Assembly: GCA_021793215.1 (NCBI GenBank) | Contig: JAJYTE010000013.1 | Coordinates: 1-57,476 of the forward strand | Direction of reading: 5' to 3' | Source: Bacillota bacterium | Lineage (GTDB): Bacteria > Bacillota > Sulfobacillia > JAJZYS01 > JAJYTV01 | DNA: 57,476 bases | In this document: positions 1 through 57,476 of the stretch, piece by piece | Position numbering within the stretch: the stretch's first letter is position 1 | How the letters are laid out: every line of letters begins with the position of its first letter | Program-made: the position numbers and the translations under genes | Notes under the pieces: generated by a model | Told to the model about the DNA's origin: nothing | The model's input: the letters and a program-made list of their open reading frames with translations, nothing else | The model's database searches: none

Positions 1-1
1 T

Positions 2-496
2 CCGATGGGCGGCTCCTCGAGCGGGATGGTGTCGGGACAGGGTAGCAGTTCCTCGCAAGGCCAGTCGGGCGGCAGCTCGGGCGGCTCGTCCTCGGGTGGG
101 ATGCAGTCGTCCGGCGGTGGTTCGTCCGGTGGTTCGTCCGGGGGTTCGTCCGGAGGTTCCTCCGGAGGTTCCTCCGGCGGCAGCTCCGGCGGCTCGTCGG
201 GTTCCTCCAGCGGCGGCTCCTCGAGCAGCTCTTCCGGCGGCAACGCCCAGCTCGAGCAGGCGCTCTCCACGCCGACGGGCGAGAAAGCGCTCGAGGCGAC
301 GATGGAGAAGATCATCCAGTCGCCGAAGATGTCCCAGGCGATCTCATCGGCCGTGAAGCAGGCCCTGCTGCAACTCGCCAGTTCATCCGGCGGCGGTTCG
401 TCAAGCGGGTCCTCCGGAGGTTCTTCGGGTGGCTCGGGCGGAGGCGGAGGAGGCGGCGGCGGGTCGAGCGGCGCATCCACGGGCGGAGCAGGCTAG
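2..496 (+). CDS. Gly/Ser-rich low-complexity protein, 5' partial (possibly GerD-like)
   Basis: The frame is open from base 2 to a TAG at 494-496, so the gene probably starts upstream of the window; the first in-frame ATG is at base 5. Almost the whole product is Gly/Ser runs (GGSS-type repeats). One non-repetitive helical island lies at about residues 80-125 and contains TPTGEKALEATMEKIIQSPK. A Gly/Ser-rich protein with a short helical core of the kind 'TP-GKK-L...ILSDPKM' resembles GerD-like spore-germination lipoproteins, but no signal peptide or lipobox is visible because the 5' end is missing. The name is a weak inference; the reading frame and composition are seen directly. Confidence 0.5.
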   Translation, partial: PMGGSSSGMVSGQGSSSSQGQSGGSSGGSSSGGMQSSGGGSSGGSSGGSSGGSSGGSSGGSSGGSSGSSSGGSSSSSSGGNAQLEQALSTPTGEKALEATMEKIIQSPKMSQAISSAVKQALLQLASSSGGGSSSGSSGGSSGGSGGGGGGGGGSSGASTGGAG

Positions 497-589
497 CGTA
501 CGCTGGCCTGTAAAATCGTTCCTTCGTGAATGCAATAATGTACAGGAAAACTGTACTCCCCGGCGAAACCCCTTGGCGGAGGGGTGCCG

Positions 590-2122
590 GTGAAGTGGGC
601 CAATTCTCCGAGGACATCTGCGATCGCAGGGCTGTTCGTCGTGAGTTCTTTGGTCGCGACCGCGTCGCTTTGGCTGGGACCGCCCGCGCACCGGAACTTT
701 CCGGTGCTCATCGGTCTTGCCCTCCTCACCCTGGCCACGGCGGCCGTCTCCTACTTCTGGCCCACGTCGATCCGGATCTTCGACCTCTCCTACCCCGCGA
801 TCGTGTACATCACCATCGGAGTGCTGGCCTCCGGGGGTCAGGGCTCCCCACTCTTCTCACTCTACTTCGTCGTCGTCGCTGGGGCAGCGCTCGTGCAACC
901 GTTCCGGCGCGTGCTGCCGATCGCGCTCACGTCGGTCATCCTCAGCTTGGCGCCGCTCCTGTTCGCCCCGCTGCAACCCGACTTCATCGCTAGGACGTTC
1001 GTGATGGACGCGATGATCCTGGTCGTTGCGTATCTTTCTTCCTTCCTCTCCGCCGACGCGCGTGAGCAGCGCCGCGTGCGGCGGCTCCTCGAGGAGATCT
1101 TCCTTGCGAGCAGCTTCAAGAGCGGGGAGGACCTCAGCCAGATGTTGCGCGGCCTCGTCGCCGTGCTGCGCCGCCTCACCTCGTCTGACTACGCCGTCTG
1201 CTACCTCATGGCCGAGGACGGCACGCAGCTCACACCGGAGGCCGTGGACATCGCCGCGGGGTTCTCCAGCGACGACGCTTCGGTCCTCACGTCCTGGCCC
1301 GTCGCCGTTGGGCGCGGCATGGCCGGATGGGTCGCGCGGACCGGTGAACCTGTACTCTGCGCGGACATCGAGCGCGACGACCGCGCGGAGAGGATCCCGG
1401 GCACCCCGGAAGTCCCGACGTCGGCGGTGTTCGTGCCACTGAAGATCGGCGAGCAGGTGGTCGGCGTGCTCCGGCTCTCGCACCTGGGTGCGAACCACTT
1501 CGGAGAAGCGGACCTGCGCCTCGCGGAGGTGTTCGGTCGGCACGCGACATTTGCGATCGAGAACGCGCGGCTGTTCGACGAGACCGGCCGACTCTACCGG
1601 AAGATGCGTCTTCTGAGCGTGACGGATGGCCTTACGGGCCTCTACAACCAGCGATACCTCGATGAGGCCGCTCCTCCCCTCCTGCGGCAGGCGCAGGAGA
1701 GCGAACGGCCACTCTCGGTTCTGATGGTCGACTCCGACTCCCTGAAGATGCTCAACGACCGGTTCGGTCACGCGGCGGGGGATCGTTTCCTTCGCGAACT
1801 CGCCGAGTTGATGCGGCGGGAGGTTCGCACAACCGACACCGTCGTACGCTACGCGGGCGACGAGTTCATCATCCTACTACCGGACGCCTCGACGGAGGCT
1901 GCGCAGCGCATCGCGGAGCGCATCCGGCTGGCAGCCCAGGACATGCCGCTCGGGTACGGCATTCCCCTGGCGGTCAGTGTGGGCATCGCCACCTACCCCG
2001 ATCATGCGGACGACCTCGAGGGTCTGATGCGGGCAGCGGATCAAGCCATGTACACCAGTAAGGGCGCTGGTCGCAACCGAAGCACGATCTACTCCATCAC
2101 GAGAGATCAGAGCGGTTCGTAG
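590..2122 (+). CDS. Membrane-bound GAF-GGDEF diguanylate cyclase
   Basis: Predicted c-di-GMP synthase. About six hydrophobic segments occupy residues 15-160, followed by a GAF domain (about 165-325) and a C-terminal GGDEF domain (about 345-505). The active-site signature reads AGDEF (around residue 425), an accepted variant. The inhibitory I-site RxxD (RTTD) lies five residues before it, so product feedback inhibition is likely. DGLTGLYNQRY marks the start of the cyclase domain. A GGAGG at 578-582 suits GTG 590 (7 nt) better than GTG 584, so 590 was chosen. The membrane and GAF modules suggest an unknown small-molecule or membrane signal. An EAL protein at 25.8 kb could oppose it, but no link between them is shown. 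Confidence 0.9.
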   Translation: MKWANSPRTSAIAGLFVVSSLVATASLWLGPPAHRNFPVLIGLALLTLATAAVSYFWPTSIRIFDLSYPAIVYITIGVLASGGQGSPLFSLYFVVVAGAALVQPFRRVLPIALTSVILSLAPLLFAPLQPDFIARTFVMDAMILVVAYLSSFLSADAREQRRVRRLLEEIFLASSFKSGEDLSQMLRGLVAVLRRLTSSDYAVCYLMAEDGTQLTPEAVDIAAGFSSDDASVLTSWPVAVGRGMAGWVARTGEPVLCADIERDDRAERIPGTPEVPTSAVFVPLKIGEQVVGVLRLSHLGANHFGEADLRLAEVFGRHATFAIENARLFDETGRLYRKMRLLSVTDGLTGLYNQRYLDEAAPPLLRQAQESERPLSVLMVDSDSLKMLNDRFGHAAGDRFLRELAELMRREVRTTDTVVRYAGDEFIILLPDASTEAAQRIAERIRLAAQDMPLGYGIPLAVSVGIATYPDHADDLEGLMRAADQAMYTSKGAGRNRSTIYSITRDQSGS

Positions 2123-2140
2123 GTCGAAGGAGGGGTGGGG

Positions 2141-2485
2141 TTGACGTTGTCAGAGCCAAATACGCCGCGGGGGCTCGCGCTCCTTTTGCGCGTCGTGGGT
2201 TCGGCGCAGACGCCGGACGAGATGGAAGGTGTGCTCACCACGGTGTGGACACCGGGCGAGATGCGGGACGCCGCGCAGCGAGTCGAGGTGGCCGCCCAGC
2301 TCATGGAGGGCTGCACCTACGAGGTCATCGCGCACCACACCGGAGCGTCGACGGCAACCATCAGCCGCGTTCGGCGCTCGCTCGAGCGCGGCGCGGGCAT
2401 GCTGGAGAAAGCGCTCCTGAGGGTGGGGCGCGCCGACGCGCAGTACTCGCACAGATCATGGGCTTCGGGAGGCGGTAGCGACTGA
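2141..2485 (+). CDS. YerC/YecD-type TrpR-like DNA-binding protein
   Basis: Small helical protein (about 114 residues) with a TrpR-fold helix-turn-helix: WTPGEMRDAAQRVEVAAQL, then CTYEVIAHHTGASTATISRV, which gives the recognition helices. This matches the YerC/YecD family of TrpR-like proteins, which are found widely in Bacillota and lack a well-defined regulon. An AGGAGG at about 2128-2133 is almost on top of the upstream GTG 2135, so TTG 2141 is the better start. The stop overlaps the next gene's ATG (TGATG at 2483-2487), so it is probably co-translated with the nitroreductase. The basic C-terminal tail varies in the family. Confidence 0.8.
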   Translation: MTLSEPNTPRGLALLLRVVGSAQTPDEMEGVLTTVWTPGEMRDAAQRVEVAAQLMEGCTYEVIAHHTGASTATISRVRRSLERGAGMLEKALLRVGRADAQYSHRSWASGGGSD

Positions 2486-3054
2486 TGGAGGAGTTCCCCG
2501 TTCTCGACACCGTGCGGCAGCGCCGCACGGTGTACCGTTTCACGGATCGGCAGATCGAGCGAGAAGTTCTCTCCGAGCTGCTCGAGGCGGCGGCGAACGC
2601 GCCCAACCATCGCCACACCGAGCCCTGGCGGTTCATCGTAGTGCGGGGCCCGGCGCTTGCGCGGCTCGGCGAGCTTCGCGTCGCACTACAGCTCGAGCGC
2701 TCCGCGCGTGACGGCAAGCCTGCCGGCAACCTCGACGCCATGCGCGAGGAGGTCACGCAGGCATCCGCTGTCGTGTACGTCGTGCAGCACCTCGACCCGG
2801 ACGAGCGCCGCCGCGGCGAGGATTACGCCTCTTGCGCCATCTCGGCCTACATCCTGCAGCTGACGGCCTGGGAGCGCGGCATCGGCGCGCGCTGGAGCAC
2901 GGGCCAGCTCATCACGAGCCCCAAGGTTCGCCCGTTCCTTGGCCTCGCGGACGACGAGCAGCCCGTCTGCTACCTCGCCCTCGGGTACCCGGACGAGGTG
3001 CCAAGGCCCTGGCGCAAGCGATCCGCGCAGGAGCTTACGCGCTACATCGAGTAG
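2485..3054 (+). CDS. Nitroreductase-family FMN oxidoreductase
   Basis: A 189-residue nitroreductase-like flavoprotein. The N-terminal RQRRTVYRFTDRQIEREVL and AANAPNHRHTEPWRFIVV are the usual FMN-phosphate-binding Arg segment and the 'APS..N.QPW' segment. The C-terminal QPVCYLALGYPDEVPRP is the family's typical closing motif. Length fits the short YdjA/YfkO-like subgroup, which acts as a dimer with FMN at the interface. The natural substrate cannot be deduced. The gene is translationally coupled to the YerC-like gene and its 3' end overlaps the convergent SDR gene by 13 bp. Confidence 0.85.
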   Translation: MEEFPVLDTVRQRRTVYRFTDRQIEREVLSELLEAAANAPNHRHTEPWRFIVVRGPALARLGELRVALQLERSARDGKPAGNLDAMREEVTQASAVVYVVQHLDPDERRRGEDYASCAISAYILQLTAWERGIGARWSTGQLITSPKVRPFLGLADDEQPVCYLALGYPDEVPRPWRKRSAQELTRYIE

Positions 3055-3779
3055 CCGCCGTCGACGGGCAGCGTCACGCCGGAGATGTACCCCGCCCGCG
3101 GCGAAGCGAGGAATTGCACCGCGTCCGCGACTTCCTCTGATCGGCCGAGACGGCCGACCGGGACTTGGCGCGCGAGCTCTGCCCGCTCTTCATCGCTCAG
3201 GCGGTCGAGCATCCGGCTGTCGATCGGACCTGGGGCGATGACGTTCACGGTAACGCCGCTGCGCCCCACCTCGCCGAGCAGCGCGCGCGCGAGTGCCCCG
3301 TAACCCGCCTTCGCTGCGGCGTAGGCGGCCTCCATCGAACCGCCCCGCTGGCCGAACACGGAACCGATCAGCACCACGCGGCCGAAGCCCTCGCGCACCA
3401 TGCCCGGGAGCATCGCCTGGAGCAGCCGGAAGGCAGCACCGAGGTGCACGTCCTGCAACTTCCGCCACGTCGACAAGGGAAGATCCTGCACGAGGTCGAA
3501 CTGACTGATGCCCGCAGCGTGGACGAGCACCTGCGGCGGTCCGATGCGTGCGAGGGCGCGCGCGGCGAAGCGGTCCACCTCCGCGAGATCGGTGAAGTCC
3601 GCGGAGATCGCGTGGGCCTCTGCTCCCCGTTGCGAAAGTTCCTCTCGGAGGGTTCGCGCCGGCACCTCTTGCATGTGATAGTGAAGGACGAGGCGTGTTC
3701 CGGGCAGTGCAAGGGCGCGCGCGACGGCCGCGCCGATCTCGCCGCTCGCGCCGGTGACGACAATGCGCGATGCCTGCAT
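3042..3779 (-). CDS. SDR-family oxidoreductase (FabG-like)
   Basis: Classical 245-residue short-chain dehydrogenase/reductase. The N-terminal TGASGEIG is the dinucleotide-binding glycine motif. HAAGIS corresponds to the NNAG segment with N to H. The catalytic Ser sits in IGSVFGQRGG and the Tyr/Lys pair in AYAAAKAGYGAL. APGPIDSRM and the C-terminal YISGVTLPVDGGYSM are typical of 3-oxoacyl-ACP-reductase-like (FabG/YmfI) proteins. The substrate is not determinable. Its 5' end faces the D-amino-acid aminotransferase gene and its 3' end overlaps the nitroreductase gene convergently. Confidence 0.85.
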   Translation of the reverse strand: MQASRIVVTGASGEIGAAVARALALPGTRLVLHYHMQEVPARTLREELSQRGAEAHAISADFTDLAEVDRFAARALARIGPPQVLVHAAGISQFDLVQDLPLSTWRKLQDVHLGAAFRLLQAMLPGMVREGFGRVVLIGSVFGQRGGSMEAAYAAAKAGYGALARALLGEVGRSGVTVNVIAPGPIDSRMLDRLSDEERAELARQVPVGRLGRSEEVADAVQFLASPRAGYISGVTLPVDGGYSM

Positions 3780-3813
3780 GGGGCACCTCCCAGAGCACGG
3801 GCGGATGGAAGGA

Positions 3814-4686
3814 ATGGTGGGCCATTTGCTGATCTACTTGGACGGCGAGTACCTGGACTACAGCGAGGCCCGGCTGCCCGTCGACGAGCGCGGGCTGCAG
3901 TTCGCGGACGGCGTCTACGAAGTGGCGCTGATCTGGGACGGACAGTACATCGACCTTGACCGGCACCTGCAGCGCCTCGAGCGGTCCGCGGCGGCGGTCG
4001 AGTTGACGCTGCCGTTCACGAGGTCTGAGATTCGCGCGGTGGCCGAAGAGCTCCTGCGGCGCGAGGGCCCGCGCCAGGCGAACCTCTACCTGCAGGTCAC
4101 GCGCGGCGTCGCGCCGCGCGACCACCGCTTCCCGCCGAACGTCGTTCCGCCAACGGTGATCGCCTACCTGAAGGATGCGCACTTCGACCACGACGGCGTC
4201 CAGAACGGCGTCGCCGCCATCACGGAGCCGGACTTGCGCTGGCTGCGCTGCGACATCAAGTCGGTCGCGCTGCTGCCGAACGTGCTCGCGCGCCAGCACG
4301 CCGCCGCCCGGGGCGTGCGCGAGGCGATCCTGGTGCGTGCCGGGGTCGGGGTCACCGAGGGATCCGCGACGAACCTCTGGCTCGTGCGCCACGGCAGCAT
4401 TGTCACCGCACCGGAGAGCAACTGGATCCTCTCGGGCATCGTGCGCGGCGTCGTGATGGAACTGGCCCGGTCGGAGATGCTGCCGGTCGCCGAACGCTTC
4501 GCGACGCAGGAGGAACTGATGCAGGCGGACGAAGTGTTCCTTACAGGCACCACCACATTCGTCACGCCCATCGTGGAGATCGATGGCAGGCCGATCGGCG
4601 ACGGGACGCCGGGCCCGGTGACGACGCGCCTGCAGGAGCGGTACATGGAGAGGATCGCGCGCCTCGCGAGTCACGTCGCGGACTAA
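3814..4686 (+). CDS. dat: D-amino-acid aminotransferase (class IV, PLP)
   Basis: Fold-type IV PLP transaminase. In Bacillota this enzyme interconverts D-Ala and D-Glu for peptidoglycan precursors. The Schiff-base lysine is in RCDIKSVALLPNVLA (about K149), a segment close to that of known D-amino-acid transaminases. DERGLQFADGVYE and TEGSATNLW (cofactor phosphate side) are conserved, as is LTGTTTFVTPI near the end. The open frame extends upstream to 3754, but the family normally begins just before the 'YLDGEY' strand. ATG 3814 or GTG 3817, behind GGAAGGA, are the likely starts. A branched-chain or 4-amino-4-deoxychorismate enzyme is less likely given the DIKSVALLPN sequence. Confidence 0.87.
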   Translation: MVGHLLIYLDGEYLDYSEARLPVDERGLQFADGVYEVALIWDGQYIDLDRHLQRLERSAAAVELTLPFTRSEIRAVAEELLRREGPRQANLYLQVTRGVAPRDHRFPPNVVPPTVIAYLKDAHFDHDGVQNGVAAITEPDLRWLRCDIKSVALLPNVLARQHAAARGVREAILVRAGVGVTEGSATNLWLVRHGSIVTAPESNWILSGIVRGVVMELARSEMLPVAERFATQEELMQADEVFLTGTTTFVTPIVEIDGRPIGDGTPGPVTTRLQERYMERIARLASHVAD

Positions 4687-4740
4687 GGCACTGGCCGCCG
4701 CCACCGCCGCCGCATAGGAAGGTGCGGAGGGGGTGAGGTG

Positions 4741-5043
4741 GTGGTTCGCATGTGGCCAATCCCCGTCGGCGAGCGCACCGCGCTCGGTATCGAGGTGGAA
4801 TTGCCGCGTACGCACCTGGCGATCGTTACGACGGACGAGGGGTACATCATGTGCGGTGCGCTGGACGTGGCGCTCCTCTCGGAGAAGCTCAGGGCGCGCG
4901 GCATCGTCGCTGGCAGGGCGGTGGGGGTACGTACGGTGGAGGAACTCCTCGCCGCACCGCTCGAAGCGGTGACGCCCGCCGCCGAGGCGCGTGGAGTGCA
5001 GGTAGGGATGGCCGGCGAAGAGGCGATCGGGCGGATGTTCTAA
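4741..5043 (+). CDS. YunC-like DUF1805 protein
   Basis: Small single-domain protein (about 100 residues) of the DUF1805/YunC type: VELPRTHLAIVTTDEGYIMC, then GALDVALLSEKLRARGI and GVRTVEELLAAPLE. Members are small alpha/beta proteins with no assigned biochemical role. GGAGGGGG at 4726-4733 gives a 7-nt spacer to GTG 4741 and only 4 nt to GTG 4738; both are in frame. It follows dat by about 55 bp on the same strand and ends at a strong terminator, so it may be the last gene of that unit. Function unknown. Confidence 0.8.
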   Translation: MVRMWPIPVGERTALGIEVELPRTHLAIVTTDEGYIMCGALDVALLSEKLRARGIVAGRAVGVRTVEELLAAPLEAVTPAAEARGVQVGMAGEEAIGRMF

Positions 5044-5079
5044 GGAGCGGGCGAGGCAACTCGCCCGCTCCCCGTTTGT
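5044..5079 (+). terminator. Intrinsic terminator after the YunC-like gene
   Basis: A perfect 12-bp stem (GGAGCGGGCGAG / CTCGCCCGCTCC) with a GCAA loop begins immediately after the TAA and is followed by CCGTTTGT. Confidence 0.85.
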
Positions 5080-5144
5080 AACGAAACGGGTGTCTCCAGT
5101 GCACCAATGGGTTAGGAACGCTGAGCGGCGGGGGGCGACGGCCG

Positions 5145-5627
5145 GTGGCGGAGCACGGTGTCGAGGCCTGGTACGCCGCGCAGTCGCCCGCCGTGCGACG
5201 CTACCTACTCGCCCTCACCGCTGACCCGCAGCTCGCGGACGACCTGACGCAGGAGACCTTCGTGCAGGCGCTGGTCTCGGTGCACGGGTACCGCGGCGGC
5301 AGCGTACGCGCGTACCTTGTGGGCATCGCGCGGCGCGTCTACGCCCGCACCGTCGAGAGGGAACGAAGAGAGCGCGAGGCGCGGGCCCGCAGTGGAGCAC
5401 CACCGCCCGGGGCGGAGGCGGAGGCGTTCTCTGAGGGCGAGGCCGTCCTGCCGGACCTACCGGCGGACGACCGGTACCTCCTGGTCGGTCGGGGGATCTG
5501 GCGACGGCCGTTCGCCGAGATCGCCCAGGACCTCGGTCGGACGGAGAACTGGGCGAGAGTGCGCTACTTTCGGCTGATTGCACGGCTCAGAGAGGATCTT
5601 GGAGAGGCGGGTGAACGCGATGTCTGA
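5145..5627 (+). CDS. ECF-type RNA polymerase sigma factor
   Basis: A 160-residue sigma-70 factor with only regions 2 and 4. Region 2 contains LADDLTQETFVQALVSV (core-binding and -10 recognition). Region 4 is the weak helix-turn-helix RRPFAEIAQDLGRTENWARV. The linker is Gly/Pro/Glu rich. The next gene overlaps its 3' end and encodes a zinc-binding anti-sigma factor, so this is a classic ECF sigma/anti-sigma pair likely to control a membrane- or envelope-stress regulon. GTG 5145 follows a GGCGGGGGGCGA Shine-Dalgarno-like stretch. Target genes are unknown. Confidence 0.85.
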   Translation: MAEHGVEAWYAAQSPAVRRYLLALTADPQLADDLTQETFVQALVSVHGYRGGSVRAYLVGIARRVYARTVERERREREARARSGAPPPGAEAEAFSEGEAVLPDLPADDRYLLVGRGIWRRPFAEIAQDLGRTENWARVRYFRLIARLREDLGEAGERDV

Positions 5628-7128
5628 TCGGGGGCGGATGTGTGCGGTGGTGGAAGACCTCCTGCCGCTCTGGCGCGAAGGACTCGTGTCCACTGAGACG
5701 TCCGCGTTCCTGGAGGAGCACCTGGCGGACTGCCCTCACTGCAAGGAGCTCTCCCGCGCCGCAAGGGGCGTAGAGCAGCGGCTGGCCGCGCAGGCGTCCC
5801 CTGGGGAGAGCGCAGGCGAGACACCCGAGGAATCCTCGAGCCGTTTCCTACGCCGTCTGCGCCGCAGGAAGCAGGCCGTCCTCGCCGGCATTGGAGCCCT
5901 AGTGGTCGCGGCGGGCGCCCTGGGCGCGGCGGCGTCCTCGGTTGCGCAGCCGACCGCCGCGCAGCGCTACCAGCAGTTCCTCGATACCGTCCCCGGCTAC
6001 GGGGCGGCCGCCGTGGACGGCTCGCTCGTCCCTCTCCACCAGACCGTGCGGATCGGGGACGAGACGGTGACGCTGCGCGCGTTCTACGCCACGTACTTCG
6101 GCTCGTACGTCGTGTTCACCGCGCAGGGACAGCGCGGCACCTCGGCGCTTGTGCCGAACGTCTCGAGCGGGCGGGAAGCGATTGGCCCGGCTCCCGGAAG
6201 CTCCGCTCCGACTGGAAAGGGAGCGCTCGCGGGTTACGTCGAGCTCACCGGGCTGCAGGTGCCCACGCCGTTCACCCTGCCGAAGTACAGGTACGATCCA
6301 ACGAGCTTCCAGCTGCGGTTCTCGCTCGCAGCGGTGCAGGGCTCTCGCGCCACCGTCTTTGTCCGTGTGCCGAAGAGCGCCTACTCCCTGCACGGCGCCG
6401 TGACGCGCCGCCACCCCCTGACGGTCCATGCGCCGGACGTCACGGTGCGCTTAGAGAGCCTCGAGATCTCGAGCGCGGGCACCCTCGTCCGCGGCGAGGC
6501 TCGCGGCGCCGTGGGAGCCTGGATCGTGGGACCGAAGTGCCTGGGATTCCTCGGCTCGCCGAATTGCGATAGGGCAGGGCAGGGTTTCGCGCCTCCTGGC
6601 GCGGATGGCTGGCAGCCATTCTACTGGATCATGGAGGCGCCACCGCGCGCGTCAGGGCAGATCGGGGCCATCTCGCTGCCGCTGCGCGGCGTCGAGGTGC
6701 TGACGCCGATGAGCGTGACGGCCACAGTCGACTGGCCGCCGAAGGTTATGGGGCAGGGTGTGTTTCGACCGCCGCAGCCCGTTGCGCTCGGCAGATCTGG
6801 TGCCTACCGCGTGGCGCTTGCGTCGAACGCGAACGACTCGGGGGTAACGGTCCAGGTGCGTCCTTCGGAGAAGAACCAGCGGCTCCCCCGGATGCTCGGA
6901 CTTCAGGGCATTTCGGTGATGCTGCCGGATGGCACGATCACCGGCGGCACGAACAACGCTGAGATCATGGACGGCGAGCCGGGAAAGTGGGAGTGGGACT
7001 TCCCGGCGAAGTGGAAGCAGCCGCCGACCCGAGAAGAACTGACGCAGGCGGGCAGGGCAAAGGTCACGGTCACCCTGAACACCTACCCGCTGCATGCCTT
7101 CCCCAAGGGAACGGTTTGGCGCCCCTGA
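5620..7128 (+). CDS. Zinc-finger anti-sigma factor with large extracytoplasmic domain
   Basis: The N-terminus has the zinc anti-sigma motif HLADCPHC (HxxxCxxC), which binds the ECF sigma factor encoded immediately upstream. Around residues 80-105 a basic stretch (RFLRRLRRRKQ) precedes one transmembrane helix. The remaining ~390 residues are extracytoplasmic beta-rich sequence, reminiscent of DUF4179-type sensor domains of Bacillus anti-sigma factors. ATG 5620 overlaps the sigma stop codon. GTG 5611 is an alternative start nearer to GGAGAGG (5601-5607). The signal sensed cannot be read from the sequence. Confidence 0.8.
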   Translation: MSDRGRMCAVVEDLLPLWREGLVSTETSAFLEEHLADCPHCKELSRAARGVEQRLAAQASPGESAGETPEESSSRFLRRLRRRKQAVLAGIGALVVAAGALGAAASSVAQPTAAQRYQQFLDTVPGYGAAAVDGSLVPLHQTVRIGDETVTLRAFYATYFGSYVVFTAQGQRGTSALVPNVSSGREAIGPAPGSSAPTGKGALAGYVELTGLQVPTPFTLPKYRYDPTSFQLRFSLAAVQGSRATVFVRVPKSAYSLHGAVTRRHPLTVHAPDVTVRLESLEISSAGTLVRGEARGAVGAWIVGPKCLGFLGSPNCDRAGQGFAPPGADGWQPFYWIMEAPPRASGQIGAISLPLRGVEVLTPMSVTATVDWPPKVMGQGVFRPPQPVALGRSGAYRVALASNANDSGVTVQVRPSEKNQRLPRMLGLQGISVMLPDGTITGGTNNAEIMDGEPGKWEWDFPAKWKQPPTREELTQAGRAKVTVTLNTYPLHAFPKGTVWRP

Positions 7129-7313
7129 CGGCAGGACCAGCGGGTGCCGATCGCGCCAGCCCATGAAAATCCTCTAAGAATTCGCGTAACCGATCGGCGG
7201 ATGGCGGTGTTCTCCCTGGTAGACGCGGGCGGCGCCTGGATTCCAAAAAGTGTCCACTTGACGCCCTCCGCACCGCAGGCGCAATGATCGCGCTAAGGGA
7301 GAGCACACCCACC
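7129..7313 (+). other. Intergenic region before the deacetylase gene
   Basis: A 185-bp gap. A TTGACG at about 7258-7263 could be a -35 box, but no convincing -10 box follows at the right distance. An alternative in-frame ATG at 7284 lacks a ribosome-binding site. Nothing else was recognised here. Confidence 0.3.
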
Positions 7314-8399
7314 ATGAAGGCTTCGACCCCGGCACTCTGCGCGACCCTGATGCTGGCCCCCTTGGTGCTCTCCGGCTGCGGGGCCGTCGCACCGACGACC
7401 CTGAACGCAGCGAAGCCTTCTGCCCCCAAAGCGCACCGCAGCGCAGTGAATCCAAAGGAAACTGCTCCCACCAGTGTCCCGGACCCGAAGCCGACGGCGG
7501 GCAACGAACTCGGCGTCGTGCCCATCCTCGAGTACCACAACATCGGACCCACCGAGGGACGCTGGCAGAGGACGCCGCGGGGACTCACCGCCGACCTCAC
7601 ATGGCTCTACGAGCACAACTTCGCGCTCGTCACGATGCAGCAGTACGAGTCGGGGGACATGAACATCCCGGCGGGGAAGCATCCGGCGGTGCTGACGTTC
7701 GACGACGGCGACTACTCGCAGTTCCAGTGGACAAGCGCCCACATCCCGACGCCCACGTCCGCGGTCGGGGTGCTTGAGGCGTTCGCGGCCGCCCACCCGG
7801 ACTTCCACGTGACCGCGACCTTCTTCCTGAACGCGAACCCCTTCGGGTCGGATTCCGTGGCCAAGATGCAGTGGCTCGTAGCCCATGGCTTCGAGCTCGG
7901 CAACCACACCTACACCCACGCGAACATCAACAGCCTGAACGCCCAGGGCATCGAGAAGGAGATCGGGGAGGAGGAGACCTACATCGAGCATGCAGTGCCG
8001 GGCTACGTTCCGGTATCCTTCGCTCTGCCCTACGGCGGGCTGCCGCAAGATGCTGCGGACCGCACAGCTGTGCTCGATGGGACGTACCAGGGCACGTCCT
8101 GGCACTTCCTCGGGGTTGCGCTCGTCGGAGCGAACCCGGCTGCATCCCCCTTCAGCCGCGCCTTCTCCATCAGCGTACCGCGTATCCAGGTCTGCGACCC
8201 CTCGCTCGTCGCCGCGAGCACCCGCTACTACATCCTCTCGGGATACGAGTCCGAGTTCGCGAAGAATCCCGCGATGCTCTACACGAGCAGCGGCAGCGCG
8301 AAGTGGATCAGCTTCCCGGCGGCGCAAGCGGGTCAGTTGAATCCTGCCTACAGCGCGCGGGCCGACGCCTTGACCGAAGCGGCTTCCGCAGCGAAGTAG
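7314..8399 (+). CDS. Lipoprotein polysaccharide deacetylase (NodB/CE4-like)
   Basis: The secreted precursor begins with a lipoprotein signal peptide ending in the lipobox LVLSGC (Cys about residue 22), followed by a Pro/Lys/Thr linker. The catalytic domain shows VPILEYHNI, the metal and nucleophile motif LTFDDGD (about residue 125) and GNHTYTHANIN (about 195), which supplies the two metal His residues. It therefore probably deacetylates an envelope polysaccharide or peptidoglycan at the outer membrane face. ATG 7314 follows AAGGGAGAG at a 10-nt spacing and gives a clean signal peptide. The gene ends in a bidirectional hairpin shared with the convergent selenoprotein candidate. Confidence 0.88.
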   Translation: MKASTPALCATLMLAPLVLSGCGAVAPTTLNAAKPSAPKAHRSAVNPKETAPTSVPDPKPTAGNELGVVPILEYHNIGPTEGRWQRTPRGLTADLTWLYEHNFALVTMQQYESGDMNIPAGKHPAVLTFDDGDYSQFQWTSAHIPTPTSAVGVLEAFAAAHPDFHVTATFFLNANPFGSDSVAKMQWLVAHGFELGNHTYTHANINSLNAQGIEKEIGEEETYIEHAVPGYVPVSFALPYGGLPQDAADRTAVLDGTYQGTSWHFLGVALVGANPAASPFSRAFSISVPRIQVCDPSLVAASTRYYILSGYESEFAKNPAMLYTSSGSAKWISFPAAQAGQLNPAYSARADALTEAASAAK

Positions 8400-8414
8400 C
8401 TGCGGAGGCCGCTC
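8381..8414. terminator. Bidirectional hairpin between convergent genes
   Basis: A 14-bp stem with one wobble pair (GCGGCTTCCGCAGC / GCTGCGGAGGCCGC) around a GAAGTA loop spans the stop codon of the deacetylase gene and faces the 3' end of the Spx/ArsC-like gene. A T-run is weak on both strands. Confidence 0.65.
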
Positions 8415-8420
8415 CTTCGC

Positions 8421-8771
8421 TTAGCGCAATCCCTCGTAGCTCTTCGCGGAGTACCCGAGGAGCAGGCGATCCCCCTGCCAGAGGATCGGTCTGCGCAGCG
8501 ATAGGGGGTCTTTGAGAATGCGCTCCAAGACCTCGTCCTCCGCAAGGGTCTCGATGTCGACGCCCTGGGCCTTCCAGTGGCGTCCGCGCAGCGAGACGAG
8601 ATCCTTCGCGCCGCCAGGCAGCAGGCGCGCCATCGCGCGCAGCTCTTCCGCGCTCGGGCCGTCCTTCGGCAATCGGCGGTCCTGGTAGTCGATACCCATG
8701 TGCGAGAGCTCCGCCCTCGCGTTCCTGCAAGATGTTCAGCCGGGGTACCAGAAGAAGAGAGACTCGGTCAA
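8421..8771 (-). CDS. Spx/ArsC-family thioredoxin-fold protein with in-frame TGA at the catalytic Cys (candidate selenoprotein)
   Basis: Read from TTG 8771-8769, the frame gives MTESLFFWYPG, then TGA (8738-8736), then TSCRNARAELSHMGIDYQDR, and continues open to 8421. TTG follows AGGAGG (minus strand, 8785-8780) at 8 nt. With the TGA read through, the product is 116 residues, the normal Spx/ArsC/YffB length. It aligns with the Spx pattern YTSPSCTSCRKARAWL, the TGA falling exactly on the first Cys of CxxC. The C-terminal part (LRRPILWQGDRLLLGYS) is intact and family-like. A GC-rich stem-loop 15 nt after the TGA could be a bacterial SECIS. Selenocysteine (UxxC) is therefore the favoured reading. 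A simple nonsense mutation, with restart at ATG 8699, is the alternative. Confidence 0.72.
8702..8720 (-). promoter_or_regulatory. Candidate bacterial SECIS stem-loop
   Basis: An 8-bp stem (GCGAGGGC / GCTCTCGC, one G-U pair) with loop GGA starts 15 nt after the in-frame TGA, putting the loop 23 nt downstream with G at its first two positions. These are the distances and loop features described for bacterial SECIS elements read by SelB. High GC makes chance hairpins common, so this supports selenocysteine without proving it. Confidence 0.5.
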
Positions 8772-8951
8772 CCGTGGCACCTCCTCTTGCCGATCCTACC
8801 ACGCGGCGGGACAGGGGTGCGGGTGCACGGCGTTGGGCAAGGCGGTATCATCAGATCGGAGAAGCGGACACCGCGCGCTCGGTGTTCCGCCAAGGCTCGG
8901 CGCCCAGGAAGGCGCCGCATCGACGTGCGCGCGGATGAGAGGAAGTGGATG

Positions 8952-10424
8952 ATGCCAGGCACGATCATCGAAACCAAGGGCGGCAAGCTGCGCGGACAGA
9001 CCGACGGGTCGGTATGTTCCTGGAAGGGGATTCCCTACGCCACCGCGGCGAGGTTCACCCCACCCGAGCGGTCCGCCCCGTGGCAGGGCGTGCGAGATGC
9101 GACGGCGTTCGGGCGGATCCCGCCACAGCCGTCGGACCCCTTCCTGCCCGGATTCGATCAATTGCCCTACCCGCAGGGCGAGGACTGCCTCTCCTTGAAC
9201 GTCTGGGCACCCGAGCGGGATGGCCCGCCGCGCCCGGTGATGGTCTGGATCCACGGCGGTGCCTACGTGAGCGGCTCAGGCGCGGTCCCTTGGTACGACG
9301 GAACGGCGTTCGCGCGCGACGGCGACCTTGTGGTCGTCACCCTGAACTACCGGCTGGGTGCGCTTGGGTTCCTGCGCCTCTGGGAGATCTTCGGTCCGAA
9401 GTTCTCCCAGAGCGCGAACCTCGGCATCCTCGACCAGATCGCCGCGCTGCGCTGGGTGCAGGAGAACATCGCCGCGTTCGGCGGAGATCCTTCGCGCGTC
9501 ACCATCTTCGGCGAGTCGGCCGGGGCCGGCAGCGTCGGCGTGCTGCTCGCAGCCCCCGCCGCGCGTGGCCTCTTCGCGCAGGCGATCATGCAGAGCGGCT
9601 CTGGGGCGCTGCTTCTGCAGGATGAGAAGAAGGCGACCGAGACGGCGCGGCGGATCCTCAAGGCGGCCGGAGTCGCCGAAGGCGACGAGCAGGCGCTCCG
9701 CTCCGTCGACACATCGCAACTCGTGGACGCGACCGCGACGTTTGGGCCCCTGCCGGGCCTGGGCCCCGTGGTGGACGGCGATGTGCTGCCGAAGCATCCC
9801 CTTCAGGCGCTCCTCGAGGGATCGGCCGCGGGCGTGCCGCTGCTGACCGGAGTCAACCGCGACGAGTTCCGGCTCTTCACCTTGGCCGATCCGGGCTGGT
9901 TCAGCGCCTCCGAGGCCGAGTTCGCGCTGCGTATCCGGCTGGTGGCGGGGGACCTGCCCCATGACCTCATCCGGTACTACCTCGAGCAGAGCCCTGGCGC
10001 ATCGCTCTACGAGCGCCTCGTGCCGCTCTTGACGCACGCGCTCTTCGGTCGGGCGATGCTGGTGAGCGCGCAGGCGCAGGTCGCCCACAAGGCACCGGTC
10101 TGGGTCTACCGCTTCGACTTCCCGACGCCGGTGCTGGGCGGCCAGCTCGGCGCGTGCCACGCGCTGGAGATCCCCTTCGTCTTCGACACGCTGGATCAGC
10201 CGATGGCCGACCGCTTCACCGGCGACTCCCCGGAGCGCCAGGCGATCGCCGACGCCATGCACTGGGCCTGGATCGGCTTCGCGCGCGGGCTGGACCCCGA
10301 CCACCACCGCATGCCGCATTGGCCGCAGTATGGTGCCTCCCACGACGTCATGGCGTTCGGGGTGAGGACCCACGTCGAGACCGACCCCTGGGCACCAGAG
10401 CAGGCGGCCTGGTCGAAGGCCTGA
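8952..10424 (+). CDS. Type-B carboxylesterase / para-nitrobenzyl-esterase-like hydrolase
   Basis: About 490-residue alpha/beta hydrolase of the carboxylesterase family. Its N-terminal GVRDATAFGRIPPQP and EDCLSLNVWAPE are typical. HGGAYVSGSG forms the oxyanion hole, GESAGAGS carries the nucleophile Ser (about 188), and GACHALEIPFVF carries the catalytic His (about 402). NRDEFRLF probably includes the acidic triad residue. There is no signal peptide, so it is cytosolic; substrates are small esters. The open frame extends back to 8577 across the divergent gene, but ATG 8949/8952 behind GAGAGGAAG is the credible start. Confidence 0.9.
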   Translation: MPGTIIETKGGKLRGQTDGSVCSWKGIPYATAARFTPPERSAPWQGVRDATAFGRIPPQPSDPFLPGFDQLPYPQGEDCLSLNVWAPERDGPPRPVMVWIHGGAYVSGSGAVPWYDGTAFARDGDLVVVTLNYRLGALGFLRLWEIFGPKFSQSANLGILDQIAALRWVQENIAAFGGDPSRVTIFGESAGAGSVGVLLAAPAARGLFAQAIMQSGSGALLLQDEKKATETARRILKAAGVAEGDEQALRSVDTSQLVDATATFGPLPGLGPVVDGDVLPKHPLQALLEGSAAGVPLLTGVNRDEFRLFTLADPGWFSASEAEFALRIRLVAGDLPHDLIRYYLEQSPGASLYERLVPLLTHALFGRAMLVSAQAQVAHKAPVWVYRFDFPTPVLGGQLGACHALEIPFVFDTLDQPMADRFTGDSPERQAIADAMHWAWIGFARGLDPDHHRMPHWPQYGASHDVMAFGVRTHVETDPWAPEQAAWSKA

Positions 10425-10573
10425 GGCGCGGAGGGAACGTCTTCGGGTGAACCGGCCGCGGGCGCGGCAGGACCCTTGCGCCTGCGAGCCGAACAGGACG
10501 GCTTCGGACAACTTCCGCAGCCTAGGACTTCGGTCTATCATAGGCAGGACGAGCGGTGGACGGGAGGAGCATC
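10425..10573 (+). other. Leader region before trpS
   Basis: A 149-bp gap. I looked for a T-box leader (conserved AGGGTGGNACCGCG) in front of this tRNA-synthetase gene and did not find one. No clear terminator or promoter was recognised. Confidence 0.3.
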
Positions 10574-11542
10574 TTGGCGAAGGCGTTTTCCGGCATCCAG
10601 CCCACAGGTCAGATCCAGCTCGGCAACTACATCGGAGCGCTCCGCAACTGGCGGCCGGATCCCGGCAGCTTCTACTGCGTCGTCGACCTGCACAGTCTCT
10701 CGCAACCCTGGGACCCGAAGGAGCTGCAAGAGAACACCCGCTCAACCGCGGCGCTCCTGCTGGCACTCGGGCTCGGGCAGGGTTCGCACGTCTTCCTGCA
10801 GAGCCATGTCCAAGAACACGCGGAGCTCGCCTGGATCCTCAACTGCATCGGCCGCATGGGCGAGCTCGGCCGCATGACGCAGTTCAAGTCGAAGGGGCGC
10901 GGCCACCAGGACGCGTCGGTCGGACTCTTCACCTACCCCCTGCTGATGGCGTCGGACATCCTCCTCTACCGGGTCGAGGAAGTCCCGGTCGGGGAGGACC
11001 AGAAGCAGCACGTCGAGCTGACGCGGGACATCGCGGAGCGGTTCAACAGTCGCTTCGGCCCGGTGTTCACCGTCCCCGAGCCGCGCATCGCGGAGGTCGG
11101 GGGCCGCGTCATGTCCCTTCGGAATCCACTCGAGAAGATGTCGAAGTCAGACCCTGACCCGAACAGCAAGATCCTACTGTCGGACAGCGACGAAGTGATC
11201 GCGAAGAAGATCATGACCGCCGTCACCGACTCCGGCCGCGAGGTCGCGTACGACCCGAAGGAGAAGCCCGGCGTCTCGAATCTCCTCGAGATCGCCTCGA
11301 CCCTCTCCGGAGAGAGCGTCGAGGCACTCGCGGCGCGCTACCGCGACGGCGGCTACGGCGCGTTCAAGCGCGGCGTCGCCGAGGTCGTCGTGGAGGCGCT
11401 TCGGCCGCTGCGTGAGAAGGTCGAGGCGCTGCTCGCGGACCCAGAGGAGATTGACCGGCAGCTCGAGATCGGGCGCGCCGCGGCCGAGCGCGAGGCGCGG
11501 CCGATGCTCGCGGAAGTTCGCGAGGCGGTCGGGTTGCTGTAG
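10574..11542 (+). CDS. trpS: Tryptophanyl-tRNA synthetase
   Basis: Class I aminoacyl-tRNA synthetase that charges tRNA-Trp. SGIQPTGQIQLGNYIGALRN contains the HIGH-equivalent. KMSKSDPDPNSKI (about residue 188) is a perfect KMSKS loop. HVFLQSHVQEHAELAW and GEDQKQHVELTRDIAERFN are characteristic of bacterial TrpRS. Length (322 residues) is normal. GTG 10556 is in frame, but GGGAGGAG at 10562-10569 sits properly before TTG 10574, which gives the usual MAKAFSGIQPTG start. A terminator follows. Confidence 0.96.
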   Translation: MAKAFSGIQPTGQIQLGNYIGALRNWRPDPGSFYCVVDLHSLSQPWDPKELQENTRSTAALLLALGLGQGSHVFLQSHVQEHAELAWILNCIGRMGELGRMTQFKSKGRGHQDASVGLFTYPLLMASDILLYRVEEVPVGEDQKQHVELTRDIAERFNSRFGPVFTVPEPRIAEVGGRVMSLRNPLEKMSKSDPDPNSKILLSDSDEVIAKKIMTAVTDSGREVAYDPKEKPGVSNLLEIASTLSGESVEALAARYRDGGYGAFKRGVAEVVVEALRPLREKVEALLADPEEIDRQLEIGRAAAEREARPMLAEVREAVGLL

Positions 11543-11570
11543 CGCCCGAGCGACGAGCGGTCGGGCGCAC

Positions 11571-11612
11571 GAGGATCGCCTCCAGGATGGAGGCGATCCT
11601 CGCTTCGTTCGC
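11571..11612 (+). terminator. Intrinsic terminator after trpS
   Basis: A perfect 13-bp stem (GAGGATCGCCTCC / GGAGGCGATCCTC) with a 5-nt loop, followed by GCTTCGTTCG. Confidence 0.8.
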
Positions 11613-11709
11613 TGCCAGATCATCCTTGCGTCTCGTGTGAACCCGCAGCGCGCAGCGCCCGTCTTAGTGTACGGATGGAGACTTCGGGCGACGCGAAAGG
11701 GGAGGTCAC

Positions 11710-12632
<923 letters not shown>

Positions 12633-12636
<4 letters not shown>

Positions 12637-13340
12637 ACGCGGCCGCGATCGGCGCGGAGCTCAGGCGCAGCGCCCACCTGCCGCTCTGGCTCACGACCGC
12701 CGCCATCCTCGCCTTGCTCGTGATCGTCCCGGGCTACGTCTCGCCCGGCGGGCCGAACGCCCTCGTGGGCGCGAACGGCAGCCCTGCCGCCTACGCCTTC
12801 GCCGAGACGGCGGAGATCGTGCTCCAGGCGGCGGCCGCTCTGCCGATCCTCGTGCTCTCCGCGGACATCGCGGACCGCAGTCGCGGGATGCTTCTCACGT
12901 ACCCGGTGCGCACCCAGGCGCTCGCCCTCGCGCGCCTCGCGGCGGGCCTCGCCTGGTGCTGCGCCTGGTCGCTGCTCGCGCTCCTGCTCTCGGGGCTGCT
13001 CGGCTTCGGCCTTCAGGTCGGACTCAGCCTTGCGCTTTTGCTGCCGGAGCAGGTCTTCGTGCTGGCGGGCAGCTTCGCGGTCACCGAGTGGAGCCACGAG
13101 GTCGGCCTGGGGGCCGGGTTCGCTCTTCTGGCGCTCGTGCTCGGCTTCGGCGTCAAGGGCCTGCCCTTCGCGCAGCCGGCCGCGCTGCACCTCGAGCTCT
13201 CAGACCTCCGGAACCACCCGCTGACGGCCGCGCTCTGGCTCAACCGGCTGTCGCTTCTCGATCTCGGCTGTCTGCTGGCGGCGATCGGAACGTTCGGAAT
13301 GCGTCACCACAGGAGGCGAGGCAGCTATGCGGGATCCTGA
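12633..13340 (+). CDS. ABC-2-type integral membrane permease
   Basis: Hydrophobic protein of about 235 residues with roughly six membrane segments: starting at LPLWLTTAAILALLVIVPGY, then AAAALPILVLSADIADR, LAWCCAWSLLALLLSGLLG and others. RGMLLTYPVRTQALALARL resembles the cytoplasmic coupling region of ABC-2 permeases. GTG 12633 overlaps the ATPase stop codon (GTGA). The 3' end overlaps the next permease by 14 bp. It presumably pairs with the ATPase just upstream; the substrate cannot be inferred. Confidence 0.75.
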
Positions 13341-15339
13341 GGCGCCGCGCAAAGAAGCGCGGCCGGCGATTTGGGCGGCCGAGGCGCGGTTGCTGCTGCG
13401 CTACGCCCTGCGCACGCGGGCAGGGATCTACTGGCTGCTCGGCGCGGTCGCTTGGCCGCTCGCGTACGTCGCCTTGCTCGGCAACGCCGACAGCTCGCCG
13501 CTCTCCTTGGTCCTGTCGCTCTGCACCATCCCCGTCGGACCGCTCCTCTGGGCACTCTTCGGCGCGCGCATGAGCGGGGCGCAGGGTCGGGAACTGAGCG
13601 CCGCCTGGCCCGCGCCGCGCGGCCGGCGCGCCCTCGGCGCGAGCCTCGCGCTGCTCGCGCTGGCCCTCTTGGGTAGCCTGACGACGCTCATGAGCGCGCT
13701 CCTCGGGGCCGAGGCCGGGTTCTGGCATCCCTTCTCGTACGCGCTCCTCTCGCTCGCGCAGGGCCTTGCCATGGCGCTTCCGACCATCCTGCTCTGGACG
13801 GCCGTCGGGTTCGCGATCGGCCAAAGGACCCGAGGCGTCTTCCGCAGCATCCTGCCGCTGCTCGCGCCGATCGGCATGACGCTCGGCTACGAGATCGGCC
13901 AGCACCTGGCGCAAGCCGCTGGGAGCAGCCCCCTGCTGCGCCTCGTGAGCACGAGCGCCGCCGGCTGGTTCCCCGGCGTCGACGCCTTCGGCGTCGGACC
14001 CTGGGCATCCATCTTCGCCGAGGGGGCCTGGACGATGGGGCTCGCGGCCGCGGCGCTCTTGGCGATCGCGGCGCTCTCGGCCTACGGCCGCCAGATCACT
14101 GCCGGTGTTCTGGCGGTTGCCTCCGTCCTCGGGGGCGTCGGACTGGTGGCCGAGATCGGGCGCGCGGACGCCGTCATCCGGCCCTACCGCTCCCCGGCCG
14201 CCGCGGCCTACGAGAGCGGAGCGAAGAGCCCCGCGCGCGTCACCGCGCTGAGCATCGTGCTGTCCCTCGAGCACCCGCCCGACCTGAGCGCCACCGCGAC
14301 CCTCGACTTCATGGCGCAGCGGCGCCTCGCCGTGCTGCGCTTCTACCTGCCGCCCGGCCTCGCGGTGCGGTCGGTGCGTATCGACGGAGCGCCCGCGCAC
14401 GCCTTGCGCGCGGTGGACGGCTGGGTAACGGTGCGCCTCAGCGCAGCGCTGCCGGCTGGCGGCCGCGCCTCGCTGCGCGTCTCCTACAGCGGCGATCCGC
14501 AGCTCCTGGCCACCGTCGGCGGAAGCAACCTCGTGCAGTTCGTCTCCGGCGAGGGGTGGCTTCTGCCAGCGGGCACCTGGTACCCGCTGCTCGGCGCACC
14601 GCAGCCCAGAACCAGGTTCCGCTTGCGCCTTCTGGCACCCGCGGGGTACCTCAGCGTTTCCCCCTACGGCACCGTCCGAGGCTCGACCGGAGCGCGTCCG
14701 CTGCAGGGGACGGGCGAGAGCCTGCAGCTCGTTGGCGGTCACCTCGCAGAACTCGCGGACCTCGGGGAAATCAAGGTCTACTCCGCGGCCGACCGCATCG
14801 TGCAAGCGCGCGCCGTGCTCGCGGCGCCGAACGGTGGCGGCCAGGCGACCGACCGCGCGGTAGCGGCCTGCATCGGGCGGATCTTGCTGCCGCAGCCGCG
14901 TGGCGCGATGGTCTGGGCGGGCAGCTTCGAGGGCATGCTCACGCCGGAGCAGGCTCCCTGGCAGTTCACGCCGGCGATGCAGCCAGCGGGCCTCAGCGGC
15001 GGCATGGGACTTGCGGGCCTGAGCGACCCGCGGGTTGAATACGGGAACGACTTCTTCTTCCAGTTCCCGTCCGGCGCCTTCGCCAACTGGCTGAGCGAAG
15101 GGCGCAGCGTCGTTCTGCCGCGGTCGTACGCCGCGCTGCAGCTCGGCGGCGCGCTGTTCACGGCCTGCGGCAGCCGATACACGGACGGCTTCCTGGTACT
15201 GAACAGCACCGCCTCCGGGATCGCGCGGCTGCCGCGGCCCGCGCTGCGGGACCTCGCGGCGAAGGCCCTTGCGGCCTACGCGGGCGGCCAACTGACGGAG
15301 GCCCGCCTCGCGCAGCTGCTGCGGGAGTTCGGGGGTTAG
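13327..15339 (+). CDS. ABC-2-like permease fused to a non-catalytic M1-peptidase-like ectodomain
   Basis: A 670-residue protein. The first ~290 residues hold about six membrane helices (LLGAVAWPLAYVALLG, ALGASLALLALALLGSL, ALAMALPTILLWTAVGF and others). The remainder is soluble and beta-rich; LRFYLPPGLAVRSVRIDGAP and LRVSYSGDPQLL look like the N-terminal beta domain of M1 aminopeptidases. No HExxH zinc motif is present, so the ectodomain is probably structural or binding. Fusions of ABC-2 permeases with M1-like domains are known in other bacteria. It overlaps the upstream permease gene and belongs to the same transport cluster. Confidence 0.7.
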   Translation: MRDPEAPRKEARPAIWAAEARLLLRYALRTRAGIYWLLGAVAWPLAYVALLGNADSSPLSLVLSLCTIPVGPLLWALFGARMSGAQGRELSAAWPAPRGRRALGASLALLALALLGSLTTLMSALLGAEAGFWHPFSYALLSLAQGLAMALPTILLWTAVGFAIGQRTRGVFRSILPLLAPIGMTLGYEIGQHLAQAAGSSPLLRLVSTSAAGWFPGVDAFGVGPWASIFAEGAWTMGLAAAALLAIAALSAYGRQITAGVLAVASVLGGVGLVAEIGRADAVIRPYRSPAAAAYESGAKSPARVTALSIVLSLEHPPDLSATATLDFMAQRRLAVLRFYLPPGLAVRSVRIDGAPAHALRAVDGWVTVRLSAALPAGGRASLRVSYSGDPQLLATVGGSNLVQFVSGEGWLLPAGTWYPLLGAPQPRTRFRLRLLAPAGYLSVSPYGTVRGSTGARPLQGTGESLQLVGGHLAELADLGEIKVYSAADRIVQARAVLAAPNGGGQATDRAVAACIGRILLPQPRGAMVWAGSFEGMLTPEQAPWQFTPAMQPAGLSGGMGLAGLSDPRVEYGNDFFFQFPSGAFANWLSEGRSVVLPRSYAALQLGGALFTACGSRYTDGFLVLNSTASGIARLPRPALRDLAAKALAAYAGGQLTEARLAQLLREFGG

Positions 15340-15377
15340 GCCGCCTTCTGCCCGGCGAGGAGGGAGCGCCTCGAGGT

Positions 15378-16016
15378 ATGATGTCGGCGGAGAGGGGAGG
15401 CGATCGCACGGACCAGGCGGCGCTGCGCGAGGATCGCGCGCTCTGCGGGCGGGCTGCGGCCCGGGACAGGGCCGCGTTCGCAGCCTTGTACGAGCGGCAC
15501 GCCGATGGCGTGCGCAGGCTCCTCTTGGCACGCGGCGCGCCGTCGGACGCCGCGTGGGACCTCATGCAGGAGACGTTCGCGCGTGCCCTGCGCTCCTTCG
15601 ACCGCGGCCACGCGCCGGACCGCTTCGACCTATGGATCCGGCGGATCGCGCTGAACGTCTGCGCGGACCTTTGGCGGGCGCCGCACCTGCGCCACGAGGA
15701 GAGCCAGGATCCGAGGACCCTGCCCGAACGGGCGTCGGTGGACCGCGACCTCGGCGCCGGGGAGGAGATGCGCGCGGCGCTCTCGGCGCTCGAGCCTGGG
15801 CTGCGCGAGGCCGTCATCCTGCACATCTACCAGGACCTCAGCGTGCAGGAGACGGCCACGGTGCTGAGGATCCCGGAGGGAACGGCGAAGTCGCGGCTCT
15901 CGCGCGCCTACCGCCGCCTCGCGCAGGCTCTCGCGCCGGACGTCGCAACGGATCGGCGCAAGCGCAGGGGCGCTCGACTTTCGGAGCGGATGCAGCGAGG
16001 GGGGAACGAGGCATGA
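15378..16016 (+). CDS. ECF-type sigma factor
   Basis: A 212-residue sigma-70 factor. Region 2 has AAWDLMQETFARALRSFDRG and FDLWIRRIALNVCADLWR. Region 4 shows EAVILHIYQDLSVQETATVL and IPEGTAKSRLSRAYRRLAQA, a canonical helix-turn-helix. ATG 15378 or 15381 are possible starts, about 40 bp after the permease fusion gene. Its stop overlaps the next ORF (ATGA), which encodes a membrane protein that could be its anti-sigma factor. The placement inside an ABC exporter cluster suggests it controls that exporter. Confidence 0.88.
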   Translation: MMSAERGGDRTDQAALREDRALCGRAAARDRAAFAALYERHADGVRRLLLARGAPSDAAWDLMQETFARALRSFDRGHAPDRFDLWIRRIALNVCADLWRAPHLRHEESQDPRTLPERASVDRDLGAGEEMRAALSALEPGLREAVILHIYQDLSVQETATVLRIPEGTAKSRLSRAYRRLAQALAPDVATDRRKRRGARLSERMQRGGNEA

Positions 16017-16822
16017 GGGACGAGGAGCGCTTCATTGAGGAGGTTCGGCGGCTCGCACCGGAGATCGCGCAACCGGGCAGGCTCTGGCATGGACTCCAGT
16101 CCGCCGGCGAGGACGAGGCGGCGGGGGACGATGCGCGCCACCGGCAGGTCCTGCGCGCGCTGCTCGAAGAGCCGCCAGCGCCGGCGCCGGTCGCCGGTGC
16201 GATCTTGGGCGAACTCACGCTCTTGCCGCTGCCCAGCCTGGTCCTCGCCGCCGGGCTTAGCCTCGCGATACTGCTTCTGGAGCTTCTGACGCCGCCGCCG
16301 GTGGTGCGGGGGCAGGCGCTCGCCTGGATGGGGCTCGCCGCGCCCTGGCTCGGCATGCTCTGGGGGCTGATCGTGCTGCCGACCCGGCGAGGTGCCTGGG
16401 ACGACTGGCAGGTGATCGCACCGCTCAGCTTCGAGCTGCGCATGGCCGTGCGCCTTGGGATCGTCGCGCTCGTATCCCTGCTTGTCGCCTCCGCGCTCGC
16501 ACTGGCAGGGCCCGCCGCAGGCGGATCGCTTGCGCTCGTGCTCTCCTGGGCGGGGCCGTTCGCGCTCGGCGCCGTGCTGATGGTGGCGCTCGCCTGGCGC
16601 CTCGGCGCGGCGTTGGCGGTCAGCCTGAGCGCGCTCGCCTGGGGCGTGCCGGTCGGCATCGGCATCCTCGCTCCGGATGGCCTCCTGAGGGCGGGGTCCG
16701 CGCTGGTTGGCTACGTGCTGGCGGCTCCCGAGTCGCAGCTGCCGGCCGCGCTGATGCTCGCGCTCTCCGCGCTGATCGCGATCTGGCTCGTGCGCAGGGG
16801 CGCCTCGTGGACGTTGAGCTGA
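16013..16822 (+). CDS. Multi-spanning membrane protein, possible anti-sigma partner
   Basis: About 269 residues. The first ~65 are charged and cytosolic (MRDEERFIEEVRRLAPEIAQ, then Glu/Asp/Ala-rich). Then come roughly six or seven hydrophobic helices with the LPLPSLVLAAGLSLAILLLE start. The position directly behind an ECF sigma gene, with an ATGA overlap, and the charged N-terminal segment suit an anti-sigma factor, but no zinc HxxxCxxC motif is present. It could equally be a permease subunit for the ATPase-like gene that overlaps its 3' end. No family was recognised. Confidence 0.6.
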   Translation: MRDEERFIEEVRRLAPEIAQPGRLWHGLQSAGEDEAAGDDARHRQVLRALLEEPPAPAPVAGAILGELTLLPLPSLVLAAGLSLAILLLELLTPPPVVRGQALAWMGLAAPWLGMLWGLIVLPTRRGAWDDWQVIAPLSFELRMAVRLGIVALVSLLVASALALAGPAAGGSLALVLSWAGPFALGAVLMVALAWRLGAALAVSLSALAWGVPVGIGILAPDGLLRAGSALVGYVLAAPESQLPAALMLALSALIAIWLVRRGASWTLS

Positions 16823-17451
16823 TCGGTGCCGCCCGCCGGCCGCGCCTTCTATCGGCAGACCTGCGGCTCGCGCGGGGGCTGAGCCTCATCGAGGGACCGG
16901 ATGGGCAGGCGCAAGGCGAGCTCCTGCGCCTCTTGGCGCTGCGCTGGCCGCCGAGCGGCGGTGTGATGCGGGTGGGCGGGGAGGACGTGCGCGGGCTAGG
17001 CCCCGCGCAGCGCTCCGCCTACGCGCGCCGCGTGGGCTTTGCCCCAGGCGACGCGGGGCTGCCCGAGTACCCCAGAGTCCGCACTGCGCTACGCTACCTC
17101 GCTGCGCTCTGGCAGGTGGGCGGCGTCGCGAAGGTCGACGCCGAGATCGAGCGCTGGCGACTCGACGCGCGCCAGCGCCTTGGGACGCTCTCGCCGGGCG
17201 AGCGGCGACGCTTCATCCTTGCGGCGAGTCTCCTGATGAGCCCCGAGCTCTGGTTGCTCGAGCGGCCCTTCGACGGCCTCGACCTGCCCGGCCGCACGCT
17301 CCTTCGCCAGCTGCTCGTCGCCTCGGCGCACGCCGAGCCACCGCGCCACGCGGTGCTCGCCCAATTGGGAGAGGAGGCGGACGCGGCGAAGCTTCCGGTC
17401 AGCGCACGGCTCTGGGCCGAGCGCGGCCGGGTGCACGAGGTTCCCCGCTGA
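16807..17451 (+). CDS. Degenerate ABC ATPase-like protein
   Basis: A 214-residue protein with the overall order of an ABC nucleotide-binding domain. The Walker A position reads EGPDGQAQGELLRLL, lacking the GxGK[ST] lysine. A signature-like LSPGERRRFILAASLL and a Walker B-like LWLLERPFDGLDLPG follow. The missing P-loop Lys implies poor or no ATP hydrolysis at this site. It may form the inactive half of a heterodimer with the ATPase at 11.7 kb, or it may be decaying. GTG 16807 overlaps the preceding membrane protein gene by 16 bp. Confidence 0.65.
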   Translation: MDVELIGAARRPRLLSADLRLARGLSLIEGPDGQAQGELLRLLALRWPPSGGVMRVGGEDVRGLGPAQRSAYARRVGFAPGDAGLPEYPRVRTALRYLAALWQVGGVAKVDAEIERWRLDARQRLGTLSPGERRRFILAASLLMSPELWLLERPFDGLDLPGRTLLRQLLVASAHAEPPRHAVLAQLGEEADAAKLPVSARLWAERGRVHEVPR

Positions 17452-17458
17452 CGCGCGG

Positions 17459-18040
17459 CTACTCCGCCTGGCCCAGCCAGGGACGCATGATGCCCATCAG
17501 ACGGTCGGCCGCCTCCTGGAGGCGGCCATCGTCATTGATCAGGACTTCGTCGCAGGCGCTGGCCTGCGCGATCTCCATCTCCGCGCGGGCGAGCCGGCGG
17601 TCCATGTCCTCGTCGGCCGTGTCGCCGCGGGCCGTAAGGCGGCGGCGTAGCTCCTCGAGCGAGGAGGGGCGCACGAAGATCGACGTGCTGTCGAGCGGGA
17701 AGGCCGTCTTCACGGCGACGCCGCCGAGCACGTCGATCGAGGTGATCCCGAGAAGGCCCTGCGCGATCACGTCGGCGAAGCGCCGGCGCGAGGTGCCGTA
17801 GCGGTTGCCGTGCACCCACTGCCACTCGAGGAGATCGCCGCGCTGGATCAGCTGGTCGAACTCGGCCTCGGAGACGAAGAAGTACTCGCGCCCGTTCTCC
17901 TCGGTGGGGCGGGGAGCGCGAGTGGTCGTCGTAGGGATGAAGCGGACGAGGGGCGTGCGCTCTCGCACCTCATGGATCAGCGTCGTCTTTCCGCTGCCGC
18001 TCGGACCGATCAAGAGGAAAAGATGACCGCGTTTCGGCAT
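17459..18040 (-). CDS. gmk: Guanylate kinase
   Basis: Converts GMP to GDP. The P-loop is GPSGSGKTTL, followed by TTTTRAPRPTEENGREYFFV, the GMP-binding lid with the conserved Arg residues and YFF. EWQWVHGNRYGTSRR is the GMP-site segment. Length of about 193 residues is normal. The open frame begins at 18100, but ATG 18040 follows AAGGAG at 7 nt and gives the expected short lead into the P-loop. It is convergent with the preceding cluster, with 7 bp between the stop codons. Confidence 0.93.
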   Translation of the reverse strand: MPKRGHLFLLIGPSGSGKTTLIHEVRERTPLVRFIPTTTTRAPRPTEENGREYFFVSEAEFDQLIQRGDLLEWQWVHGNRYGTSRRRFADVIAQGLLGITSIDVLGGVAVKTAFPLDSTSIFVRPSSLEELRRRLTARGDTADEDMDRRLARAEMEIAQASACDEVLINDDGRLQEAADRLMGIMRPWLGQAE

Positions 18041-18186
18041 GGGTCCGCTCCTTGGCAGCGGCCCAAAGCCGCCGCGATGACTCGGTCTCAAGACTGCCAA
18101 GCCCGGCCTGACCTGTCAAGCGGACGCCTTCATAGGGCGCCTTGCCCACGGGCAGAGTAGGCACGAGGTGATCGACCCTGGCAACC

Positions 18187-19554
18187 GTGGAAAGGCATCT
18201 CTACAGCGAGGGCGACGAAGTGGCGATGCGCTACATCACCTGGTCGCTGATCTGGGTGGCCATCCTGATGGGCGTCGGTCTCGTGGCGTCCGCGCAGTTC
18301 TTCTGGCCCGAGCTATGGCGCGGCATCCCGTACATGAGCTTCGGCCGTCTGCGGCCCGTGCACTCCCAGGGCATACTCTACGGTTGGCTCAGCCTGGCGA
18401 TGATCGGGGGCTGGCTCTACATCCTGCCGAGGCTCACGAGGTCTCCGCTATACCGGCCAGACATCGCGCGGCGCGCGCTGTTCGTCTGGAACCTCGCGCT
18501 CGTCTTCGGCATGCTCGGCGTGATGGCCGGCCTGACGCAGGGGTACGAGTACGGCGACTGGCTGTGGCCGTCGGACATCCTCTTCGTCATCGCGCTTTTC
18601 ACCCTCGCCTACCAGCTCGTGCAGTCGGTGCGCATGCGGCGCGAGCAGACGGTCTACGTCAGCATCTGGTACATGCTCGGCACGCTCGTCTGGTTCTCGG
18701 GCGTCTACCTGATCGGCAACACGCCGCTGTTCAGCGGCATGAACCAGATGAACGTCAACTGGTTCATCGGCCACAGCATCGTGGGCCTGTGGTTCACCAC
18801 GGGCATCCTGGCGCTCGCCTACTACCTCTTCCCGAAGGTGTTCGGGCAGCCGATCTGGTCGCACCGCCTGTCCCTGATCGGCTTCTGGTTCATCGGCACG
18901 TTCTACATCCAGAACGGGCCCCACCACCTTTTGTTCTCCCCGATGATGTACTGGCTGCAGAGCTGGTCGATCGTCGCCTCGATCTTCCTGTTCATCCCGG
19001 TTTGGGCAGTGCTCGCGAACTTCTGGGGATCGGTGCGCGGCCGCTGGCAGGCCGTCTCGACCGAGCCGAGCGCCCGCTGGCTGCTGACGGGCTGGGCCTT
19101 CTACTTCCTCACGTGCCTGCAGGGCCCGCTGCAGGCGCTGCGCTCCGTGAACGCGTACACCCACTTCTCGCACTGGGTGGTCGGCCATGCGCACCTCGCC
19201 CTGCTCGGGTTCGCGTCGGCGTTCCTCTACGCGGCGATCTACTACATCGTCCCCCACGTCGCGCACCGGCCGCTCTTCTCCCGACGGCTGGCCGCCGTCC
19301 ACTACTGGCTCTACCTCGTCGGCACCTCGTTCATGGTCATCGACCTGACGGCCGCCGGGCTGATCCAGGGCGCGATCTGGCGCACGGGGCTGCCGTTCAT
19401 CGCCTCCGTGATCGAGCTGCAGCCCTACTGGGTGCTGCGCTCCTGGACGGGGATCCTGGTTCTCGCAGGCCAGCTGATCATGACCTACAACGTATGGCGC
19501 ACCTTCCACCCGGCGCGCGTCGCGCGCCCGCTCGGAGCGGCGAGCGCGGAATGA
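18187..19554 (+). CDS. ccoN: cbb3-type cytochrome c oxidase subunit I
   Basis: Heme-copper oxidase core subunit with about 12 membrane helices. Ligand histidines are visible in RPVHSQG (low-spin heme), FIGHSIVGLW (Cu-B side), NGPHHLLFSP (the HH pair for Cu-B) and VVGHAHLALLGF (high- and low-spin heme). All match the CcoN pattern. It is the terminal O2 reductase and pumps protons. GTG 18187 keeps the usual leader before the first helix; ATG 18226 is a shorter alternative. It overlaps the CcoO gene by ATGA. The operon is ccoN-ccoO-small protein-cytochrome c. Confidence 0.92.
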   Translation: MERHLYSEGDEVAMRYITWSLIWVAILMGVGLVASAQFFWPELWRGIPYMSFGRLRPVHSQGILYGWLSLAMIGGWLYILPRLTRSPLYRPDIARRALFVWNLALVFGMLGVMAGLTQGYEYGDWLWPSDILFVIALFTLAYQLVQSVRMRREQTVYVSIWYMLGTLVWFSGVYLIGNTPLFSGMNQMNVNWFIGHSIVGLWFTTGILALAYYLFPKVFGQPIWSHRLSLIGFWFIGTFYIQNGPHHLLFSPMMYWLQSWSIVASIFLFIPVWAVLANFWGSVRGRWQAVSTEPSARWLLTGWAFYFLTCLQGPLQALRSVNAYTHFSHWVVGHAHLALLGFASAFLYAAIYYIVPHVAHRPLFSRRLAAVHYWLYLVGTSFMVIDLTAAGLIQGAIWRTGLPFIASVIELQPYWVLRSWTGILVLAGQLIMTYNVWRTFHPARVARPLGAASAE

Positions 19555-20039
19555 TCCGACGCGTGCTGCGCCGCCTAGGCGAGATGCCGCTCTGGCTCGT
19601 CGTGATCGGAGCGGCTTCAGTCTTCACCTTCGGCGTCTACGTGACGGTCGTCTGGCCCGCCTTCCAGATGGCACCCATCACCCCCGAGGGGCGCGCCCAC
19701 CCCTACACGGCGGTGGAGAACACGGGCCGCCTGATCTACTTCCGCGAGGGCTGCTGGTACTGCCACACGCAGCAGGTGCGGCCCGTCGCCGCGGATCGCG
19801 CGCTCGGGCCGCCCGCCTTGCCCGGGGACTACTACTACGATGTCCCCCAGCCGATGGGGACCGAGCGCACGGGACCGGACCTCTTCCACGTCGGCAGCCG
19901 CATCCCGTCCTACATCTGGTTGAAAGACCACCTCGTCAACCCGCAGAAGGAGGTGCCGGGGAGCGTCATGCCCTCCTACAGCTACCTCTCGGTCGGGGAC
20001 CAGGATGCCCTCGTACGCTACCTACTCTCCCTGCGCTAG
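19551..20039 (+). CDS. ccoO: cbb3 oxidase mono-heme cytochrome c subunit II
   Basis: A 162-residue protein with one N-terminal membrane anchor (LWLVVIGAASVFTFGVYV) and one heme-c site in EGCWYCHTQQVRPV, the same context as CcoO. GPDLFHVGSRIPS and the Met in GSVMPSYSYLS probably give the axial Met ligand. It carries electrons to the CcoN core at the outer membrane face. It is shorter than proteobacterial CcoO (about 200 residues). ATG 19551 overlaps the ccoN stop codon. Confidence 0.9.
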   Translation: MIRRVLRRLGEMPLWLVVIGAASVFTFGVYVTVVWPAFQMAPITPEGRAHPYTAVENTGRLIYFREGCWYCHTQQVRPVAADRALGPPALPGDYYYDVPQPMGTERTGPDLFHVGSRIPSYIWLKDHLVNPQKEVPGSVMPSYSYLSVGDQDALVRYLLSLR

Positions 20040-20049
20040 GAGGCGGCAC

Positions 20050-20250
20050 ATGTCCCATGCACCGTGGTACTACGGCTGGTGGTCGGTATCCGGCATCGAC
20101 CAGGCGAGAATCCTCGTGGCGGAGACGGCGCTCTTGGCGCTCGGCTACGTCGCGCTCGCCGTCTGGGCGGTCTCGTTGCGGCGGAGCGCGCGCGCCGCGG
20201 GCGACCCCGCCCTGCGGATGATGCGCGACGATCCGGAGGATGAGCCATGA
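20050..20250 (+). CDS. Small single-span membrane protein of the cbb3 operon (CcoQ-like position)
   Basis: A 66-residue protein starting MSHAPWYYGWWSVSG, with one hydrophobic helix (ARILVAETALLALGYVALAV) and a charged tail. ATG 20050 follows AGGAGG at 20038-20043 with a 6-nt spacer. It lies between ccoO and the second cytochrome gene, where CcoQ is found in other operons, but it has no convincing CcoQ sequence signature. A role in assembly or stability of the oxidase is inferred from position only. Confidence 0.65.
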   Translation: MSHAPWYYGWWSVSGIDQARILVAETALLALGYVALAVWAVSLRRSARAAGDPALRMMRDDPEDEP

Positions 20251-20684
20251 CGAAGGGAGTTCGCCGGCCGAAGGACGATGGGCCGCCGCCGGATCGCAAC
20301 TACCCCATCCCATGGTTCCTCAAGTTGACGATTGGCGTGATCGTACTCTGGGGCATCTACTACATGGCAACGAACTTCCGACCCTACCCGGGCTACTTGA
20401 CCGCGTTCCACCCGCACCCTGGAAAGATCACGGGCACGCCGGTGGAGCGGGGGAAGTACGACTTCCAGACGGTCGGGTGCATGAGCTGTCACACCGTGGG
20501 GCCGTACGGCGGGACGCTCGGGCCGAACCTGACGCACATCGCCTCGACGGGCGTCACCGCGACCTTCCTGCACGCGTGGCTCTCGAACCCCGCGAAGACG
20601 ATGCCCGGCGCGACCATGCCGCGGCTGCCGCTCTCGAAGCGGCAGATCGACGACCTGACGGCCTACCTCCTGACGCTTAGATGA
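20247..20684 (+). CDS. Membrane-anchored mono-heme cytochrome c (CcoP-like)
   Basis: A 145-residue protein. After a Pro-rich start, a helix (FLKLTIGVIVLWGIYYMATN) anchors it in the membrane. A single heme-c motif GCMSCHTVGP follows, and the axial Met is probably in ATMPRLPLSKRQ. Typical CcoP has two hemes, so this is a reduced version. It overlaps the preceding small gene by ATGA and completes the oxidase operon. It probably passes electrons from a soluble or membrane cytochrome c to CcoO. Its 3' end overlaps the convergent hslO gene by 8 bp. Confidence 0.85.
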   Translation: MTKGVRRPKDDGPPPDRNYPIPWFLKLTIGVIVLWGIYYMATNFRPYPGYLTAFHPHPGKITGTPVERGKYDFQTVGCMSCHTVGPYGGTLGPNLTHIASTGVTATFLHAWLSNPAKTMPGATMPRLPLSKRQIDDLTAYLLTLR

Positions 20685-21576
20685 GTTGGCTCGACTCCTT
20701 GCGCATACGCTCCAGCTCCTCCGGCCCGTAGCGGTACGTGCGGCCGCAGAAGTGGCACGAGAGTTCCGCCTCGCCGTCCTGCACGAGTTCTGCGAGCGTA
20801 TTGGGGCCGAGCAGCACGAGCGAGTGGCGCGCGCGGGCGCGAGAGCAGGTGCATCGAAGGTACGGCGCGCTGGTCGGGGCCGCCTGGAAGTCTGGGAGGT
20901 CCCCGAGGATCGCGCGCAGCAGGTCGCTTGCCCCCGCACCCCGGGCGACGAGCTCGGACACGGGGCCGAGTTCGCGCACGCGCCCCTCGAGCGTCAGGGC
21001 GTACTCCTCGCCGCCTGGCAGTACCTGCAGGAGGACTCCTCCCGCGCCCTCGACAGAGCCCGTGCTGCGCAGGAGCACCCCGAGCGAAACGGCCGAGGGG
21101 ATCTGCTCGGACTGCGTAAGGTAGCTCGCGATGTCCTCGCCGATCTCGCCGCTCACGAGGCGGACGGCCGAGGAGTATGGGCCCGCGTCCTGCGTCGTGC
21201 GGGCGACGGAGATCGAGCCCTCGCGGCCGACGGCGCGCCCGACGTCGAGCTTGCCGTTCGCCTTCAGCGGCAGCGCGACATGCGGCTCCAGCACGTAGCC
21301 GCGCACGTTGCCGAGCGCGTCCGCGTCGGTGATCACCGCACCGATCGGGCCGTCGCCGAGCAGGCGCAGCGTGAGGCGGTCCGGCGCTTTGATCAGCGCC
21401 TGCGCGAGGAGTACCGCGCCCACGAGCGCTCGTCCGAGGGCTGCGGTGGCGACAGGGTAGGTTCCGTGGCGCCGGCGGGCGTTCTCCACGAGGTGCGTCC
21501 CGGTGACGGCGATCGCGCGCACGCGGCCTGCGGCGGACGTGGCGCGCGAGATCTCATCTTTCACTGCTAGGGGCAC
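20677..21576 (-). CDS. hslO: Redox-regulated chaperone Hsp33
   Basis: Cytosolic holdase activated by oxidation. The C-terminal zinc/redox switch is present as CTCSRAR (CxC) and CHFCGRTY (CxxC), four Cys with the usual spacing. The N-terminal part shows HGTYPVATAALGRALVGAVL and LLGDGPIGAVITDADALGNV, classic Hsp33 segments. The listed GTG 21576 is almost on top of GGGAG; GTG 21564 (MKDEISRATSAAG) is 11 nt from that GGGAGG and fits the family's N-terminus better. A role in oxidative stress suits its place beside the respiratory oxidase. Confidence 0.93.
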   Translation of the reverse strand: MPLAVKDEISRATSAAGRVRAIAVTGTHLVENARRRHGTYPVATAALGRALVGAVLLAQALIKAPDRLTLRLLGDGPIGAVITDADALGNVRGYVLEPHVALPLKANGKLDVGRAVGREGSISVARTTQDAGPYSSAVRLVSGEIGEDIASYLTQSEQIPSAVSLGVLLRSTGSVEGAGGVLLQVLPGGEEYALTLEGRVRELGPVSELVARGAGASDLLRAILGDLPDFQAAPTSAPYLRCTCSRARARHSLVLLGPNTLAELVQDGEAELSCHFCGRTYRYGPEELERMRKESSQLI

Positions 21577-21677
21577 CTCCCATGCAATGATAAACTACAG
21601 CAAAGGCTTGCCCGCGCTGGCGGCCCTGACTCGCGGCGCAGCTCTCGCGGAGGGAGGGAACCATCCGGGGAGGGCCG

Positions 21678-22295
21678 GTGGGCTCGACCGGACGACGACC
21701 TATACAAATCTTCGGCGTTGCCGGCTACCCGTTGATCTTCTTCGTGCTGCTGGTCGAGTCGATCGGCATTCCGTCCCCGAGCGAGCTCACTCTGGTCGCG
21801 GTCGGAGTACTCGCATCGCAGGGCAAGCTATCGCTGCCGCTCGTCATCCTCGTCGGCTGGCTGGGCTCGCTCGCTGGCGCCCACATCTCCTACTTCATCG
21901 CGCGGCGCGGCGGAAGGCGCCTGATCCTGAAGTACGGGGCGCGCGTCGGCCTCACCGACGAGCGGCTGCAGATCGCGGAGAGGTTCTTCCACGGCCGGGG
22001 GGATCTCGCCGTCCTCGTCGGACGCCTGATCTCCGGAGTGCGGGCGATCATCTCCTACCCCGCGGGGCTCTTCGACATGCCCTACCTGCGCTTTCTGATC
22101 TTCACCGCGATCGGCGCCCTCCTCTGGCCGATCGTCGCCGCCGGTGCAGGCTACCTGGTGGGTCCGCACTACAAGGTCCTCTTCACCTGGATGTCGCGCT
22201 TCTGGATCGTGATCCTGGCTGCACTCGCCGTGGCGCTGAGCGTCTACATCTACGTGCGCCACCGCCAGCGCACGAGGCGTACGCAAGGCGGCTGA
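21678..22295 (+). CDS. DedA-family membrane protein
   Basis: About 205 residues, four to five membrane helices. Signature segments include ESIGIPSPSELTLV near the first re-entrant helix, GWLGSLAGAHISYFIARRGG with the conserved Gly and Arg, and FHGRGDLAVLVGRLISGVRA, the region with conserved Arg residues typical of DedA proteins. Family members include phospholipid scramblase-like and envelope-homeostasis proteins. GTG 21678 follows GGGGAGGG closely. A second DedA protein lies at 53.8 kb. The exact substrate is not known. Confidence 0.88.
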   Translation: MGSTGRRPIQIFGVAGYPLIFFVLLVESIGIPSPSELTLVAVGVLASQGKLSLPLVILVGWLGSLAGAHISYFIARRGGRRLILKYGARVGLTDERLQIAERFFHGRGDLAVLVGRLISGVRAIISYPAGLFDMPYLRFLIFTAIGALLWPIVAAGAGYLVGPHYKVLFTWMSRFWIVILAALAVALSVYIYVRHRQRTRRTQGG

Positions 22296-22384
22296 CACCT
22301 GGCGCACTTTCCTCTGGAGGAACGTAGTGCTACTCTCCAGACGGGCAAGACCTGCCGGCAGCGCCGGCAGCGGGAGGGACTTAC

Positions 22385-23803
22385 TTGGCTGACGAGAAGA
22401 TCGACGTCCTGTTCCTGGGCGGCGGCACGGGCGGCTACGAGGCCGCGATCCGCGCCGCGCAGTCCGGGCTCAAGGCGGCTGTGGTGGAGAAGGAGAAGGT
22501 CGGGGGCGTGTGCCTCCACAAGGGCTGCATTCCATCGAAGGCGCTCCTGCGCACGGCGGAGATCGCCGCGACCATGCGCGAGGCGGAGGCGTTCGGGATC
22601 GCGGCGGGCGCGCCGCAGGTGGACTTCGCGAAGGCCCAGGAGCGCAAGCAGAGGATCGTCGACCAGCTCTACAAGGGCGTGCAGGGGCTTTTGAAGCGCG
22701 CGGGGGTCACGGTCTACGAGGGCGTAGGCACGCTGATGCCGCCCTCCATCTTCGCGCCGGCCGGCGCCGTCTCGGTCGAGCGCCCGGGCGCGGAGCGCGA
22801 GCTGCTTTCCCCGGACCACATCGTGATCGCGACCGGTTCCTCCGCACGCGAACTGCCTGGCCTGCCGTTCGACGGCAAGAAGGTCATCTCGAGCGACCAC
22901 GCGCTCTTGATGGAGAAGCTTCCGAAGGACGTCATCATCATCGGGGCCGGCGCGATCGGCTGCGAGTGGGCGTCACTCTACAACGACCTCGGCGTCGAGG
23001 TGCAGCTCGTCGAGGCGCTGCCGCGCCTCCTGCCGCTGGAGGACAAGGACGTGTCGGACCAGCTGCAGCGCCTGTTCACGCGCCGCGGCATCGACTGCTA
23101 CCCCGGCCACGCCGTGCTCCCCGAGAGCTTCAAGGTCAAGGGGACGCGCGCCTCGATCGACATCGAGGGCAAGGACGGCAAGAAGACCCTCACGGCGGCC
23201 GTCATCCTCGTCGCGATCGGCAGGAAGCCCAATAGCGACGGGATCGGCGTTGAGAATTTCGACAAGGTCCGGCTCGACCACGGCTACATCCAGGTCGACG
23301 CCCAGATGCGCACCGGCGACCCGCGCATCTTCGCGATCGGCGATGTGATCGGCCACCTGCAGCTCGCGCACGTCGCGGTGCACGAGGGGCTGACGGCCGT
23401 GGCCGCGATCCTCGGGGAGAACCCGCCCGGCGTCGACTACGACCGCATGCCGCGCTGCACCTACACGCGGCCCGAGGTCGCATCCGTCGGGGTCACCGAG
23501 GAGCAGGCCAAGGAGCGGGGCCGCAAGGTAAAGGTGGGCAAGTACTTCTTCAAGGCGAACGGCAAGGCTCTAATCTACGGCGAGGAGGACGGCTTCGCGA
23601 AGCTCGTCGCGGACGCGGAAACGGGAGACCTCCTCGGCATGCACATCATCGGGCCGCACGCGACGGACCTGATCGCCGAGGGCACGCTCGCGATCGAGTT
23701 CGACGGTTCGCTCTACGACCTCCAGGAGGTCGTGCATGCGCATCCAACGCTCTACGAGATCCTGAACGACGCGGCCCTGGCCGCCGACGGGAAGATGGCC
23801 TAA
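22385..23803 (+). CDS. lpdA: Dihydrolipoamide dehydrogenase
   Basis: A 472-residue FAD/NAD disulfide oxidoreductase. FLGGGTGGYEAA is the FAD-binding glycine motif. GGVCLHKGCIPSKALL contains the redox-active disulfide. IIGAGAIGCEWASL is the NAD site. DPRIFAIGDVIG is the second FAD contact, and VHAHPTLYE gives the catalytic His-Glu pair. It regenerates lipoamide in 2-oxoacid dehydrogenases or the glycine cleavage system. No E1 or E2 gene is nearby, so the partner complex is unknown. TTG 22385 follows GGGAGGGAC; a GC hairpin (22353-22371) lies just before that site. Confidence 0.94.
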   Translation: MADEKIDVLFLGGGTGGYEAAIRAAQSGLKAAVVEKEKVGGVCLHKGCIPSKALLRTAEIAATMREAEAFGIAAGAPQVDFAKAQERKQRIVDQLYKGVQGLLKRAGVTVYEGVGTLMPPSIFAPAGAVSVERPGAERELLSPDHIVIATGSSARELPGLPFDGKKVISSDHALLMEKLPKDVIIIGAGAIGCEWASLYNDLGVEVQLVEALPRLLPLEDKDVSDQLQRLFTRRGIDCYPGHAVLPESFKVKGTRASIDIEGKDGKKTLTAAVILVAIGRKPNSDGIGVENFDKVRLDHGYIQVDAQMRTGDPRIFAIGDVIGHLQLAHVAVHEGLTAVAAILGENPPGVDYDRMPRCTYTRPEVASVGVTEEQAKERGRKVKVGKYFFKANGKALIYGEEDGFAKLVADAETGDLLGMHIIGPHATDLIAEGTLAIEFDGSLYDLQEVVHAHPTLYEILNDAALAADGKMA

Positions 23804-23808
23804 GGGAC

Positions 23809-23843
23809 GCGAGGGCCCCCGCGCGAAGCGCGGGGGCCCTCGC
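23809..23843 (+). terminator. GC-rich hairpin after lpdA
   Basis: GCGAGGGCCCCCGCGC / GCGCGGGGGCCCTCGC around a short GAA(G)-type loop, immediately after the stop codon and 20 bp before the next gene. There is no T-run, so it may be an attenuator or an RNA-stabilising structure instead of a full terminator. Confidence 0.6.
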
Positions 23844-23862
23844 CAACAGGGAGGCGAAGCGG

Positions 23863-25248
23863 ATGGAGTTGACCCTTGCGCCGGAGCTGCGGCCGCTCGC
23901 CGGCGGGCAACGCGCGCTCGGAGCGGCGGGGACGACCCTTCGGGAGGCGCTCGAGGGCCTGCGCGCGGCGCACGGCGCGCTCCTCGCGCGCATCGTGATG
24001 GACGGGCAGATCGCCCAGGACGTCGACATTCTCCTCGGGGGACGCGACCTGCGGCTCTGCGGCGGCCTGCGCGCCCCGCTTTCGCCCGATGCGTCGGTGG
24101 ATGTCCGGCTTCTTCGCCCGGAGGCGGTCTTCGGCGGGATGGAGCGCTACATCCGGCAGGTCATCCTCTCGGAGGTGGGCGCCCTGGGGCAACTGCGGCT
24201 CCGGCGCGCGAGGGTTCTGGTGGTCGGCGCGGGGGGCCTCGGGGCCCCCGTCCTGAGCTACCTGGCGGCGGCCGGCGTCGGGCACCTCGGGATCGTCGAC
24301 GGAGACCGCGTGGAGCGCTCGAACCTGCACCGCCAGCCGATCTACCGCGACGGGGACGTCGGCGAGCGCAAGGCGGACGTTGCGCGCCGCGCGCTCCTCG
24401 CCCTGAATCCGGACATCGAGGTCGACGCCCTGCCCGTCTACCTGACGGCCACGAACGCGCTCGGAACCCTGCGGGGGTACGACCTCGTCGTGAACGGGTC
24501 CGACAACTTCCCGACCCGCTACCTCGTGAGCGACGCCGCGACGCTGCTCGGGCTGCCCTGGATCGACGGCTCGATCCTGCGCTTCGAGGGGCAGGCGGCG
24601 GTCTACCTCCCCGGCGGAGGCTGCTACCGCTGCCTCTTCCCGACGCCGCCGCCGCCGGGCAGCGTCCCGAGCTGCGCCGAGGCCGGCGTCATCGGCGCGC
24701 TCGCTGGGCAGGTCGGCGCGATCCAGGCGCTTGAGGCGGTGAAGCTGATCCTCGGAGCTGGCGAGAGCCTCGCCGGCCGCCTGCTGGTCGTCGACGCCCT
24801 TTTCGCGCGCCAGAAGAGTTTCCCGATCCGCCGAGATCCCTTGTGTCCCGTCTGCGGCGACCACCCCACGCAGCACGAGCTGGTCGACTACGAGGCGTTC
24901 TGCGGCGCACCGTCGCCAGGGGGCCAAGTGCCAATGCTCGCACCCATCACGGCCCAGGAGGCCGAGGTGCTCCTGCGGACCGGCTGCGCGCAGTGGCTCG
25001 ACGTACGCCCGGCGTCCGCGCTCCCTCGGCCGACGATCCCGGGTGCCGTGCAGGTGCCGCTCGAGGAGGTCGCGACGGGTGACCTGCCGTTCGACCAGGA
25101 CCGGGAGATCGTCGCCTTCTGCGACATCGGGCAGCGCTCGCGGATCGCCGCGGACCTCCTGGGACAGCGCGGTTACCGGGCGCGCAGCCTGGAGGGGGGC
25201 ATCGTGTCCTGGCACGCCGCAGGGCTGCCGCTCGAGGAGGTGCCGTGA
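23863..25248 (+). CDS. Ubiquitin-like (MoaD/ThiS) - E1-like (MoeB/ThiF) - rhodanese fusion
   Basis: Three modules in one chain. Residues 1-92 look like a beta-grasp sulfur-carrier domain ending in EAVFGG (Gly91-Gly92), the position of a carrier diglycine. The E1 domain starts immediately with MERYIRQV. It has VVGAGGLGAPVLSYL for ATP binding, DRVERSNLHRQ, a likely catalytic Cys in SCAEAGVIG (about 271), and zinc Cys pairs in CYRC and CPVC. The C-terminal rhodanese domain has the persulfide loop FCDIGQRS. MoeZ-type E1-rhodanese proteins adenylate carrier C-termini and supply sulfur. Here the carrier is fused in front of its own E1. The next gene is a JAMM peptidase, which could free the diglycine end. 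ATG 23863 follows GGGAGG. Confidence 0.85.
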   Translation: MELTLAPELRPLAGGQRALGAAGTTLREALEGLRAAHGALLARIVMDGQIAQDVDILLGGRDLRLCGGLRAPLSPDASVDVRLLRPEAVFGGMERYIRQVILSEVGALGQLRLRRARVLVVGAGGLGAPVLSYLAAAGVGHLGIVDGDRVERSNLHRQPIYRDGDVGERKADVARRALLALNPDIEVDALPVYLTATNALGTLRGYDLVVNGSDNFPTRYLVSDAATLLGLPWIDGSILRFEGQAAVYLPGGGCYRCLFPTPPPPGSVPSCAEAGVIGALAGQVGAIQALEAVKLILGAGESLAGRLLVVDALFARQKSFPIRRDPLCPVCGDHPTQHELVDYEAFCGAPSPGGQVPMLAPITAQEAEVLLRTGCAQWLDVRPASALPRPTIPGAVQVPLEEVATGDLPFDQDREIVAFCDIGQRSRIAADLLGQRGYRARSLEGGIVSWHAAGLPLEEVP

Positions 25249-25631
25249 GGGTTCGGCTCGGTCCCGGACTACGGGCTGAGATGCTCGCGCACGCCCGGAG
25301 CGACCTGCCATGCGAAGCCTGTGGCTTGCTCGGCGGGCGGGGAGACGAACTGCTGCGCTTCGTCCCGTGCCGCAATGCGCTCGCGAGTCCCCGACGCTAC
25401 GAGATCTCCCCCGAGGAGATTCTCGCCGCGGAGCGCCGCTTCGCCGACGAGGGCCTCGAGCTGCGCGGCATCTTCCATTCGCATCCCGAGGGACCCGCCC
25501 GGCCATCGGACACAGACCTGCGGGAGGCCGCCTACCCAAAGGCCGTCTACCTGATCGCGGCGCCGAAGGAGGACGACCTTCGCGCCTTCCGGCTGACGTC
25601 CGGGGAGGTGCAGGAGGTTAGGGTCGAGTGA
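25245..25631 (+). CDS. JAMM/Mov34 (JAB) metallopeptidase
   Basis: A 128-residue JAMM-fold protein. The complete zinc motif is visible: Glu in PCEACGLLGG, and HSHPEGPARPSDTD, which is HxHx7Sx2D. Bacterial homologues such as Mec+ remove residues from the C-terminus of ThiS-like carriers. GTG 25245 overlaps the stop codon of the ubiquitin-like/E1/rhodanese fusion (GTGA), so the two are co-translated. The obvious inference is that it cuts after the internal Gly-Gly of that fusion or off a carrier conjugate. Cysteine or Moco/thiamine sulfur supply are possible pathways; an incomplete moeA gene ends the window. Confidence 0.88.
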   Translation: MRVRLGPGLRAEMLAHARSDLPCEACGLLGGRGDELLRFVPCRNALASPRRYEISPEEILAAERRFADEGLELRGIFHSHPEGPARPSDTDLREAAYPKAVYLIAAPKEDDLRAFRLTSGEVQEVRVE

Positions 25632-25767
25632 CCGCCGGACGTCGGTCCACATGGACGTGGGAGCGTGCGACAGGTGGCCGTCTCCTCACCAAAGCACAGG
25701 TGAGACCTTCCAAGTGGCCCAGCGCCGCGACGCGTGCGCGGCGCCCGGTCGAAACGGGGGACACTCT

Positions 25768-26889
25768 ATGCTCGAAGCGCTTGCGGACGAGCTTTGGATC
25801 GCTTGGCAGCCGATCTACAATCTTCGCTCGGGTTCGATCTGGGGTCACGAGGCGCTGATCCGGGGACCGAAGGGCCAACCGTTCGAGACGCCTCAGGAGC
25901 TCTTCGAGCTGGCGCGGCGCGAGGGCGTCGAGGAGCAGTTCGAGGTGCGATGCCGCGAGCTCGCGTTCGAGAGCGCGGCGAGGGATCTCGCACATCCTGG
26001 CGTCCTTTTTGTGAACGCTGACCCGCGCTTCGTCGGTACGCCGATGCTTCCGGTTGGCGGCGCGTGGCTAGCCTCTCGCACGGTCGTGGAGGTGTCCGAG
26101 TCGTCGCCGCTGTTCGACGACCCCCAGGCGCTGCAGGTGCAGGTCGCGGAGTGGCGCCGCCAGGGTTGCCGCATCGCGCTCGACGACTACGGCTCCGGCT
26201 TCGCGGGGCAAACGGCGCTCTTGGCGCTGCGGCCCGACGTCGTGAAGATCGACAGGCTCCTTACCTGCGGCATCGACAGTGACAACTGGCGTCAGGAGAT
26301 CGTCTCCGCGACGGTGCACATGTGCTCGGACCTCGGAGTGGCCGTCATCGCCGAGGGGATCGAGACGCCGGAGGAGCTCAACGAACTCTTGGCGCGCGGC
26401 GTCTCGCTCGGGCAGGGGTTCCTGCTCGGGTCTCCGGGGCGGCGACCGAGCAGAGAGCGGCTCTCGGTCCGGGCATTGTACCCGGATCCACCCGAACCGG
26501 CGGGGGATCCCGATGTGGATCAGGGCCTGCCGCGCTTCGCGGTGGATCCCTCGCGTCGGATCGTCTCGTGGAGCGCGGAGGCGACCGAGCTGACCGGACG
26601 CAGCGCGCAGTCTGTCGTCGGCATGGCCTGCTGGCTCAGCGGCGTCGACCATCGCGACGCGGAGGGACATCGGCTCTGCTTCCGCGCCTGCCCCCTTGTC
26701 ACCGCGATGCAGACGGGCTCCCCGCAGGAGGCGACTGTGTACCTGCGTACGGCGAGCGGCAAGCGCGAGCGCATGACGGTGCGAGCGCACCCGATCCTCG
26801 GGCGGCGCGGCGAAGTGGTGGGTGCGGTGGAGAGCTTCGTGCCGCAGTCGCTCGCACGGCGCGGTCCGCCAAGCATCGTCGGAGGCTGA
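25768..26889 (+). CDS. EAL-domain c-di-GMP phosphodiesterase with C-terminal PAS domain
   Basis: A 373-residue cytosolic protein. The EAL domain (about 1-240) shows GHEALIRGP, the metal Asn in LFVNADPRF, Glu in VVEVSES, DDYGSGFAG, DVVKIDRLL and AEGIETPEEL. All catalytic positions of active EAL phosphodiesterases appear present. The C-terminal ~120 residues look like a PAS fold (FAVDPSRRIVSWSAEATELT), with Cys residues in CFRACPLV that could bind a cofactor. A PAS domain on the C-terminal side is a less common order. ATG 25768 follows CGGGGG. It may oppose the GGDEF protein at 0.6 kb. Confidence 0.9.
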   Translation: MLEALADELWIAWQPIYNLRSGSIWGHEALIRGPKGQPFETPQELFELARREGVEEQFEVRCRELAFESAARDLAHPGVLFVNADPRFVGTPMLPVGGAWLASRTVVEVSESSPLFDDPQALQVQVAEWRRQGCRIALDDYGSGFAGQTALLALRPDVVKIDRLLTCGIDSDNWRQEIVSATVHMCSDLGVAVIAEGIETPEELNELLARGVSLGQGFLLGSPGRRPSRERLSVRALYPDPPEPAGDPDVDQGLPRFAVDPSRRIVSWSAEATELTGRSAQSVVGMACWLSGVDHRDAEGHRLCFRACPLVTAMQTGSPQEATVYLRTASGKRERMTVRAHPILGRRGEVVGAVESFVPQSLARRGPPSIVGG

Positions 26890-26975
26890 TCCCTGCGACC
26901 GCTCGCGAGTCCAAGACACGACTGCCCTGCCCGAGCGCAGGGCAGACGCTTCATCCTGCCGCTTAGCCGCCCGAC

Positions 26976-27641
26976 CTAGCTATTCGCAAGGATGCCCGAG
27001 AGCAGATTCGTCAGTTTCTCCACCCGCCGAAGGTGCAGGCGCAGCCAGCGCAGCTGGTTCCCCGGCCGCGCGGTGTCCTCATCCGCGCCGCGCAGCACGA
27101 GGGCGGCGTACGCGAGGCTGTAGGCGCCTTTGCCGGCATTGTAGGCGGCCCGCATGTCCGCGATCGCCCGCTCTGCCGCCCGCGGCTCGCGGAGGATGGC
27201 GGAGACGGCGGTCGGCAGCAGGGAGACCGCCGCGCCGACCTGGGCGACGAGCGCCTCGAAGTGCTGCTCTCGGTACGGCGGCGTCGCGATGCCCGCCGCC
27301 GCGAGCGCCGCATCCTCTTGGACCATGTCCTCGAACTGGTCCAGGAGGTCGTCCATCGCGTTGCCGAGGTGGTTGATGTCGCCGCCGGAGAGCGGCGTGA
27401 CGAGCGCCTCGCGCAGCGCGCGCTGGATGTCGGTCTGGATGCGGTCTCCGCGTTCCTCGAGGTCGGCGATCGCCTGCGCGAGCTGCTGACTCGGCGCCGC
27501 GAGGTAGGCAAGGAGCGCGGCGCTCGCCCCGGCCGCGCACTCGGCTTGCGCGATCAGGAGGTCTGCGAACTGCGCGTCGCGCGGCCGCAGGACCTCGGAG
27601 ATCTCGTTCCGGGCCCGCCTCAGAAAGTCCGTGAAAGCCAT
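26976..27641 (-). CDS. DUF47 PhoU-like protein, Pit accessory
   Basis: About 221 residues, all helical, of the DUF47/PhoU-like type: DLLIAQAECAAGASAALLAY, then LEERGDRIQTDIQRALREAL and PLSGGDINHLGNAMDDLLDQ, where the Glu/Asp/His pattern is the usual metal site. DUF47 proteins are encoded beside low-affinity phosphate (Pit) transporters and regulate them. Here the Pit gene is directly upstream and overlaps by 22 bp. ATG 27641 follows AGGAGGG at 8 nt. The partnership is inferred from position and family knowledge. Confidence 0.88.
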   Translation of the reverse strand: MAFTDFLRRARNEISEVLRPRDAQFADLLIAQAECAAGASAALLAYLAAPSQQLAQAIADLEERGDRIQTDIQRALREALVTPLSGGDINHLGNAMDDLLDQFEDMVQEDAALAAAGIATPPYREQHFEALVAQVGAAVSLLPTAVSAILREPRAAERAIADMRAAYNAGKGAYSLAYAALVLRGADEDTARPGNQLRWLRLHLRRVEKLTNLLSGILANS

Positions 27642-28549
27642 TGGCAGATCCCTCCTGCGACGAAGGCCGTGACCGGGGTGAGCACCCATGCCGCCGTCAT
27701 GCGCCGCACGACGCTCCATCCCACGTGGCGAGGGTTGTCCGCGGAGCCTACGCCGAGCAGCGCTGCGTCCACCGTCTGGCTGGTGGAGACGGGGATGCCG
27801 GTGAGGGAGGCGAGCAGCACCGAGATGCCGGTGGCCATCTGCGTGTAGAGTGCCTCCGGCGGCCGGAGCCTGAGGATTTGGCTGCCGACCGTGCGCGCGA
27901 TGCGCCAGGAGCCGATGACGCTGCCGACCGCGAAGCTCAGCACGGAGAGGAGAACGGCGTCCTGCCAGCCGATGCCGGTGAAGTGCAGCAGACCGATCGC
28001 CTTCTCGAGGTCATTGCCCCCGTAGGCGATCCCCTCGAGCGCGGCGGTGAGCAAGAGAAGCAGGCTGACGATCACGCCGCGCCGCAGTCGTCGCAGCACG
28101 GCGGTCCCCAGGCGAGCCGTCGAGAGCCCGAGCAGCCCGCCCAGCGCGACCGTCAGAATGAAACCGACGAGCGCCCGCAACACGCCGCCCCAGACGACGG
28201 GCAGCCCGGCCGCCGCGCCCGCGCCAGCCATCGCGCCGATCAGCGCAAGGGACATCGACGTGGGGATGCGCTGCCACCAGCTGACCAGCACGACGAGCAG
28301 CGCCGCGAGCACGGACGGCTCGAGCACCTGCGCGAGCGTGCGGGGCAGGACGATGCGCCGGGTGATCGTGTCTGCGACGTGGGTGCCGAGGAGCACCGGG
28401 CCGAGTGAGACGATCGCGGCCAGCCAGAGCCACAGGAGCACGGGACGAACGCGCGCGGGCAGGAGCGTTGCGATCAGGTTGCCGCCGTCGTTGAAGCCCG
28501 CGAGCAGGTTGAAGGCGAGCACGAGGACGACCGCAGTCAAGCGCCTCAT
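27620..28549 (-). CDS. Pit-family inorganic phosphate transporter
   Basis: A 309-residue membrane protein with about nine helices. The two PiT signature motifs are present in degenerate repeat form: AGFNDGGNLIATL near the N-terminus and AYGGNDLEKAIGLL in the second half. The C-terminal half also has TGIPVSTSQTV, typical for Pit. It probably imports phosphate (or metal-phosphate) using the proton or sodium gradient. It is followed by the DUF47 gene, the usual regulatory partner. Confidence 0.9.
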   Translation of the reverse strand: MRRLTAVVLVLAFNLLAGFNDGGNLIATLLPARVRPVLLWLWLAAIVSLGPVLLGTHVADTITRRIVLPRTLAQVLEPSVLAALLVVLVSWWQRIPTSMSLALIGAMAGAGAAAGLPVVWGGVLRALVGFILTVALGGLLGLSTARLGTAVLRRLRRGVIVSLLLLLTAALEGIAYGGNDLEKAIGLLHFTGIGWQDAVLLSVLSFAVGSVIGSWRIARTVGSQILRLRPPEALYTQMATGISVLLASLTGIPVSTSQTVDAALLGVGSADNPRHVGWSVVRRMTAAWVLTPVTAFVAGGICQWLSRTF

Positions 28550-28703
28550 CCTCCCTGCTCTACCTGGCCCGAAGTGTAGCGCGCGCGGGTGCGGCGGGAA
28601 AGGAGGGACGCCGGTCGCCAGGCAGCCAGAGCGCGTGGCCCCGTGGGTTTTGCTGGGTAACTGGTGCCGGGAAACATGAGAATGCCGCCCAGGCTGGCCC
28701 CGC

Positions 28704-30815
28704 CTATTGTCCCTTGCGCTGACCCCAGGGCCAGAAGGCGAGGCGCCCGAGCAGCGCGATGCTTCCGGGAACGAGCAGCGTCCGTACGATCCAGGTGTCG
28801 AGAAGGATCGCGGAGGTCATGCCGATCGCCAGCATCTGCATGATCTCGAGCGGGCTCACGATGAGGGCGACGAACACGACCACCATGACCATGCCGGCCC
28901 CGGTGATCATCGCGCCTGTACCCGCGAGCCCGGCGCTGGCGGCCTGGGCGCTCGTCATGCCGGCGCGCGCGTGCTCCTGCACGCGGTGCAGGAGGATCAC
29001 CTCGTAGTCCATCGAGAGGCCGAACAGGAGCACGAAGATCAGCGGCGTGATGCTGCTGTCGGGCGCGAGCGCGGCGAAGCCGAAGCCGCCGCGCTGTACC
29101 GTCACCACCAGGATCCCGGCCGTTGCGAGCGCCACGAGGCCGTCGAACGCGACGCCGAGCAGCGGTTGCAGGAGGGAACCCGTCGCGACCAAGAGGATCA
29201 CGAACGCGATCAGGGCGACGCCGCCGATGATCCAGGGCAGGCGCGCGCTCGTCAGCTGGTTGAACCCGTCGAGCAGCGCCGTCACGCCGCCGACTCCGCT
29301 GCGGCTGCCAGCCGGCAGCCACCCCGGCAGGTCCTTCTGCACCGCGTGCACGAGGTGGAGCGTCGCAGCGGCATCGGGACCGGTGCGCGGAGTGACGAAC
29401 AGGACGACGAGGTGTGGGTCTGCGGAAGGATTGATGAAGCTCTGCAGCGCGCGGGTGAGCGCCTGCGGTGCGAGCGCGGGATGCGAGGTCGCCTGCGCGA
29501 GCTGCGCCGGGCCGAGCCCGAGCGTCGAGGGCGAGGCGACGGACTTCGCGTCCCCTTGGCCCTCGAGGTCTCTGCTGACGCGGGCGACGGTCTGCCAGGT
29601 GGCGGGATCGCCCACCTTGGTCGGTAGACGCATCGCCACCACGATCGGGGCGATGGTGCCGGGACCGAGCGTGCGCATCTCGAGGTCGACCGCCTTGCGC
29701 AGCGGGTCCGAGCGCGGCAGGAGCGTTGCGAGATTCGCCGGCGTGCGGATCGTCATCTGGACGCCGTAGACCGCTGGAGCAGCGAGCAGCAGGACGCCGA
29801 GCAGCATTGCCCAGACGGGATGGCGGCCGACGAACGCCGAGATCGCGGGCCACATCCGCCCGGAGCGGTGCAGGGTGGGAAGCCGCCCCCAGTCGATGCG
29901 GTGACCGATCAGGCGCATCAGGGCGGGCAGCAGGGAGTGCGTCGCGAGCAGCACCGACGCGACCGCGACGGCGCCGCCGAGCGCGATGCCGCGCCAGTAG
30001 GCGTTGCCGCCCAGAAGTAAGGTCGCCACGGCGAGCGCCACGGCGATGCCCGAGTAGAGGACGGATCGGCCCGCGGTGCCCATCGACGTGGCGACCGCGC
30101 CGTCGAGGTCGCCCGTGCGCGCGAGCTCCTGCCGGAAGCGGGCGCTCAGGAAAAGCGCGTAGTCGACGCCGACGCCGAGCGCGAGGAAGCTGACGATGTC
30201 GGTGAGGTAGGACGAGAGCACCAGGTGGCTCTCGAGCAGGTCGATCACCGCGAGCGCGAGGCTCGACCCCACCGCCGCCACGATGAGCGGCAGTGCGGAG
30301 GACGCGACGGAGCCGAAGACGAGCAGGAGGAGTATCAGCACGAGCGGCAACGCGATCGGCAGGCTCGAGGCGAGCGTCGATTTCGCGTCGGCGAGCACGC
30401 GCTGACCGACCGTCACGTCGTTGACCTGGCGCACCGTAGCGCCCACCTGTCGCGCAGACCGCCGCATCGCCGCGGCCTGCACCTGGCTGAATGGCTTCAC
30501 GGGGACGAGCACGACCTCGCGGTCGGCGACGGAGCGCACGTCCTTCGGCGAGATGCCGGCGGAGTGCGCCCAACCGCGCACCACAGCGAGCCTCTCACCC
30601 TCGATCAGCAGCGTCTGGGTGCCCGCGCCGCCCTTGAGGCGACCGAGTTGGTTGTCGGCCCATACGGCGCTGCTGTGCGGATCCTCGAACCCGCTAGAGG
30701 ACAGGTTGTGCGTCACATTCGCCGCGAGCGGAATGCTGGCGACCAGCACCACTGCCCAGAAGGCGAGGACGAGGTACCGCCACCGCCCGCACAGGCGAGC
30801 CCAGCGCGCGAGCAT
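28704..30815 (-). CDS. MMPL/RND-family membrane transporter
   Basis: About 703 residues with the MMPL layout. A first helix is followed by a large extracytoplasmic domain starting at NLSSSGFEDPHSSAVWADNQ. Then come two blocks of five or six helices each, with IVSFLALGVGVDYALFLSAR and ITPLIFVLLFGLSMDYEVIL as matching internal repeats. The Asp-Tyr (D-Y) pairs in GVDYALF and SMDYEVI are the proton-relay residues typical of the family. Such proteins export lipids or hydrophobic compounds using the proton gradient. ATG 30815 follows GGGAGGGGAT. The substrate is unknown. Confidence 0.9.
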   Translation of the reverse strand: MLARWARLCGRWRYLVLAFWAVVLVASIPLAANVTHNLSSSGFEDPHSSAVWADNQLGRLKGGAGTQTLLIEGERLAVVRGWAHSAGISPKDVRSVADREVVLVPVKPFSQVQAAAMRRSARQVGATVRQVNDVTVGQRVLADAKSTLASSLPIALPLVLILLLLVFGSVASSALPLIVAAVGSSLALAVIDLLESHLVLSSYLTDIVSFLALGVGVDYALFLSARFRQELARTGDLDGAVATSMGTAGRSVLYSGIAVALAVATLLLGGNAYWRGIALGGAVAVASVLLATHSLLPALMRLIGHRIDWGRLPTLHRSGRMWPAISAFVGRHPVWAMLLGVLLLAAPAVYGVQMTIRTPANLATLLPRSDPLRKAVDLEMRTLGPGTIAPIVVAMRLPTKVGDPATWQTVARVSRDLEGQGDAKSVASPSTLGLGPAQLAQATSHPALAPQALTRALQSFINPSADPHLVVLFVTPRTGPDAAATLHLVHAVQKDLPGWLPAGSRSGVGGVTALLDGFNQLTSARLPWIIGGVALIAFVILLVATGSLLQPLLGVAFDGLVALATAGILVVTVQRGGFGFAALAPDSSITPLIFVLLFGLSMDYEVILLHRVQEHARAGMTSAQAASAGLAGTGAMITGAGMVMVVVFVALIVSPLEIMQMLAIGMTSAILLDTWIVRTLLVPGSIALLGRLAFWPWGQRKGQ

Positions 30816-30905
30816 CGGATCCCCTCCCAACGTGCGGCCGGCGCGTCGGCGCGGGCCGGGTTTGGCTGCGAAAACGGTCCATCGGAACCCGGTCGCCCAG
30901 CTTGC

Positions 30906-31916
30906 CTAACGCACGAGCGCGAGCTCCTGCGCCCTCTGGCCGTACCCCTCCGGCCGCTCCTTTGGCCGCTCGCGCAGCAGGGCCTGCGTCACCTTGCCAA
31001 GGTAGGAGGCGAGCGGCTCGTGCGTGAAGCCGAGCCGACGCTTGGCCTTCTCGGGGTCGAGGCAGGACATCCACGCGCTGCTGAAGGGGGACGTCAGTTC
31101 GGGCGAGAGGCCCGACTCCTCGAAGCGCTCGCGGGGCACATCGACGATCTCCCGCCGCACGCCTACAAGCTCGCAGAGGAGCGTCAAGAACGCACGCAGC
31201 GTGGGCAGTTCGTCCTGCGCGAGGTTGTAGGCCTCGCCGAACGTCTCGCCCCGGCCCAGGAGCCCGACGATCGCCTCGGCGACGGCGCCGCTATGGACGT
31301 GGCGCACAGGGTGCGCGCCTCCGCCCGGCAGCAGCAGCGGGCCGCCGTCGAGGATCCGCCAAACGTAGCTGTCGACGCGGCGATGGTAGTCGCGCTCTCC
31401 GTTCACCATCGGCAGGCGCAGGCACGTCGCGGGGAAGCCCTCTTCCGCGTAAGCGCGCCCGAGGATGTCCTCCGCGGCGCGCTTGCCCACGCCGTAGAGC
31501 CACTCCTCGCGGTCGTGCGGGGAGCTTGGGGCGCTTGAGACCTGCCCGGCGTAGGCCGATTCGGGGGTTGGCACCGCACCCGGGCGCGTCGCGCCCTCGA
31601 GCACCAGGTAGACCTGACCGGAACTGATGCACACGTAGTGTCCTACGCTCCCGCGCAGTGCTGAGACCGCCCGCGTCGCGTCCTCCGCGTCGAACGCCGC
31701 GAAGTCGACGGCCGCGTCGTACGTGCGCCCGCCTAGGGCGCGGCTGAATGCCTGGGAGCGCCGATCCAGCGTGATGCGCTCCACGCGGGAACCGAAGGGA
31801 TCCGGGTGCTGTCCGCGGTTCAGAAGCGTCACGTGGTGGCCCATGCCGACGAGCCGCTCTGCGAGCAGCAAGCCGACGAAACGCGTGCCGCCGATGACGA
31901 GGACGCGGATCGCCAC
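30906..31916 (-). CDS. NAD-dependent epimerase/dehydratase (extended SDR)
   Basis: About 336 residues. The N-terminal RVLVIGGTRFVGLLLAERL is the nucleotide-binding motif. HYVCISSGQVYL holds the catalytic Ser region, and the segment around EEWLYGVGKRAAEDIL gives YxxxK. LRLPMVNGERDYHRRVDSYV follows. It resembles isoflavone-reductase/NmrA-like and plant CSP41-like sugar-nucleotide epimerases. Start choice is odd: AGGAGG (minus strand, 31924-31919) is only 2 nt from GTG 31916 and 8 nt from an ATC at 31910, the codon where homologues have Met. Downstream of an MMPL gene on the opposite side; substrate unknown. Confidence 0.8.
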   Translation of the reverse strand: MAIRVLVIGGTRFVGLLLAERLVGMGHHVTLLNRGQHPDPFGSRVERITLDRRSQAFSRALGGRTYDAAVDFAAFDAEDATRAVSALRGSVGHYVCISSGQVYLVLEGATRPGAVPTPESAYAGQVSSAPSSPHDREEWLYGVGKRAAEDILGRAYAEEGFPATCLRLPMVNGERDYHRRVDSYVWRILDGGPLLLPGGGAHPVRHVHSGAVAEAIVGLLGRGETFGEAYNLAQDELPTLRAFLTLLCELVGVRREIVDVPRERFEESGLSPELTSPFSSAWMSCLDPEKAKRRLGFTHEPLASYLGKVTQALLRERPKERPEGYGQRAQELALVR

Positions 31917-32097
31917 CACCTCCTGGCCATGGGCGGCCCGGAAGGATTGTACCGCTCCCCGCGTGCCCGGCAAAGGCGCGATGCGATGCACCCTCCCGGG
32001 ATCGCCCAGAACGCGGACGAGAGGCTTCGCCGCACTGTTGGCGAAGTTCGTGGGAACGGCGTTCTCGCCCCATGAGAGATCGGGAGGTTGCGCGTCC
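31917..32097. other. Divergent intergenic region
   Basis: About 180 bp between the epimerase gene (minus) and the Dpp-type permeases (plus). The last 20 bp hold GGGAGG for the plus-strand gene. No clear promoter boxes or operators were recognised. Confidence 0.3.
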
Positions 32098-32979
32098 ATG
32101 GGCGTGAGCGCAAGGACGGCTCCCCACGCGGCCAACCGCCCGCGTGGGATTGAAAAGAGCTGGCAGCGGCTGCTCCTGCACCCGTACCTCTGGGTCGGCG
32201 GAGGCATCCTGCTGCTGCTTCTCGTCTTCTGCTTCCTTGGTCCGGCGCTGTACGGCCACCCGGCGAACCACATCGACGTCTCCCGCGTGTACCAGCCGCC
32301 GAGCCTCAAGTACCCCCTCGGTACCGACGGCGTCGGGCAGAACATGTTCGTCCAGATGATGGTCGGCGGCAGGGTGCCGATTGCGGCCGGCTTCGTGACG
32401 GCGCTCCTTTCGTCGCTGTTCGGGATCGCGGCGGGCCTCGTCGCAAGCTTCTCGCGCGGTGCGGTCGACAACCTGATCATGCGCGTCGCAGACGCCGTCT
32501 TCGGCATCCCCCAGATTGTGCCCGTGCTGTTCATCGAGGCCGTGCTCGGCGCGACGACGCAGTCGCTCATCCTGACGATCGCGCTGACCTCGTGGCCCGT
32601 AACGGCGCAGCTGATCCGCTCGAGGGCGCTGCTCGAGCGCGAGATGCCGTACGTCGAGGCGGCGCGGGCCGCCGGGGCGTCGCGCGTCGGCATCGTCCTG
32701 CGCCACGTCCTGCCGAACCTCCTCGATACCGTCGTCGCGTCGGTCACGACGCAGTTCGGAAACGGCGTCATCCTGATCGCCATCGCGACCGTGGTCGGCC
32801 TGGGACTCGCGCCGCCCTGGAACTGGGCGAGCATGATCGGCGCGAACATCGAGCCGCTATTCGGTGGGTACTGGTGGCTCGTCGTGCCGCCCGGCCTCGC
32901 GCTGTCGCTGCTTCTTCTGTCGGTGCACCTCATTGGCGAGGCGATCCGCCACGCCGCCAACCCGAAGGAGATGTACTGA
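32098..32979 (+). CDS. Dpp/Opp-type ABC peptide/nickel permease (DppC-like)
   Basis: A 293-residue permease. An N-terminal helix (LWVGGGILLLLLVFCFLG) is followed by PLGTDGVGQNMFVQMMVGGR, a hallmark of DppC/NikC proteins. EAARAAGASRVGIVLRHVLPN is the EAA cytoplasmic loop that docks the ATPase. Five to six helices. ATG 32098 follows GGGAGG at 9 nt and TGATG couples it to the next permease. No ATPase or substrate-binding protein is encoded in this window, so the substrate is open (oligopeptide, nickel or other). Confidence 0.9.
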   Translation: MGVSARTAPHAANRPRGIEKSWQRLLLHPYLWVGGGILLLLLVFCFLGPALYGHPANHIDVSRVYQPPSLKYPLGTDGVGQNMFVQMMVGGRVPIAAGFVTALLSSLFGIAAGLVASFSRGAVDNLIMRVADAVFGIPQIVPVLFIEAVLGATTQSLILTIALTSWPVTAQLIRSRALLEREMPYVEAARAAGASRVGIVLRHVLPNLLDTVVASVTTQFGNGVILIAIATVVGLGLAPPWNWASMIGANIEPLFGGYWWLVVPPGLALSLLLLSVHLIGEAIRHAANPKEMY

Positions 32980-33899
32980 TGCTGCGCTTCGCCCTGCGGC
33001 GGATCTCAGGAGCGCTCGTCGCGATCTTCTTCGTGACGCTCGTGACGTTTCTGTTCCTGCACCTCCTGCCAGGGGACCCGGCGTGGGCGCTCCTAGGCCG
33101 CGACGCGACGCCCGCGCGCGCGGCGGCCCTCGCCGCCCAGATGGGCCTCAACCTTCCCCTGCCGCTCCAGTACCTGCGCTGGGTCGGCCTCCTCGTTCGC
33201 GGCGGCGGCGTTGCGAGCGGCTTCTTCCTCGTGATGCCCACCTTGGAGTTCATCGTGTGCGGCGGCGGGATCGCGCTCCTCTTGGCGTTCGGCGTTGCTG
33301 TGCTGCAGGAGCGCTACCGCGGCTCGTTCGCCGACCATGCGGCGGGCCTCGTGGCCTACATCTTCTACACGTTCCCGTCGTTCTGGCTCGGGCTCATCCT
33401 GATCTACATCTTCGCGTTCCGCGTCTTCTGGCTGCCCGGCAGCGGGCCATTCGGCGGGCCGGGATCGGCGGGGCTCGCGGGCTGGGCCTACTACATGATC
33501 CTGCCGGTCGCAACGCTCGCGCTCACGACGGTTGCGACCTGGTCGACGCACTTTCGGGCGGCGATCGCCGAGGCCATGAGGTCCGACTACGTGCGCACGG
33601 CCCGCGCCAAGGGTGCGGGAGATGGCCGCATCCTGACGCGCCACGTCCTGCGCAACGTGCTGCTGCCCATCGTGGCGGTCATCGGGATGTCGATCCCGAG
33701 CATGTTCAACAACGTCGTGGTGCTGGAGTGGGTGTTCCACATGCAGGGCCTCGGCAGCGGCCTCCTGGGGTCGCTCATCGGCATGGACTACGGCTTCGCG
33801 GTAGACATCGTGTTCGTGATCGGCCTGATGACGGTCGTCCTGAGCCTCTTGTCGGACATGCTCTACGCCGTGGTCGATCCGCGCATCCAGTTCAGCTGA
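32979..33899 (+). CDS. Dpp/Opp-type ABC permease (DppB-like)
   Basis: A 306-residue partner permease. [20 protein letters not shown] and [15 protein letters not shown] are the standard DppB/OppB N-terminus. [20 protein letters not shown] is the EAA loop. [20 protein letters not shown] and [20 protein letters not shown] close the protein, ending [12 protein letters not shown] 32979 overlaps the dppC-like stop. The usual order is B then C; here C precedes B. It overlaps the convergent ogt gene by 37 bp. Confidence 0.9.
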
Positions 33900-34402
33900 C
33901 CGCGCTCGAGCGCGATCAGACGCTCCTTCACGTCCATGCCTCCGCCGTACCCGGTGAGGCTCCCATCCTGCCCGATCACCCTGTGGCATGGGACCACGAT
34001 GGAGATCGGGTTGAACGCGTTCGCCCGCCCGACGGCCCGCGCGGCGCCTGGGCGGCCGATCCGGCGGGCGAGCGCGCCGTAGCTCTCGGTCTCGCCGTAG
34101 GGGATCTCCCGCAGCGCGCCCCAGACCGTGCGCTGGAACGCGGTGCCCTCCGGCGCGAGGTGCAGGGAGAACGCTGTCAGGTCGCGCGCGAAGTAGGCCC
34201 GGAGCTGCTCCCTCGCGGCGCGGAACGCGAGGTCGTCGCGACAAAGGCTCGGGTCCTGGGGCGGGACGTGCCGACCGCGGGCGAAGTAGAGGCCGGTGAG
34301 CGCCTCGCCGTCTCCGTAGAGCAGCAGATCGCCAAAGGGGCTCTCCAAGACGGCCCAGCGGGACGCCTGGACCGGTGCTTGAGCGAACGCCAGTATCTCC
34401 AT
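33863..34402 (-). CDS. ogt: Methylated-DNA--[protein]-cysteine S-methyltransferase
   Basis: A 179-residue DNA repair protein that removes alkyl groups from O6-alkylguanine by suicide transfer to its Cys. The active site [20 protein letters not shown] is fully conserved. [20 protein letters not shown] and [19 protein letters not shown] are the DNA-binding helix-turn-helix segments. ATG 34402 follows AAGGAGGAG at 6 nt. It lies 20 bp behind the Ada-AlkA gene, so both are probably one operon for alkylation damage. The C-terminus overlaps the convergent permease gene. Confidence 0.95.
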
Positions 34403-34422
34403 TCGGCTCCTCCTTCGCGCAA

Positions 34423-35901
34423 CTATCTCGGGGAATCGGCACCCTCCGTGAGCGAATTCCAAAGGTAGTGGAGCGCGTACGCTCGCCATGGCCGCCACGC
34501 CTGCGCCAGGCGCTCGGCCGAGCGGGGGTCCGACGCCAGACCCAGGCGCGCAAGCGCGTGCCGCACGCCGAGGTCCGTCGGCAGGAACGCGTCCGGATCG
34601 CCGAGGGCCCGCATGCGCACGTAGGCGACGGTCCAGGGGCCGATGCCCGGCAGGGCACCGAGCTCCCGGCTCGCCACCTCGCGGTCCACGCCAGGTCCGA
34701 GCCGCAGCGTGCCGTCAGCGAGTGCGCGCGCTAGCGAGCGCAGCGCGCGCCTTCGGGCTCCCGGCATCGGAAGGTCCTCCTCGGGCGCCTTCACAAGCGA
34801 GGCCGCGCTGGGGAATGCGTGCGTCAGGCTGCCGCACGGTCGGCGCAGCGGTGCGCCGAAGCGGCGTGCGAGCCGACCCGCGACGGTGCGCGCGGCCGGC
34901 ACCGAGATCTGCTGTCCGAGCACAGCCCGGATCGCGAGCTCGTCCCCATCGGCATGTCCAGGCGCGCGCAGTCCGGGGATCCGCCGCGCGAGAGGCCCCA
35001 GGACCGGGTCGGCGGCGAACGCCAGGGTGACCGCGGCGGGGTCGGCGTCGAGGTCCAGAAGGCGGCGCAGGCGAGCGATCGCCGCGGAGAGGTCGCGCAC
35101 ATCGTCGAGTGACAGCTCGCAGAGGAGGTGCGGCGGCCCGTCCGGGGCCCCCTCGCCGACCGTCGCGATCCCGAGGCCATGCGGCAGGCGCAGCACCCGT
35201 CGGTAACGCCTGTCCGTCACCTCCTCGACGCCGGGGACGGCGCGGCCGCCGAGGAACGCGAGCAGGTGCGAGAATGGCAGTGGGGCACGGTAGGGAAGCC
35301 TCAGGCGCAGAGCGCCCGGCTCGGCCGAACGGCCGGCCCGCGAGCGCGAGCGGCGCCGCAGCTCCGTCGGAGTCTGGGAGAACACGGCCCGTATCGTCTC
35401 ATTGAACTGCCGGACGCTTCGGAAGCCCGCCGCGAACGCGACGTCGGTGATGGGGAGTGAAGTCGTCTCCAGAAGGATGCGCGACGTCTGCGCCCGCTGC
35501 GCGCGCGCGAGCGCGAGGGGCGCAGCGCCGACCTCTGCGAGGAGCGTGCGGCGGATCTGGCGCGCGCTGTACCCGAGGCGCAGCGCGAGTGCCTGCGCGC
35601 CGCCCCGATCGACGACCCCGTCTGCGATCAGCTGCATCGCGCGGCCCGCGAGATCTCCCCGCGCGTTCCACTCCGGCGAACCGGGCACCGCGTCCGGCCG
35701 GCAGCGCTTGCACGCCCGGAAGCCGGCCTGCTGCGCCGCGGCGGATGTGGCGAAGAAGCGGGTGTTCTCGCGCCGAGGCGTGACGGCGGGACAGCTCGGC
35801 CGGCAGTAGATGCCGGTCGACGTGACGCCGACGTAGATCATCCCGTCGAAGCGAGGATCGCGGCTCTGCACGGCACGGTAGCAGTGATCTTGGTCGAGCA
35901 T
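34423..35901 (-). CDS. Ada-type regulator fused to AlkA DNA glycosylase
   Basis: A 492-residue two-in-one protein. The N-terminus is an Ada zinc domain: [19 protein letters not shown], with [12 protein letters not shown] (Cys that can take methyl from phosphotriesters) and ACKRCRPD for zinc. An AraC-type helix-turn-helix follows ([20 protein letters not shown] and [20 protein letters not shown]). The second half is AlkA-like: [20 protein letters not shown], ending in a helix-hairpin-helix around [20 protein letters not shown] with the catalytic Asp in [12 protein letters not shown]. It lacks Ada's own methyltransferase domain, supplied by the neighbouring ogt gene. ATG 35901 has only a weak GGAG-type site. 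Confidence 0.92.
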
Positions 35902-36003
35902 GGCTCCAGTCTCGCGCAGCGCCGCCGGTGACGCTAGCGGTTTTCGGACAAGAGGATTGCGAACCGTCGTCGCGAAAGCGGCTGATCCATGGGGGAGAGG
36001 CCG

Positions 36004-36540
36004 ATGCCGCGGATGCTGGGCCTTTTGCGCGGAGTGAACCTCGGAGCGACCCGCAAAGTTCCCATGGCCGACCTGCGGGAGGCGATGTTGGCCGACGGCT
36101 TCCGCGGCGTCGCGACGCACCTTCAGAGCGGAAACGTCGTGTTCGAATGCGAGGATACCCCGGTGGACGCCGGCCTGTGGCTCGAGCGCCTGATCCGCGA
36201 GAGATTCGGTCTGGACGTTCCGGTGCTCGTCAGAGAGCCGTCCGACGTTCGGCGCGTGCTCGAGGCGAACCGATTGCGCGACGTCGCGTGCGATCTGTCG
36301 CGCTACCTCGTGGCGTTCCTCTCGGAAGCTCCGGCTGCCGAGAAGCTTCGGGCATTCGATCCAGCCGAGTTCCACCCCGACGCATTCGCTGTCGGAGAGC
36401 GCGAGATCTACCTCTGGTACCCGAACGGAGTTCACGTGAGCCGCCTTACCGTCCCGCTGCTCGAGCGTCGGCTGGATCTGGTCGCGACGGCCCGGAACTG
36501 GAACACTCTCTCAAGGCTTCTCGGGATGCTCGAAGCGTAG
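36004..36540 (+). CDS. DUF1697 family protein
   Basis: About 178 residues with the DUF1697 hallmarks: MLGLLRGVNLGATRKVPMAD, then HLQSGNVVFECEDTP and the late ATARNWNTLSRLLGM. Members are small cytosolic proteins of unknown role; the N-terminal fold is ferredoxin-like. ATG 36004 lies 3 nt after GGGGGAGAGG. ATG 35989 (upstream) and ATG 36013 are alternatives. Divergent from the alkylation-repair operon and followed by a strong terminator. Confidence 0.85.
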   Translation: MPRMLGLLRGVNLGATRKVPMADLREAMLADGFRGVATHLQSGNVVFECEDTPVDAGLWLERLIRERFGLDVPVLVREPSDVRRVLEANRLRDVACDLSRYLVAFLSEAPAAEKLRAFDPAEFHPDAFAVGEREIYLWYPNGVHVSRLTVPLLERRLDLVATARNWNTLSRLLGMLEA

Positions 36541-36560
36541 CGCGTCCGTAGAACCGAAAC

Positions 36561-36592
36561 AGGCGGGGCGCCCCAGTGGGGCGCCCCGCCTG
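36561..36592. terminator. Bidirectional terminator hairpin
   Basis: A perfect 14-bp stem (AGGCGGGGCGCCCC / GGGGCGCCCCGCCT) with loop AGT between the convergent DUF1697 and 3D-domain genes. Confidence 0.75.
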
Positions 36593-36604
36593 CGCGTTCG
36601 TCCG

Positions 36605-37111
36605 CTACTTGCCGAGGATGTAGGCATGCACCTGCTGGATCCCGAAGTTCGAGACCACGGACTCCGATGCGTTGATGAAGATGTCGAGGCGATGGCCCTG
36701 GATCGCGCCTCCGGTGTCGACTGCGCGCGCGAGGAAGCCGCCTGCCGGCAGGTCCGGTGAACTGTAGCCCGTCACCCAAAGCAGCGTCCCCAGCGGGATG
36801 ACGCTCGGGTCCACCGCGACGTCGCCCGCGACGAGCGGCCGGCCGAAGTAGTCCACCGCGCCGTAGGGGTAGTTGTCCTGCAGCGTCGGCGCGTACGCGG
36901 TGGCGGTCAGCCGCAGCGATCCGAGCACGACGTGACCGTCGATCGTGCGTGCGCGCGATGCCGCGATCGCGAAGGGTACCGCCGCTACGAGGTGGACCGC
37001 AGGCGCCCGCACCGTCGCAACCGGAAAGTTCGGGGGCGCCATCGCGAATGAGACGGCTGGCCACAACAGCAATGACGCCAAGGCGGCGCCGAGTCCCAAG
37101 AGCTTTCTCAT
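36605..37111 (-). CDS. Secreted 3D-domain protein (SpoIID/MltA-like 3D fold)
   Basis: A 168-residue exported protein. A signal peptide (MRKLLGLGAALASLLLWPAV) precedes a 3D domain. The three conserved Asp residues are in VAVDPSVIPLGT, ARAVDTGGAIQG and HRLDIFINA, with TATAYAPTLQDNYPYG ahead of them. 3D domains occur in YabE/YuiC-type cell-wall hydrolases and in MltA-like lytic transglycosylases, so it probably acts on peptidoglycan. ATG 37111 follows GGAGG at 6 nt. No cell-wall-binding domain is present, as in short stand-alone 3D proteins. Confidence 0.88.
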   Translation of the reverse strand: MRKLLGLGAALASLLLWPAVSFAMAPPNFPVATVRAPAVHLVAAVPFAIAASRARTIDGHVVLGSLRLTATAYAPTLQDNYPYGAVDYFGRPLVAGDVAVDPSVIPLGTLLWVTGYSSPDLPAGGFLARAVDTGGAIQGHRLDIFINASESVVSNFGIQQVHAYILGK

Positions 37112-37411
37112 CCGTCGACCTCCAACTTTAAATACTCGTGTCGGTTGGCGGATTGAGTTTACGGAACGAAGACGTTTCTGTCATGCGGTGCCGGGTGCGC
37201 TGAGCGGCGATGACGGAACGCCAGTCGGTGCGCATGACGGCCTTTGGCGGCGCTCGCAGTATCGAACCGGTGTGGGACGTCGCGGCATGCGTGAGAAAGC
37301 GTGCCAGTCGTCCGTGCGACGCGCTTTGGCTGTCTACATTGAGCGAACGTGAACGGGGACGGCGTGCGCGCCGCGTGGCGCAAACGCCGTCCCCGTTTTG
37401 CGTGAGGCGCG
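37112..37411. other. Intergenic region with a large hairpin at its right end
   Basis: About 300 bp. The left end holds the ribosome-binding site of the 3D gene. At 37353-37396 a 13-bp stem (ACGGGGACGGCGT / ACGCCGTCCCCGT) with an 18-nt GC-rich loop lies just downstream of the minus-strand propeller gene and may stop its transcript; a T-run follows only on the plus strand. No gene was recognised in the rest. Confidence 0.5.
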
Positions 37412-38692
37412 CTACTTCGCGCCTGCCTTCGTCCAGGTCGCGCCGCCGTCCGCCGTGTGCAGGAGGCCGCCCTGCACGACCGCCCAGCCGTCCATCCCGC
37501 TCACGAAGTCGAGCTCCGAGACTCCCTGGAGGCTGAGGTTCGGCTGCACCGACGTCCAGTTGCCTCCGCCATCTGCCGTCCGGAAGAGTTTCGTACCGTC
37601 GCTCGCGACGATGACGCTTTGGGAGACGACCGAGTAGACGAGCCGGTTGCCGCCACCGTTCACTGGTACCGTCGGAGTCCATGTTCGGCCGCCATCGCTT
37701 GTCTGGTAGAAGTCGGTCGGCTGTCCGGGCATCCCGAACGCGACCGGCATCACCCCGTCGCTGCCGCCGAAGAAGTAGGGCGGCATGCTCGTGGCCGATC
37801 CGCCTTGGGCGGAGAGTCCCGAAGGCACGGGCAGGGTCGGCACCTGCCACGTCTTCCCGCCGTCCTGCGTCTCGTAGAGCAGGATGGAGTCGGCTGCCCA
37901 CTCGCCGGTGATCCAGCCGTGCTGCGCATCGAGGAACCCGAAGCCGCTCTTGTCGCCGCCGAAGATGCGCGCGTTGCTCTGCGGCGTTCCCTGGGAGATC
38001 ACCTGCCAGCTCGCGCCCGCGTCGGCGCTGCGCAGCAGGAGGACTCCTTCGCTGCCCGCCGCCGCCCCTTGGTGGAGAAGAAGGAAGCCGGTGCCGCTTG
38101 GAAGAAATTGGATCTGCGGCGTCCCGTTCTGCTGCAGCGTCACGTGCTGCCAGCTGAGACCGCCGTCGCTCGTGCGGTAGACGATGACGACCGGCAGCTG
38201 CTGGCTGATGCTGCTGAGCTGGCTCACGGCGAGCCACGCGTGGCTGCCGTCGGTGGTGCCGATCGCGGGACCACCGTACCCGGGCGCGCTCTTCGGTTCT
38301 CCCTTCGGGGTCACATCCAGCCAGGTCTTCCCGCCATCCGTCGTCCGCAGGACGCGGCCGGTCTTGGTGATGCCCCATCCCACGGCAGGATTCACCATGT
38401 CGAGATTCTGAAGTGACGCCTTCGCGATCACCACCACCGGTGGCGTGGGATGGTGGGGGTGGTTCGCGGGCTTCGTCGTCTGCGGTGCACGTGATAGCAG
38501 AGCCAGGGTCAGGAGGCCGGCCGCGACGGCCCCCGCGCCGATCCACCAGGCGCTGCGGCGCAGGCCAGAACGAGCCATATGCGGACTCTTCGCTGCGGCT
38601 TGCAGCGTTCGATGGATTCGAAGGCGCGCTTCCTCCGGGAGCTTCTCCTTCGCCAAGCTGAGGTACCGCGCGCGCCACTCCTTCTCGTTCAT
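37412..38692 (-). CDS. Anti-sigma-like membrane protein with YCF48/BNR-type beta-propeller
   Basis: A 426-residue protein. The first ~45 residues are charged and cytosolic. One membrane helix follows (WWIGAGAVAAGLLTLALLS), then a His/Pro linker and an extracytoplasmic propeller. The propeller has repeated Asp-box motifs such as RTTDGGKTWLDV, RTSDGGLSWQHV, RSADAGASWQVI, ETQDGGKTWQVP and TSDGGRTWTPTV. The gene overlaps the stop of the ECF sigma gene upstream (ATGA), which suggests that the N-terminal segment holds the sigma factor and the propeller senses an envelope signal. No zinc anti-sigma motif is visible. Family naming is from the Asp-box repeats. Confidence 0.78.
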   Translation of the reverse strand: MNEKEWRARYLSLAKEKLPEEARLRIHRTLQAAAKSPHMARSGLRRSAWWIGAGAVAAGLLTLALLSRAPQTTKPANHPHHPTPPVVVIAKASLQNLDMVNPAVGWGITKTGRVLRTTDGGKTWLDVTPKGEPKSAPGYGGPAIGTTDGSHAWLAVSQLSSISQQLPVVIVYRTSDGGLSWQHVTLQQNGTPQIQFLPSGTGFLLLHQGAAAGSEGVLLLRSADAGASWQVISQGTPQSNARIFGGDKSGFGFLDAQHGWITGEWAADSILLYETQDGGKTWQVPTLPVPSGLSAQGGSATSMPPYFFGGSDGVMPVAFGMPGQPTDFYQTSDGGRTWTPTVPVNGGGNRLVYSVVSQSVIVASDGTKLFRTADGGGNWTSVQPNLSLQGVSELDFVSGMDGWAVVQGGLLHTADGGATWTKAGAK

Positions 38693-39243
38693 GTCGTCGT
38701 GCCCTCCCCTTCGTGTGGCGCACGTTCGCTCGAGAGGCTCTCGCGCAGACGTCGGAGCGCCCGGTGCAACGTCACGCGCACCCAGACCGCCGACCTCCCG
38801 AGCAGAGTAGACGTCTCCGCGACCGACCGGTCCTCGATGATCCTGAGGATGAAGACCTGTCTCTGCGCGATCGGAAGGAGTCGTAGGCTCGCCTCCAGGT
38901 CGAGGCGCCCGAGGCCCACGTCTTCCGCTGCCTGCACGCTTTGGAGCCGTTCGGTCGATTCGCTCGGATCACTTCGCCTTCGCCGGAGGCTGTCCGCGAT
39001 CGCATGCTTCGCGATGGCGAAGAGCCATGTCCGCTCGGATGAGCGGCCGGCGAACCGGTCCCAGTTGCGCAGCGCGCCGAGGAAGACTTCCTGCACGACG
39101 TCCTGTGCCTCTGGGGAACTCCCGAGGCTGAACCGGGCGAACCGGTAGATCTCATCGCCGTAACGGCCAAAGAGCCGCTCCACCGCCTTGCCGGCGGTCT
39201 CATCACCCATCGCCTCCGCGGCGCGCCGGGCGGGTCGGATCAT
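38689..39243 (-). CDS. ECF-type sigma factor
   Basis: A 184-residue sigma-70 factor. Region 2 is AQDVVQEVFLGALRNWDRF and TWLFAIAKHAIADSLRRRR. Region 4 is IAQRQVFILRIIEDRSVAET and AVWVRVTLHRALRRLRESL. Its stop overlaps the start of the propeller protein gene. This is the third ECF gene in the window, each beside a membrane partner. Autoregulation and the target genes are unknown. The ATG at 39243 is used; the in-frame ATG at position 12 of the protein is an alternative. Confidence 0.88.
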   Translation of the reverse strand: MIRPARRAAEAMGDETAGKAVERLFGRYGDEIYRFARFSLGSSPEAQDVVQEVFLGALRNWDRFAGRSSERTWLFAIAKHAIADSLRRRRSDPSESTERLQSVQAAEDVGLGRLDLEASLRLLPIAQRQVFILRIIEDRSVAETSTLLGRSAVWVRVTLHRALRRLRESLSSERAPHEGEGTTT

Positions 39244-39449
39244 GCGTCACGATCTCACCCCCTCGCTTGGGTAGTCGTGTGATGGCAGCGAAGCGTTACA
39301 GCCGCCGTTCGCTTCGTGCCCAAGGTCTTCCCCTACGCCGCGGAGAGCTTGCGTCGACAGTTTGAGAGCCCGGACCCGCATGCGCCCGGGGGGGAAGTAG
39401 CGTTGATCCCTTTGAACGCCTCCTGCGGCACTGGAGCGCAGCAGCCGAG
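39244..39449. other. Intergenic region before the broken phosphotransferase
   Basis: About 200 bp. The right-hand part (from about 39369) reads open in the phosphotransferase frame and looks coding (DPFERLLRHWSAAAE), so the gene originally began upstream of ATG 39450. A run of seven G residues at 39388-39394 may hold a second indel: removing one G would put ATG 39380 in frame. Confidence 0.4.
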
Positions 39450-40155
39450 ATGGAGGCGCGTCTCGGAGGCGGAGTGCGGAACGATGTCCGCAGCGTTCGA
39501 CTCGCCGGGAAGAGGTTCGCCGCAAGACGTTCTGCCCGCCCGTCGCAGACTCTAGCCTGGGAGATCGAACTGCTGCTGCATCTTTCGCGCTGACGTGAGA
39601 GTCCCGCGTCCGCTCGAAAGCCGAGACGGGCGGTTCGAGGTCGAAGGCCTCTCGGTCTTCGAGTGGCTGGAAGGGGATCCGCCGCGTACGGAACGCGATT
39701 GGCGAGAGGTCAGCGGGACGCTTAGCCTCGTGCACGATGCGACGCGCGGGTGGGCGCAGCGTCCTGGCTTCGCTTCCTCCATCGACCTTCTGACACAAGA
39801 TCATGCTGGCGATGTGGACCTTGCCGCGCTTCCGAACGAGGTGGCTGACCTATGTCGGGCGGCCTGGCGCAAGCTGGTGGGCCATCCGACCTCCGTCGTC
39901 CATGGCGACCCGAACGCAGGGAACATCCGCATGACGCGGGAGGGCGTTGGACTCTTGGACTGGGACGAGGCGAGGGTAGATGTCTCGCTCTTGGACTTTT
40001 CCGACATCCCTGGCGGCGATGGAGACATGTCCGAGACGGTGCTGGCCGATGTTCGCGCTGCCGGGGACGCCTGGGAGGTCGCGAGCGCCTGGGTGAAAGA
40101 GCCCGAGTATGCGCGCCGCCGACGGGACGAACTCGAGTCCCGGACGCGGGGATGA
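39450..40155 (+). pseudogene. Frameshifted aminoglycoside/choline-kinase-like phosphotransferase
   Basis: Frame 1 from ATG 39450 encodes LGGGVRNDVRSVRLAGKRF and ends at TGA 39591 after WEIELLLHLSR. Frame 2 continues from about 39589 with ADVRVPRPLESRDGRFEVEG and runs to 40155. It contains the kinase catalytic loop VVHGDPNAGNIRM and the metal motif LLDWDEARV. Removing one base near 39588 would rejoin a normal APH-family protein. This is most simply a decayed gene, with sequencing error as the alternative. The substrate, when intact, is not predictable. Confidence 0.75.
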
Positions 40156-40589
40156 AGGCGTGACCAACGGTACAAAGCTGTTCGTGATCCCGGGTTTAGG
40201 TACGGCGGTATGTACCCGCAGCGAGCATCAGGCAGGCGAGAGGTGCGGCAGGCGCAAGCCTGCCGCCGCTTCGTTTCCCGTGCCTAGCCCAACTTGCCTG
40301 CCACTCGCTGGAGCGGGACATCCAACGTATCTGTCGTGCGGCTGACTCTCGGTCACGGGGTTCCTTGGCAAACCGGCAGTTCTTGATCTGCTCCAGGAAC
40401 CGTTGCCGGTCTTCTCTGGAAGATTGGTCCTGCGGCCGTACATCCGACCGACGGCTCTCGTGCTGCCCGGAATGAGCACGCTACAGCGCGTCGCTGATCT
40501 ACGCATCCACTGGACGGATCCCGCATGTATAAATAACCAGTGGATACCGTCTCGGTTACGAAGCCACCGAGCTGGCGTAAGGGTCTCGC
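40156..40589. other. Gene-poor region downstream of the TnpB/Cas12-like gene, with two stem-loops
   Basis: No ORF is supported here. Two strong inverted repeats are present: GCGGCAGGC-GCAA-GCCTGCCGC at 40245-40266 (9-bp stem, tetraloop) and ATCCACTGG ... CCAGTGGAT at 40505-40513 / 40537-40545 (9-bp stem, 23-nt loop). The second lies about 45-85 nt beyond the stop codon of the minus-strand TnpB/Cas12-like gene, where TnpB-family guide RNAs are usually encoded. The first may be a terminator. A functional RNA is possible but not shown. Confidence 0.45.
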
Positions 40590-42338
40590 TCAGTCGTTCG
40601 CCGCAGCCCAGCGAACCAGATGGCGGCAAGTGTTCAGTTCCGGGTCAAAGAGCTGGCTGCACGTTGGACAGCGCACGACCTCCAGGCCGCCTCCGCCGTG
40701 AGTGTCGTAGCAGGCAAAGTGCTTCCACACTTGCAGACCTCGCGGTGTCACGTACACATGTCGGTCCAATTTGGCGAATGCCTGCTCCAGGGCACGCTCT
40801 AGGGTGAACACAGCTGCAATCTGCGTCAGCCTTCTCGTGGACATCCGCAAGAAATCGTCCCGGATCTCAGGTACCGGACGCTCTCTAAGCCTGTGCAAAA
40901 CCGGCTTGTGGATCACGATGCGGCCATAGAGGCCGGCGTTGCGGTGTGCAAATGTTCGGTATAGATCTACGCGGAATCCGATGCACTTCTCGCGCAGATT
41001 CGCTTCCCACTCCAGCAGCCGCTTGTCCTTCCGCCGCCAGGCCTCCAGGCCTGAGAAGCCTGTCTCGTCGCCAGGGAAACGGTGCGAACGCCAGTGCTCA
41101 GCGACCGCTCCAAGCGTCTCTGGCGCGTCCTTCTGTCGGTCGTTCAACGCTTCGGCAAGCCAGGATGGGACGGGACCGCTATGCTCGCCGCACCATGCTT
41201 CGACCTCTTGCGCTGCTGCGCGATACTCCTTCGCACGGGTTGAACGCAATCGGTCGAGCGTGCTGAAACGTTCCAACAGCGGATTCGGCAATACGAGTTC
41301 CTCGTAAGAGCCGTCGGAACCCAGGCATACCGCAACTCGCAAGCCAGACGCCTTGGATTCCCACCCGAGGGCGATGGCCAGGGTCCGGGTGGGCGCAACG
41401 TCAGCCACCTGCGTGCAGTCGGTATGGACCGTGAGTGAGAGCGCGTAGACGAAGTTGGTTCCGACACGCCGCCGAAGGACCTGGGCAGCCTTGATCACAC
41501 CGTCTTCCGGCAGCGGGCGATGCATCACCATCGGCAGCTCCAGCCAGACCGGATCACGTCCCCTCGATGCGACGCGGATCCGCACACTGGTTCGCGAGCG
41601 CCTTCTCCGCGCACCTCGGGGGATGTGCTCCCACCCCGAAAAGTCCACCGGGCCAATCTGCAACATGCGGCTCCACTTCGAGTCTTGGCTGAAGAGGCGT
41701 AGCATCGTGCACGGAGCGTCTGCGTCCTTTGCGTCATGCTGCAGCTGTACAGCCCAGAAACCCGTCCCGTCGAAGGCCCGCTCGTGTAGTGCGCCGGGTC
41801 TCCCTGCCTTCGTCACGGACCGCTCCGCACGGCGTCTGGCGACTTCGTAGCGATCACGTGTCAGGAGCGAGTTCCCCCAGTAGAGCCCGCGCGCGGAGAA
41901 GTCGCCATAGACTACCCTTGCGGTCTCTCGCCGCCAAGCCTGGAGCGCTTCGATCTCCGTTCGGACATTGTCCCAGTGGGCGCCCTTGGCAGCGTAGAGT
42001 CGCTGCTGGAGGTGCCTGCGCTGTACCTCCATCACGGTTGCCTGCTCTCGCCACTCGCTAAGAACGGCCTCTCTATCGCGCCTCGCCTGCTCGATCCGCG
42101 TTCTTGCCGCGGCAATGTCGTCAAGTGTCCTCTCCAGTTCCAGAGCGATCTGCTCGACCGCCTCGACGGAGCGCCAGATCGCACGCTCGCGTTGCCGGTA
42201 TTCATGCTCGATCGCGACGAGCGCGTTCCAGTACTCCGTCTCCAGTGCGAGTTGCCGTTCGGCCTCGGCGGGGACCTCCACGGGCTGCCCGCAGCCGAAC
42301 CTATAGATCCGCGTCGCGCCGCCGTCTGTCGCATGCAC
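40590..42338 (-). CDS. TnpB/Cas12-like RuvC-fold protein, probably nuclease-dead
   Basis: A 582-residue protein. The first ~200 residues are coiled-coil-like and basic. The C-terminal half matches the RuvC core of TnpB and type V-U-like Cas12 proteins. At the RuvC-I position TLAIALGWESKASGLRVAV has Ala where the catalytic Asp is expected. At RuvC-II, YGRIVIHKPVLHRL has His where Glu is expected. At RuvC-III, CPTCSQLFDPELNTCRHL has Glu where the D-x-N-A-A Asp is expected. Only part of the zinc ribbon (CPTC plus one earlier Cys) remains. GTG 42338 follows AGGAGG at 9 nt. No CRISPR array or TnpA gene is adjacent. A guide-RNA-directed binder or repressor is inferred. The upstream fluoride riboswitch is unique in this context. 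Confidence 0.72.
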   Translation of the reverse strand: MHATDGGATRIYRFGCGQPVEVPAEAERQLALETEYWNALVAIEHEYRQRERAIWRSVEAVEQIALELERTLDDIAAARTRIEQARRDREAVLSEWREQATVMEVQRRHLQQRLYAAKGAHWDNVRTEIEALQAWRRETARVVYGDFSARGLYWGNSLLTRDRYEVARRRAERSVTKAGRPGALHERAFDGTGFWAVQLQHDAKDADAPCTMLRLFSQDSKWSRMLQIGPVDFSGWEHIPRGARRRRSRTSVRIRVASRGRDPVWLELPMVMHRPLPEDGVIKAAQVLRRRVGTNFVYALSLTVHTDCTQVADVAPTRTLAIALGWESKASGLRVAVCLGSDGSYEELVLPNPLLERFSTLDRLRSTRAKEYRAAAQEVEAWCGEHSGPVPSWLAEALNDRQKDAPETLGAVAEHWRSHRFPGDETGFSGLEAWRRKDKRLLEWEANLREKCIGFRVDLYRTFAHRNAGLYGRIVIHKPVLHRLRERPVPEIRDDFLRMSTRRLTQIAAVFTLERALEQAFAKLDRHVYVTPRGLQVWKHFACYDTHGGGGLEVVRCPTCSQLFDPELNTCRHLVRWAAAND

Positions 42339-42348
42339 AGCTACGTAC

Positions 42349-42391
42349 CTCCTGCTTCACGAGTCGGAACATCAGTCGATGTAAGCAGGAG
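42349..42391 (-). promoter_or_regulatory. RBS-sequestering stem of riboswitch A
   Basis: The minus-strand ribosome-binding region AAGCAGGAG(G) (plus 42349-42357) is perfectly complementary over 9 bp to CTCCTGCTT (plus 42383-42391), which is the 3' strand of the aptamer's P1 stem plus the following bases. Aptamer folding and RBS masking are mutually exclusive, so fluoride binding should switch translation ON. Confidence 0.7.
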
Positions 42392-42432
42392 TCGTCAGCC
42401 GTGCGGCGGTTAAAGGCGGAACTCCATCGCCT
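42385..42432 (-). ncRNA. Fluoride riboswitch (crcB motif), copy A
   Basis: On the minus strand the RNA reads GGCGATGGAGTTCCGCC, then AACCGCC, CGGCTGACGACTCCT, which follows the crcB consensus (GGcGAUGG, AACCGCC pseudoknot strand, GGCU-AUG-CUCCU), with ACG in place of AUG. P1 pairs GGAGTT with GACTCC. It begins 17 nt after the stop codon of the hyfB-like gene and ends about 45 nt before the TnpB/Cas12-like start codon. No independent promoter was found, so read-through from the hydrogenase-like operon is possible. Ligand: fluoride, by family knowledge. Confidence 0.85.
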
Positions 42433-42448
42433 TGCGGAACTGCCGGAA

Positions 42449-44419
42449 TCACAGGAGACCTGAGAGCTTGAGCCAGACGATCCCCCCCATCAGCACGACC
42501 ATGATGTACCCGAGGTAGTGGCTGAGGTGCCCTGTCTGCATGCTCTGGATGGCTTGCGCGGCGCGCCGTGCAGCCTGAAGGAGCGGTCCGAACACGTTTA
42601 CGAGCAGCCGGTCGGCCGCATCGGTATGCACCTCGACGGCATCTTCGCCGACGGTACGCGTACTCCGGTGGCGAATCACCGGAGCGAACGCCAGCCGTAG
42701 CGGCTGGGCGATTCCGTCGGCCGTCCATCCGTAGGACGAGACGTACTCTTCACCGCCGTTCCAAGGGGCCGGCACCGCCGCCCGACGTGGATTCGGGCGC
42801 AGCCAAAGCCACCGCAGCAGTGCGACAATCCCCATGATCCCGCCGCCAAACCAGAGGAGATCCCAAGGGGACGTCGCCGTGAACCCGCCGTCGGGGAAGA
42901 GAATGACGCCCTGGGCTCCCGGAAGTCCGGTGAACACACGACCGCCCAAGGAATCCAGCAGTGCTGTTGTGCCCGGGTGCGTGAACGTCGGAGCGATGAG
43001 TCCGCTGGCGCCAAGCGCCCTCGGCGAGGCGGCGGCAACCCATGGCACGATCCAGGTCGCGCCGACGCCTGCGAGCCAAGCGATGAGCGCACCCAGCGCC
43101 ATGCCAAGCGTCTCCCCAGCGCGGGGAGGCCCCGCTGGGGCAGTGCGCCTGGGCCCTAGGAAGATGGCCGCGTACCAGCGCAGGATCGCCGTCGCCCCAC
43201 CAGCGGTGACGAGGGCCACAACCAGAATCACAACAAGGAGTGCGGGCCGCAGGCTTGTGGAGGCACCCATGAAGATGCTCTCCGCCGCCATCCATTCGGC
43301 CAAGTAGCCGCCCGTCGGCGGCATCGCCATGAGGGCTGCACCTGCGAGCAGTGTCAGTCCCGCGGCCAGCGGAGCGGCTCTGAAGAGGCCACCCAGGCGG
43401 TTCATCTCGCGCGTGTCCGTCACCCGTTCGATCCAGCCGGAAGCGAAGAAGGCCGTGAACTTCGCTCCCATGTGCATCAGGAGGAGCGTGTAGGTGCTGC
43501 TGAGCGCAAGGGCCGCTGCGGCAGATTGCCCTGCGTCTGCAAAGACGTAGGAAAGCCCGAGACTGGCGAATGCGAGCCCGATCCACTCCACGGTCGAGTA
43601 GGCCAGCACTCGCTTGTGGTCATTGTCTACGATCGCGTGGATGACGCCGAGCAGTGCTCCCAAGAGCCCCAGGACGACCATTCCCCACGCGACCTGCAGC
43701 GGCGGCGGCGCCCATGCGAGCCAGCGCACAAGTCCCACCATGGCCACTGTCGTCGTAACGCCCGAAAGTGCGGCCGCGGCTGCGCCAGGCGCCTCGGGCT
43801 CCGCGAGCGGCAGCCAGAGTTGAAACGGGAAGAGTCCGGCCTTCGATCCGAGCCCGAGGATGCCCAGTACGGCGATGATGTCGGTAACTCCCGGAGATCT
43901 CAGCCCAGCTGACAGCAGAAGGGCGCCAAGAAGCAGTGCCGCAGCGCCCGCCTCGCTCATCACGAGCATCGCCCACCCGGAAACCGCCGCACGCTGACTG
44001 TTTCCTTGCGAGACCACCATTCCGTAGACGGCCACGGCGAGCACACCCCATGCCACCACCATCGCGAGCGGAGACGAAGATTCAAGGAATGCCGCAACGG
44101 CCACCCCAAGCCATGCAAGCGATACCCATTGCCCCTTGCCGAACTCCTTCGCCGCAAACACGAGGCCCGTCGTGAGGAGGAGGCCCTCGCCGAGGAGCCC
44201 CCAGAACCCGGCCCACGGCGTGAGGGCATAGGTCAGGGAGCCCGCCATCGTATCCACGGCCAACGCCGAGGTGTTGCCGGCGAGCGCGAGAATCAGCTGG
44301 ATACACAGGACGACGATCGTCGCAGACGCGAACACGGGCACGGATGCGCGGCGCCCACTCCACGCAACGAAACTCGCGATGGCCGCAAGTGCAAGCGCTA
44401 CGAGAAATAGGACCATCAT
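42449..44419 (-). CDS. HyfB/HycC-like antiporter-type membrane subunit
   Basis: A 656-residue NuoL/M/N-like subunit of a group-4 hydrogenase-type complex, with about 14 helices. Key lysine segments for ion translocation are GLGSKAGLFPFQLWLP and DNDHKRVLAYSTVEWIGL. The C-terminal cytosolic part contains WNGGEEYVSSYGWTADG and the closing helix region YLGYIMVVLMGGIVWLKLSG, which are typical of HyfB/HycC. ATG 44419 overlaps the HyfI-like stop (ATGA). It ends the six-gene operon. It should move protons or sodium ions, but whether it is driven by redox chemistry is unclear because the large subunit lacks its NiFe site. Confidence 0.88.
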   Translation of the reverse strand: MMVLFLVALALAAIASFVAWSGRRASVPVFASATIVVLCIQLILALAGNTSALAVDTMAGSLTYALTPWAGFWGLLGEGLLLTTGLVFAAKEFGKGQWVSLAWLGVAVAAFLESSSPLAMVVAWGVLAVAVYGMVVSQGNSQRAAVSGWAMLVMSEAGAAALLLGALLLSAGLRSPGVTDIIAVLGILGLGSKAGLFPFQLWLPLAEPEAPGAAAAALSGVTTTVAMVGLVRWLAWAPPPLQVAWGMVVLGLLGALLGVIHAIVDNDHKRVLAYSTVEWIGLAFASLGLSYVFADAGQSAAAALALSSTYTLLLMHMGAKFTAFFASGWIERVTDTREMNRLGGLFRAAPLAAGLTLLAGAALMAMPPTGGYLAEWMAAESIFMGASTSLRPALLVVILVVALVTAGGATAILRWYAAIFLGPRRTAPAGPPRAGETLGMALGALIAWLAGVGATWIVPWVAAASPRALGASGLIAPTFTHPGTTALLDSLGGRVFTGLPGAQGVILFPDGGFTATSPWDLLWFGGGIMGIVALLRWLWLRPNPRRAAVPAPWNGGEEYVSSYGWTADGIAQPLRLAFAPVIRHRSTRTVGEDAVEVHTDAADRLLVNVFGPLLQAARRAAQAIQSMQTGHLSHYLGYIMVVLMGGIVWLKLSGLL

Positions 44420-44937
44420 CCCACCTCACCCGCCGTGGCGCCGCGGCCGACGAGTGAGAGAAGACCGTCAAGCAGATCGTCCGGCGAGGGAGGACATCCA
44501 GGGACCCAGGCGTCCACCGGCACGATCTCTGCGAGGTTGCCCACAACGCCGGGGGCGCCGCGGAATACGCAGCCGTCGACGGCGCAGTCTCCAGTCGCGA
44601 CGACGAGCTTCGGGTTCGGCATCGCGTCGTAGGTGGCCCGGATCACAGGCACCATGGCGTCAGTAACGACTCCGGTGATCAGGAGAAGGTCTGCGTGTCG
44701 GGGCGAGGGGGTGAACGAAAAGCCGAAGCGGGAGAGGTCGTAGACTGGACTCCCAAGGAGGCCGATCTCCGATTCGCAGCCGTTGCAGGACCCCGCATCG
44801 AGGTGGCGGATCGCGAGTGATCGTGAGAAGAGCCGCGCGGGCACTCCTGTCTTCGCTGGCCGCGACCCTGCCCTACGCCGCAGCACGGAGGGACCCTTGG
44901 CAAGATTCACGATCCACCGGGGATAGAACACTGGCAT
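44416..44937 (-). CDS. HyfI/HycG-like [4Fe-4S] small subunit (NuoB-like)
   Basis: A 173-residue NuoB-type protein that binds one [4Fe-4S] cluster next to the large subunit. Cys ligands are in GSCNGCESEIGLL, ATGDCAVDGC and VPGCPPSPDD, so the cluster site seems intact even though the partner large subunit has lost its NiFe ligands. It is overlapped by the hyfB-like gene and preceded by the large-subunit gene with a 6-bp gap. It sits in the middle of the operon, as in hyf/hyc-type clusters. No ferredoxin-type HyfA/HyfH gene is present. Confidence 0.9.
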   Translation of the reverse strand: MPVFYPRWIVNLAKGPSVLRRRAGSRPAKTGVPARLFSRSLAIRHLDAGSCNGCESEIGLLGSPVYDLSRFGFSFTPSPRHADLLLITGVVTDAMVPVIRATYDAMPNPKLVVATGDCAVDGCVFRGAPGVVGNLAEIVPVDAWVPGCPPSPDDLLDGLLSLVGRGATAGEVG

Positions 44938-44943
44938 TCCCTC

Positions 44944-46290
44944 CTAGAGGTCGAGCGACGCGACGGCGAGGCTGAAGGACGCGTCGATGATCGGGAAATC
45001 CTGCAGGATGTTGTGATTGGCCACGGCGAGCGGCACCGCGACCCAGTTGATGCTTGACGCAGTCCTGATCTGGCACGTTTCAACGCGGCCGCCGCCCACG
45101 GCGACCCGATAGAAGAGGCGGCCGCGCGGCGACTCGACGAGGCCGTAACCTAGGCCATTGCCGAAGTCCAAGGGCGGTGGCGAGCTCGCCGCCCCGCACC
45201 CACCCGCCCTGCGCAGCATGGCGATCGACTGGGTGATCTCCTCGCAGCGCACGAAGTAGCGCCCGTACGCATCGCCCGTAGTCCAGCCGGCTGGACGGCG
45301 GCCGTAGCAGAGATCGGGGTACCAGGCGTAGGGGAGATCCCATCGCACGTCTTCGTTGCAGCCGGCCGACCGACCGACGACGCCGACGAGTTCGAGTGAT
45401 TTGCTGGGAATGCCGCCCGCCCCGTGCAAGCGGTCGAGGAAGGAGTTCGTGCGGTCGAGGGAACGCCGCACGGCCACGAACTGACGTTCGACTTCCTCAA
45501 CGAAGGACGGCAGCTCTCGGGAGGTGTCTCGAATGCCCCGTCGCCATCCTCCTGGGCTGACGACGCCGCGCAGGTAGCGATGTCCCGTCCACTCCTTGCC
45601 GAAGCGCAGAACGGTCTCGCGCAGGCGATAGAGGTCAGCGGCGGCGACGACTGTACCCGTTGCTGCCGCAAGCGACGCGAGGTCCCCAAGGTGACTGTGC
45701 AGGCGTTCGAGTTCGGCAAGTGCGCTCCGAAGAACGGAAGTGCTTTCACCGACCGCGAGACCCAGCGCATCCTCCACCGCCAGGCTGAAGGCAAGCGCGT
45801 GCGCGACCGTCGAGGTGCCGGTTACCCGCTCTGCGATCTCCAGTGCTGCGCCGACCTCAGCCCCCTGCATCAACCGGGCGACGCCACGGCGCTTGTAACC
45901 CCGCCGCAACGTGAGGGCGTGGATCTCGTCGCCGAGGACGTCCATCTCGTAACGGAGCGCCTCCGCGACATCGGCGCGCACCGGCCCGAGTGGCACGACG
46001 TGCATGCCCTCGCCGATGACTTCCCGCTCGGCAGCCGCAGGCTCTAAGGCTTCGCATCCGAAGTCCTGCTCCTCCACGAAGCGCAGGCTCGGGAAGCCCC
46101 GTTCGCTCGGTCGCGCGTGCGGCCCGGGGCCCACATCGATTTCGGTGATCTCTCCCTCGCCCTTGCGCCAAAGCACTACCCGCACGCTGCGGTGGTCCGG
46201 GAAGACGTGCAGGACCTGGTTCCCATCCTTGACAGCCCGCTGGCAGAGGGACAACAAAGAGACCTCTGTCAGTTCCTGCGTGTGATCCAC
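44944..46290 (-). CDS. HyfG/HycE-like large subunit without NiFe ligands (Ehr-like)
   Basis: A 448-residue fusion of a NuoC-like N-terminal domain and a NuoD/hydrogenase-large-subunit-like domain. In true NiFe hydrogenases the first Cys pair lies in ERxCGxC; here the site reads AERVTGTSTVAHALAF, both Cys replaced by Thr. The C-terminal DPCxxC pair is absent: the chain ends in SLAVASLDL at the place where ASLDPC is expected. The protein therefore cannot hold the NiFe centre and needs no maturation protease. It resembles energy-converting-hydrogenase-related (Ehr) complexes. GTG 46290 follows AAGGAGGG at 6 nt. Confidence 0.88.
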   Translation of the reverse strand: MDHTQELTEVSLLSLCQRAVKDGNQVLHVFPDHRSVRVVLWRKGEGEITEIDVGPGPHARPSERGFPSLRFVEEQDFGCEALEPAAAEREVIGEGMHVVPLGPVRADVAEALRYEMDVLGDEIHALTLRRGYKRRGVARLMQGAEVGAALEIAERVTGTSTVAHALAFSLAVEDALGLAVGESTSVLRSALAELERLHSHLGDLASLAAATGTVVAAADLYRLRETVLRFGKEWTGHRYLRGVVSPGGWRRGIRDTSRELPSFVEEVERQFVAVRRSLDRTNSFLDRLHGAGGIPSKSLELVGVVGRSAGCNEDVRWDLPYAWYPDLCYGRRPAGWTTGDAYGRYFVRCEEITQSIAMLRRAGGCGAASSPPPLDFGNGLGYGLVESPRGRLFYRVAVGGGRVETCQIRTASSINWVAVPLAVANHNILQDFPIIDASFSLAVASLDL

Positions 46291-46306
46291 GGTCGTCCCT
46301 CCTTGC

Positions 46307-47647
46307 CTAATGCGGAAGCGGCCAGTGGAGCAGCCACGGGACCGCAAAACCGGAGATGAGAAGCAGGGTCGACAAGACCACCGTCGGCACAGTTTCGAAC
46401 GCCGCCTCCGGAGTGGGGCGTATCCCGGTCGTGGGCTGGTACCAGAGGCGCGGTGCACGGTAGGCGATCGCGATGAATCCAAACGCCAGCAGGGCAATCA
46501 TCAGAATCGCGGGAACGGCTGTGGCGCGGCTCGCGAGTCCGCCCATCGCGACAAGCCATTCGCTGAAGAATGGCCCAAGCGGGGGGACTCCCGCGAGCGC
46601 AGCGAGCCCGAGCAGGAGGCCGCCGCTCCCCCAAGGCATCCCTTCGTGCAACCTGCCGATCTTGTCCCCGTCGACCGTGCCGTATCTGGTCTGGATCGCC
46701 CCGCTGACGAAGAAGCACTGGCTCTTTGCAAGTCCATGGGTGATCACGTGCAGCAGTGCGCCCAGAAGGCCGATGCCGCCGAATCCCATTCCGAGCGCGA
46801 TGATCCCCATGTGTTCTACCGAGGAGTAGGCCAGCAGCCTCTTGAGGTTGCGCTGGCCCGCCATCGCCCCGACGCCGACGAGCAGAGACAGGAGCCCTAA
46901 AGCGATCAGCAGATCGTTCGGCCAGGCGGCGCCGTGAGTCAGGGTCCTCACCTTGTCCAGCCCGTCGTGCAGCACCCAGAGGATGCCGGCGAGTTCCGCA
47001 CCGGAAAGCAGGGCGGAAACGGGCGCCGGCGCCTGCGCGTGGGCGTCTGGAAGCCATGTGTGAAGGGGCACGAGTCCCGCTTTGGCACCGAATCCAACCA
47101 GCAGCAGGACCGCGCCGGCGGCCACTGTTGCAGGACCGCCTCCGATCAGGACTACGCCGGCAAGGGCGATGAGTCCGCCCATCCCTGCGAGCATGAGATA
47201 CTTCCATGCCGCCTCGAATGGGTGGGCGCCCGGCTTCAGTCCGACGAGCGCCACAGAGCTTAGCGTCGTCGCCTCGACGGCAACCCAGAGGGCAAGCAGC
47301 GACCAGTGCTCACCGAGCGCGAAGAGACTGGCCGTGAATACGCCGAGCAGCAGGAAGTAGGAAGACTGCAGCCTTTTGGGCCACGCATCCTCGATCCCGC
47401 CGGCCAGGTAGCTCGGCGAGGCGAAGAACGCGACTGCTCCAAGAACCGCAACGAGCGCCTGGTAGGCATCGCCCCAGTCGCGGGTCGAGTATGCCGCCCA
47501 GGCGAAGGCGACTGCCAAAAGAGCAAGCAGGATGGACCCGATGTTGCCTCCGGACCTCTGTTGCCAAGCGGCGAACAGTCCCAGGACGAGTGCGAGCACG
47601 ACCCCAATGAGCCCGAGCTGATGAGTGATGGGTAGCATGCCGGCCAT
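46307..47647 (-). CDS. HyfF-like antiporter-type membrane subunit (NuoL/MrpD-like)
   Basis: About 446 residues with roughly 13-14 helices, of the NuoM/N and MrpD type. GAKAGLVPLHTWLPDAHAQA holds the conserved Lys and the WLPDAH signature; GQRNLKRLLAYSSVEHMGII holds the second Lys; LLHVITHGLAKSQCFFVSGA holds a further Lys near helix XII. It is the second ion-translocating subunit of the complex. ATG 47647 overlaps the HyfE-like stop (TAATG); ATG 47638 is a second start. The frame is open further upstream, but a start there would run far into the hyfE-like gene. Confidence 0.88.
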   Translation of the reverse strand: MAGMLPITHQLGLIGVVLALVLGLFAAWQQRSGGNIGSILLALLAVAFAWAAYSTRDWGDAYQALVAVLGAVAFFASPSYLAGGIEDAWPKRLQSSYFLLLGVFTASLFALGEHWSLLALWVAVEATTLSSVALVGLKPGAHPFEAAWKYLMLAGMGGLIALAGVVLIGGGPATVAAGAVLLLVGFGAKAGLVPLHTWLPDAHAQAPAPVSALLSGAELAGILWVLHDGLDKVRTLTHGAAWPNDLLIALGLLSLLVGVGAMAGQRNLKRLLAYSSVEHMGIIALGMGFGGIGLLGALLHVITHGLAKSQCFFVSGAIQTRYGTVDGDKIGRLHEGMPWGSGGLLLGLAALAGVPPLGPFFSEWLVAMGGLASRATAVPAILMIALLAFGFIAIAYRAPRLWYQPTTGIRPTPEAAFETVPTVVLSTLLLISGFAVPWLLHWPLPH

Positions 47648-48240
47648 TACCCCCTGAGGTGCGTTAGGTGGTCCGCCGTCGGAGGCCCAGAGAACTCCGA
47701 CGTTCCTCGGCGCTGGAGCCATGCGAGCAGGGCTCCAAGAATCAGAACTTCCACAACAGCAAGTGCCTCGGGCAATCCGGGGACGGACGGATACTGCAGC
47801 ATGAGCAGACTCACCCCGAGTTCGGCTCCGACCAGAAGGAGCGCATGTACCCAGATGTCCCGTCGCATCATCGCGAGCCAGAGTGCGGTGCTCAGCACGC
47901 CAACGGCCAGGCCTGAACTACCGAGGGTCCACCAGGAAAGAGTGAGCGCCAGCACCGATCCGAGCACCAGAGACGGTGTCCCGCGCGTCGCCATGCCGTA
48001 CTCGGCGTGCATCCGGCGCGCAAGCAGCGCTGGTACAGCGAACACCTTCACGACCAGCCACAGGGCCGCGAGGACGAGCCAAGCGGAATCCAACCGTCCG
48101 ACGTAGACTGCGGCCGCGACCGTTGCGAGGGCGGCGATGCGATACCACCCCACCGCGCTCTGACTTCTGCGAGCGATCGCCAGAAGGACTAGGGAGAGCC
48201 ATACGGTTAGGGCAACGACTGCAAGACTGCCGTCTGTCAC
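47647..48240 (-). CDS. HyfE-like membrane subunit (NuoK-related)
   Basis: A 197-residue hydrophobic protein with five or six helices, in the position and with the size of HyfE. LVVKVFAVPALLARRMHAEY and LPEALAVVEVLILGALLAWL agree with the family. HyfE is NuoK-like and contributes to the membrane arm of group-4 complexes. GTG 48240 follows GAGGAGG at 7 nt. Stop TAA overlaps the following HyfF-like ATG. Placement between the NuoH-like and NuoL-like genes supports the call. Confidence 0.78.
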   Translation of the reverse strand: MTDGSLAVVALTVWLSLVLLAIARRSQSAVGWYRIAALATVAAAVYVGRLDSAWLVLAALWLVVKVFAVPALLARRMHAEYGMATRGTPSLVLGSVLALTLSWWTLGSSGLAVGVLSTALWLAMMRRDIWVHALLLVGAELGVSLLMLQYPSVPGLPEALAVVEVLILGALLAWLQRRGTSEFSGPPTADHLTHLRG

Positions 48241-48252
48241 AAGCGTTCCTCC

Positions 48253-49185
48253 TCAAGAGATGGCGACGGCCAGTGCAGCCAGCGCCGCAATAGCGACGGA
48301 GACAGTGAGGTACTCGGAAATGCGAAGCAAGCGGAGCTTGGCGAAGGAAAACTCCACGAGCACCACCAACAGTCCGACAATGATCAGCTTCGCTGCCGTC
48401 GCAAGAGTCGCCAATGCGATCAGGGCGGGCGCGAGCGAAGCCGCGAGGCCCCAGGGTGTAGCGAGGACGTTGACCAGGATGACCCCAAGCACTGCGAACT
48501 TCATCCAGCCGCCCCACTCGTAGAGGGCGAGATCAGTACCGCTTGCCTCAAACGTTCTGTTGGGATCGATCAACGAAAGTTCCTGGCTGGAATCTGGGTT
48601 GTCGACGGGCAGTCGGCCAGCTTCCGCCAACACCAGCAGGAACCATGCAACGATGATCAAGCCGTGGCTGGGCGTAAGCAGGGCGGGTCCGCCGAACACC
48701 TGGTTCACGACAAACGGGATCGTCGCCCTGCCAACCGCAGCGGCGGTGAAGAGTGCTGCCAAGGTAAGGGGCTCGGCCAGGGTGCCGATGAAGCGGACGC
48801 GGCTGACCGCGATCGACGAGTAAGGACTACCCGCATCCGCGGATGCCAACAGCAGCACGAGTCCTGCACCGCCAAGGATCATCCCGCCTCCCAGCATGTC
48901 TGCCATGAACGCCAACGGCAGTGGGAATGTCGTCAGCACCGGGATCAGGAGCGCGACGATCAACGGTGCGGAGAAGTAGACGACGGGAGCGATCGAGCGG
49001 ATCGCGGTCGTCTCGGTGTTCCAGACCGTTTCTTTATGGAACCACTTGTAAAGATTTCTGTATGGCTGCCATATCGGGGGCCCGATTCGTCGCATACCGC
49101 GCGCCTTTAAGCGGTCCATGATGCCTTTGAGAAGAGGAGCGAAGAGAAGCACGAATAGGACCTGGAGGATCTGTGCAATTAACAC
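48253..49185 (-). CDS. HyfC/HycD-like membrane subunit (NuoH-like)
   Basis: First gene of the operon; 310 residues, about eight helices. GPPIWQPYRNLYKWFHKETV (the cytoplasmic loop near the quinone/cluster site) and VLAEAGRLPVDNPDSSQELS (with the conserved Glu and PVDNP) are typical of the NuoH/HyfC/EchB group. GTG 49185 follows AAGGGGG at 6 nt. A fluoride riboswitch and a strong promoter lie directly upstream, so expression is expected to rise with intracellular fluoride. This subunit couples the peripheral arm to the antiporter-like subunits. Confidence 0.9.
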   Translation of the reverse strand: MLIAQILQVLFVLLFAPLLKGIMDRLKARGMRRIGPPIWQPYRNLYKWFHKETVWNTETTAIRSIAPVVYFSAPLIVALLIPVLTTFPLPLAFMADMLGGGMILGGAGLVLLLASADAGSPYSSIAVSRVRFIGTLAEPLTLAALFTAAAVGRATIPFVVNQVFGGPALLTPSHGLIIVAWFLLVLAEAGRLPVDNPDSSQELSLIDPNRTFEASGTDLALYEWGGWMKFAVLGVILVNVLATPWGLAASLAPALIALATLATAAKLIIVGLLVVLVEFSFAKLRLLRISEYLTVSVAIAALAALAVAIS

Positions 49186-49190
49186 AAAAG

Positions 49191-49236
49191 GCCCCCTTCA
49201 CAGGGGCATAGAAATACCCCTGCCGAATTCGACAGG
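49191..49236 (-). promoter_or_regulatory. Expression platform of riboswitch B
   Basis: Three hairpins compete. (1) GCCCCT-GTGA-AGGGGGC (plus 49191-49207) masks the RBS AAGGGGG and is followed by CCTTTTG, so it could also terminate. (2) A 9-bp stem at 49201-49222 (minus CAGGGGTAT / ATGCCCCTG) frees that RBS. (3) CCTGTC-GAATTC-GGCAGG (49219-49236) joins the aptamer's 3' strand to the base of hairpin 2. Ligand-bound aptamer should favour hairpin 2 and thus ON. Confidence 0.65.
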
Positions 49237-49290
49237 AGTCATTAGCCGTGGTTGGCGGTTTGGGGTTTCCCAGGCGGATCTCCATCGCCT
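49231..49290 (-). ncRNA. Fluoride riboswitch (crcB motif), copy B
   Basis: On the minus strand the RNA begins GGCGATGGAGATCCGCCT, has a variable hairpin GGGAAACCC, then AACCGCC and CGGCTAATGACTCCT, an excellent fit to the fluoride-aptamer consensus. It starts within a few nucleotides of the transcription start predicted from the upstream promoter and ends about 46 nt before the HyfC-like start codon. From the literature I recall crcB motifs being reported in front of formate-hydrogenlyase-type genes; this is a family-level memory, not a check made here. Confidence 0.92.
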
Positions 49291-49298
49291 TGGGTTGA

Positions 49299-49327
49299 AT
49301 AATAGGGAAGCCCCGACAAGATGTCAA
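49299..49327 (-). promoter_or_regulatory. Near-consensus sigma-A promoter of the hydrogenase-like operon
   Basis: On the minus strand TTGACA (49327-49322), a 17-bp spacer, and TATTAT (49304-49299). The start site is expected near 49292, just in front of the fluoride aptamer. Confidence 0.85.
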
Positions 49328-49717
49328 TGGCCCGGCCGTTCGCTAGGCCGAAGTGTGCGGGGAGGAGGTTCGACAAGGGAAACGAGGAGAGCACTGCTGC
49401 TTCCGGTGGCTTCGCAGCGTATGCATCGGACGTGCTCTCGTCGTCTCCATCGTCAAAGTTCCTCCCGCCAGTTTCAGTCTGGAACTGGACAATTCGAGTT
49501 CGGATGGGTCGGCCAAAACGCACCGACTTGACGAAGAGACGCCAAGGATCGGAGAGAGACGATCGGGGGCAAAGTTGGCCCCATGTTGGAAGGCTCCGAC
49601 CGCTACCTCTGCGCAAGTTTTGAACATGCCGAGGGCCTCGGCGTGCGGGTTGACACGAACTATCCGACAGCTTGACCGCAACAACCTAAGCAGATCGAAA
49701 AAATGTGCTCCACACTC
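49328..49717. other. Region without a confident gene
   Basis: About 390 bp upstream of the hydrogenase-like promoter. Short open frames occur on both strands, but none has a recognisable family or a good ribosome-binding site. A fragment at about 49583-49675 (plus, RYLCASFEHAEGLGVRVDTN) looks protein-like but is only 31 codons and has no context. Base composition is lower in GC than the surrounding operons, consistent with decayed DNA. Confidence 0.4.
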
Positions 49718-50242
49718 CTACCAGAACGCAGCGAACCCGCGCAAGACCATCCTCTTCTCAAGATCTAGGACCGTAAGGTCAGGGAACCCGATCTCGCCCC
49801 ATTCTCTTCTACCTAATCGACGGGTTAGGAGATGGCTTAGCAGAACCGTGATGATTCGTCCGTGGGCGACAACGGCAAGATGGCCTTCTGCCCGAAGGCA
49901 CAGATCCGAGATACACGACACAATGCGGTAACGTGCCGCATCGTAGGGCTCAAAGGCTTCGTCATCGGCGCCTTCGAGGTAGTTACCGACACGGAGTCTG
50001 AATGCAGCGTTGGATAGATGCCCTGCGTCGAACCGGAGTTCACCCAGTTTTTCTTCGACCCCTGTGCGTGCGCCGATCTCCGCGGACATGACTTGGGCAG
50101 TTTCTTGGGCTTTGGGTTCGGTACTACTCCATATTGTGTTCACCCCAATCCAGGACTCACTGCGCGCCTCAAGGACCACTGGCATTCGGATCGGGCTGCG
50201 AGCGTCACCCCGGGGCACTGATATGTGCCCCGGGACAAACAC
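49718..50242 (-). pseudogene. Truncated histidine-phosphatase-family gene
   Basis: The C-terminal part is typical: IWSSTEPKAQETAQVM, then LRFDAG and HLAVVAHGRIITVLLSHLL with the second catalytic His. The N-terminal RHG motif, which carries the phospho-accepting His, is missing, and the sequence just before residue 30 fits the family better in another frame (QWSL instead of PVVL), suggesting a frameshift near 50185. The gene's 5' end runs into a 10-bp palindrome and IS-end-like sequence at 50209 onward, so it was probably broken by an insertion. No function expected. Confidence 0.65.
50209..50234. repeat. Perfect palindrome at the broken phosphatase end
   Basis: CCCGGGGCAC-TGATAT-GTGCCCCGGG, a 10-bp perfect inverted repeat, is followed directly by GGACAAACACTATTGTAGGGAC. 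It marks the border between the truncated phosphatase and the IS-like sequence. Confidence 0.7.
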
Positions 50243-50288
50243 TATTGTAGGGACTTTGGCGATCCTGCTCGGGACGGCTTACGAGCCC

Positions 50289-50339
50289 GGGACACACTTT
50301 ACAAAGTGCGGACAAACATTGTTGTCAGGCTCCAACTTC
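50289..50339 (+). mobile_element. IS-end-like repeat, copy 1
   Basis: The block GGGAC-ACTTTACAAAG-CGGACAAACAT-TTGTCAG-TCC-ACTTCG (spaces mark variable dinucleotides) recurs at 51351 in the same orientation. Multiple GGACAAAC/TTTACAA motifs in a row are characteristic of ends of IS21/IS481-type elements. No transposase gene is present, so these are remnants or a MITE. Confidence 0.6.
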
Positions 50340-50341
50340 GT

Positions 50342-50365
50342 GGACCCTGACAATTATGTTGGTCC
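50342..50365 (-). mobile_element. IS-end-like repeat, inverted copy facing copy 1
   Basis: GGACCCTGACAATTATGTTGGTCC is an inverted version of the copy-1 core (50310-50333), 20 of 24 positions matching, with an 8-bp gap. The two ends therefore sit head to head. Confidence 0.55.
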
Positions 50366-50575
50366 CTCGACGGACCGTCAAACCCGCTACCTCGCACCCC
50401 TACGTTGTCGTAATTGATCGGTCAAAGTCTGTCCTTCGGGCGTGTCGGACGACTTCCTCTACAATAACGTTTGTCCTTGGGAGCCGTTGCAGTGATTCGC
50501 GCGGAGCGGATCGACTGGGACCGGTCGACCACGGTGCTGCGGCAACGGGTCGCGGACCGCGCGCCAGCCGCAGTA
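50366..50575. other. Gene-free stretch between IS-like repeats and the reductase gene
   Basis: About 210 bp. It contains one more GTTTGTCC-like motif (about 50467-50475) related to the repeats. No gene, promoter or RNA was recognised. Confidence 0.35.
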
Positions 50576-51118
50576 CTACACCGATGACTGCTTGCAGACG
50601 CGGAAGCGAAGGATGGTGACGGCTCCCGACCGCGTGCTGTCGAGCGGCTCTAGGTCTACCCTCGCGAGACCTGGGGAGGAGTAGAACCGGGTGCCGTCCC
50701 CGAGCAGCACCGGTATGACATACACCAGGATCTCGTCCACAAGCCCCCGCTGCAGGCACTGACGGGCCACGTCAGCACCGAGGATTTCGAGGTTCCTCCC
50801 GCCCGCGGCGTCCAGTGCCGCGGCGACCGCTTCCCCGATGTCACCGGTGAGGAACGTAACCGCCGGGTCCGGCGGGACCGGCGGCTCATGGGTCAGGACG
50901 AACTCGGGTCCGGAGAAGGGGTATTCGGTCTCGCCAGCGTCCATCGCTTTGCCCACCTCGTAGGTCCGCCGGCCCATGAGCATGGCGCCGGTGGCCGCCG
51001 CGATCTCGGGGAACTCGTCTGGCGTCACGGAGTCGAAGATCCAGTCCATCGCGTGACCTGGACCGGCGATAAAGCCGTCGAGTGACATCGACCGGTTCAC
51101 TACCACCTTGCCACTCAC
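50576..51118 (-). CDS. Dihydrofolate-reductase/RibD-C-like reductase
   Basis: A 180-residue protein of the RibD C-terminal/YyaP family. VVNRSMSLDGFIAGP is the family's first strand and loop, and GAMLMGRRTYEVG is the NADPH-binding turn. FSGPEFVLTHEPP and NLEILGADVARQCLQRGLVD follow in the usual order, and VIPVLLGDGTRFYS closes the domain. GTG 51118 follows AAGGAGG at 10 nt. It lies between two copies of IS-end-like sequence and may have arrived with them. Exact substrate unknown; it is not a full bifunctional RibD (no deaminase domain). Confidence 0.82.
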   Translation of the reverse strand: MSGKVVVNRSMSLDGFIAGPGHAMDWIFDSVTPDEFPEIAAATGAMLMGRRTYEVGKAMDAGETEYPFSGPEFVLTHEPPVPPDPAVTFLTGDIGEAVAAALDAAGGRNLEILGADVARQCLQRGLVDEILVYVIPVLLGDGTRFYSSPGLARVDLEPLDSTRSGAVTILRFRVCKQSSV

Positions 51119-51330
51119 TTCACGACAACCTCCTTGCATCGGCGCCACTGGAAACACCCTGCCGCCCAACAACCGAGCAGCTACAACCGCAAGGCATACA
51201 ACGGACACCCAGAAGGATGGGTCAGTCGACCACACTCATGCCATGTGCACTCAATGCCCGAGTCGACGCGCTCCAGCCATATCCTACCACGCGACAGAGC
51301 GCAAGGGAGGTAGGCCCTGCCGTGGCGCCA

Positions 51331-51401
51331 GGGACAAACTTTACAAGCTAGGGACGTACTTTACAAAGCACGGACAAACATACTTGTCAGAGTCCACTTC
51401 G
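51331..51401 (+). mobile_element. IS-end-like repeat, copy 2 with tandem motifs
   Basis: GGGACAAACTTTACAAGCTA, then GGGACGTACTTTACAAAGCA, then GGACAAACATACTTGTCAG: three motifs at about 20-bp steps. The last ~50 bp match copy 1 (50289-50339) in the same direction. No other gene or element was recognised between 51119 and 51421. Confidence 0.6.
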
Positions 51402-51421
51402 AGGGTGCCGTCAGCTTCGGT

Positions 51422-53224
51422 CTACTCCACCGTCACGCTCTTCGCGAGGTTCCTAGGTTGGTCGACGGAGCAGCCTCGCGCCTCGGCGACCGTTACCGCC
51501 AGAAGCTGCAGCGGAAGTGCCCCGATCAGGTACGCCGCAGTGGCATCCTGGATCGGCAGCCCGATGTGCAGCGTGCCCCTGAGGTCCGCGCCGACGGACA
51601 CTCCATAGGCGCCGCGGGCGACGGCCTCTGAGAGCGAACTGCTCAGCTTCGTTGTGTGGCGGGGGTCGGTCGAACAGACGATCACAGGCACCCGATCATC
51701 GACGAGCGCCAGCGGGCCGTGCTTCAGTTCTCCGGCCGCGAAGGCCTCGCTCCAGATGTACGAGAGCTCCTTCAACTTGAGAGATCCTTCGCGGGCGAGG
51801 CTTACGTCCTGGCCGCGGCCGAGGAAGATCACTCCCGGAGCCTTGGCGCAGCGCTCCACGAGATCGTCCGGTAGGAGGAACTCCGCGAGGAAATCCTCGG
51901 CGATGATCGGTGCGGCGCGCAGGGCGGCGAGGTGGTCCGGGTCGTACCCGCGGCCGTGCGCGGCGGCGAGCGCTGAGACCAGTAGGTCGAGCGCAACCGC
52001 CTGGGTCGTGAACGCTTTGGTCGACGCGACGGAGATCTCGGTTCCAGCCCGCAGGTCGAAGACGAAGTCGCTCTCGCGCGCAATCGTGGAGCCGGGGGCA
52101 TTCACGAGGCCGAGCACGCGCGCCCCGAGGCTTTGCGCGTGACGGAGCGCCGTCAGGGTGTCGATCGTCTCGCCCGACTGGCTCACCGCCACTGCGAGGG
52201 TTCCAGGCTCGAGGAAGCTCCGGGTATCGCGAAACTCGCTGGCGAGATCGGCTGCCGCGGGGATCTGCGCGAACTCCAGCAGGCGCTCTGTGGCCATCTG
52301 GCTCGCGTGCAGCGACGACCCCATCGCGAGGAACTGCACGCGCTTGACGCTGCGCAGCGCGCCTTCGGTCAGGCCCGCGTCCGTGAGGTCGACGGCGTCC
52401 GCGTCCCCAAGGCGCCCGCGCATCACGGAGCGCCAGGCGGCCGGCTGCTCGAAGAGCTCCTTGACGTAGAAGTTGCGGTGGTGTCCGGAGTCGGGAAGAT
52501 CCCCGGAGTCGGAGATCTCGTGCCCGACCTTGCGAACGGGGGCGAGGTCCTCAAGTCGAAAGACGTCGACCCGACCCGGCCAGAGGTCCGCGATCTCGCC
52601 GTCGTCGAGGTAGATGCAGCGCGAGAGCCACGGCGCGAGCGCGATGGCCCCCGACGCTACGAACACCTCGCTGTCGGTGTAGCCGATCGCGATCGGGCTC
52701 GTCCGCCGCACCGCGCACATGTGGTTTCCGTCCCGAAGGTCGAAGGCGAGTAGCGCGTAGGCGCCCTCGCAGCGCCCCGCGACTGCCTGAAGGCGGTGCA
52801 GGAGGTCGCCCTCCGCCTCCTCCAGGAGGTGCGCGATCAGCTCGGAGTCGGTCTCGGATCGCAGGACGTGCCCGCGGGCCGAAAGTTCCTCCCGCAGCGC
52901 GGCGGCGTTCTCGATGATGCCGTTGTGGACGACGGCGATGCGCCCCTCGCAGTCGAGATGTGGATGGGCGTTCTGGTCCGTGACACCGCCGTGCGTCGCC
53001 CAGCGCGTGTGGCCGATCCCGATCGACGCCGGAGGCGGAGGGTTCCTGGCCACCTCGTCCTCGAGTACCCGCAGTGGCCCCGCACGCTTCGCGAGGTGGA
53101 TGCCCCTCGCCGTACCGAGCGCGATGCCGGCGGAGTCGTACCCGCGGTACTCGAGACGTTTCAGCCCACCGAGGAGTACCTCCGCAATGGACTGCGGACC
53201 TACGTATCCCATGATCCCGCACAT
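51422..53224 (-). CDS. glmS: Glutamine--fructose-6-phosphate aminotransferase (isomerising)
   Basis: A 600-residue enzyme that makes glucosamine-6-phosphate for peptidoglycan. The N-terminal glutaminase starts MCGIMGYVG with Cys1 as nucleophile and shows RGYDSAGIA and HTRWATHGG. Two SIS domains follow: LAMGSSLHASQMATERL, VAVSQSGETIDTLTAL and the C-terminal SIS pocket. It ends PRNLAKSVTVE as usual. The frame is open further upstream, but ATG 53224 encodes the required N-terminal Cys. A glmS ribozyme lies in the 5' leader, giving control by glucosamine-6-phosphate. Confidence 0.97.
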   Translation of the reverse strand: MCGIMGYVGPQSIAEVLLGGLKRLEYRGYDSAGIALGTARGIHLAKRAGPLRVLEDEVARNPPPPASIGIGHTRWATHGGVTDQNAHPHLDCEGRIAVVHNGIIENAAALREELSARGHVLRSETDSELIAHLLEEAEGDLLHRLQAVAGRCEGAYALLAFDLRDGNHMCAVRRTSPIAIGYTDSEVFVASGAIALAPWLSRCIYLDDGEIADLWPGRVDVFRLEDLAPVRKVGHEISDSGDLPDSGHHRNFYVKELFEQPAAWRSVMRGRLGDADAVDLTDAGLTEGALRSVKRVQFLAMGSSLHASQMATERLLEFAQIPAAADLASEFRDTRSFLEPGTLAVAVSQSGETIDTLTALRHAQSLGARVLGLVNAPGSTIARESDFVFDLRAGTEISVASTKAFTTQAVALDLLVSALAAAHGRGYDPDHLAALRAAPIIAEDFLAEFLLPDDLVERCAKAPGVIFLGRGQDVSLAREGSLKLKELSYIWSEAFAAGELKHGPLALVDDRVPVIVCSTDPRHTTKLSSSLSEAVARGAYGVSVGADLRGTLHIGLPIQDATAAYLIGALPLQLLAVTVAEARGCSVDQPRNLAKSVTVE

Positions 53225-53304
53225 AAGCAAAACACCCCTTCTGCGGGCATGGTCCGCTCCCCATAGGGGAGACGGCCATGAACGTAGAGGGATGCATGTA
53301 GGCA

Positions 53305-53447
53305 TCCTTCTGCCTGCCGGCCCTTTTCCCCCAGAGATCGCTCCCTGGCTTTGTGAGGCCTTTGACGGTCCAGGCAGACCGGGGGTCACCCGCCGATGAT
53401 TCCGAGATCCCCCACCTCGTCCACTCGCGGGCGCGAGTGCTGGCGCT
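53305..53447 (-). ncRNA. glmS ribozyme-riboswitch
   Basis: On the minus strand the leader contains AGCGCCAGCACT (cleavage expected between A and G), a GC helix, AGTGGACGAGG, TCATCGGCGGGTGACC, GGTCTGCCT and later GGCAGGCAGAAGG. These are the conserved core, pseudoknot and P3/P4-side segments of glmS ribozymes in the right order and spacing. It self-cleaves with glucosamine-6-phosphate as cofactor, lowering glmS expression. The 3' limit is approximate. Confidence 0.93.
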
Positions 53448-53497
53448 TAGTGGTTGCCGCTTCCCTATGCTGTTGCGGGACCCTGCCCGTTGGCGCA

Positions 53498-53526
53498 AGT
53501 ATCGCAACCCTCGGGTGGAGCGTCAA
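53498..53526 (-). promoter_or_regulatory. Promoter of glmS
   Basis: Minus strand TTGACG (53526-53521), 17 bp, GATACT (53503-53498); the start is predicted about 50 nt before the ribozyme cleavage site. Confidence 0.65.
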
Positions 53527-53559
53527 GGGCCGCGGCGGACGGCAAAGCTCGGGTGCGTG

Positions 53560-53568
53560 TGCTATACT
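53560..53568 (+). promoter_or_regulatory. Extended -10 promoter of tatA
   Basis: TGC-TATACT at 53560-53568 is an extended -10 element; the -35 region is weak. It lies about 40 bp before the tatA start and is divergent from the glmS promoter. Confidence 0.6.
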
Positions 53569-53609
53569 GCACCAAAGACTGCGTTCGGCAGGAAGGACGG
53601 TGTTCCTGA

Positions 53610-53801
53610 ATGGATATCTTCACTCCCGTCCACCTGATCATCATCCTCGTGATCGCGCTGCTGCTCTTCGGACCGAAGCGCCTGCCCGAGATCGGCCAGG
53701 GACTCGGCAAGACGATCCGGGAGTTCCGCAACGCTATGAAGGAAGGCAGCGAGGAGACGTCAGAGACCTCCAAGCCATCGCCGGAGGAACAGGCGCACTA
53801 A
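53610..53801 (+). CDS. tatA: Twin-arginine translocase subunit TatA
   Basis: A 63-residue protein with one N-terminal helix ([20 protein letters not shown]), the [20 protein letters not shown] amphipathic helix with the conserved Phe-Gly-Pro-Lys hinge, and an acidic tail. It forms the pore-like component of the Tat pathway for folded proteins. ATG 53610 lies after AGGAAGGA-type sequence. No TatC gene is in the window; a DedA gene follows by 28 bp and may be co-transcribed. Confidence 0.92.
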
Positions 53802-53829
53802 CTCGGCACGAAGCACCCGAGGTCAACTG

Positions 53830-54426
53830 ATGACGACCGCCAATCTGCGCGATCTCCTGTTCGTCTATGGCTACCCACTGCTCTTCCTCGTCAGCTTGAT
53901 CGAGGGCACCGGCATGCCCGGCCCTGTCGAGCTGTTCTTTCTTGCCAGCGGCTTCCTGATCTCTCGCGGTGAGATGACTCTGCCGCTGGTGTGTGCGGTA
54001 GGAACCGTGGGCAACGTCGTAGGCAACCTCGCGGGGTACATGCTCGGTCGGTGGGGCGGGAGGCCACTCTTCAACCAGATCGTGCGGCGCCTTCACCTCA
54101 GCGACTCCGGCATCGAGCGGACCGAACGCTGGTTCCGATCGTTCGGCGGCATGGCGCAGGCCATCTCGCGCCTGGTGGGCGTCACCAGGACGCCCGCGAT
54201 CATCGGGGCCGGCGTGATGCGCGTCCCGATCGGCCCATTTCTGGTCGGGTCGTTCGTGGGCGACGCGATCTGGTCGGTGTTCTGGACGCTCGCCGGCGTG
54301 GGCGTCGGGGCGAACATCGCCTTCGTGCGCGCGCACCAGGTCCTCGGGTCGGTGCTCCTCGTCGTGCTGCTCGCCGGGGTGGCCCTGGTGTGGTACTACG
54401 TGCACCGAAGGCTCCGGCGGCTGTGA
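53830..54426 (+). CDS. DedA-family membrane protein
   Basis: A 198-residue protein with the family's EGTGMPGPVELFFLASGFLI and GNLAGYMLGRWGGRPL, then FGGMAQAISRLVGVTRTPAI with the conserved Arg residues. Four or five helices. It is distinct from the DedA protein at 21.7 kb (only family-level similarity). Possible role in phospholipid flipping or membrane homeostasis. Close spacing after tatA suggests one transcript. Confidence 0.88.
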   Translation: MTTANLRDLLFVYGYPLLFLVSLIEGTGMPGPVELFFLASGFLISRGEMTLPLVCAVGTVGNVVGNLAGYMLGRWGGRPLFNQIVRRLHLSDSGIERTERWFRSFGGMAQAISRLVGVTRTPAIIGAGVMRVPIGPFLVGSFVGDAIWSVFWTLAGVGVGANIAFVRAHQVLGSVLLVVLLAGVALVWYYVHRRLRRL

Positions 54427-54545
54427 TCCGTCCGACGCGTTACCGCAGATCTGTAACGGCGTGAGCCTGCAAGAGGCGGTGGGTCACATGATTTCACGCA
54501 GGGCATGTGCGCAACGCGCCTCGGTGCGCAGCCGCTCGCCGGCTC

Positions 54546-54577
54546 GGTTTAGTACACCCGCCGGTTGGTTTAGGACA
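54546..54577. repeat. Direct repeat pair before the AbrB-like gene
   Basis: GGTTTAGTACA (54546-54556) and GGTTTAGGACA (54567-54577) are direct repeats exactly 21 bp apart, two helical turns, about 55-85 bp before the AbrB-like start. They may be an operator. Confidence 0.5.
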
Positions 54578-54631
54578 TTGCATTGGTACGTGCTGGAAGG
54601 GTAAAGTTCTGCCGCAGAAGGCGGTGGATAG

Positions 54632-54805
54632 GTGCGGTACGCGGTGCTTCAGCGGGGGAGGGTGCGCATCCCGGCGGACGTTTTGGCGCAGGCCGGGATC
54701 GCTCCTGGCAGTCTCATTCGACTAGAGCTCGACGGAGAGCGCATCGTAGTCCGGCAAGTCGGCGAAGCTTCGGAGGAAGCGCTGGCGGACGAGCGCCCGC
54801 ACTGA
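54632..54805 (+). CDS. Small AbrB/SpoVT-type DNA-binding protein
   Basis: A 57-residue ORF starting GTG 54632: MRYAVLQRGRVRIPADVLAQ then AGIAPGSLIRLELDGERIVV and a short acidic tail. This is the swapped-hairpin AbrB fold, in which the 'GRVRIP' and 'PGSLIRLE' strands are conserved. Such proteins bind DNA as dimers and serve as transition-state regulators or antitoxins (no toxin gene is visible next to it). A loose AAGGCGGTGG stretch precedes the start. It is too short for most ORF filters. Confidence 0.7.
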   Translation: MRYAVLQRGRVRIPADVLAQAGIAPGSLIRLELDGERIVVRQVGEASEEALADERPH

Positions 54806-54864
54806 GCGGGCTTGGGCGCGACCAAGGCGTCCCGAGGCAGTTGCGATCATCTGCGCTGCCCCGC

Positions 54865-54893
54865 TTGACGCTGCGGATGGGCGTAGATACAAT
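54865..54893 (+). promoter_or_regulatory. Sigma-A promoter of groES-groEL
   Basis: TTGACG (54865-54870), 17 bp, TACAAT (54888-54893); start predicted near 54900, directly before the CIRCE element. Confidence 0.85.
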
Positions 54894-54904
54894 ACATACC
54901 GCTG

Positions 54905-54931
54905 GTAGCACTCACACTCAGTGAGTGCCAA
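54905..54931 (+). promoter_or_regulatory. CIRCE operator (HrcA binding site)
   Basis: GCACTC - 9 bp - GAGTGC (54908-54913 / 54923-54928) with TAG before and CAA after, close to the CIRCE consensus TTAGCACTC-N9-GAGTGCTAA. It lies just downstream of the -10 box, so HrcA repression relieved by heat is expected. Confidence 0.92.
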
Positions 54932-54951
54932 CAAAATCGAGGAGGGATTCT

Positions 54952-55233
54952 GTGCTAAGGCCGCTTGGTGATCGTGTGGTGGTGAAGGTGCTCGAGGCGG
55001 AGGAGAAGACGGCCGGAGGGATCATCCTGCCGGACACCGCCAAGGACAAGCCCCAGGAAGGCGAGATCATCGCCGTCGGCACCGGCCGCGTGCTGGACAA
55101 CGGCACTCGCGTTGAGCCCGAGGTCAAGGTGGGCGACCGCGTCATCTTCTCGAAGTACGGCGGCACCGAGGTCAAGGTGGCTGAGGTCGAGTACCTCATC
55201 ATTCGCGAGAGCGACCTGCTCGCAGTCAAGTAA
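54952..55233 (+). CDS. groES: GroES co-chaperonin
   Basis: A 93-residue protein beginning (M)[19 protein letters not shown], with [20 protein letters not shown] and the C-terminal [18 protein letters not shown], all canonical. It caps GroEL as a heptamer. GTG 54952 follows GGAGGG at 5 nt. The frame is open to 54925, but the family starts at LRPLGDR. 30 bp separate it from groEL in the same operon, under the CIRCE promoter. Confidence 0.96.
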
Positions 55234-55245
55234 CACCGACGATAG

Positions 55246-56895
<1,650 letters not shown>

Positions 56896-56912
56896 AAACC
56901 GCCCGCTTCGAG

Positions 56913-56955
56913 GAGAGCCCCCCGCCAGGCGTCTGCCCGGCGGGGGGCTCTCCCT
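56913..56955 (+). terminator. Intrinsic terminator after groEL
   Basis: A 14-bp stem (GAGAGCCCCCCGCC / GGCGGGGGGCTCTC) with a 12-nt loop, followed by CCTGCG. Confidence 0.8.
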
Positions 56956-57049
56956 GCGACGCGCATGCGGCAAGCAAGAGATCGAGAACCACCAAGGACA
57001 ACGCTTTCGGCTATCATGGACGTGGGAGCGCCATGCGAGGGGGACTTAC

Positions 57050-57476
57050 GTGCACAATGCGGACGGATACTCCGTGCCGGATGCGATCCTGCGCTTTCGG
57101 GACGGACTCCAACGGCTCGAAACCATCGAGCGGTGGCTCGACGACGCGGCGTTCGCGGTGCTCGCGGAGGCCGCGATCGCGCCGCGCGACGTGCCGGATA
57201 CTCCGCGCTCGGCGGTCGACGGCTACGCGGTGCGCTCGGAGGACGTGCGCGAGGCGTCGAAGGGGCGGCCGGCTCGCCTGCGCCTCACCGGTTCCGCGCT
57301 GGCGGGGCACCCCGAGGTGCGCCCGCTCGGCCCTGGCGAAGCCGCGCGCATCACCACGGGCGGCGTCGTGCCGGAGGGGGCCGATGCGGTGCAGTACCAG
57401 GAGGTCTGCAGCGTCGATGTAGATGGAGGTTTCGTCGCGGTGGGCGAAGGCGTCGCACCTGGCGACAACATGCGAG
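57050..57476 (+). CDS. moeA: Molybdopterin molybdotransferase MoeA, 3' partial
   Basis: The frame from GTG 57050 runs off the window. RSAVDGYAVRSEDV (with the conserved SAxDGYA), ARITTGGVVPEGADAVQYQE and the edge GDNMR are hallmarks of MoeA, which inserts molybdate into molybdopterin. The N-terminal domain is nearly complete; the GHD catalytic region is beyond the end. GAGGGGG sits 6 nt before GTG. It is probably the first gene of a Moco unit and could use sulfur made by the carrier/E1 fusion at 23.9 kb. Confidence 0.92.
   Translation, partial: MHNADGYSVPDAILRFRDGLQRLETIERWLDDAAFAVLAEAAIAPRDVPDTPRSAVDGYAVRSEDVREASKGRPARLRLTGSALAGHPEVRPLGPGEAARITTGGVVPEGADAVQYQEVCSVDVDGGFVAVGEGVAPGDNMR

Follow-up and report, generated by a model that had tools for sequence, protein, structure and literature searches.

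Can a ubiquitin-like domain that is translated as the N terminus of an activating enzyme still act as a sulfur carrier? This question is raised by a locus in a 57,476-nucleotide stretch of DNA from a Bacillota bacterium (GenBank assembly GCA_021793215.1, contig JAJYTE010000013.1), hereafter the window, in which one open reading frame encodes a ubiquitin-like (Ubl) domain, an E1 and a rhodanese and is followed by a gene for a JAMM peptidase (Table 1). The first-pass annotation proposed that the pair is a self-contained sulfur-transfer or conjugation system, in which the JAMM protein could free the carrier by cleavage after an internal Gly-Gly. Comparison with related genomes points instead to a derived, tail-less member of a family of CysO-MoeZ type fusions.

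Table 1. Features of the fusion-JAMM locus (positions in the window)
Feature	Position	Strand	Details
Dihydrolipoyl dehydrogenase (lpd)	22385-23803	+	TIGR01350, 2.1e-157; upstream of the fusion
Ubl-E1-rhodanese fusion ORF	23863-25248	+	ATG start, 461 aa; common to 9/9 family relatives
N-terminal MoaD/CysO-like beta-grasp domain	23863-24111	+	Residues 1-83; without the conserved carrier tail
Short disordered linker	24112-24141	+	Residues 84-93, with Gly91-Gly92 and Met93
Gly91-Gly92 codons	24133-24138	+	Directly before Met93, the start of the E1 domain
E1/ThiF adenylation domain	24142-24867	+	PF00899; MoeB/MoeZ/Uba4 type
Rhodanese domain	24949-25221	+	PF00581; active-site Cys420 (FCDIGQRS)
JAMM/MPN+ metalloprotease, Mec/desampylase type	25245-25631	+	128 aa, GTG start

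Domain organization of the fusion protein and its JAMM partner

Domain profiles bore out the annotated architecture. Residues 96-330 matched ThiF/E1 (PF00899, E = 4.8e-77) and residues 363-453 matched rhodanese (PF00581, E = 2.6e-12); both Pfam cut-offs were reached, and the score against the MoeZ equivalog NF005902 was 336 bits (cut-off, 647). In structural comparisons, the E1 part aligned with MoeB (1jw9; Z 33.4, rmsd 2.3 over 232 residues) and with Uba4 (6yub; Z 31.3), the E1 domain taking up all of the Foldseek and VIA-align rows obtained for the fusion protein. Two zinc CxxC pairs (C254/C257 and C328/C331) and the Cys of the VPSCAEAG loop (C271) are present in the E1 domain and form invariant columns in the alignment of the relatives, in which C420 of the rhodanese is nearly invariant.

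Residues 1-83 have a beta-grasp fold of the ThiS/MoaD/CysO kind. Taken alone, this segment had no Pfam match; it matched the SAMP1 profile NF041918 (6e-6) and, in the range of 1e-7 to 5e-6, the CysO/MoaD-like structures 1v8c (1.2e-7), 4n6e and 3dwg (5e-6), and it could be aligned with the AGG-bearing carriers and fusions described below. AlphaFold2, run with a 29-row alignment, modeled the fusion protein with a mean pLDDT of 89.8, residues 1-83 forming an ordered alpha/beta domain (pLDDT ~95) whose order of strands and helices fits a beta-grasp. The pLDDT fell below 50 over residues 86-100, the stretch that holds the Gly-Gly. Re-initiation of translation at Met93 was considered, as a GGAGG lies ~14 nt upstream of its ATG, and was rejected because this Met is shared by one relative only.

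The JAMM gene overlaps the fusion by 4 bp (GTGA), as annotated. Its product scored above the cut-off for Prok-JAB (PF14464, 1.4e-24), also matched NF041370 (1.7e-27) and the structures 2kks, 2kcq and 5lda (JAMM1), and possesses the catalytic E, HxH and SxxD residues, which are conserved among relatives. The window's family comprises 10 genomes, including the source genome, from two genera, nearly all of them drafts. Both the three-domain architecture and a JAMM gene next to it were found in 9/9 family relatives, indicating that neither is due to chance; in the class, a JAMM gene lies downstream of the fusion in 20 of 22 genomes.

The gene order lpd-fusion-JAMM was also kept in all nine family relatives; in another family of the same order (the same-order family), lpd was not seen beside the pair. 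lpd is the constant neighbor of the operon, whose neighborhood has no direct tie to Moco genes. The locus differs from bacterial Ub-like conjugation (E1-E2-JAB) operons, since its E1 carries a rhodanese and the fusion-JAMM pair was not seen to have an E2-like neighbor. Between lpd and the fusion, positions 23809-23843 form a perfect 16-bp GC hairpin (dG -47.4 kcal/mol with flanks, z -5.6) without a T-run, which is possibly a terminator, an attenuator or an RNA-processing stem. Scanning of positions 23600-26000 gave neither a sigma-70-like promoter nor a T-run terminator.

The carrier tail in the window's family and in wider relatives

Outside the window's family, 34 of 34 fusions examined had an [A/S]GG motif, with a linker between it and the E1. 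Of these fusions, 22 were from class genomes and 3 from further genomes of the phylum; the remaining 9 loci, from other records and taken from among the matches listed, include Chloroflexota, Gemmatimonadota, Ruminococcus, Fibrobacter and Succinivibrionaceae, so that the phylum spread is a sample of these matches and not a census. In the alignment, a 'PA[MI][AS]GG'-type tail comes before the linker and the E1 in the same-order family, as it does in the remainder of the class. None of the nine family relatives has the conserved tail: the AGG residues are gone from the family, and its linker is ~10 or more residues shorter than in the tailed fusions. The linkers of the relatives ('LVRAPLRDM', 'VRPLPQDGQAV', 'LREARLSASST', 'PYRPDPLSPGQA' and others) are devoid of GG, and Gly91-Gly92 is private to the fusion of the window. 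The first-pass annotation had named lack of conservation of the internal Gly-Gly as grounds for refutation, and this applies to the gene of the window, as none of its nine closest homologues has the Gly-Gly.

Based on the family's own rate of GG dipeptides, 1.4-1.7 occurrences would be expected by chance in the ten family linkers and 1 was observed, which, together with its absence from the relatives, indicates that the Gly-Gly is no more than chance. The preceding residue is Ala or Ser in 46 of 46 carrier tails, the carriers being GG-bearing ones chosen by tail pattern within the compared loci, but Phe in this fusion. As annotated, the Gly-Gly lies beside the E1, in the shortened linker.

A tree built from 58 E1 rows united the window's family in one clade (99/95), with the AGG-bearing same-order family as its sister (99/96), and placed both families within a wider clade consisting mostly of AGG fusions. 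Because the family is nested among AGG fusions, the loss of the tail is most simply explained as a single, derived event. Pairwise dN/dS values, which are rough since synonymous sites were partly saturated, were 0.40-0.54 for the Ubl domain in the window's genus, versus 0.09-0.23 for the E1 domain in that genus and 0.14-0.27 for the Ubl domain in the sister genus and the same-order family; for the few sites of the tail in the window's genus, they were ~1 or above. The values for the sister genus indicate that the domain does something there. Judged from these alignments, members of the window's family would have no C-terminal Gly-Gly of the conserved kind available for adenylation. Without a terminal Gly-Gly, the cleavage product that would arise in the nine relatives would not be chargeable in the manner of known carriers.

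The operonic cysteine synthase

The resemblance to CysO and Mec that had been pointed out for this locus was well founded in the class: in addition to the JAMM gene (20/22), a CysM-like cysteine synthase gene follows the fusion in 16 of the 22 class genomes, as it does in the same-order family. To judge by their genes, the class operons are CysO-MoeZ-CysM-Mec cysteine pathway sets in which the carrier and the E1 are fused. No operonic cysM was found in any of the 10 genomes of the window's family, in which the JAMM gene lies directly after the fusion or overlaps it. In a tree of cysteine synthases, the operon CysMs of the class formed one group (93/94) with all of the cysteine synthases of the window's family outside, indicating that loss of cysM is more likely than its relocation, for which the tree offered no support. 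The closest cysteine synthase of the family contains EPTSGNTG, versus EATSGNTG in the operon CysMs.

Since the Gly-Gly is not conserved and the operonic cysM has been lost, the proposal of a self-contained carrier-E1-rhodanese system is probably wrong for this gene. Release of the carrier by the linked JAMM, as originally proposed, agrees well with the wider family, with its [A/S]GG tails (34/34) and, in the class, JAMM genes (20/22), but probably does not apply to the fusion of the window.

Other carriers in the genome

The E1 of the fusion is the only ThiF above cut-off in the genome, and a Prok-JAB profile search likewise gave one protein above cut-off, the JAMM protein of the locus. A MoaD-MoaE fusion gene adjoins moaA, and its product has an intact junction, 'IPPVSGG', before MoaE; MoaD followed by MoaE was also found in family relatives. 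The genome encodes six PF00384 molybdopterin oxidoreductases and no ThiG. With molybdopterin needed, a single E1, a single JAMM and MoaD locked in the MoaD-MoaE chain, the E1-rhodanese and the JAMM protein would most simply be used for Moco.

A standalone ThiS-family carrier ends in 'RAISGG' (L054, G000:C14:90946-91206); its gene is located directly downstream of a gene for a BNR-like repeat protein and not by cysM, and standalone carriers of this type occur in several relatives. One molybdopterin oxidoreductase gene (G000:C32:9672-10943) contains a single in-frame TGA, a feature shared by many relatives, and is a candidate for a selenocysteine formate dehydrogenase.

Possible roles of the fused Ubl domain

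The reading that we hold to be somewhat probable, every catalytic step and substrate of which we infer, is that the JAMM protein frees MoaD from MoaD-MoaE, that the E1-rhodanese charges MoaD and that the fused Ubl domain is a retained non-carrier. The ancestor, as reconstructed from the relatives, would have had a carrier with an internal AGG on the E1-rhodanese, encoded together with CysM and a JAMM resembling Mec. That JAMM presumably cut after the Gly-Gly, freeing a carrier that would have been thiocarboxylated and used in cysteine synthesis. In the window's family, the tail of the carrier and the cysM gene of the operon would then have been lost, so that the fused domain is probably no longer adenylated at a C-terminal glycine, and this beta-grasp domain would have stayed on the E1 as a part without carrier function. 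Both the E1-rhodanese and the JAMM protein would now most likely serve the other carriers of the cell: the JAMM protein would cut MoaD-MoaE after VSGG, releasing MoaD; the E1 would adenylate the freed MoaD; the rhodanese would supply persulfide sulfur; and the MoaD-thiocarboxylate would make molybdopterin, the standalone ISGG carrier being charged by the same E1. Conservation of the active residues of the E1, the rhodanese and the JAMM protein is consistent with this scheme. The Gly-Gly that directly precedes Met93 in this fusion counts against it, as do the strong constraint on the Ubl domain in the sister genus and the lack of Moco genes linked to the operon in its neighborhood. The JAMM protein could still cut the fusion, since HvJAMM1 is reported, as cited in PMC8832034, not to need a diglycine on linear fusions.

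Three alternatives were weighed against MoaD-MoaE processing. Cleavage by the JAMM protein after Gly92, followed by adenylation and thiocarboxylation of the freed 92-residue carrier by the E1-rhodanese and donation of its sulfur, would suit the location of the Gly-Gly in a linker predicted to be disordered, just before Met93, the overlapping gene for a JAMM with an intact active site, and the AGG-bearing relatives, which fit the scheme. We nevertheless regard it as quite improbable for the window, as the Gly-Gly is at chance level and absent from 9/9 family relatives, follows Phe and not the Ala or Ser of the 46 other carriers, and lies in a tail under no visible constraint, and as cysM is gone. 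Scarcely more probable is that the operon still acts in cysteine synthesis with an ISGG carrier and a cysteine synthase encoded elsewhere, the JAMM protein releasing cysteine like Mec. The standalone ISGG carrier of this genome and several relatives and the cysteine synthase genes of the genome would provide the components, but the family's cysteine synthases fall outside the operon-CysM group, the closest one has EPTSGNTG and not EATSGNTG, and the carrier gene adjoins a BNR-repeat gene and not cysM.

The fused Ubl domain may, finally, be a permanent regulatory or structural domain needed for E1 activity, for example by docking the JAMM protein, the rhodanese or an E1 dimer. The predicted fold is kept (pLDDT ~95), purifying selection on the domain is strong in the sister genus (dN/dS 0.14-0.27) and the fusion is retained in 10/10 family genomes; against this stand the relaxed constraint in the window's genus (0.40-0.54) and the fact that neither a partner nor a surface was found. 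We consider such a role unlikely, if less so than the two preceding alternatives.

Relation to known systems

The CysO-MoeZ-CysM-Mec pathway of cysteine biosynthesis in Mycobacterium tuberculosis (PMC3227635) shares with the locus a CysO-like carrier fold, an E1-rhodanese resembling MoeZ, if below the equivalog cut-off, and a Mec-type JAMM, and with the same-order and class relatives also an adjacent CysM. Here, the carrier and the E1 are a single chain, and the window's family has neither the carrier tail nor the operonic cysM. In the part of Iyer et al. 2006 considered here (PMC1779556), row 4b describes operons for an E1-rhodanese and a JAB, the carrier not always being present, and row 4c adds a cysteine synthase. 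The window's locus, with an E1 fused to a rhodanese and an adjacent JAB peptidase, resembles row 4b, whereas the same-order and class relatives correspond to row 4c with the carrier and the E1 fused. The carrier genes of these operons are separate, and that part of the paper mentions no CysO-like carrier fused to an E1-rhodanese. It does describe, in thiamine operons, an N-terminal Ub-like domain fused to ThiF and distinct from ThiS, as in Campylobacter jejuni, which was inferred to be a non-carrier because a separate ThiS is present. The trait in common is an E1 that begins with a beta-grasp domain; in the fusion of the window, this domain is of the CysO/MoaD kind and occurs with a rhodanese and a JAMM and without ThiG.

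MoaD-MoaE processing has been studied in several organisms. In Deinococcus radiodurans, DrJAMM cuts a MoaD-MoaE fusion (PMC8832034). Cleavage after Gly82 of M. tuberculosis MoaX is required, Gly81 is needed for the cut, and the protease was not identified in that study (PMC4326299). In Haloferax, HvJAMM1 reactivates SAMP1-MoaE (PMC4443979). As with DrJAMM and MoaX, the genome of the window has a MoaD-MoaE chain with an internal Gly-Gly that would have to be freed for molybdopterin synthase, and it also has a JAMM; the cleavage shown in Deinococcus is a prediction here, where the JAMM is encoded with an E1.

The AGG-bearing relatives may be natural pro-carriers encoded beside a protease that could mature them, and they offer a simple model of how the processing of ubiquitin-like precursors by JAMM proteases may have begun. 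In the window's family, a sulfur carrier without the reactive tail has stayed on its E1, which may parallel, on a small scale, the ubiquitin-fold domains that have been built into E1 enzymes.

Partner-fused and extended carriers in related genomes

At locus L080 (G013:C53), and also in G006, G008, G012 and G014, ThiS is followed directly and in frame by ThiG; at L080, an AGG lies at the internal junction. Where ThiG is present in this order, ThiS is therefore also made as a fusion and, counted together with the other fusions, up to three carriers would be joined to partners in cells with one Prok-JAB protein. We suggest, tentatively and with some doubt, that one JAMM matures several partner-fused carriers in this order (CysO-MoeZ, MoaD-MoaE and ThiS-ThiG), one of which, with its tail lost, would in the window's family belong for good to the shared E1 without acting as a carrier.

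Short extensions after the Gly-Gly were seen in the standalone carriers L128, L123, L115, L151 and L030, with the C-terminal ends GGR, GGRA, GGGWA, GGSR and GGAPRPRFG; on this pattern, they look like pro-carriers needing trimming. In Wolinella (HcyS/HcyD), a JAMM reportedly trims a residue after the Gly-Gly. At locus L173 of Halanaerobium saccharolyticum, a short ThiS-like domain is joined to ThiF via 'MGGGAF', with a JAMM gene downstream, in what looks like an independent origin of a carrier-E1 fusion.

What the first reader, a model, noticed from the sequence alone, without database searches (positions are those of the whole stretch)
40590..42432. A fluoride riboswitch controls a TnpB/Cas12-like gene
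A second, separate crcB-motif aptamer sits between the hyfB-like stop and this gene, and its P1 3' strand is perfectly complementary (9 bp) to the gene's RBS. An RNA-guided-type protein under direct control of an ion-sensing riboswitch would be a new kind of regulatory link. It may be co-transcribed with the hydrogenase-like operon and then checked again at translation.
Basis: partly seen in the sequence, partly recalled or inferred. Interest (0 to 1): 0.93.

Follow-up and report, generated by a model that had tools for sequence, protein, structure and literature searches.

The report
Fluoride-switched, nuclease-dead Cas12m with guide
A bacterium places a nuclease-dead CRISPR protein (Cas12m) under a fluoride-sensing RNA switch and gives it one fixed guide RNA instead of a CRISPR array, which looks like a natural fluoride-triggered gene silencer.

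Summary
A fluoride riboswitch (RF01734, 55.5 bits) lies at 42379-42440 (-), 8 nt after the HyfB-like stop. The aptamer's 3' strand CUCCUGCUU pairs perfectly (9 bp) with AAGCAGGAG, which covers the Shine-Dalgarno. The 582-aa gene is a Cas12m (type V-M) homologue (PDB 23vw, E 4e-58) whose three RuvC catalytic positions read A/H/E. The riboswitch-gene pair is kept in all five genomes of this family that carry the gene.

Right after the stop is a single Cas12m crRNA scaffold (stem plus pseudoknot, with compensatory changes) followed by a conserved 13-nt guide. It occurs once per genome, whereas array-bearing relatives have true V-M arrays there. A distant relative repeats the theme: one Cas12m follows a hyf operon and has a solo scaffold, and a second ends a fluoride-riboswitch/mutS operon.

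Best reading: an exapted, fluoride-induced RNA-guided silencer. The target is unproven. The best candidate (guide 14/14 nt, TTC PAM) lies in a membrane-protein gene that heads an fdhD-mobA-mobB cluster in two relatives; I estimate about 1% by chance. Fluoride response, guide expression and repression are untested.

The parts
42379..42440 (-). Fluoride riboswitch aptamer (RF01734), second of the operon, 8 nt after the HyfB-like stop codon
   Evidence: cmscan 55.5 bits, full length; conserved 5/5
42383..42391 (-). Anti-Shine-Dalgarno strand CUCCUGCUU (overlaps the pseudoknot 3' strand ACUCC)
   Evidence: sequence; fold
42349..42357 (-). AAGCAGGAG, the partner strand containing the Shine-Dalgarno (AGGAGG 42348-42353)
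   Evidence: sequence; GCAGGAGG invariant in 5 genomes
40590..42338 (-). Cas12m homologue, 582 aa, GTG start; RuvC positions A323/H477/E567; WED H273-R274 kept
   Evidence: phmmer to PDB Cas12m chains, E 4e-58 to 3e-15; alignments
40549..40576 (-). Solo Cas12m crRNA scaffold GCC-AG-CTCGGT-GGC-TTCGTA-ACCGAG-AC (stem GCC:GGC, pseudoknot CTCGGT:ACCGAG)
   Evidence: one copy in each f1 genome that has it, just behind cas12m; pair counts
40536..40548 (-). Conserved 13-nt guide GGTATCCACTGGT (GGCATCCACTGGT in two relatives)
   Evidence: conservation ends exactly at its 3' end
42449..49185 (-). Hyf/complex I-related operon (NuoH-, HyfE?-, HyfF-, NuoC/D-, NuoB- and HyfB-like), inferred to be co-transcribed with cas12m
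   Evidence: Pfam/NCBIfam
49226..49298 (-). First fluoride riboswitch, heading the operon
   Evidence: cmscan 44.1 bits; also in relatives

Best explanation
This is a fluoride-responsive, RNA-guided transcriptional silencer: a nuclease-dead Cas12m, taken out of CRISPR immunity and built into a fluoride-regulated operon. Proposed mechanism: (1) one transcript carries the hyf-like genes, cas12m and, in its 3' UTR, a single crRNA unit. (2) Without fluoride, the aptamer's 3' strand pairs with the cas12m Shine-Dalgarno and translation is off. Fluoride locks that strand into the aptamer pseudoknot and frees the ribosome site. (3) Cas12m binds the scaffold behind its own gene and uses the fixed guide of about 13 nt. 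(4) The complex binds chromosomal DNA without cutting and blocks transcription, as Cas12m is known to do. Shown by sequence: aptamer, anti-SD pairing, Cas12m homology, loss of RuvC residues, solo scaffold, conserved guide, conservation of the arrangement. Inferred: co-transcription, the ON direction, guide processing, DNA binding, and the target. The best target candidate is a membrane-protein gene heading an fdhD-mobA-mobB (formate dehydrogenase/molybdenum cofactor) cluster.
For: Aptamer at 55.5 bits, and 60-64 bits in four relatives; pair conserved 5/5, with no aptamer after hyfB in f1 genome G005, which lacks cas12m. SD unpaired probability is 0.17-0.20 free and 0.59-0.93 with the aptamer locked in 4 of 5. 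Cas12m homology. RuvC A/H/E, and the invariant His-Arg that reads C(-1) of the crRNA. Scaffold: one exact copy per f1 genome, behind the gene; 93.8% of cells paired against 22-44% when slid, 4 pairs changed on both sides. Array-bearing relatives have repeats of the same fold in the same place. Guide conserved in two genera while the bases after it diverge. Parallel case G128: Cas12m after hyf with a solo scaffold, and a second Cas12m ending a fluoride-riboswitch/mutS operon. Target: 14/14 nt plus TTC PAM in G000, 13/13 with PAM TAC in G001, at orthologous sites; fdhD/mobA follow it in G001 and, by sequence, G008.
Against: Nothing experimental. The target match is short; in G001 and G008 the PAM is TAC rather than TTN, and G008 has one guide mismatch. 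The orthologous site is present in G006, which lacks cas12m, so the site itself is kept by coding constraint. The guide is missing or replaced in G004 and G003, G003's gene is broken, and G001's has lost residues 298-516 in frame, so the system decays easily. The f1 cases are one lineage. G003's leader does not show the predicted switch by folding. In G000 and G001 an inverted repeat downstream could fold back on the guide.
Confidence: 0.68

Rival explanations
1. Ordinary type V-M CRISPR immunity in decay: the array has shrunk to its last repeat and spacer, and the riboswitch merely happens to drive a leftover gene.
For: Relatives have true arrays in the same position. G003's copy is broken, G004's guide has been replaced, and G001 carries a large in-frame deletion.
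Against: The 13-nt guide is conserved between two genera while the flank diverges. The scaffold keeps its pairing. Gene, aptamer and anti-SD are kept at 63-76% protein identity. Guide 20-mers of G000 and G001 have no exact match in IMG/VR.
Confidence: 0.17
2. Fluoride-gated defence: Cas12m still silences mobile DNA, but is made only under fluoride stress.
For: Cas12m blocks phages and plasmids by binding alone (PMC11013384).
Against: A single fixed guide shared by species gives no adaptive memory; no viral match to guide 20-mers from two genomes. No clear reason to tie defence to fluoride.
Confidence: 0.08
3. Cas12m with a guide-independent or structural role, or an autoregulatory one: it binds its own 3' UTR and tunes the operon mRNA, and DNA targeting is irrelevant.
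For: The scaffold lies in its own mRNA. RuvC is fully lost, and G001 lacks residues 298-516 yet keeps scaffold and guide.
Against: The guide as well as the scaffold is conserved. In G128 a second, nearly identical scaffold carries a different guide 1.8 kb away, which fits guides acting in trans.
Confidence: 0.07

Closest known systems
Cas12m2 / GoCas12m (CRISPR-Cas type V-M; PMC10442227, PMC11013384)
   Same: Homologous protein; crRNA scaffold with stem and pseudoknot ending in AC; His-Arg pair for C(-1); non-cutting RuvC; known to silence by binding.
   Different: No array but one solo repeat with a conserved guide; RuvC more degenerate (A/H/E against H-D-D, N-D-D or D-E-D); sits in a fluoride-riboswitch operon.
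TldR, TnpB-like nuclease-dead repressors (PMC13418256)
   Same: Dead RuvC, dedicated guide encoded behind the gene, linkage to a non-mobile gene, expected chromosomal silencing, short guides sufficient.
   Different: TldR derives from transposon TnpB; this protein is Cas12m with a CRISPR-repeat scaffold, and it is riboswitch-gated.
Fluoride (crcB) riboswitch RF01734 upstream of formate hydrogenlyase-type and mutS genes (PMC2864571, PMC11139923)
   Same: Same aptamer; the hyf-like and mutS associations are known.
   Different: A second aptamer inside the operon, acting on translation of an RNA-guided protein; no such link found in the paper library.

Membership tests
Fluoride riboswitch RF01734 | Covariance model score above gathering cut-off | tested here: met
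   55.5 bits against 34
Fluoride riboswitch RF01734 | Pseudoknot GGAGU:ACUCC and an expression platform that excludes it | tested here: met
   Invariant in 5 genomes; anti-SD overlaps ACUCC
Fluoride riboswitch RF01734 | Binds fluoride and changes expression | not testable with these tools
   Needs in-line probing or a reporter
Cas12m protein family | Full-length homology to characterised Cas12m | tested here: met
   PDB 23vw residues 13-577, E 4e-58; 8pm4, 8hhl, 8hio
Cas12m protein family | RuvC unable to cut (non-canonical triad) | tested here: met
   A323/H477/E567 by alignment; activity not tested
Cas12m protein family | crRNA scaffold of stem plus pseudoknot, ending in AC | tested here: met
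CRISPR-Cas type V-M immune system | CRISPR array of several repeats and spacers next to cas12m | tested here: not met
   One scaffold per f1 genome at up to 3 mismatches; no repeats in the locus
TldR | Descent from TnpB rather than from a CRISPR Cas12 | tested here: not met
   Closest matches are Cas12m, with a CRISPR-repeat scaffold
TldR (works like) | Dead effector, dedicated 3' guide, chromosomal target | tested here: inconclusive
   First two seen; target only a candidate

The most novel reading that the evidence does not exclude
An ion-sensing riboswitch gates an exapted CRISPR effector that carries one dedicated guide, so fluoride triggers RNA-guided silencing of a chromosomal gene (perhaps the membrane-protein gene linked to fdhD-mobA-mobB), and Cas12m has been recruited into fluoride regulons at least twice.
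Probability: 0.5. Interest if true: 0.93.

Novelty: new variant of a known kind. Interest (0 to 1): 0.86.

Why it matters
Natural RNA-guided transcription factors are known from TnpB (TldR). A Cas12m with a solo guide, switched by a small-ion riboswitch, would be a new route from CRISPR immunity to gene regulation and a natural ligand-gated CRISPRi circuit. It would also give fluoride riboswitches a repressive arm: activation of resistance genes, together with RNA-guided shut-down of other genes.

Tried and rejected
CRISPR array near the gene: no repeats found. Targets of the guide in the operon or its promoter: no TTN-plus-seed site in the 5' region in any relative. Exact guide 20-mers in IMG/VR: none. 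G128 guide 1: best hit 14/15 near the start of a FliD-like gene, about 2% by chance by my estimate, left open; guide 2: no convincing target. AlphaFold2 on a 5-row alignment: pLDDT 51, not used. Pfam/NCBIfam do not recognise this Cas12m or the candidate target protein; my first thought that the latter is a YaaH/acetate transporter was not supported. First genome-contig scan with a single sequence found nothing; the alignment scan named the relatives as Bacillota MAGs.

Full report
Observation. The window carries two fluoride riboswitches on the minus strand, at 49226-49298 (44.1 bits) and 42379-42440 (55.5 bits), both above the curated cut-off. The first heads an operon of Hyf/complex I-related genes. 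The second begins 8 nt after the HyfB-like stop and precedes a 582-aa ORF at 42338-40590. The aptamer's 3' strand, which forms the pseudoknot with loop GGAGU, continues into CUCCUGCUU and is perfectly complementary to AAGCAGGAG, which contains the Shine-Dalgarno of the ORF.

The switch. In all five genomes of this family that carry the gene, the aptamer core and GCAGGAGG are invariant, while the spacer hairpin between them changes sequence. Contiguous anti-SD pairing is 7-9 bp. With ViennaRNA, the GGAGG stretch is unpaired with probability 0.17-0.22 in the free RNA. With the pseudoknot strands held in the aptamer this rises to 0.59, 0.76, 0.93 and 0.92 in four leaders, but stays at 0.27 in G003, whose gene is broken. 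This is a translational ON design. Part of the complementarity (ACUCC against GGAGG) is forced by aptamer and SD consensus, so only the extra UGC(UU)/(AA)GCA pairs are independent evidence.

The protein. phmmer against the PDB finds Cas12m: 23vw (E 4e-58, residues 13-577), 8pm4, and the Cas12m2 entries 8hhl and 8hio. Pfam and NCBIfam have no model that recognises it. The His-Arg pair that in Cas12m2 reads C(-1) of the crRNA (PMC10442227) is invariant (H273-R274). The three RuvC positions read A, H and E in the window and G008, and A, Y and E in G004; array-bearing homologues G321 and a viral copy keep D, E and D. Characterised Cas12m proteins with D-E-D, H-D-D or N-D-D already do not cut double-stranded DNA but silence by binding (PMC11013384), so this copy is expected to bind only.

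The guide. Immediately after the stop codon lies CGCCAGCTCGGTGGCTTCGTAACCGAGAC followed by GGTATCCACTGGT. The same scaffold follows the gene in G001, G008 and G004, and it occurs once in each of these genomes at up to 3 mismatches. It has the architecture described for Cas12m2 crRNA: a short stem, then a pseudoknot, then A(-2) and C(-1). Relatives in the same phylum (G209, G321) and a viral contig have true arrays in this position, with repeats ending CTGAGAC; G086 has three degenerate repeats. Over nine scaffolds and repeats the named structure is 93.8% paired against 22-44% when slid, with four pairs changed on both sides. In G000, G008 and G001 conservation runs through the scaffold and the 13 bases after it, then collapses. 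This points to a solo guide under selection, not a fossil array.

Beyond the family. Genome G128 (another family, 32% identity) has a Cas12m directly behind a hyf-like operon, followed by GCCTGCTCAGCGGCTTCGTAGTTGAGAC and a guide of its own, without an aptamer between. A second, nearly identical 28-nt scaffold with a different guide lies 1.8 kb further on. A second Cas12m of the same genome is the last gene of a cluster that starts with a fluoride riboswitch and two MutS-domain genes. hyf-type and mutS genes are both known fluoride-riboswitch genes (PMC2864571; PMC11139923 for formate hydrogenlyase). So the link of Cas12m with fluoride regulons is not confined to one lineage, although G128's two copies are sisters and its hyf leader is off the contig.

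Target. The guide plus TTN PAM has one perfect site in the window's genome: TTC GGTATCCACTGGTT, 14/14, in G000:C73. The orthologous site in G001 matches 13/13 (PAM TAC), where guide and target both carry C at position 3; in G008 it matches 12/13 (PAM TAC). The gene encodes a 195-aa membrane-type protein of no known family. It is followed by fdhD and mobA in G001 (Pfam) and by fdhD-, mobA-, mobB- and moaA-like sequences in G008 (read by eye). That suits a hyf (formate hydrogenlyase-type) operon. My chance estimate is about 1% for a 13-mer with PAM after allowing for the excess of 11-mer matches seen. G006, without cas12m, has the same site, so the site is not shaped by the guide. TldR repressors work with 6-nt seeds and tolerate natural mismatches (PMC13418256), so short matches are plausible but also easy to get by chance. 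The target remains a candidate.

Verdict. An exapted, nuclease-dead Cas12m with one dedicated guide, under a fluoride riboswitch of its own inside a fluoride-riboswitch operon. In action it would resemble TldR; by descent it is Cas12m without its array. No paper in the library was found that links a fluoride riboswitch to a Cas12 or TnpB gene in nature (the four papers holding both terms concern other subjects, judged by title and abstract).

Noticed in passing
L011 (G001:C265) 2507-3595 (-): The G001 cas12m lacks residues 298-516 (RuvC I-II region) in frame, yet keeps riboswitch, SD, scaffold and guide; either a shortened effector or decay.
   Followed up: partly
window 44944-46497 (-): The HyfG-like large subunit has ERVTGTSTVAH where hydrogenases have RxCGxC, and no C-terminal CxxC, so the operon is hydrogenase-related but probably not a hydrogenase.
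   Followed up: partly
G128 (C67, C74, C122, C38, C224, C121): One genome gives 16 matches to the fluoride riboswitch model (about half above the cut-off), an unusually large fluoride regulon.
   Followed up: partly
window 40503-40547: In G000 and G001 an inverted repeat (GYATCCACTGG ... CCAGTGGAYGC) could fold back on the guide; purpose unknown.
   Followed up: partly
L009 (G004) from 12005: Transposase-like sequence begins right after the scaffold, replacing the guide.
   Followed up: no
L056 1771-1835 (+): Weak fluoride aptamer (30.5 bits) followed by a terminator-like hairpin, between the two solo scaffolds of G128.
   Followed up: no
window 53308-53458 (-): glmS ribozyme, 69.9 bits.
   Followed up: no
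L058/L167 (G088:C122): Another RuvC-degenerate Cas12m homologue, sister to this family in the tree, without an array or a scaffold found nearby.
   Followed up: partly

Follow-up and report, generated by a model that had tools for sequence, protein, structure and literature searches.

What does a membrane complex derived from a hydrogenase do when its metal site has been lost, and why should its operon begin with a fluoride riboswitch? The question is raised by six consecutive, tightly packed genes (49185-42449, minus strand) in a stretch of DNA of 57,476 nt, the whole of which was analysed and is referred to here as the window; the operon coordinates are numbered on it. The first gene encodes a NuoH/HyfC-like membrane subunit (48253..49185, on the minus strand as are all features given below; GTG start; PF00146, E = 2.7e-22), followed by a HyfE-like small membrane protein (47647..48240) that matches no Pfam or NCBIfam family and is assigned by its operon position and its conservation in the clade described below. 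Next is a HyfF-like antiporter subunit (46307..47647; PF00361, E = 1.5e-42; NCBIfam HyfF models), its frame open to 47722 and its start probably the ATG at 47647, in a TGATG overlap. The large subunit, of the NuoD/HycE/HyfG type (44944..46290; PF00346, E = 3.6e-25), has its true start at GTG 46290, preceded by the Shine-Dalgarno sequence AAGGAGG, and is 448 residues long. A NuoB/HyfI-like small subunit (44416..44937; PF01058, E = 5.6e-29) and a HyfB-like antiporter subunit (42449..44419; PF00361, E = 3.7e-26) complete the operon. The complex shares with E. coli hydrogenase-4 and formate hydrogenlyase (Hyf, Hyc) homologues of subunits B, C, E, F, G, and I. An earlier note on this DNA described a complete hyf-like complex; all six genes are confirmed, but relative to E. 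coli Hyf the subunits HyfA, HyfD, HyfH, and HyfJ are absent. That the ferredoxin-like subunit is gone, and that a Cas12m gene with its own fluoride switch follows, had both been overlooked there.

A further difference from these Group 4 [NiFe] hydrogenases lies in the large subunit itself. Its family is evident from PF00346 and PF00374, from matches to HycE and MbhL in the PDB, and from its fold, the model of which has E. coli HycE (7z0s) as its top match. None of the four NiFe cysteines of the CxxC...CxxC motifs remains (T, S, A, and S stand in their place), and alignment finds them replaced in 21/21 members of the clade. In the first pair, where two threonines had been read, the residues are Thr157 and Ser160, so that the loss of both cysteines stands and their replacement by Thr alone does not; the last pair, before which the protein was said to end, is present as the site 'PIIDASFSLAVASLDL', with Ala/Ser in place of Cys. 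Mean conservation is 0.63 over the large subunit as a whole but 0.85 and 0.87 in the two former NiFe motifs, which thus rank with its best-conserved stretches. HypD is the builder of the NiFe centre, and none was found in the window's genome (97.7% complete) or in its genus; thus no NiFe centre can be made.

The complex departs from respiratory complex I as well: in the alignment, Ala and Gly stand in the large subunit where T. thermophilus Nqo4 has the quinone-site residues His38 and Tyr87. HyfH is the ferredoxin-like subunit that delivers electrons. A scan of nine clade loci and of the entire 57-kb window found no open reading frame of the 2[4Fe-4S] type (C..C..C...C), and one is present in both outgroup loci checked (2/2); the possibility of a hidden ferredoxin subunit was rejected on this basis. 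The complex has neither an NADH-input subunit nor any other subunit for electron input, and no partner oxidoreductase is conserved beside the operon. With no HyfH-like subunit and no quinone-site residues, there is no normal electron path. The [4Fe-4S] ligands of the small subunit are retained, as had been noted before, all four cluster cysteines being found in the alignment (C51, C54, C118, and C148) and kept in 20-21/21 relatives.

Phylogenetic analysis places the large subunits in one supported clade (97/88; 100/100 without L094), which excludes true hydrogenases as well as a second Cys-less Ehr clade. Together with the loss of all NiFe cysteines and the antiporter-like and NuoH-like membrane arm, this bears out the Ehr-type identity proposed earlier and supports the view, as judged from sequence, that the six genes encode a hydrogenase-derived, hydrogenase-inactive, complex-I-like membrane complex of a distinct clade. 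Ehr complexes are reportedly the energy-converting hydrogenase-related complexes of Coppi 2005 and Marreiros 2013. They have been reported in all Sulfobacillus, where six syntenic genes, with nuoH, nuoL, HyfE, and HyfB-like genes among them, accompany a subunit of this kind (PMC4378227). The complex resembles them in its Group-4-like large and small subunits, its antiporter-like and NuoH-like membrane subunits (here homologues of HyfB, HyfF, and HyfC), and its missing NiFe motifs, whereas the fluoride-switched clade is distinguished by the lack of a ferredoxin-like subunit and by HyfB having moved to the last place in the operon. In the phylum's other Cys-less clade (SGDE motif), the genes are in a different order, no fluoride switch is present, and the one locus checked still has the ferredoxin motif.

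The fluoride switch recognized by the earlier note lies upstream of the complex, where an aptamer of RF01734 (49226..49298) scores 44.1 bits against an Rfam gathering threshold of 34 (E = 5.6e-9). A terminator-like hairpin (ACTCCTGTCG/CGGCAGGGGT) with a T-rich tail, read directly from the sequence, is found at 49206..49239, and the aptamer's 3' strand serves as its 5' arm, making aptamer and terminator mutually exclusive. This overlap predicts fluoride-ON transcription of the operon: fluoride would fold the aptamer, the ACUCC strand would be withdrawn from the overlapping terminator, and the operon would be transcribed, a switch direction that we infer from the arrangement of the two structures. 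Aptamer, overlapping hairpin, and T-rich tail occur at 20/20 operon starts of the clade (with a clear stem in 19/20 in the scan) and the aptamer at 0/15 outgroup loci, so that the association is not a matter of chance. In relatives, other fluoride-regulon genes (MutS-like, enolase, and DUF190) adjoin the complex, which strengthens the link to fluoride. Within the window's genome, fluoride switches score above threshold at the complex and at the Cas12m gene and nowhere else; a weak one is found at a MutS pair, and none at the crcB pair or the CLC. Genes for "formate hydrogen lyase," mutS, and transporters are already known to be preceded by fluoride aptamers, and terminators often overlap the aptamer in the crcB/fluoride riboswitch regulon (Weinberg 2010, PMC2864571), but the passage concerned in PMC2864571 is silent on loss of the NiFe site in the "hydrogen lyase." That Ehr complexes can be without NiFe motifs has been published, as has the presence of fluoride switches at "formate hydrogen lyase" genes, and no paper joining the two was found.

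How much of the ion-translocating machinery is retained can be judged from the membrane arm. In the alignments, the channel Glu/Lys/Glu of HyfF is conserved and HyfC keeps the equivalents of NuoH E157, D213, and E220 in 20/20 cases; the clade lacks two further NuoH acidic residues (E216 and E218), and in the window's family the TM5 Glu of HyfB has become Gly (7/7), with the Lys and the TM12 Glu kept. Most proton-channel residues persist, but the channel is not intact throughout. These losses in HyfB and NuoH would speak against a translocator. So would the cluster: every member keeps it, which points to some remaining redox chemistry.

Taken together, we put a probability of about 0.5 on the reading that the six-gene complex descends from Ehr complexes and translocates ions or protons in an Mrp-like way, its synthesis induced by fluoride. 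Its working principle would be closer to that of an Mrp antiporter than to that of a hydrogenase. Mrp cation/proton antiporters likewise combine NuoL/M/N-like antiporter subunits with the absence of a redox catalyst, although Mrp (MrpA-G) lacks an iron-sulfur cluster and a peripheral arm of the NuoB/NuoD type, whereas the complex has large and small subunits; gating or coupling of the translocator would fall to this retained arm. As HF enters the cell and dissociates, the complex would help to restore cytoplasmic pH and ion balance. The ion or proton export under fluoride stress suggested in the earlier note fits the retained channel residues; that ions are moved at all, which ion it would be, what would drive the transport, and what role it would have in the cell are inferences.

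Other functions would make different use of the same parts. The complex could be a redox pump, with ion export powered by reduction of a small molecule in the former NiFe/quinone cavity; the electrons would pass directly to the single [4Fe-4S] cluster from a soluble carrier such as ferredoxin or flavodoxin. The cluster cysteines are kept in nearly all members, the high conservation of the former NiFe motifs suggests a cavity reshaped rather than drifting, and the hydrogenase-related complexes of the Mbx type catalyse redox reactions (PMC6349859); yet with no electron-input subunit, no conserved partner oxidoreductase adjoining the operon, and both NiFe and quinone residues gone, we regard such a pump as rather unlikely. 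That the complex itself moves fluoride or HF, coupled to protons or cations, would agree with a fluoride switch strictly present at all clade operon starts, with the strong switch at the complex and none at crcB in the same genome, and with the lack of a crcB match in some complex-bearing genomes, including the fairly complete G308 and G309. We nevertheless consider direct export improbable, as by their homology the subunits belong with proton/cation translocators, with no anion-selective family among them, and the window's genome already has two crcB genes and one CLC. Finding these led to rejection of the idea that the genome is without other fluoride exporters; the complex is not its sole conceivable fluoride defence. 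Least of all do we expect a degenerate remnant, a hydrogenase without an active site on its way to loss. The catalytic residues and HyfH are gone and one channel Glu is lost in the window's family, but dN/dS values of 0.08-0.25 in the five subunits tested indicate purifying selection, intact and selected orthologues occur in 21 loci, and the six-gene order, the riboswitch, and the former active-site motifs are kept in many families, reaching Actinomycetota if one contig label is right. A degenerate operon was rejected on the strength of dN/dS and this conservation.

Directly after the operon, 8 nt past the HyfB stop and outside the coordinates covered by the earlier note, a second fluoride riboswitch aptamer (RF01734, 42379..42440) scores above the first (55.5 bits against the same threshold of 34, E = 1e-12). 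It is found in the same place at 5/5 related Cas12m loci, with synteny in 5/5. In its expression platform (42348..42391), CTCCTGCTT of the aptamer pairs with AAGCAGGAG, sequestering the Shine-Dalgarno sequence of the Cas12m gene through 9 bp here and no fewer than 7 bp at any of the 5 loci, and translation of Cas12m is therefore predicted to be under fluoride control. The 582-residue product (40590..42338) is Cas12m-like by phmmer (PDB Cas12m 23vw, E = 4e-58, also 8pm4 and 8hhl), by the PADLOC Cas12u1/Cas12f models (E = 1e-98), and by Foldseek (top matches 8hhl/8hio/8pm4); in the alignment its RuvC catalytic Asp is replaced by Ala and Glu by His, making it RuvC-dead. No mention of a fluoride switch on a Cas12m gene was found in the searchable literature.

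Just 3' of the Cas12m stop is a single scaffold resembling a Cas12m crRNA repeat (40549..40581), which at 17/24 is the best match to V-M repeats among about 115,000 window positions; it is conserved in four loci, with pairing counts and the Cas12m2 crRNA layout as a further basis. Beside it lies a candidate guide (GGTATCCACTGGTTATT, 40532..40548), the first 13 nt of which are conserved in three species. The guide has no other match within the window, and its 11-mer matches genome-wide are at about the control level. The best candidate target is a 14-nt match, preceded by TTC, in a conserved membrane-protein gene without a Pfam family; it has orthologous near-matches in two relatives and is near chance level, and a 12-nt match in the genome's nuoM-like gene is at chance level. 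The L090 guide, too GC-rich, was left out of the target search.

With type V-M CRISPR systems the locus shares a Cas12m-fold effector, here nuclease-dead, and a crRNA-like scaffold, although it has one scaffold and no array beside the effector. It also resembles TldR proteins, which are RNA-guided repressors (PMC13418256), in the loss of nuclease residues and in a dedicated single guide beside the gene, whereas the protein here is kin to Cas12m rather than TnpB and its translation is predicted to be fluoride-controlled. An ordinary type V-M defence effector, placed by chance behind a duplicated fluoride switch, might look similar, as Cas12m effectors normally bind without cutting and their RuvC triads vary (PMC11013384, PMC10442227), and copies are damaged in 2/5 loci (L039 and L043). 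This explanation seems doubtful, given that the available 3' flanks of the four readable Cas12m loci hold no CRISPR array, unlike the G058 and G173 homologues, which have arrays; that the genome has no Cas1; that synteny and fluoride switch are found in 5/5 loci; and that the start of the guide is conserved between species.

At somewhat less than even odds, we propose that a nuclease-dead Cas12m on the fluoride-induced transcript has been domesticated and, with its own fluoride control of translation and a single built-in guide RNA, acts as a fluoride-inducible RNA-guided transcription regulator alongside a complex-I-like ion translocator devoid of its electron wire. If this is true, no earlier Cas12-type regulator under riboswitch control is known to us, and an Ehr-type complex would have its first physiological setting. 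Ehr complexes, so far of no known function, gain in fluoride a testable condition from the switch at every visible operon start of the clade. The clade shows that the catalyst, quinone site, and electron input of complex I can be removed with the ion-translocating arm still under selection, which bears on how chemistry is coupled to pumping in complex I. The adjoining Cas12m suggests that CRISPR-derived proteins may be recruited into riboswitch-controlled ion-stress regulons.

The six tightly packed genes of the complex (49185 to 42449, minus strand) open with those for a NuoH/HyfC-like protein and a HyfE-like small membrane protein. Next come an antiporter subunit resembling HyfF, the large subunit (NuoD/HycE/HyfG family), and the small subunit (NuoB/HyfI family); a second antiporter subunit, HyfB-like, closes the series. 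For the HyfF-like frame, the probable start is ATG 47647, which overlaps the HyfE stop. The large subunit begins at GTG 46290, preceded by a good Shine-Dalgarno sequence, rather than at the upstream TTG of its open frame. GC content at the third codon position is mostly near 0.75 across 36605-51235, compared with 0.84-0.95 for the majority of flanking genes, a difference suggesting that this segment, with the complex and the adjacent Cas12m gene, was acquired or is differently expressed. The window also holds a glmS ribozyme (53308-53458, minus strand, 69.9 bits) upstream of a glmS-like gene (51422-53389) and, near glmS, two 56-nt direct repeats (50279-50334 and 51341-51396) that are 80% alike and about 1 kb apart.

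Alignment of the large subunit with E. coli HycE and HyfG places Thr157, Ser160, Ala, and Ser at the NiFe ligand positions, and none of 21 relatives keeps any of the four NiFe-binding residues at the aligned positions. The loss of the first-pair cysteines described in an earlier note thus stands, with Ser160 rather than a second Thr as the second residue; the protein, said there to end before the last pair, does extend to the second ligand pair. All four cluster cysteines of the small subunit are retained, as that note had held for its [4Fe-4S] ligands. His38 and Tyr87, the quinone-site residues of T. thermophilus Nqo4, align with Ala and Gly. An AlphaFold model of the large subunit (mean pLDDT 82) finds HycE (7z0s) as its best match, followed by NuoD subunits of complex I. 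HypD, required for making any NiFe centre, is absent from this 97.7%-complete genome and its genus alike, and so, to the extent that sequence can decide the matter, hydrogenase activity of the complex is excluded.

By their former first ligand motif, the large subunits of the phylum fall into three classes: the true hydrogenases have CGxC, a Cys-less Ehr group has SGDE, and the class that includes the complex of the window has TGTST. Maximum-likelihood analysis recovers the TGTST class as monophyletic with support of 97/88, or 100/100 once the divergent locus L094 is left out, and the SGDE class as a separate clade (97/100). The latter (loci L009 and L023-L033), a second Cys-less class common across the phylum, carries the motif SGDE..FAN and a C-terminal NLSYAGND; it lacks a fluoride switch, and the single locus checked for a ferredoxin-like motif has one. 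SGDE and NiFe loci place HyfB first and have an extra stretch separating large from small subunit, which in the two such loci checked reads as an ORF carrying a pair of ferredoxin-type C..C..C...C motifs. TGTST loci have HyfC at the operon start and HyfB at the end, and no ferredoxin-type motif occurs in any ORF of nine of these loci or of the whole 57-kb window, which leaves TGTST complexes without the usual electron input.

A fluoride aptamer lies upstream of the operon (49298-49226, minus strand; Rfam, 44.1 bits). Among clade loci with a visible region upstream of HyfC, a same-strand aptamer sits just upstream of 20 of 20 operon starts, 19 of them from the TGTST clade and one from the second complex of locus L092; most are Rfam matches over the cut-off, with those of L044, L037, L096, and L097 found by consensus pattern and the last three also picked up by the genome search at sub-threshold scores. 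None was found within the 9-16 kb examined at 15 SGDE or NiFe loci. At L092 (9160-9410), two divergent hyf-like complexes have an aptamer each, and the large subunit of the second carries a different Cys-less motif, VDGTAAFAH. In the leaders, the ACUCC strand of the aptamer is part of a hairpin that has a T-rich tail behind it (in L037 the hairpin is not the best in the scan, yet the sequence has the same layout), an arrangement we infer to be the usual fluoride-ON transcription design. Above-threshold aptamers in the genome occur only at the complex operon and at the next gene, Cas12m, and none at its two crcB genes or CLC. A weak aptamer (24.7 bits) precedes tandem MutS-like genes on another contig (L038, 2106-5338; contig C36), and locus L039 has a comparable pair with an aptamer over the cut-off. 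In relatives, genes for MutS-like proteins, DUF190 proteins, and enolase, a classic fluoride target, adjoin the complex.

Both parts of this story have been published separately. Ehr complexes of unknown function, without NiFe motifs and with six syntenic nuo/hyf-like genes, were described in 2014 for all Sulfobacillus examined, with no mention of fluoride (PMC4378227), and a 2010 report places crcB-motif fluoride aptamers upstream of "formate hydrogen lyase" genes (PMC2864571). Full-text searches, with most subscription papers outside their reach, yielded no link between such Ehr complexes and fluoride aptamers and no fluoride-controlled Cas12m; the Cas12m arrangement is the newer part.

The second aptamer (42440-42379, minus strand), at 55.5 bits stronger than the first, begins eight bases 3' of the HyfB stop. 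Behind it lies a gene for a 582-residue Cas12m homologue (40590-42338, minus strand; PDB 23vw, E 4e-58; PADLOC match Cas12u1), whose medium-confidence model matches the folds of 8hhl, 8hio, and 8pm4. In the window, the CUCCUGC of the aptamer pairs with GCAGGAG of the Cas12m Shine-Dalgarno sequence, so that fluoride should allow Cas12m translation; such pairing recurs in five of five loci. Five genomes of the family (the window, G302, G306, G299, and G301) share the order complex, aptamer, Cas12m; it is intact in three of them and damaged in two, and G303 lacks it. The three intact proteins are nuclease-dead, with Asp to Ala and Glu to His or Tyr changes in RuvC, and dN/dS is 0.16-0.23. No CRISPR array lies near the gene and no Cas1 was found in the genome; more distant homologues in genomes G058 and G173 do have arrays.

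Immediately 3' of the Cas12m stop, a lone crRNA-like element of 30 nt is conserved in all four readable loci. It agrees with the G058 and G173 V-M repeats at 17 of 24 positions, the best score among roughly 115,000 window positions. Both helices show compensatory pairs, which across eight related sequences is modest evidence, and by our own reading the element shares the published layout of the Cas12m2 crRNA scaffold, with an unpaired A, a G opposite A(-2), a 6-bp helix, and a GAC end (PMC10442227). The following 13 nt, GGYATCCACTGGT, are identical in three species save one position and different in G302. The start of this candidate guide has a 14-nt match preceded by TTC (L148; contig C73, position 12751), with a hit number near that of the control. 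The gene at this site encodes a conserved membrane protein that belongs to no Pfam family, with orthologous near-matches to the guide in G299 and G306. That Cas12m and a candidate single guide form a fluoride-inducible RNA-guided regulator is a tentative proposal, somewhat short of an even chance.

Low dN/dS in five subunits (0.08-0.25, HyfE left out) and the higher conservation of the large subunit's former ligand motifs (0.85 and 0.87 versus 0.63 for the rest) indicate that the complex is alive, that is, maintained by selection. In the membrane arm, the channel Glu and Lys of HyfF persist together with its TM12 Glu; HyfC retains E157, D213, and E220 but not E216 and E218 (NuoH numbering); HyfB retains Lys and the TM12 Glu, with the TM5 Glu replaced by Gly in seven of seven members of the window's own family. 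The retained [4Fe-4S] cluster and remodelled cavity leave room for a rival reading, in which the complex would carry out some redox reaction. Because it is predicted to be induced by fluoride and has the ion-translocating arm without catalytic and electron-input parts, the most fitting reading of the complex is an ion/proton translocator, for which we infer transport, ion, and driving force alike. Its working principle would be near that of an Mrp antiporter. At low pH, fluoride enters the cell as HF and then releases a proton and fluoride inside; a translocator induced by fluoride would restore pH and ion balance under these conditions.

Follow-up and report, generated by a model that had tools for sequence, protein, structure and literature searches.

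A fluoride riboswitch leads a complex-I-like operon whose hydrogenase-type large subunit lacks the Ni-Fe ligands

Formate hydrogen lyase genes were listed among those located behind crcB motifs, the fluoride riboswitch, by Weinberg in 2010 (PMC2864571), and a 2024 review repeated the formate hydrogenlyase link and tied it to fermentation (PMC11139923). The original prediction for the locus described here mentioned such a listing, and both publications contain it. The 2024 review adds that both the cytoplasmic pH and the proton-motive force fall under fluoride, and that among riboswitch targets Na+/H+ antiporters rank second in frequency, behind exporters (PMC11139923). Ehr complexes, which are defined by a hydrogenase-like large subunit without the Ni-Fe cysteines and by Mrp-like antiporter subunits, are thought to couple cytoplasmic redox reactions with charge movement (PMC6349859). 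Apart from the formate hydrogenlyase listing, no prior report pairing a fluoride riboswitch with a hydrogenase-related complex was found in the literature searched, a search that most subscription papers lay outside. 'Formate hydrogenlyase' is still among the commonest fluoride-riboswitch targets given in reviews, and the finding reported here makes this unexplained association testable and suggests a functional label for one Ehr clade.

The window analyzed in this study is a stretch of 57,476 nucleotides from a Bacillota bacterium, in which a six-gene complex-I-like operon on the reverse strand is led by a fluoride riboswitch aptamer (Rfam RF01734; 49226–49298, reverse strand) that scored 44.1 bits against a gathering threshold of 34 (E 5.6e-9 over the window). 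The P1 and P2 stems and the GGAG/CUCC pseudoknot are present in the RF01734 alignment of this aptamer, the pseudoknot is unbroken in all eight leaders compared (window and relatives), and an additional small GGG/CCC hairpin sits between P1 and P2. The aptamer is abutted by a sigma-70-type promoter, TTGACA-N17-TATTAT (49299–49327, reverse strand), with 11 of 12 consensus matches, which is the sole such site in the surrounding 600 bp, where shuffled sequences are expected to contain 0.2 promoter-like sites. TTGACA/T-N17-TATnAT was found at the same position in 7/7 relatives of the window leader. These results agree with the prediction of a strong promoter firing into a crcB-motif aptamer.

Three mutually exclusive hairpins were found between the aptamer and the first gene, all on the reverse strand. 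The anti-aptamer hairpin ACUCCUGUC/GGCAGGGGU (49216–49239) takes the CUCC strand of the aptamer pseudoknot, and every one of its pairs is possible in 8/8 leaders. The putative fluoride-state hairpin CAGGGG/CCCCUG (49201–49222), which would free the SD and was located by hand and by folding, is intact in seven of the eight; it competes for a common CCCC strand with the third hairpin, GCCCC-GGGGGC followed by CUUUUGUGUU (49191–49207), a predicted SD-sequestering or weak-terminator element. Conservation across the leaders is weakest in the third hairpin, with full pairing in two leaders and one or two broken pairs in the other six when the register is held fixed, and folding of the leaders with broken pairs usually still predicted a hairpin over that place. 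The SD AAGGGGG of the first gene (49198–49192, upstream of a GTG start at 49185–49183; 49183–49198 together, reverse strand) falls within this hairpin, and AGGAGG occupies the SD position in two relatives (L033 and L040). A three-hairpin platform that can hide or expose the ribosome binding site, as had been proposed, is present.

Conservation does not extend to the U-run behind the third hairpin, which is broken in L036 and weak in L038; this favors control of translation, and a purely transcriptional terminator was rejected on the same observation. Read most simply, the leader would switch translation on, with weak termination as an optional addition; the predicted ON direction follows from the pairing logic. 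The window element shares with described fluoride riboswitches the aptamer, the pseudoknot, the position in front of a gene, a translation-type platform that hides the SD and a predicted ON response to fluoride, but it differs from the usual RF01734 member in governing a Ni-Fe-less complex-I-like operon, in its extra GGG/CCC hairpin and in being one of two riboswitches in the same operon. In four relatives (L031, L034, L036 and L038) no ATG, GTG or TTG was found at the expected start of HycD, GTA standing where the window has GTG, and in L034 and L036 an in-frame stop lies just 5' of that position.

The operon encodes, in the order HycD, HyfE, HyfF, HycE, HycG and HyfB and all on the reverse strand, a HycD/NuoH-like membrane subunit of 310 aa (48253–49185; Pfam NADHdh, 2.7e-22; FHL subunit 4 in PDB 7z0s, 1.6e-24), a HyfE/NuoK-like membrane subunit of 197 aa (47647–48240; assigned by position and by homology within the family, the equivalent in L124 giving a weak Oxidored_q2 match), a HyfF/Mrp-antiporter-like subunit of 471 aa (46307–47722; Proton_antipo_M, 1.5e-42) with conserved channel Lys and Glu, a HycE/NuoD-like large subunit of 448 aa (44944–46290), a HycG/NuoB-like small subunit of 173 aa (44416–44937) with the four N2-cluster cysteines retained, and a HyfB/NuoL-like antiporter subunit of 656 aa (42449–44419; Proton_antipo_M, 3.7e-26). 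With six homologous subunits encoded, the regulated unit is a complex-I-like membrane machine, as predicted. No HycF/NuoI-type ferredoxin subunit, formate dehydrogenase or NADH-dehydrogenase module was found among the six genes. The antiporter-like subunits share the conserved TM7 Lys and the TM12 charged residue with Mrp antiporters and the membrane arm of complex I, but here the peripheral arm to which they are joined is of the hydrogenase type and has no known catalytic site; the operon further differs from complex I in lacking both the NADH-dehydrogenase module and NuoI.

The large subunit could be aligned with FHL HycE (7z0s) and with Nqo4 of complex I. The N-terminal Ni-Fe ligands are gone, VTGTST (within ERVTGTSTVAH) standing in place of VCGICG of HycE, and the C-terminus, DASFSLAVASLDL, contains no CxxC. 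Neither CxxC pair was kept in any of 93 close homologues (the 80-locus scan described below plus the window's own family), and small and hydroxyl residues, themselves conserved (GTS-T; ASF-LSVA), occupy the positions of the four lost cysteines. We take the Tyr of Nqo4 'MDYLHS' to be the quinone-site Tyr of the complex I large subunit; opposite it, in the alignment to 2fug_4, the window large subunit has Gly.

Judged by its subunits, the window complex is best read as an Ehr-type complex and as neither a hydrogenase nor a formate hydrogenlyase. It shares all six homologous subunits with formate hydrogenlyase and hydrogenase-4 (group 4 [NiFe]), but lacks the Ni-Fe ligands, HycF/HyfH and formate dehydrogenase, whereas with Ehr complexes it shares the large subunit without Ni-Fe cysteines and the Mrp-like antiporter subunits. 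The label 'group-4-hydrogenase-like' in the original prediction holds for ancestry and subunit homology, but not for the active site, both Ni-Fe CxxC pairs and the HycF/NuoI-type subunit being absent and the sequences falling in a separate, riboswitch-linked Ni-Fe-less clade. Unlike other Ehr complexes, the window group forms a clade of its own with a C-terminal D/L-ASF-L-VA rather than NKSF-SYAG motif, and it is riboswitch-led whereas the Ehr controls are not.

When 84,980 species genomes were scanned with the alignment of the large subunit, 80 loci were recovered, the search patterns ([IA][LF]QDFPII plus one other) being selective for this subfamily. A covariance model trained solely on aptamers of the window's family was then run on the other loci. 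The riboswitch was located directly before HycD in 65 of the 68 operons with upstream DNA, 64 of them counted by script; the remaining one, L132, was assigned by eye owing to its split HycD frame. Two further operons, L145 and L146, have the riboswitch ahead of a same-strand GTPase gene that itself precedes HycD, and L126 carries a degenerate copy (15.7 bits). Five of the 65 come from L068–L074, the loci of the window's own family, whose aptamers trained the model, so that their support is RF01734 itself and the pattern search. Rfam's own model, run on eight loci, scored above threshold in five (L084, L086, L094, L099 and L108).

As controls, 40 complex-I-superfamily operons of the same phylum were searched, as a rule over 7 kb of upstream DNA (five had less); these comprised CxxC-bearing hydrogenases, other Ni-Fe-less Ehr operons (L234–L237, L243 and L256) and two NuoD loci. 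A fluoride riboswitch was found in 0/40 by the home-made model (best score 14.5 bits, E 0.083) and likewise by Rfam. For four control hydrogenases in genomes of the window's family (L258–L261), the genome-wide aptamer scan was empty on their contigs.

A tree built from 114 large subunits by a quick method placed the riboswitch-linked sequences in a single group (SH-aLRT 99), which splits in two. One part is mainly from Bacillota, and the other contains Pseudomonadota, Acidobacteriota, Planctomycetota, Nitrospirota, Myxococcota, Thermodesulfobacteriota, Lentisphaerota, Fidelibacterota and Bacillota, although single phylum assignments may be wrong because many records are MAGs. The pairing of riboswitch and complex is nearly obligate in the sampled clade and spans about ten phyla. 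A large subunit without the cysteines, together with Rfam-grade riboswitches, was also found on two plasmids of Betaproteobacteria (Burkholderia cenocepacia and Caballeronia), and plasmid matches from Azospirillum, Methylocalor, Allomeiothermus and Rhodococcus were set aside as other Ehr complexes of the NKSF/NKSV type, which are riboswitch-free. A different Ni-Fe-less Ehr group, mostly with the NKSF-SYAG C-terminus and without a fluoride riboswitch, is represented by L234–L237, L243, L256 and L271–L274. In L142 the HycG-like gene of the operon is accompanied by another, encoded on the other strand (14731–15456), and the large subunit is long-branched.

The residues of the membrane channels are largely conserved. 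The TM7 Lys was kept in 78/78 HyfB and 81/82 HyfF sequences and the TM12 Glu is invariant in both subunits, while the TM5 Glu was present in 79/82 HyfF and 59/78 HyfB sequences; the latter is absent from HyfB in the window's subclade, with Gly in 16/78. The operon genes are under purifying selection (dN/dS 0.08–0.26). The N2 [4Fe-4S] cysteines are retained in most copies, including that of the window, and one subclade carries a fused CxxCxxC ferredoxin-like domain. The last N2 cysteine is missing in eight loci, and all four are missing from the small subunit of a second paralogous operon of the window's family (L042, L044, L045 and L046). This small subunit is under purifying selection (dN/dS 0.15–0.22), the accompanying large subunit is 32–33% identical to that of the window, and weak aptamer matches (23–27 bits) lie before HycD. 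The redox arm is, as judged from these cluster ligands, eroding in places.

No fluoride exporter gene is near the operon, as had been noted; the genome has a CrcB pair on contig C31 and a CLC gene on C39, and CrcB pairs occur elsewhere in five of six good-quality genomes of the window's family. The coexistence of CrcB pairs with the complex suggests that the complex adds to export and is not a substitute for it, and the possibility that it stands in for a missing exporter was rejected on the presence of the CrcB pairs and CLC genes. Operon neighbors in relatives include CrcB, pyrophosphatase, DUF190, enolase, MutS and dynamin-like GTPase genes. The conjugative Burkholderia cenocepacia plasmid (L269; NZ_CP073671.1, 95094–110578) has six Rfam-grade fluoride riboswitches in the 15 kb around its operon, an island with genes for CrcB, a diphosphatase, a HAD hydrolase, DUF190, dynamin and MutS. 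Dynamin-like GTPase genes are near the operon in L110, L140, L141, L145, L146, L147 and L269, with a riboswitch upstream on the GTPase strand in L140, L147 and L269. A MutS-domain protein (L031:12174–13832, reverse strand) is led by a fluoride riboswitch in relatives, and in the window's genome a below-threshold aptamer match (24.7 bits; L041, G000:C36:5249–5338) was found at a MutS-like gene elsewhere.

These findings pose the question of what role a Ni-Fe-less complex I relative plays for a cell under fluoride. Without fluoride, the anti-aptamer hairpin (49239–49216) would take the pseudoknot strand and the hairpin at 49207–49191 would bury the SD, perhaps also terminating transcription weakly. 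Fluoride would stabilize the pseudoknot, upon which 49222–49217 would pair with 49206–49201, so that the SD is freed and the operon expressed. Once made, the complex most likely carries protons across the membrane or acts as a Na+/H+ exchanger, and such ion movement could offset the acid load and the loss of proton-motive force that arise from HF entry and fluoride/proton exchange. We consider it somewhat probable that the riboswitch in this way turns on an Ehr-type, ion-translocating complex for the repair of pH and proton-motive force; in this explanation the riboswitch identity, the exclusive pairings, the lost Ni-Fe site, the kept channel residues and the link throughout the clade are read from sequence, whereas the ON direction, the translocation and the physiological role are what we infer. 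Retained channel residues, eroding FeS ligands, neighboring fluoride genes and CrcB elsewhere in the genome favor ion translocation over export or a redox enzyme. Against the favored explanation, the N2 cysteines that are mostly kept and the fused ferredoxin-like domain suggest a redox role for many copies, the TM5 Glu is gone from HyfB in the window's own subclade, uphill pumping would have no evident energy source if the redox arm is silent, and the SD-sequestering hairpin is less conserved than the rest of the leader.

The published interpretation, in which fluoride pushes cells to fermentation and thereby induces a functional formate hydrogenlyase or group-4 hydrogenase, is in accord with annotation, with the literature and with the homology of the subunits to FHL, but it is very improbable given that both CxxC pairs are missing in 93/93 homologues, that true CxxC-bearing paralogues in the same genomes have no riboswitch, and that the operon contains neither a formate dehydrogenase gene nor HycF. 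Formate hydrogenlyase or hydrogenase identity was accordingly rejected on the loss of all four ligands and on the riboswitch-free control operons; the recurrence in about ten phyla of a riboswitch paired with a complex without metal ligands indicates that the 'formate hydrogenlyase' reading of these genes is probably wrong. It is hardly credible that the aptamer arose by chance or has decayed and leaves the operon uncontrolled: 44 bits is below the best members of the riboswitch family, but the score exceeds the Rfam threshold, promoter and platform are conserved in eight leaders, and the element recurs at the same position across the phyla.

Two further explanations assign the complex a different activity under fluoride. 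It might be an Ehr oxidoreductase that is driven by redox reactions, perhaps in a ferredoxin-dependent manner, passes electrons to a new acceptor and is induced to keep electrons flowing and energy conserved while enolase or the ATPase is blocked by fluoride. The N2 cysteines of most copies, the fused ferredoxin-like domain and the redox coupling proposed for Ehr complexes (PMC6349859) speak for this explanation, which we regard as unlikely but not implausible, since the operons have no HycF/NuoI subunit and no recurring partner enzyme, and the paralogue that lost all four N2 cysteines, like the several lineages that lost one, counts against it, the paralogue genes being still under purifying selection. 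Direct extrusion of F- (or HF), through the antiporter-like channels or the remodeled Ser/Thr-rich pocket of the large subunit and driven by ion gradients or by electrons, would account for the riboswitch that accompanies practically all operons in this clade, for conserved small and hydroxyl rather than random residues in place of the four cysteines, and for copies that lost FeS-cluster ligands while keeping channel residues. It seems unlikely, as CrcB and CLC exporters are present in the same genomes and standard exporters beside the operon in relatives, the proton-path residues are of the proton/cation-channel type, and no anion site is evident.

A second fluoride riboswitch, absent from the original prediction, begins 9 nt beyond the stop codon of the HyfB-like gene (42379–42440, reverse strand) and, at 55.5 bits, outscores the first; four relatives have it in the same place (60–64 bits). 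The strand CUCCUGCUU of its pseudoknot can pair with AAGCAGGAG, which holds the SD of a gene encoding a Cas12m homologue of 582 aa (40590–42338, reverse strand; PADLOC Cas12u1/Cas12f, about 1e-98; PDB 23vw, 4.3e-58, and 8pm4, 4.7e-33). This protein matches Cas12m (type V-U1/V-M) over its full length, but the three RuvC acidic positions are Ala, His and Glu (IALGW, IVIHKP and DPELN; our own assignment from the alignment to 23vw), and with these residues replaced the homologue should not cut DNA and is predicted to be nuclease-dead. It differs from Cas12m also in being led by a fluoride riboswitch, with no CRISPR array-like repeats within 36500–43000 and no Cas1 found in the window's genome. Five of ten genomes of the family have the gene; two of these copies are either interrupted or shortened internally, and the three intact ones are under purifying selection (dN/dS 0.15–0.23). 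As far as the literature searched shows, with most subscription papers outside the search, a fluoride-gated dead Cas12m at the end of such an operon is unreported.

Directly behind the Cas12m stop codon lies a 45-nt element (about 40536–40580, reverse strand) that is near-identical in three genomes and recognizable in a fourth, against 71–80% identity for the Cas12m gene. It occurs once per genome, no further copies being found in the ten genomes, and could be a guide RNA or a terminator. A conserved 13-mer after the Cas12m gene was rejected as a guide target: it recurs within the coding sequence of two other conserved genes of the family, judged by eye to be SatP-like and GDT1-like, and this sharing was treated as coincidence because of the shared peptide G-I-H-W. 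In a combination that we consider quite unlikely, the complex would be a fluoride-extruding or fluoride/proton-exchanging machine of a new class, derived from complex I and mislabeled 'formate hydrogenlyase' in about ten phyla, and in this lineage the dead Cas12m, switched on with the same operon, would regulate the fluoride response under RNA guidance. Elsewhere in the window, a glmS ribozyme (53308–53458, reverse strand; 69.9 bits) was identified before an ORF similar to glutamine-fructose-6-phosphate aminotransferase (51422–53389).
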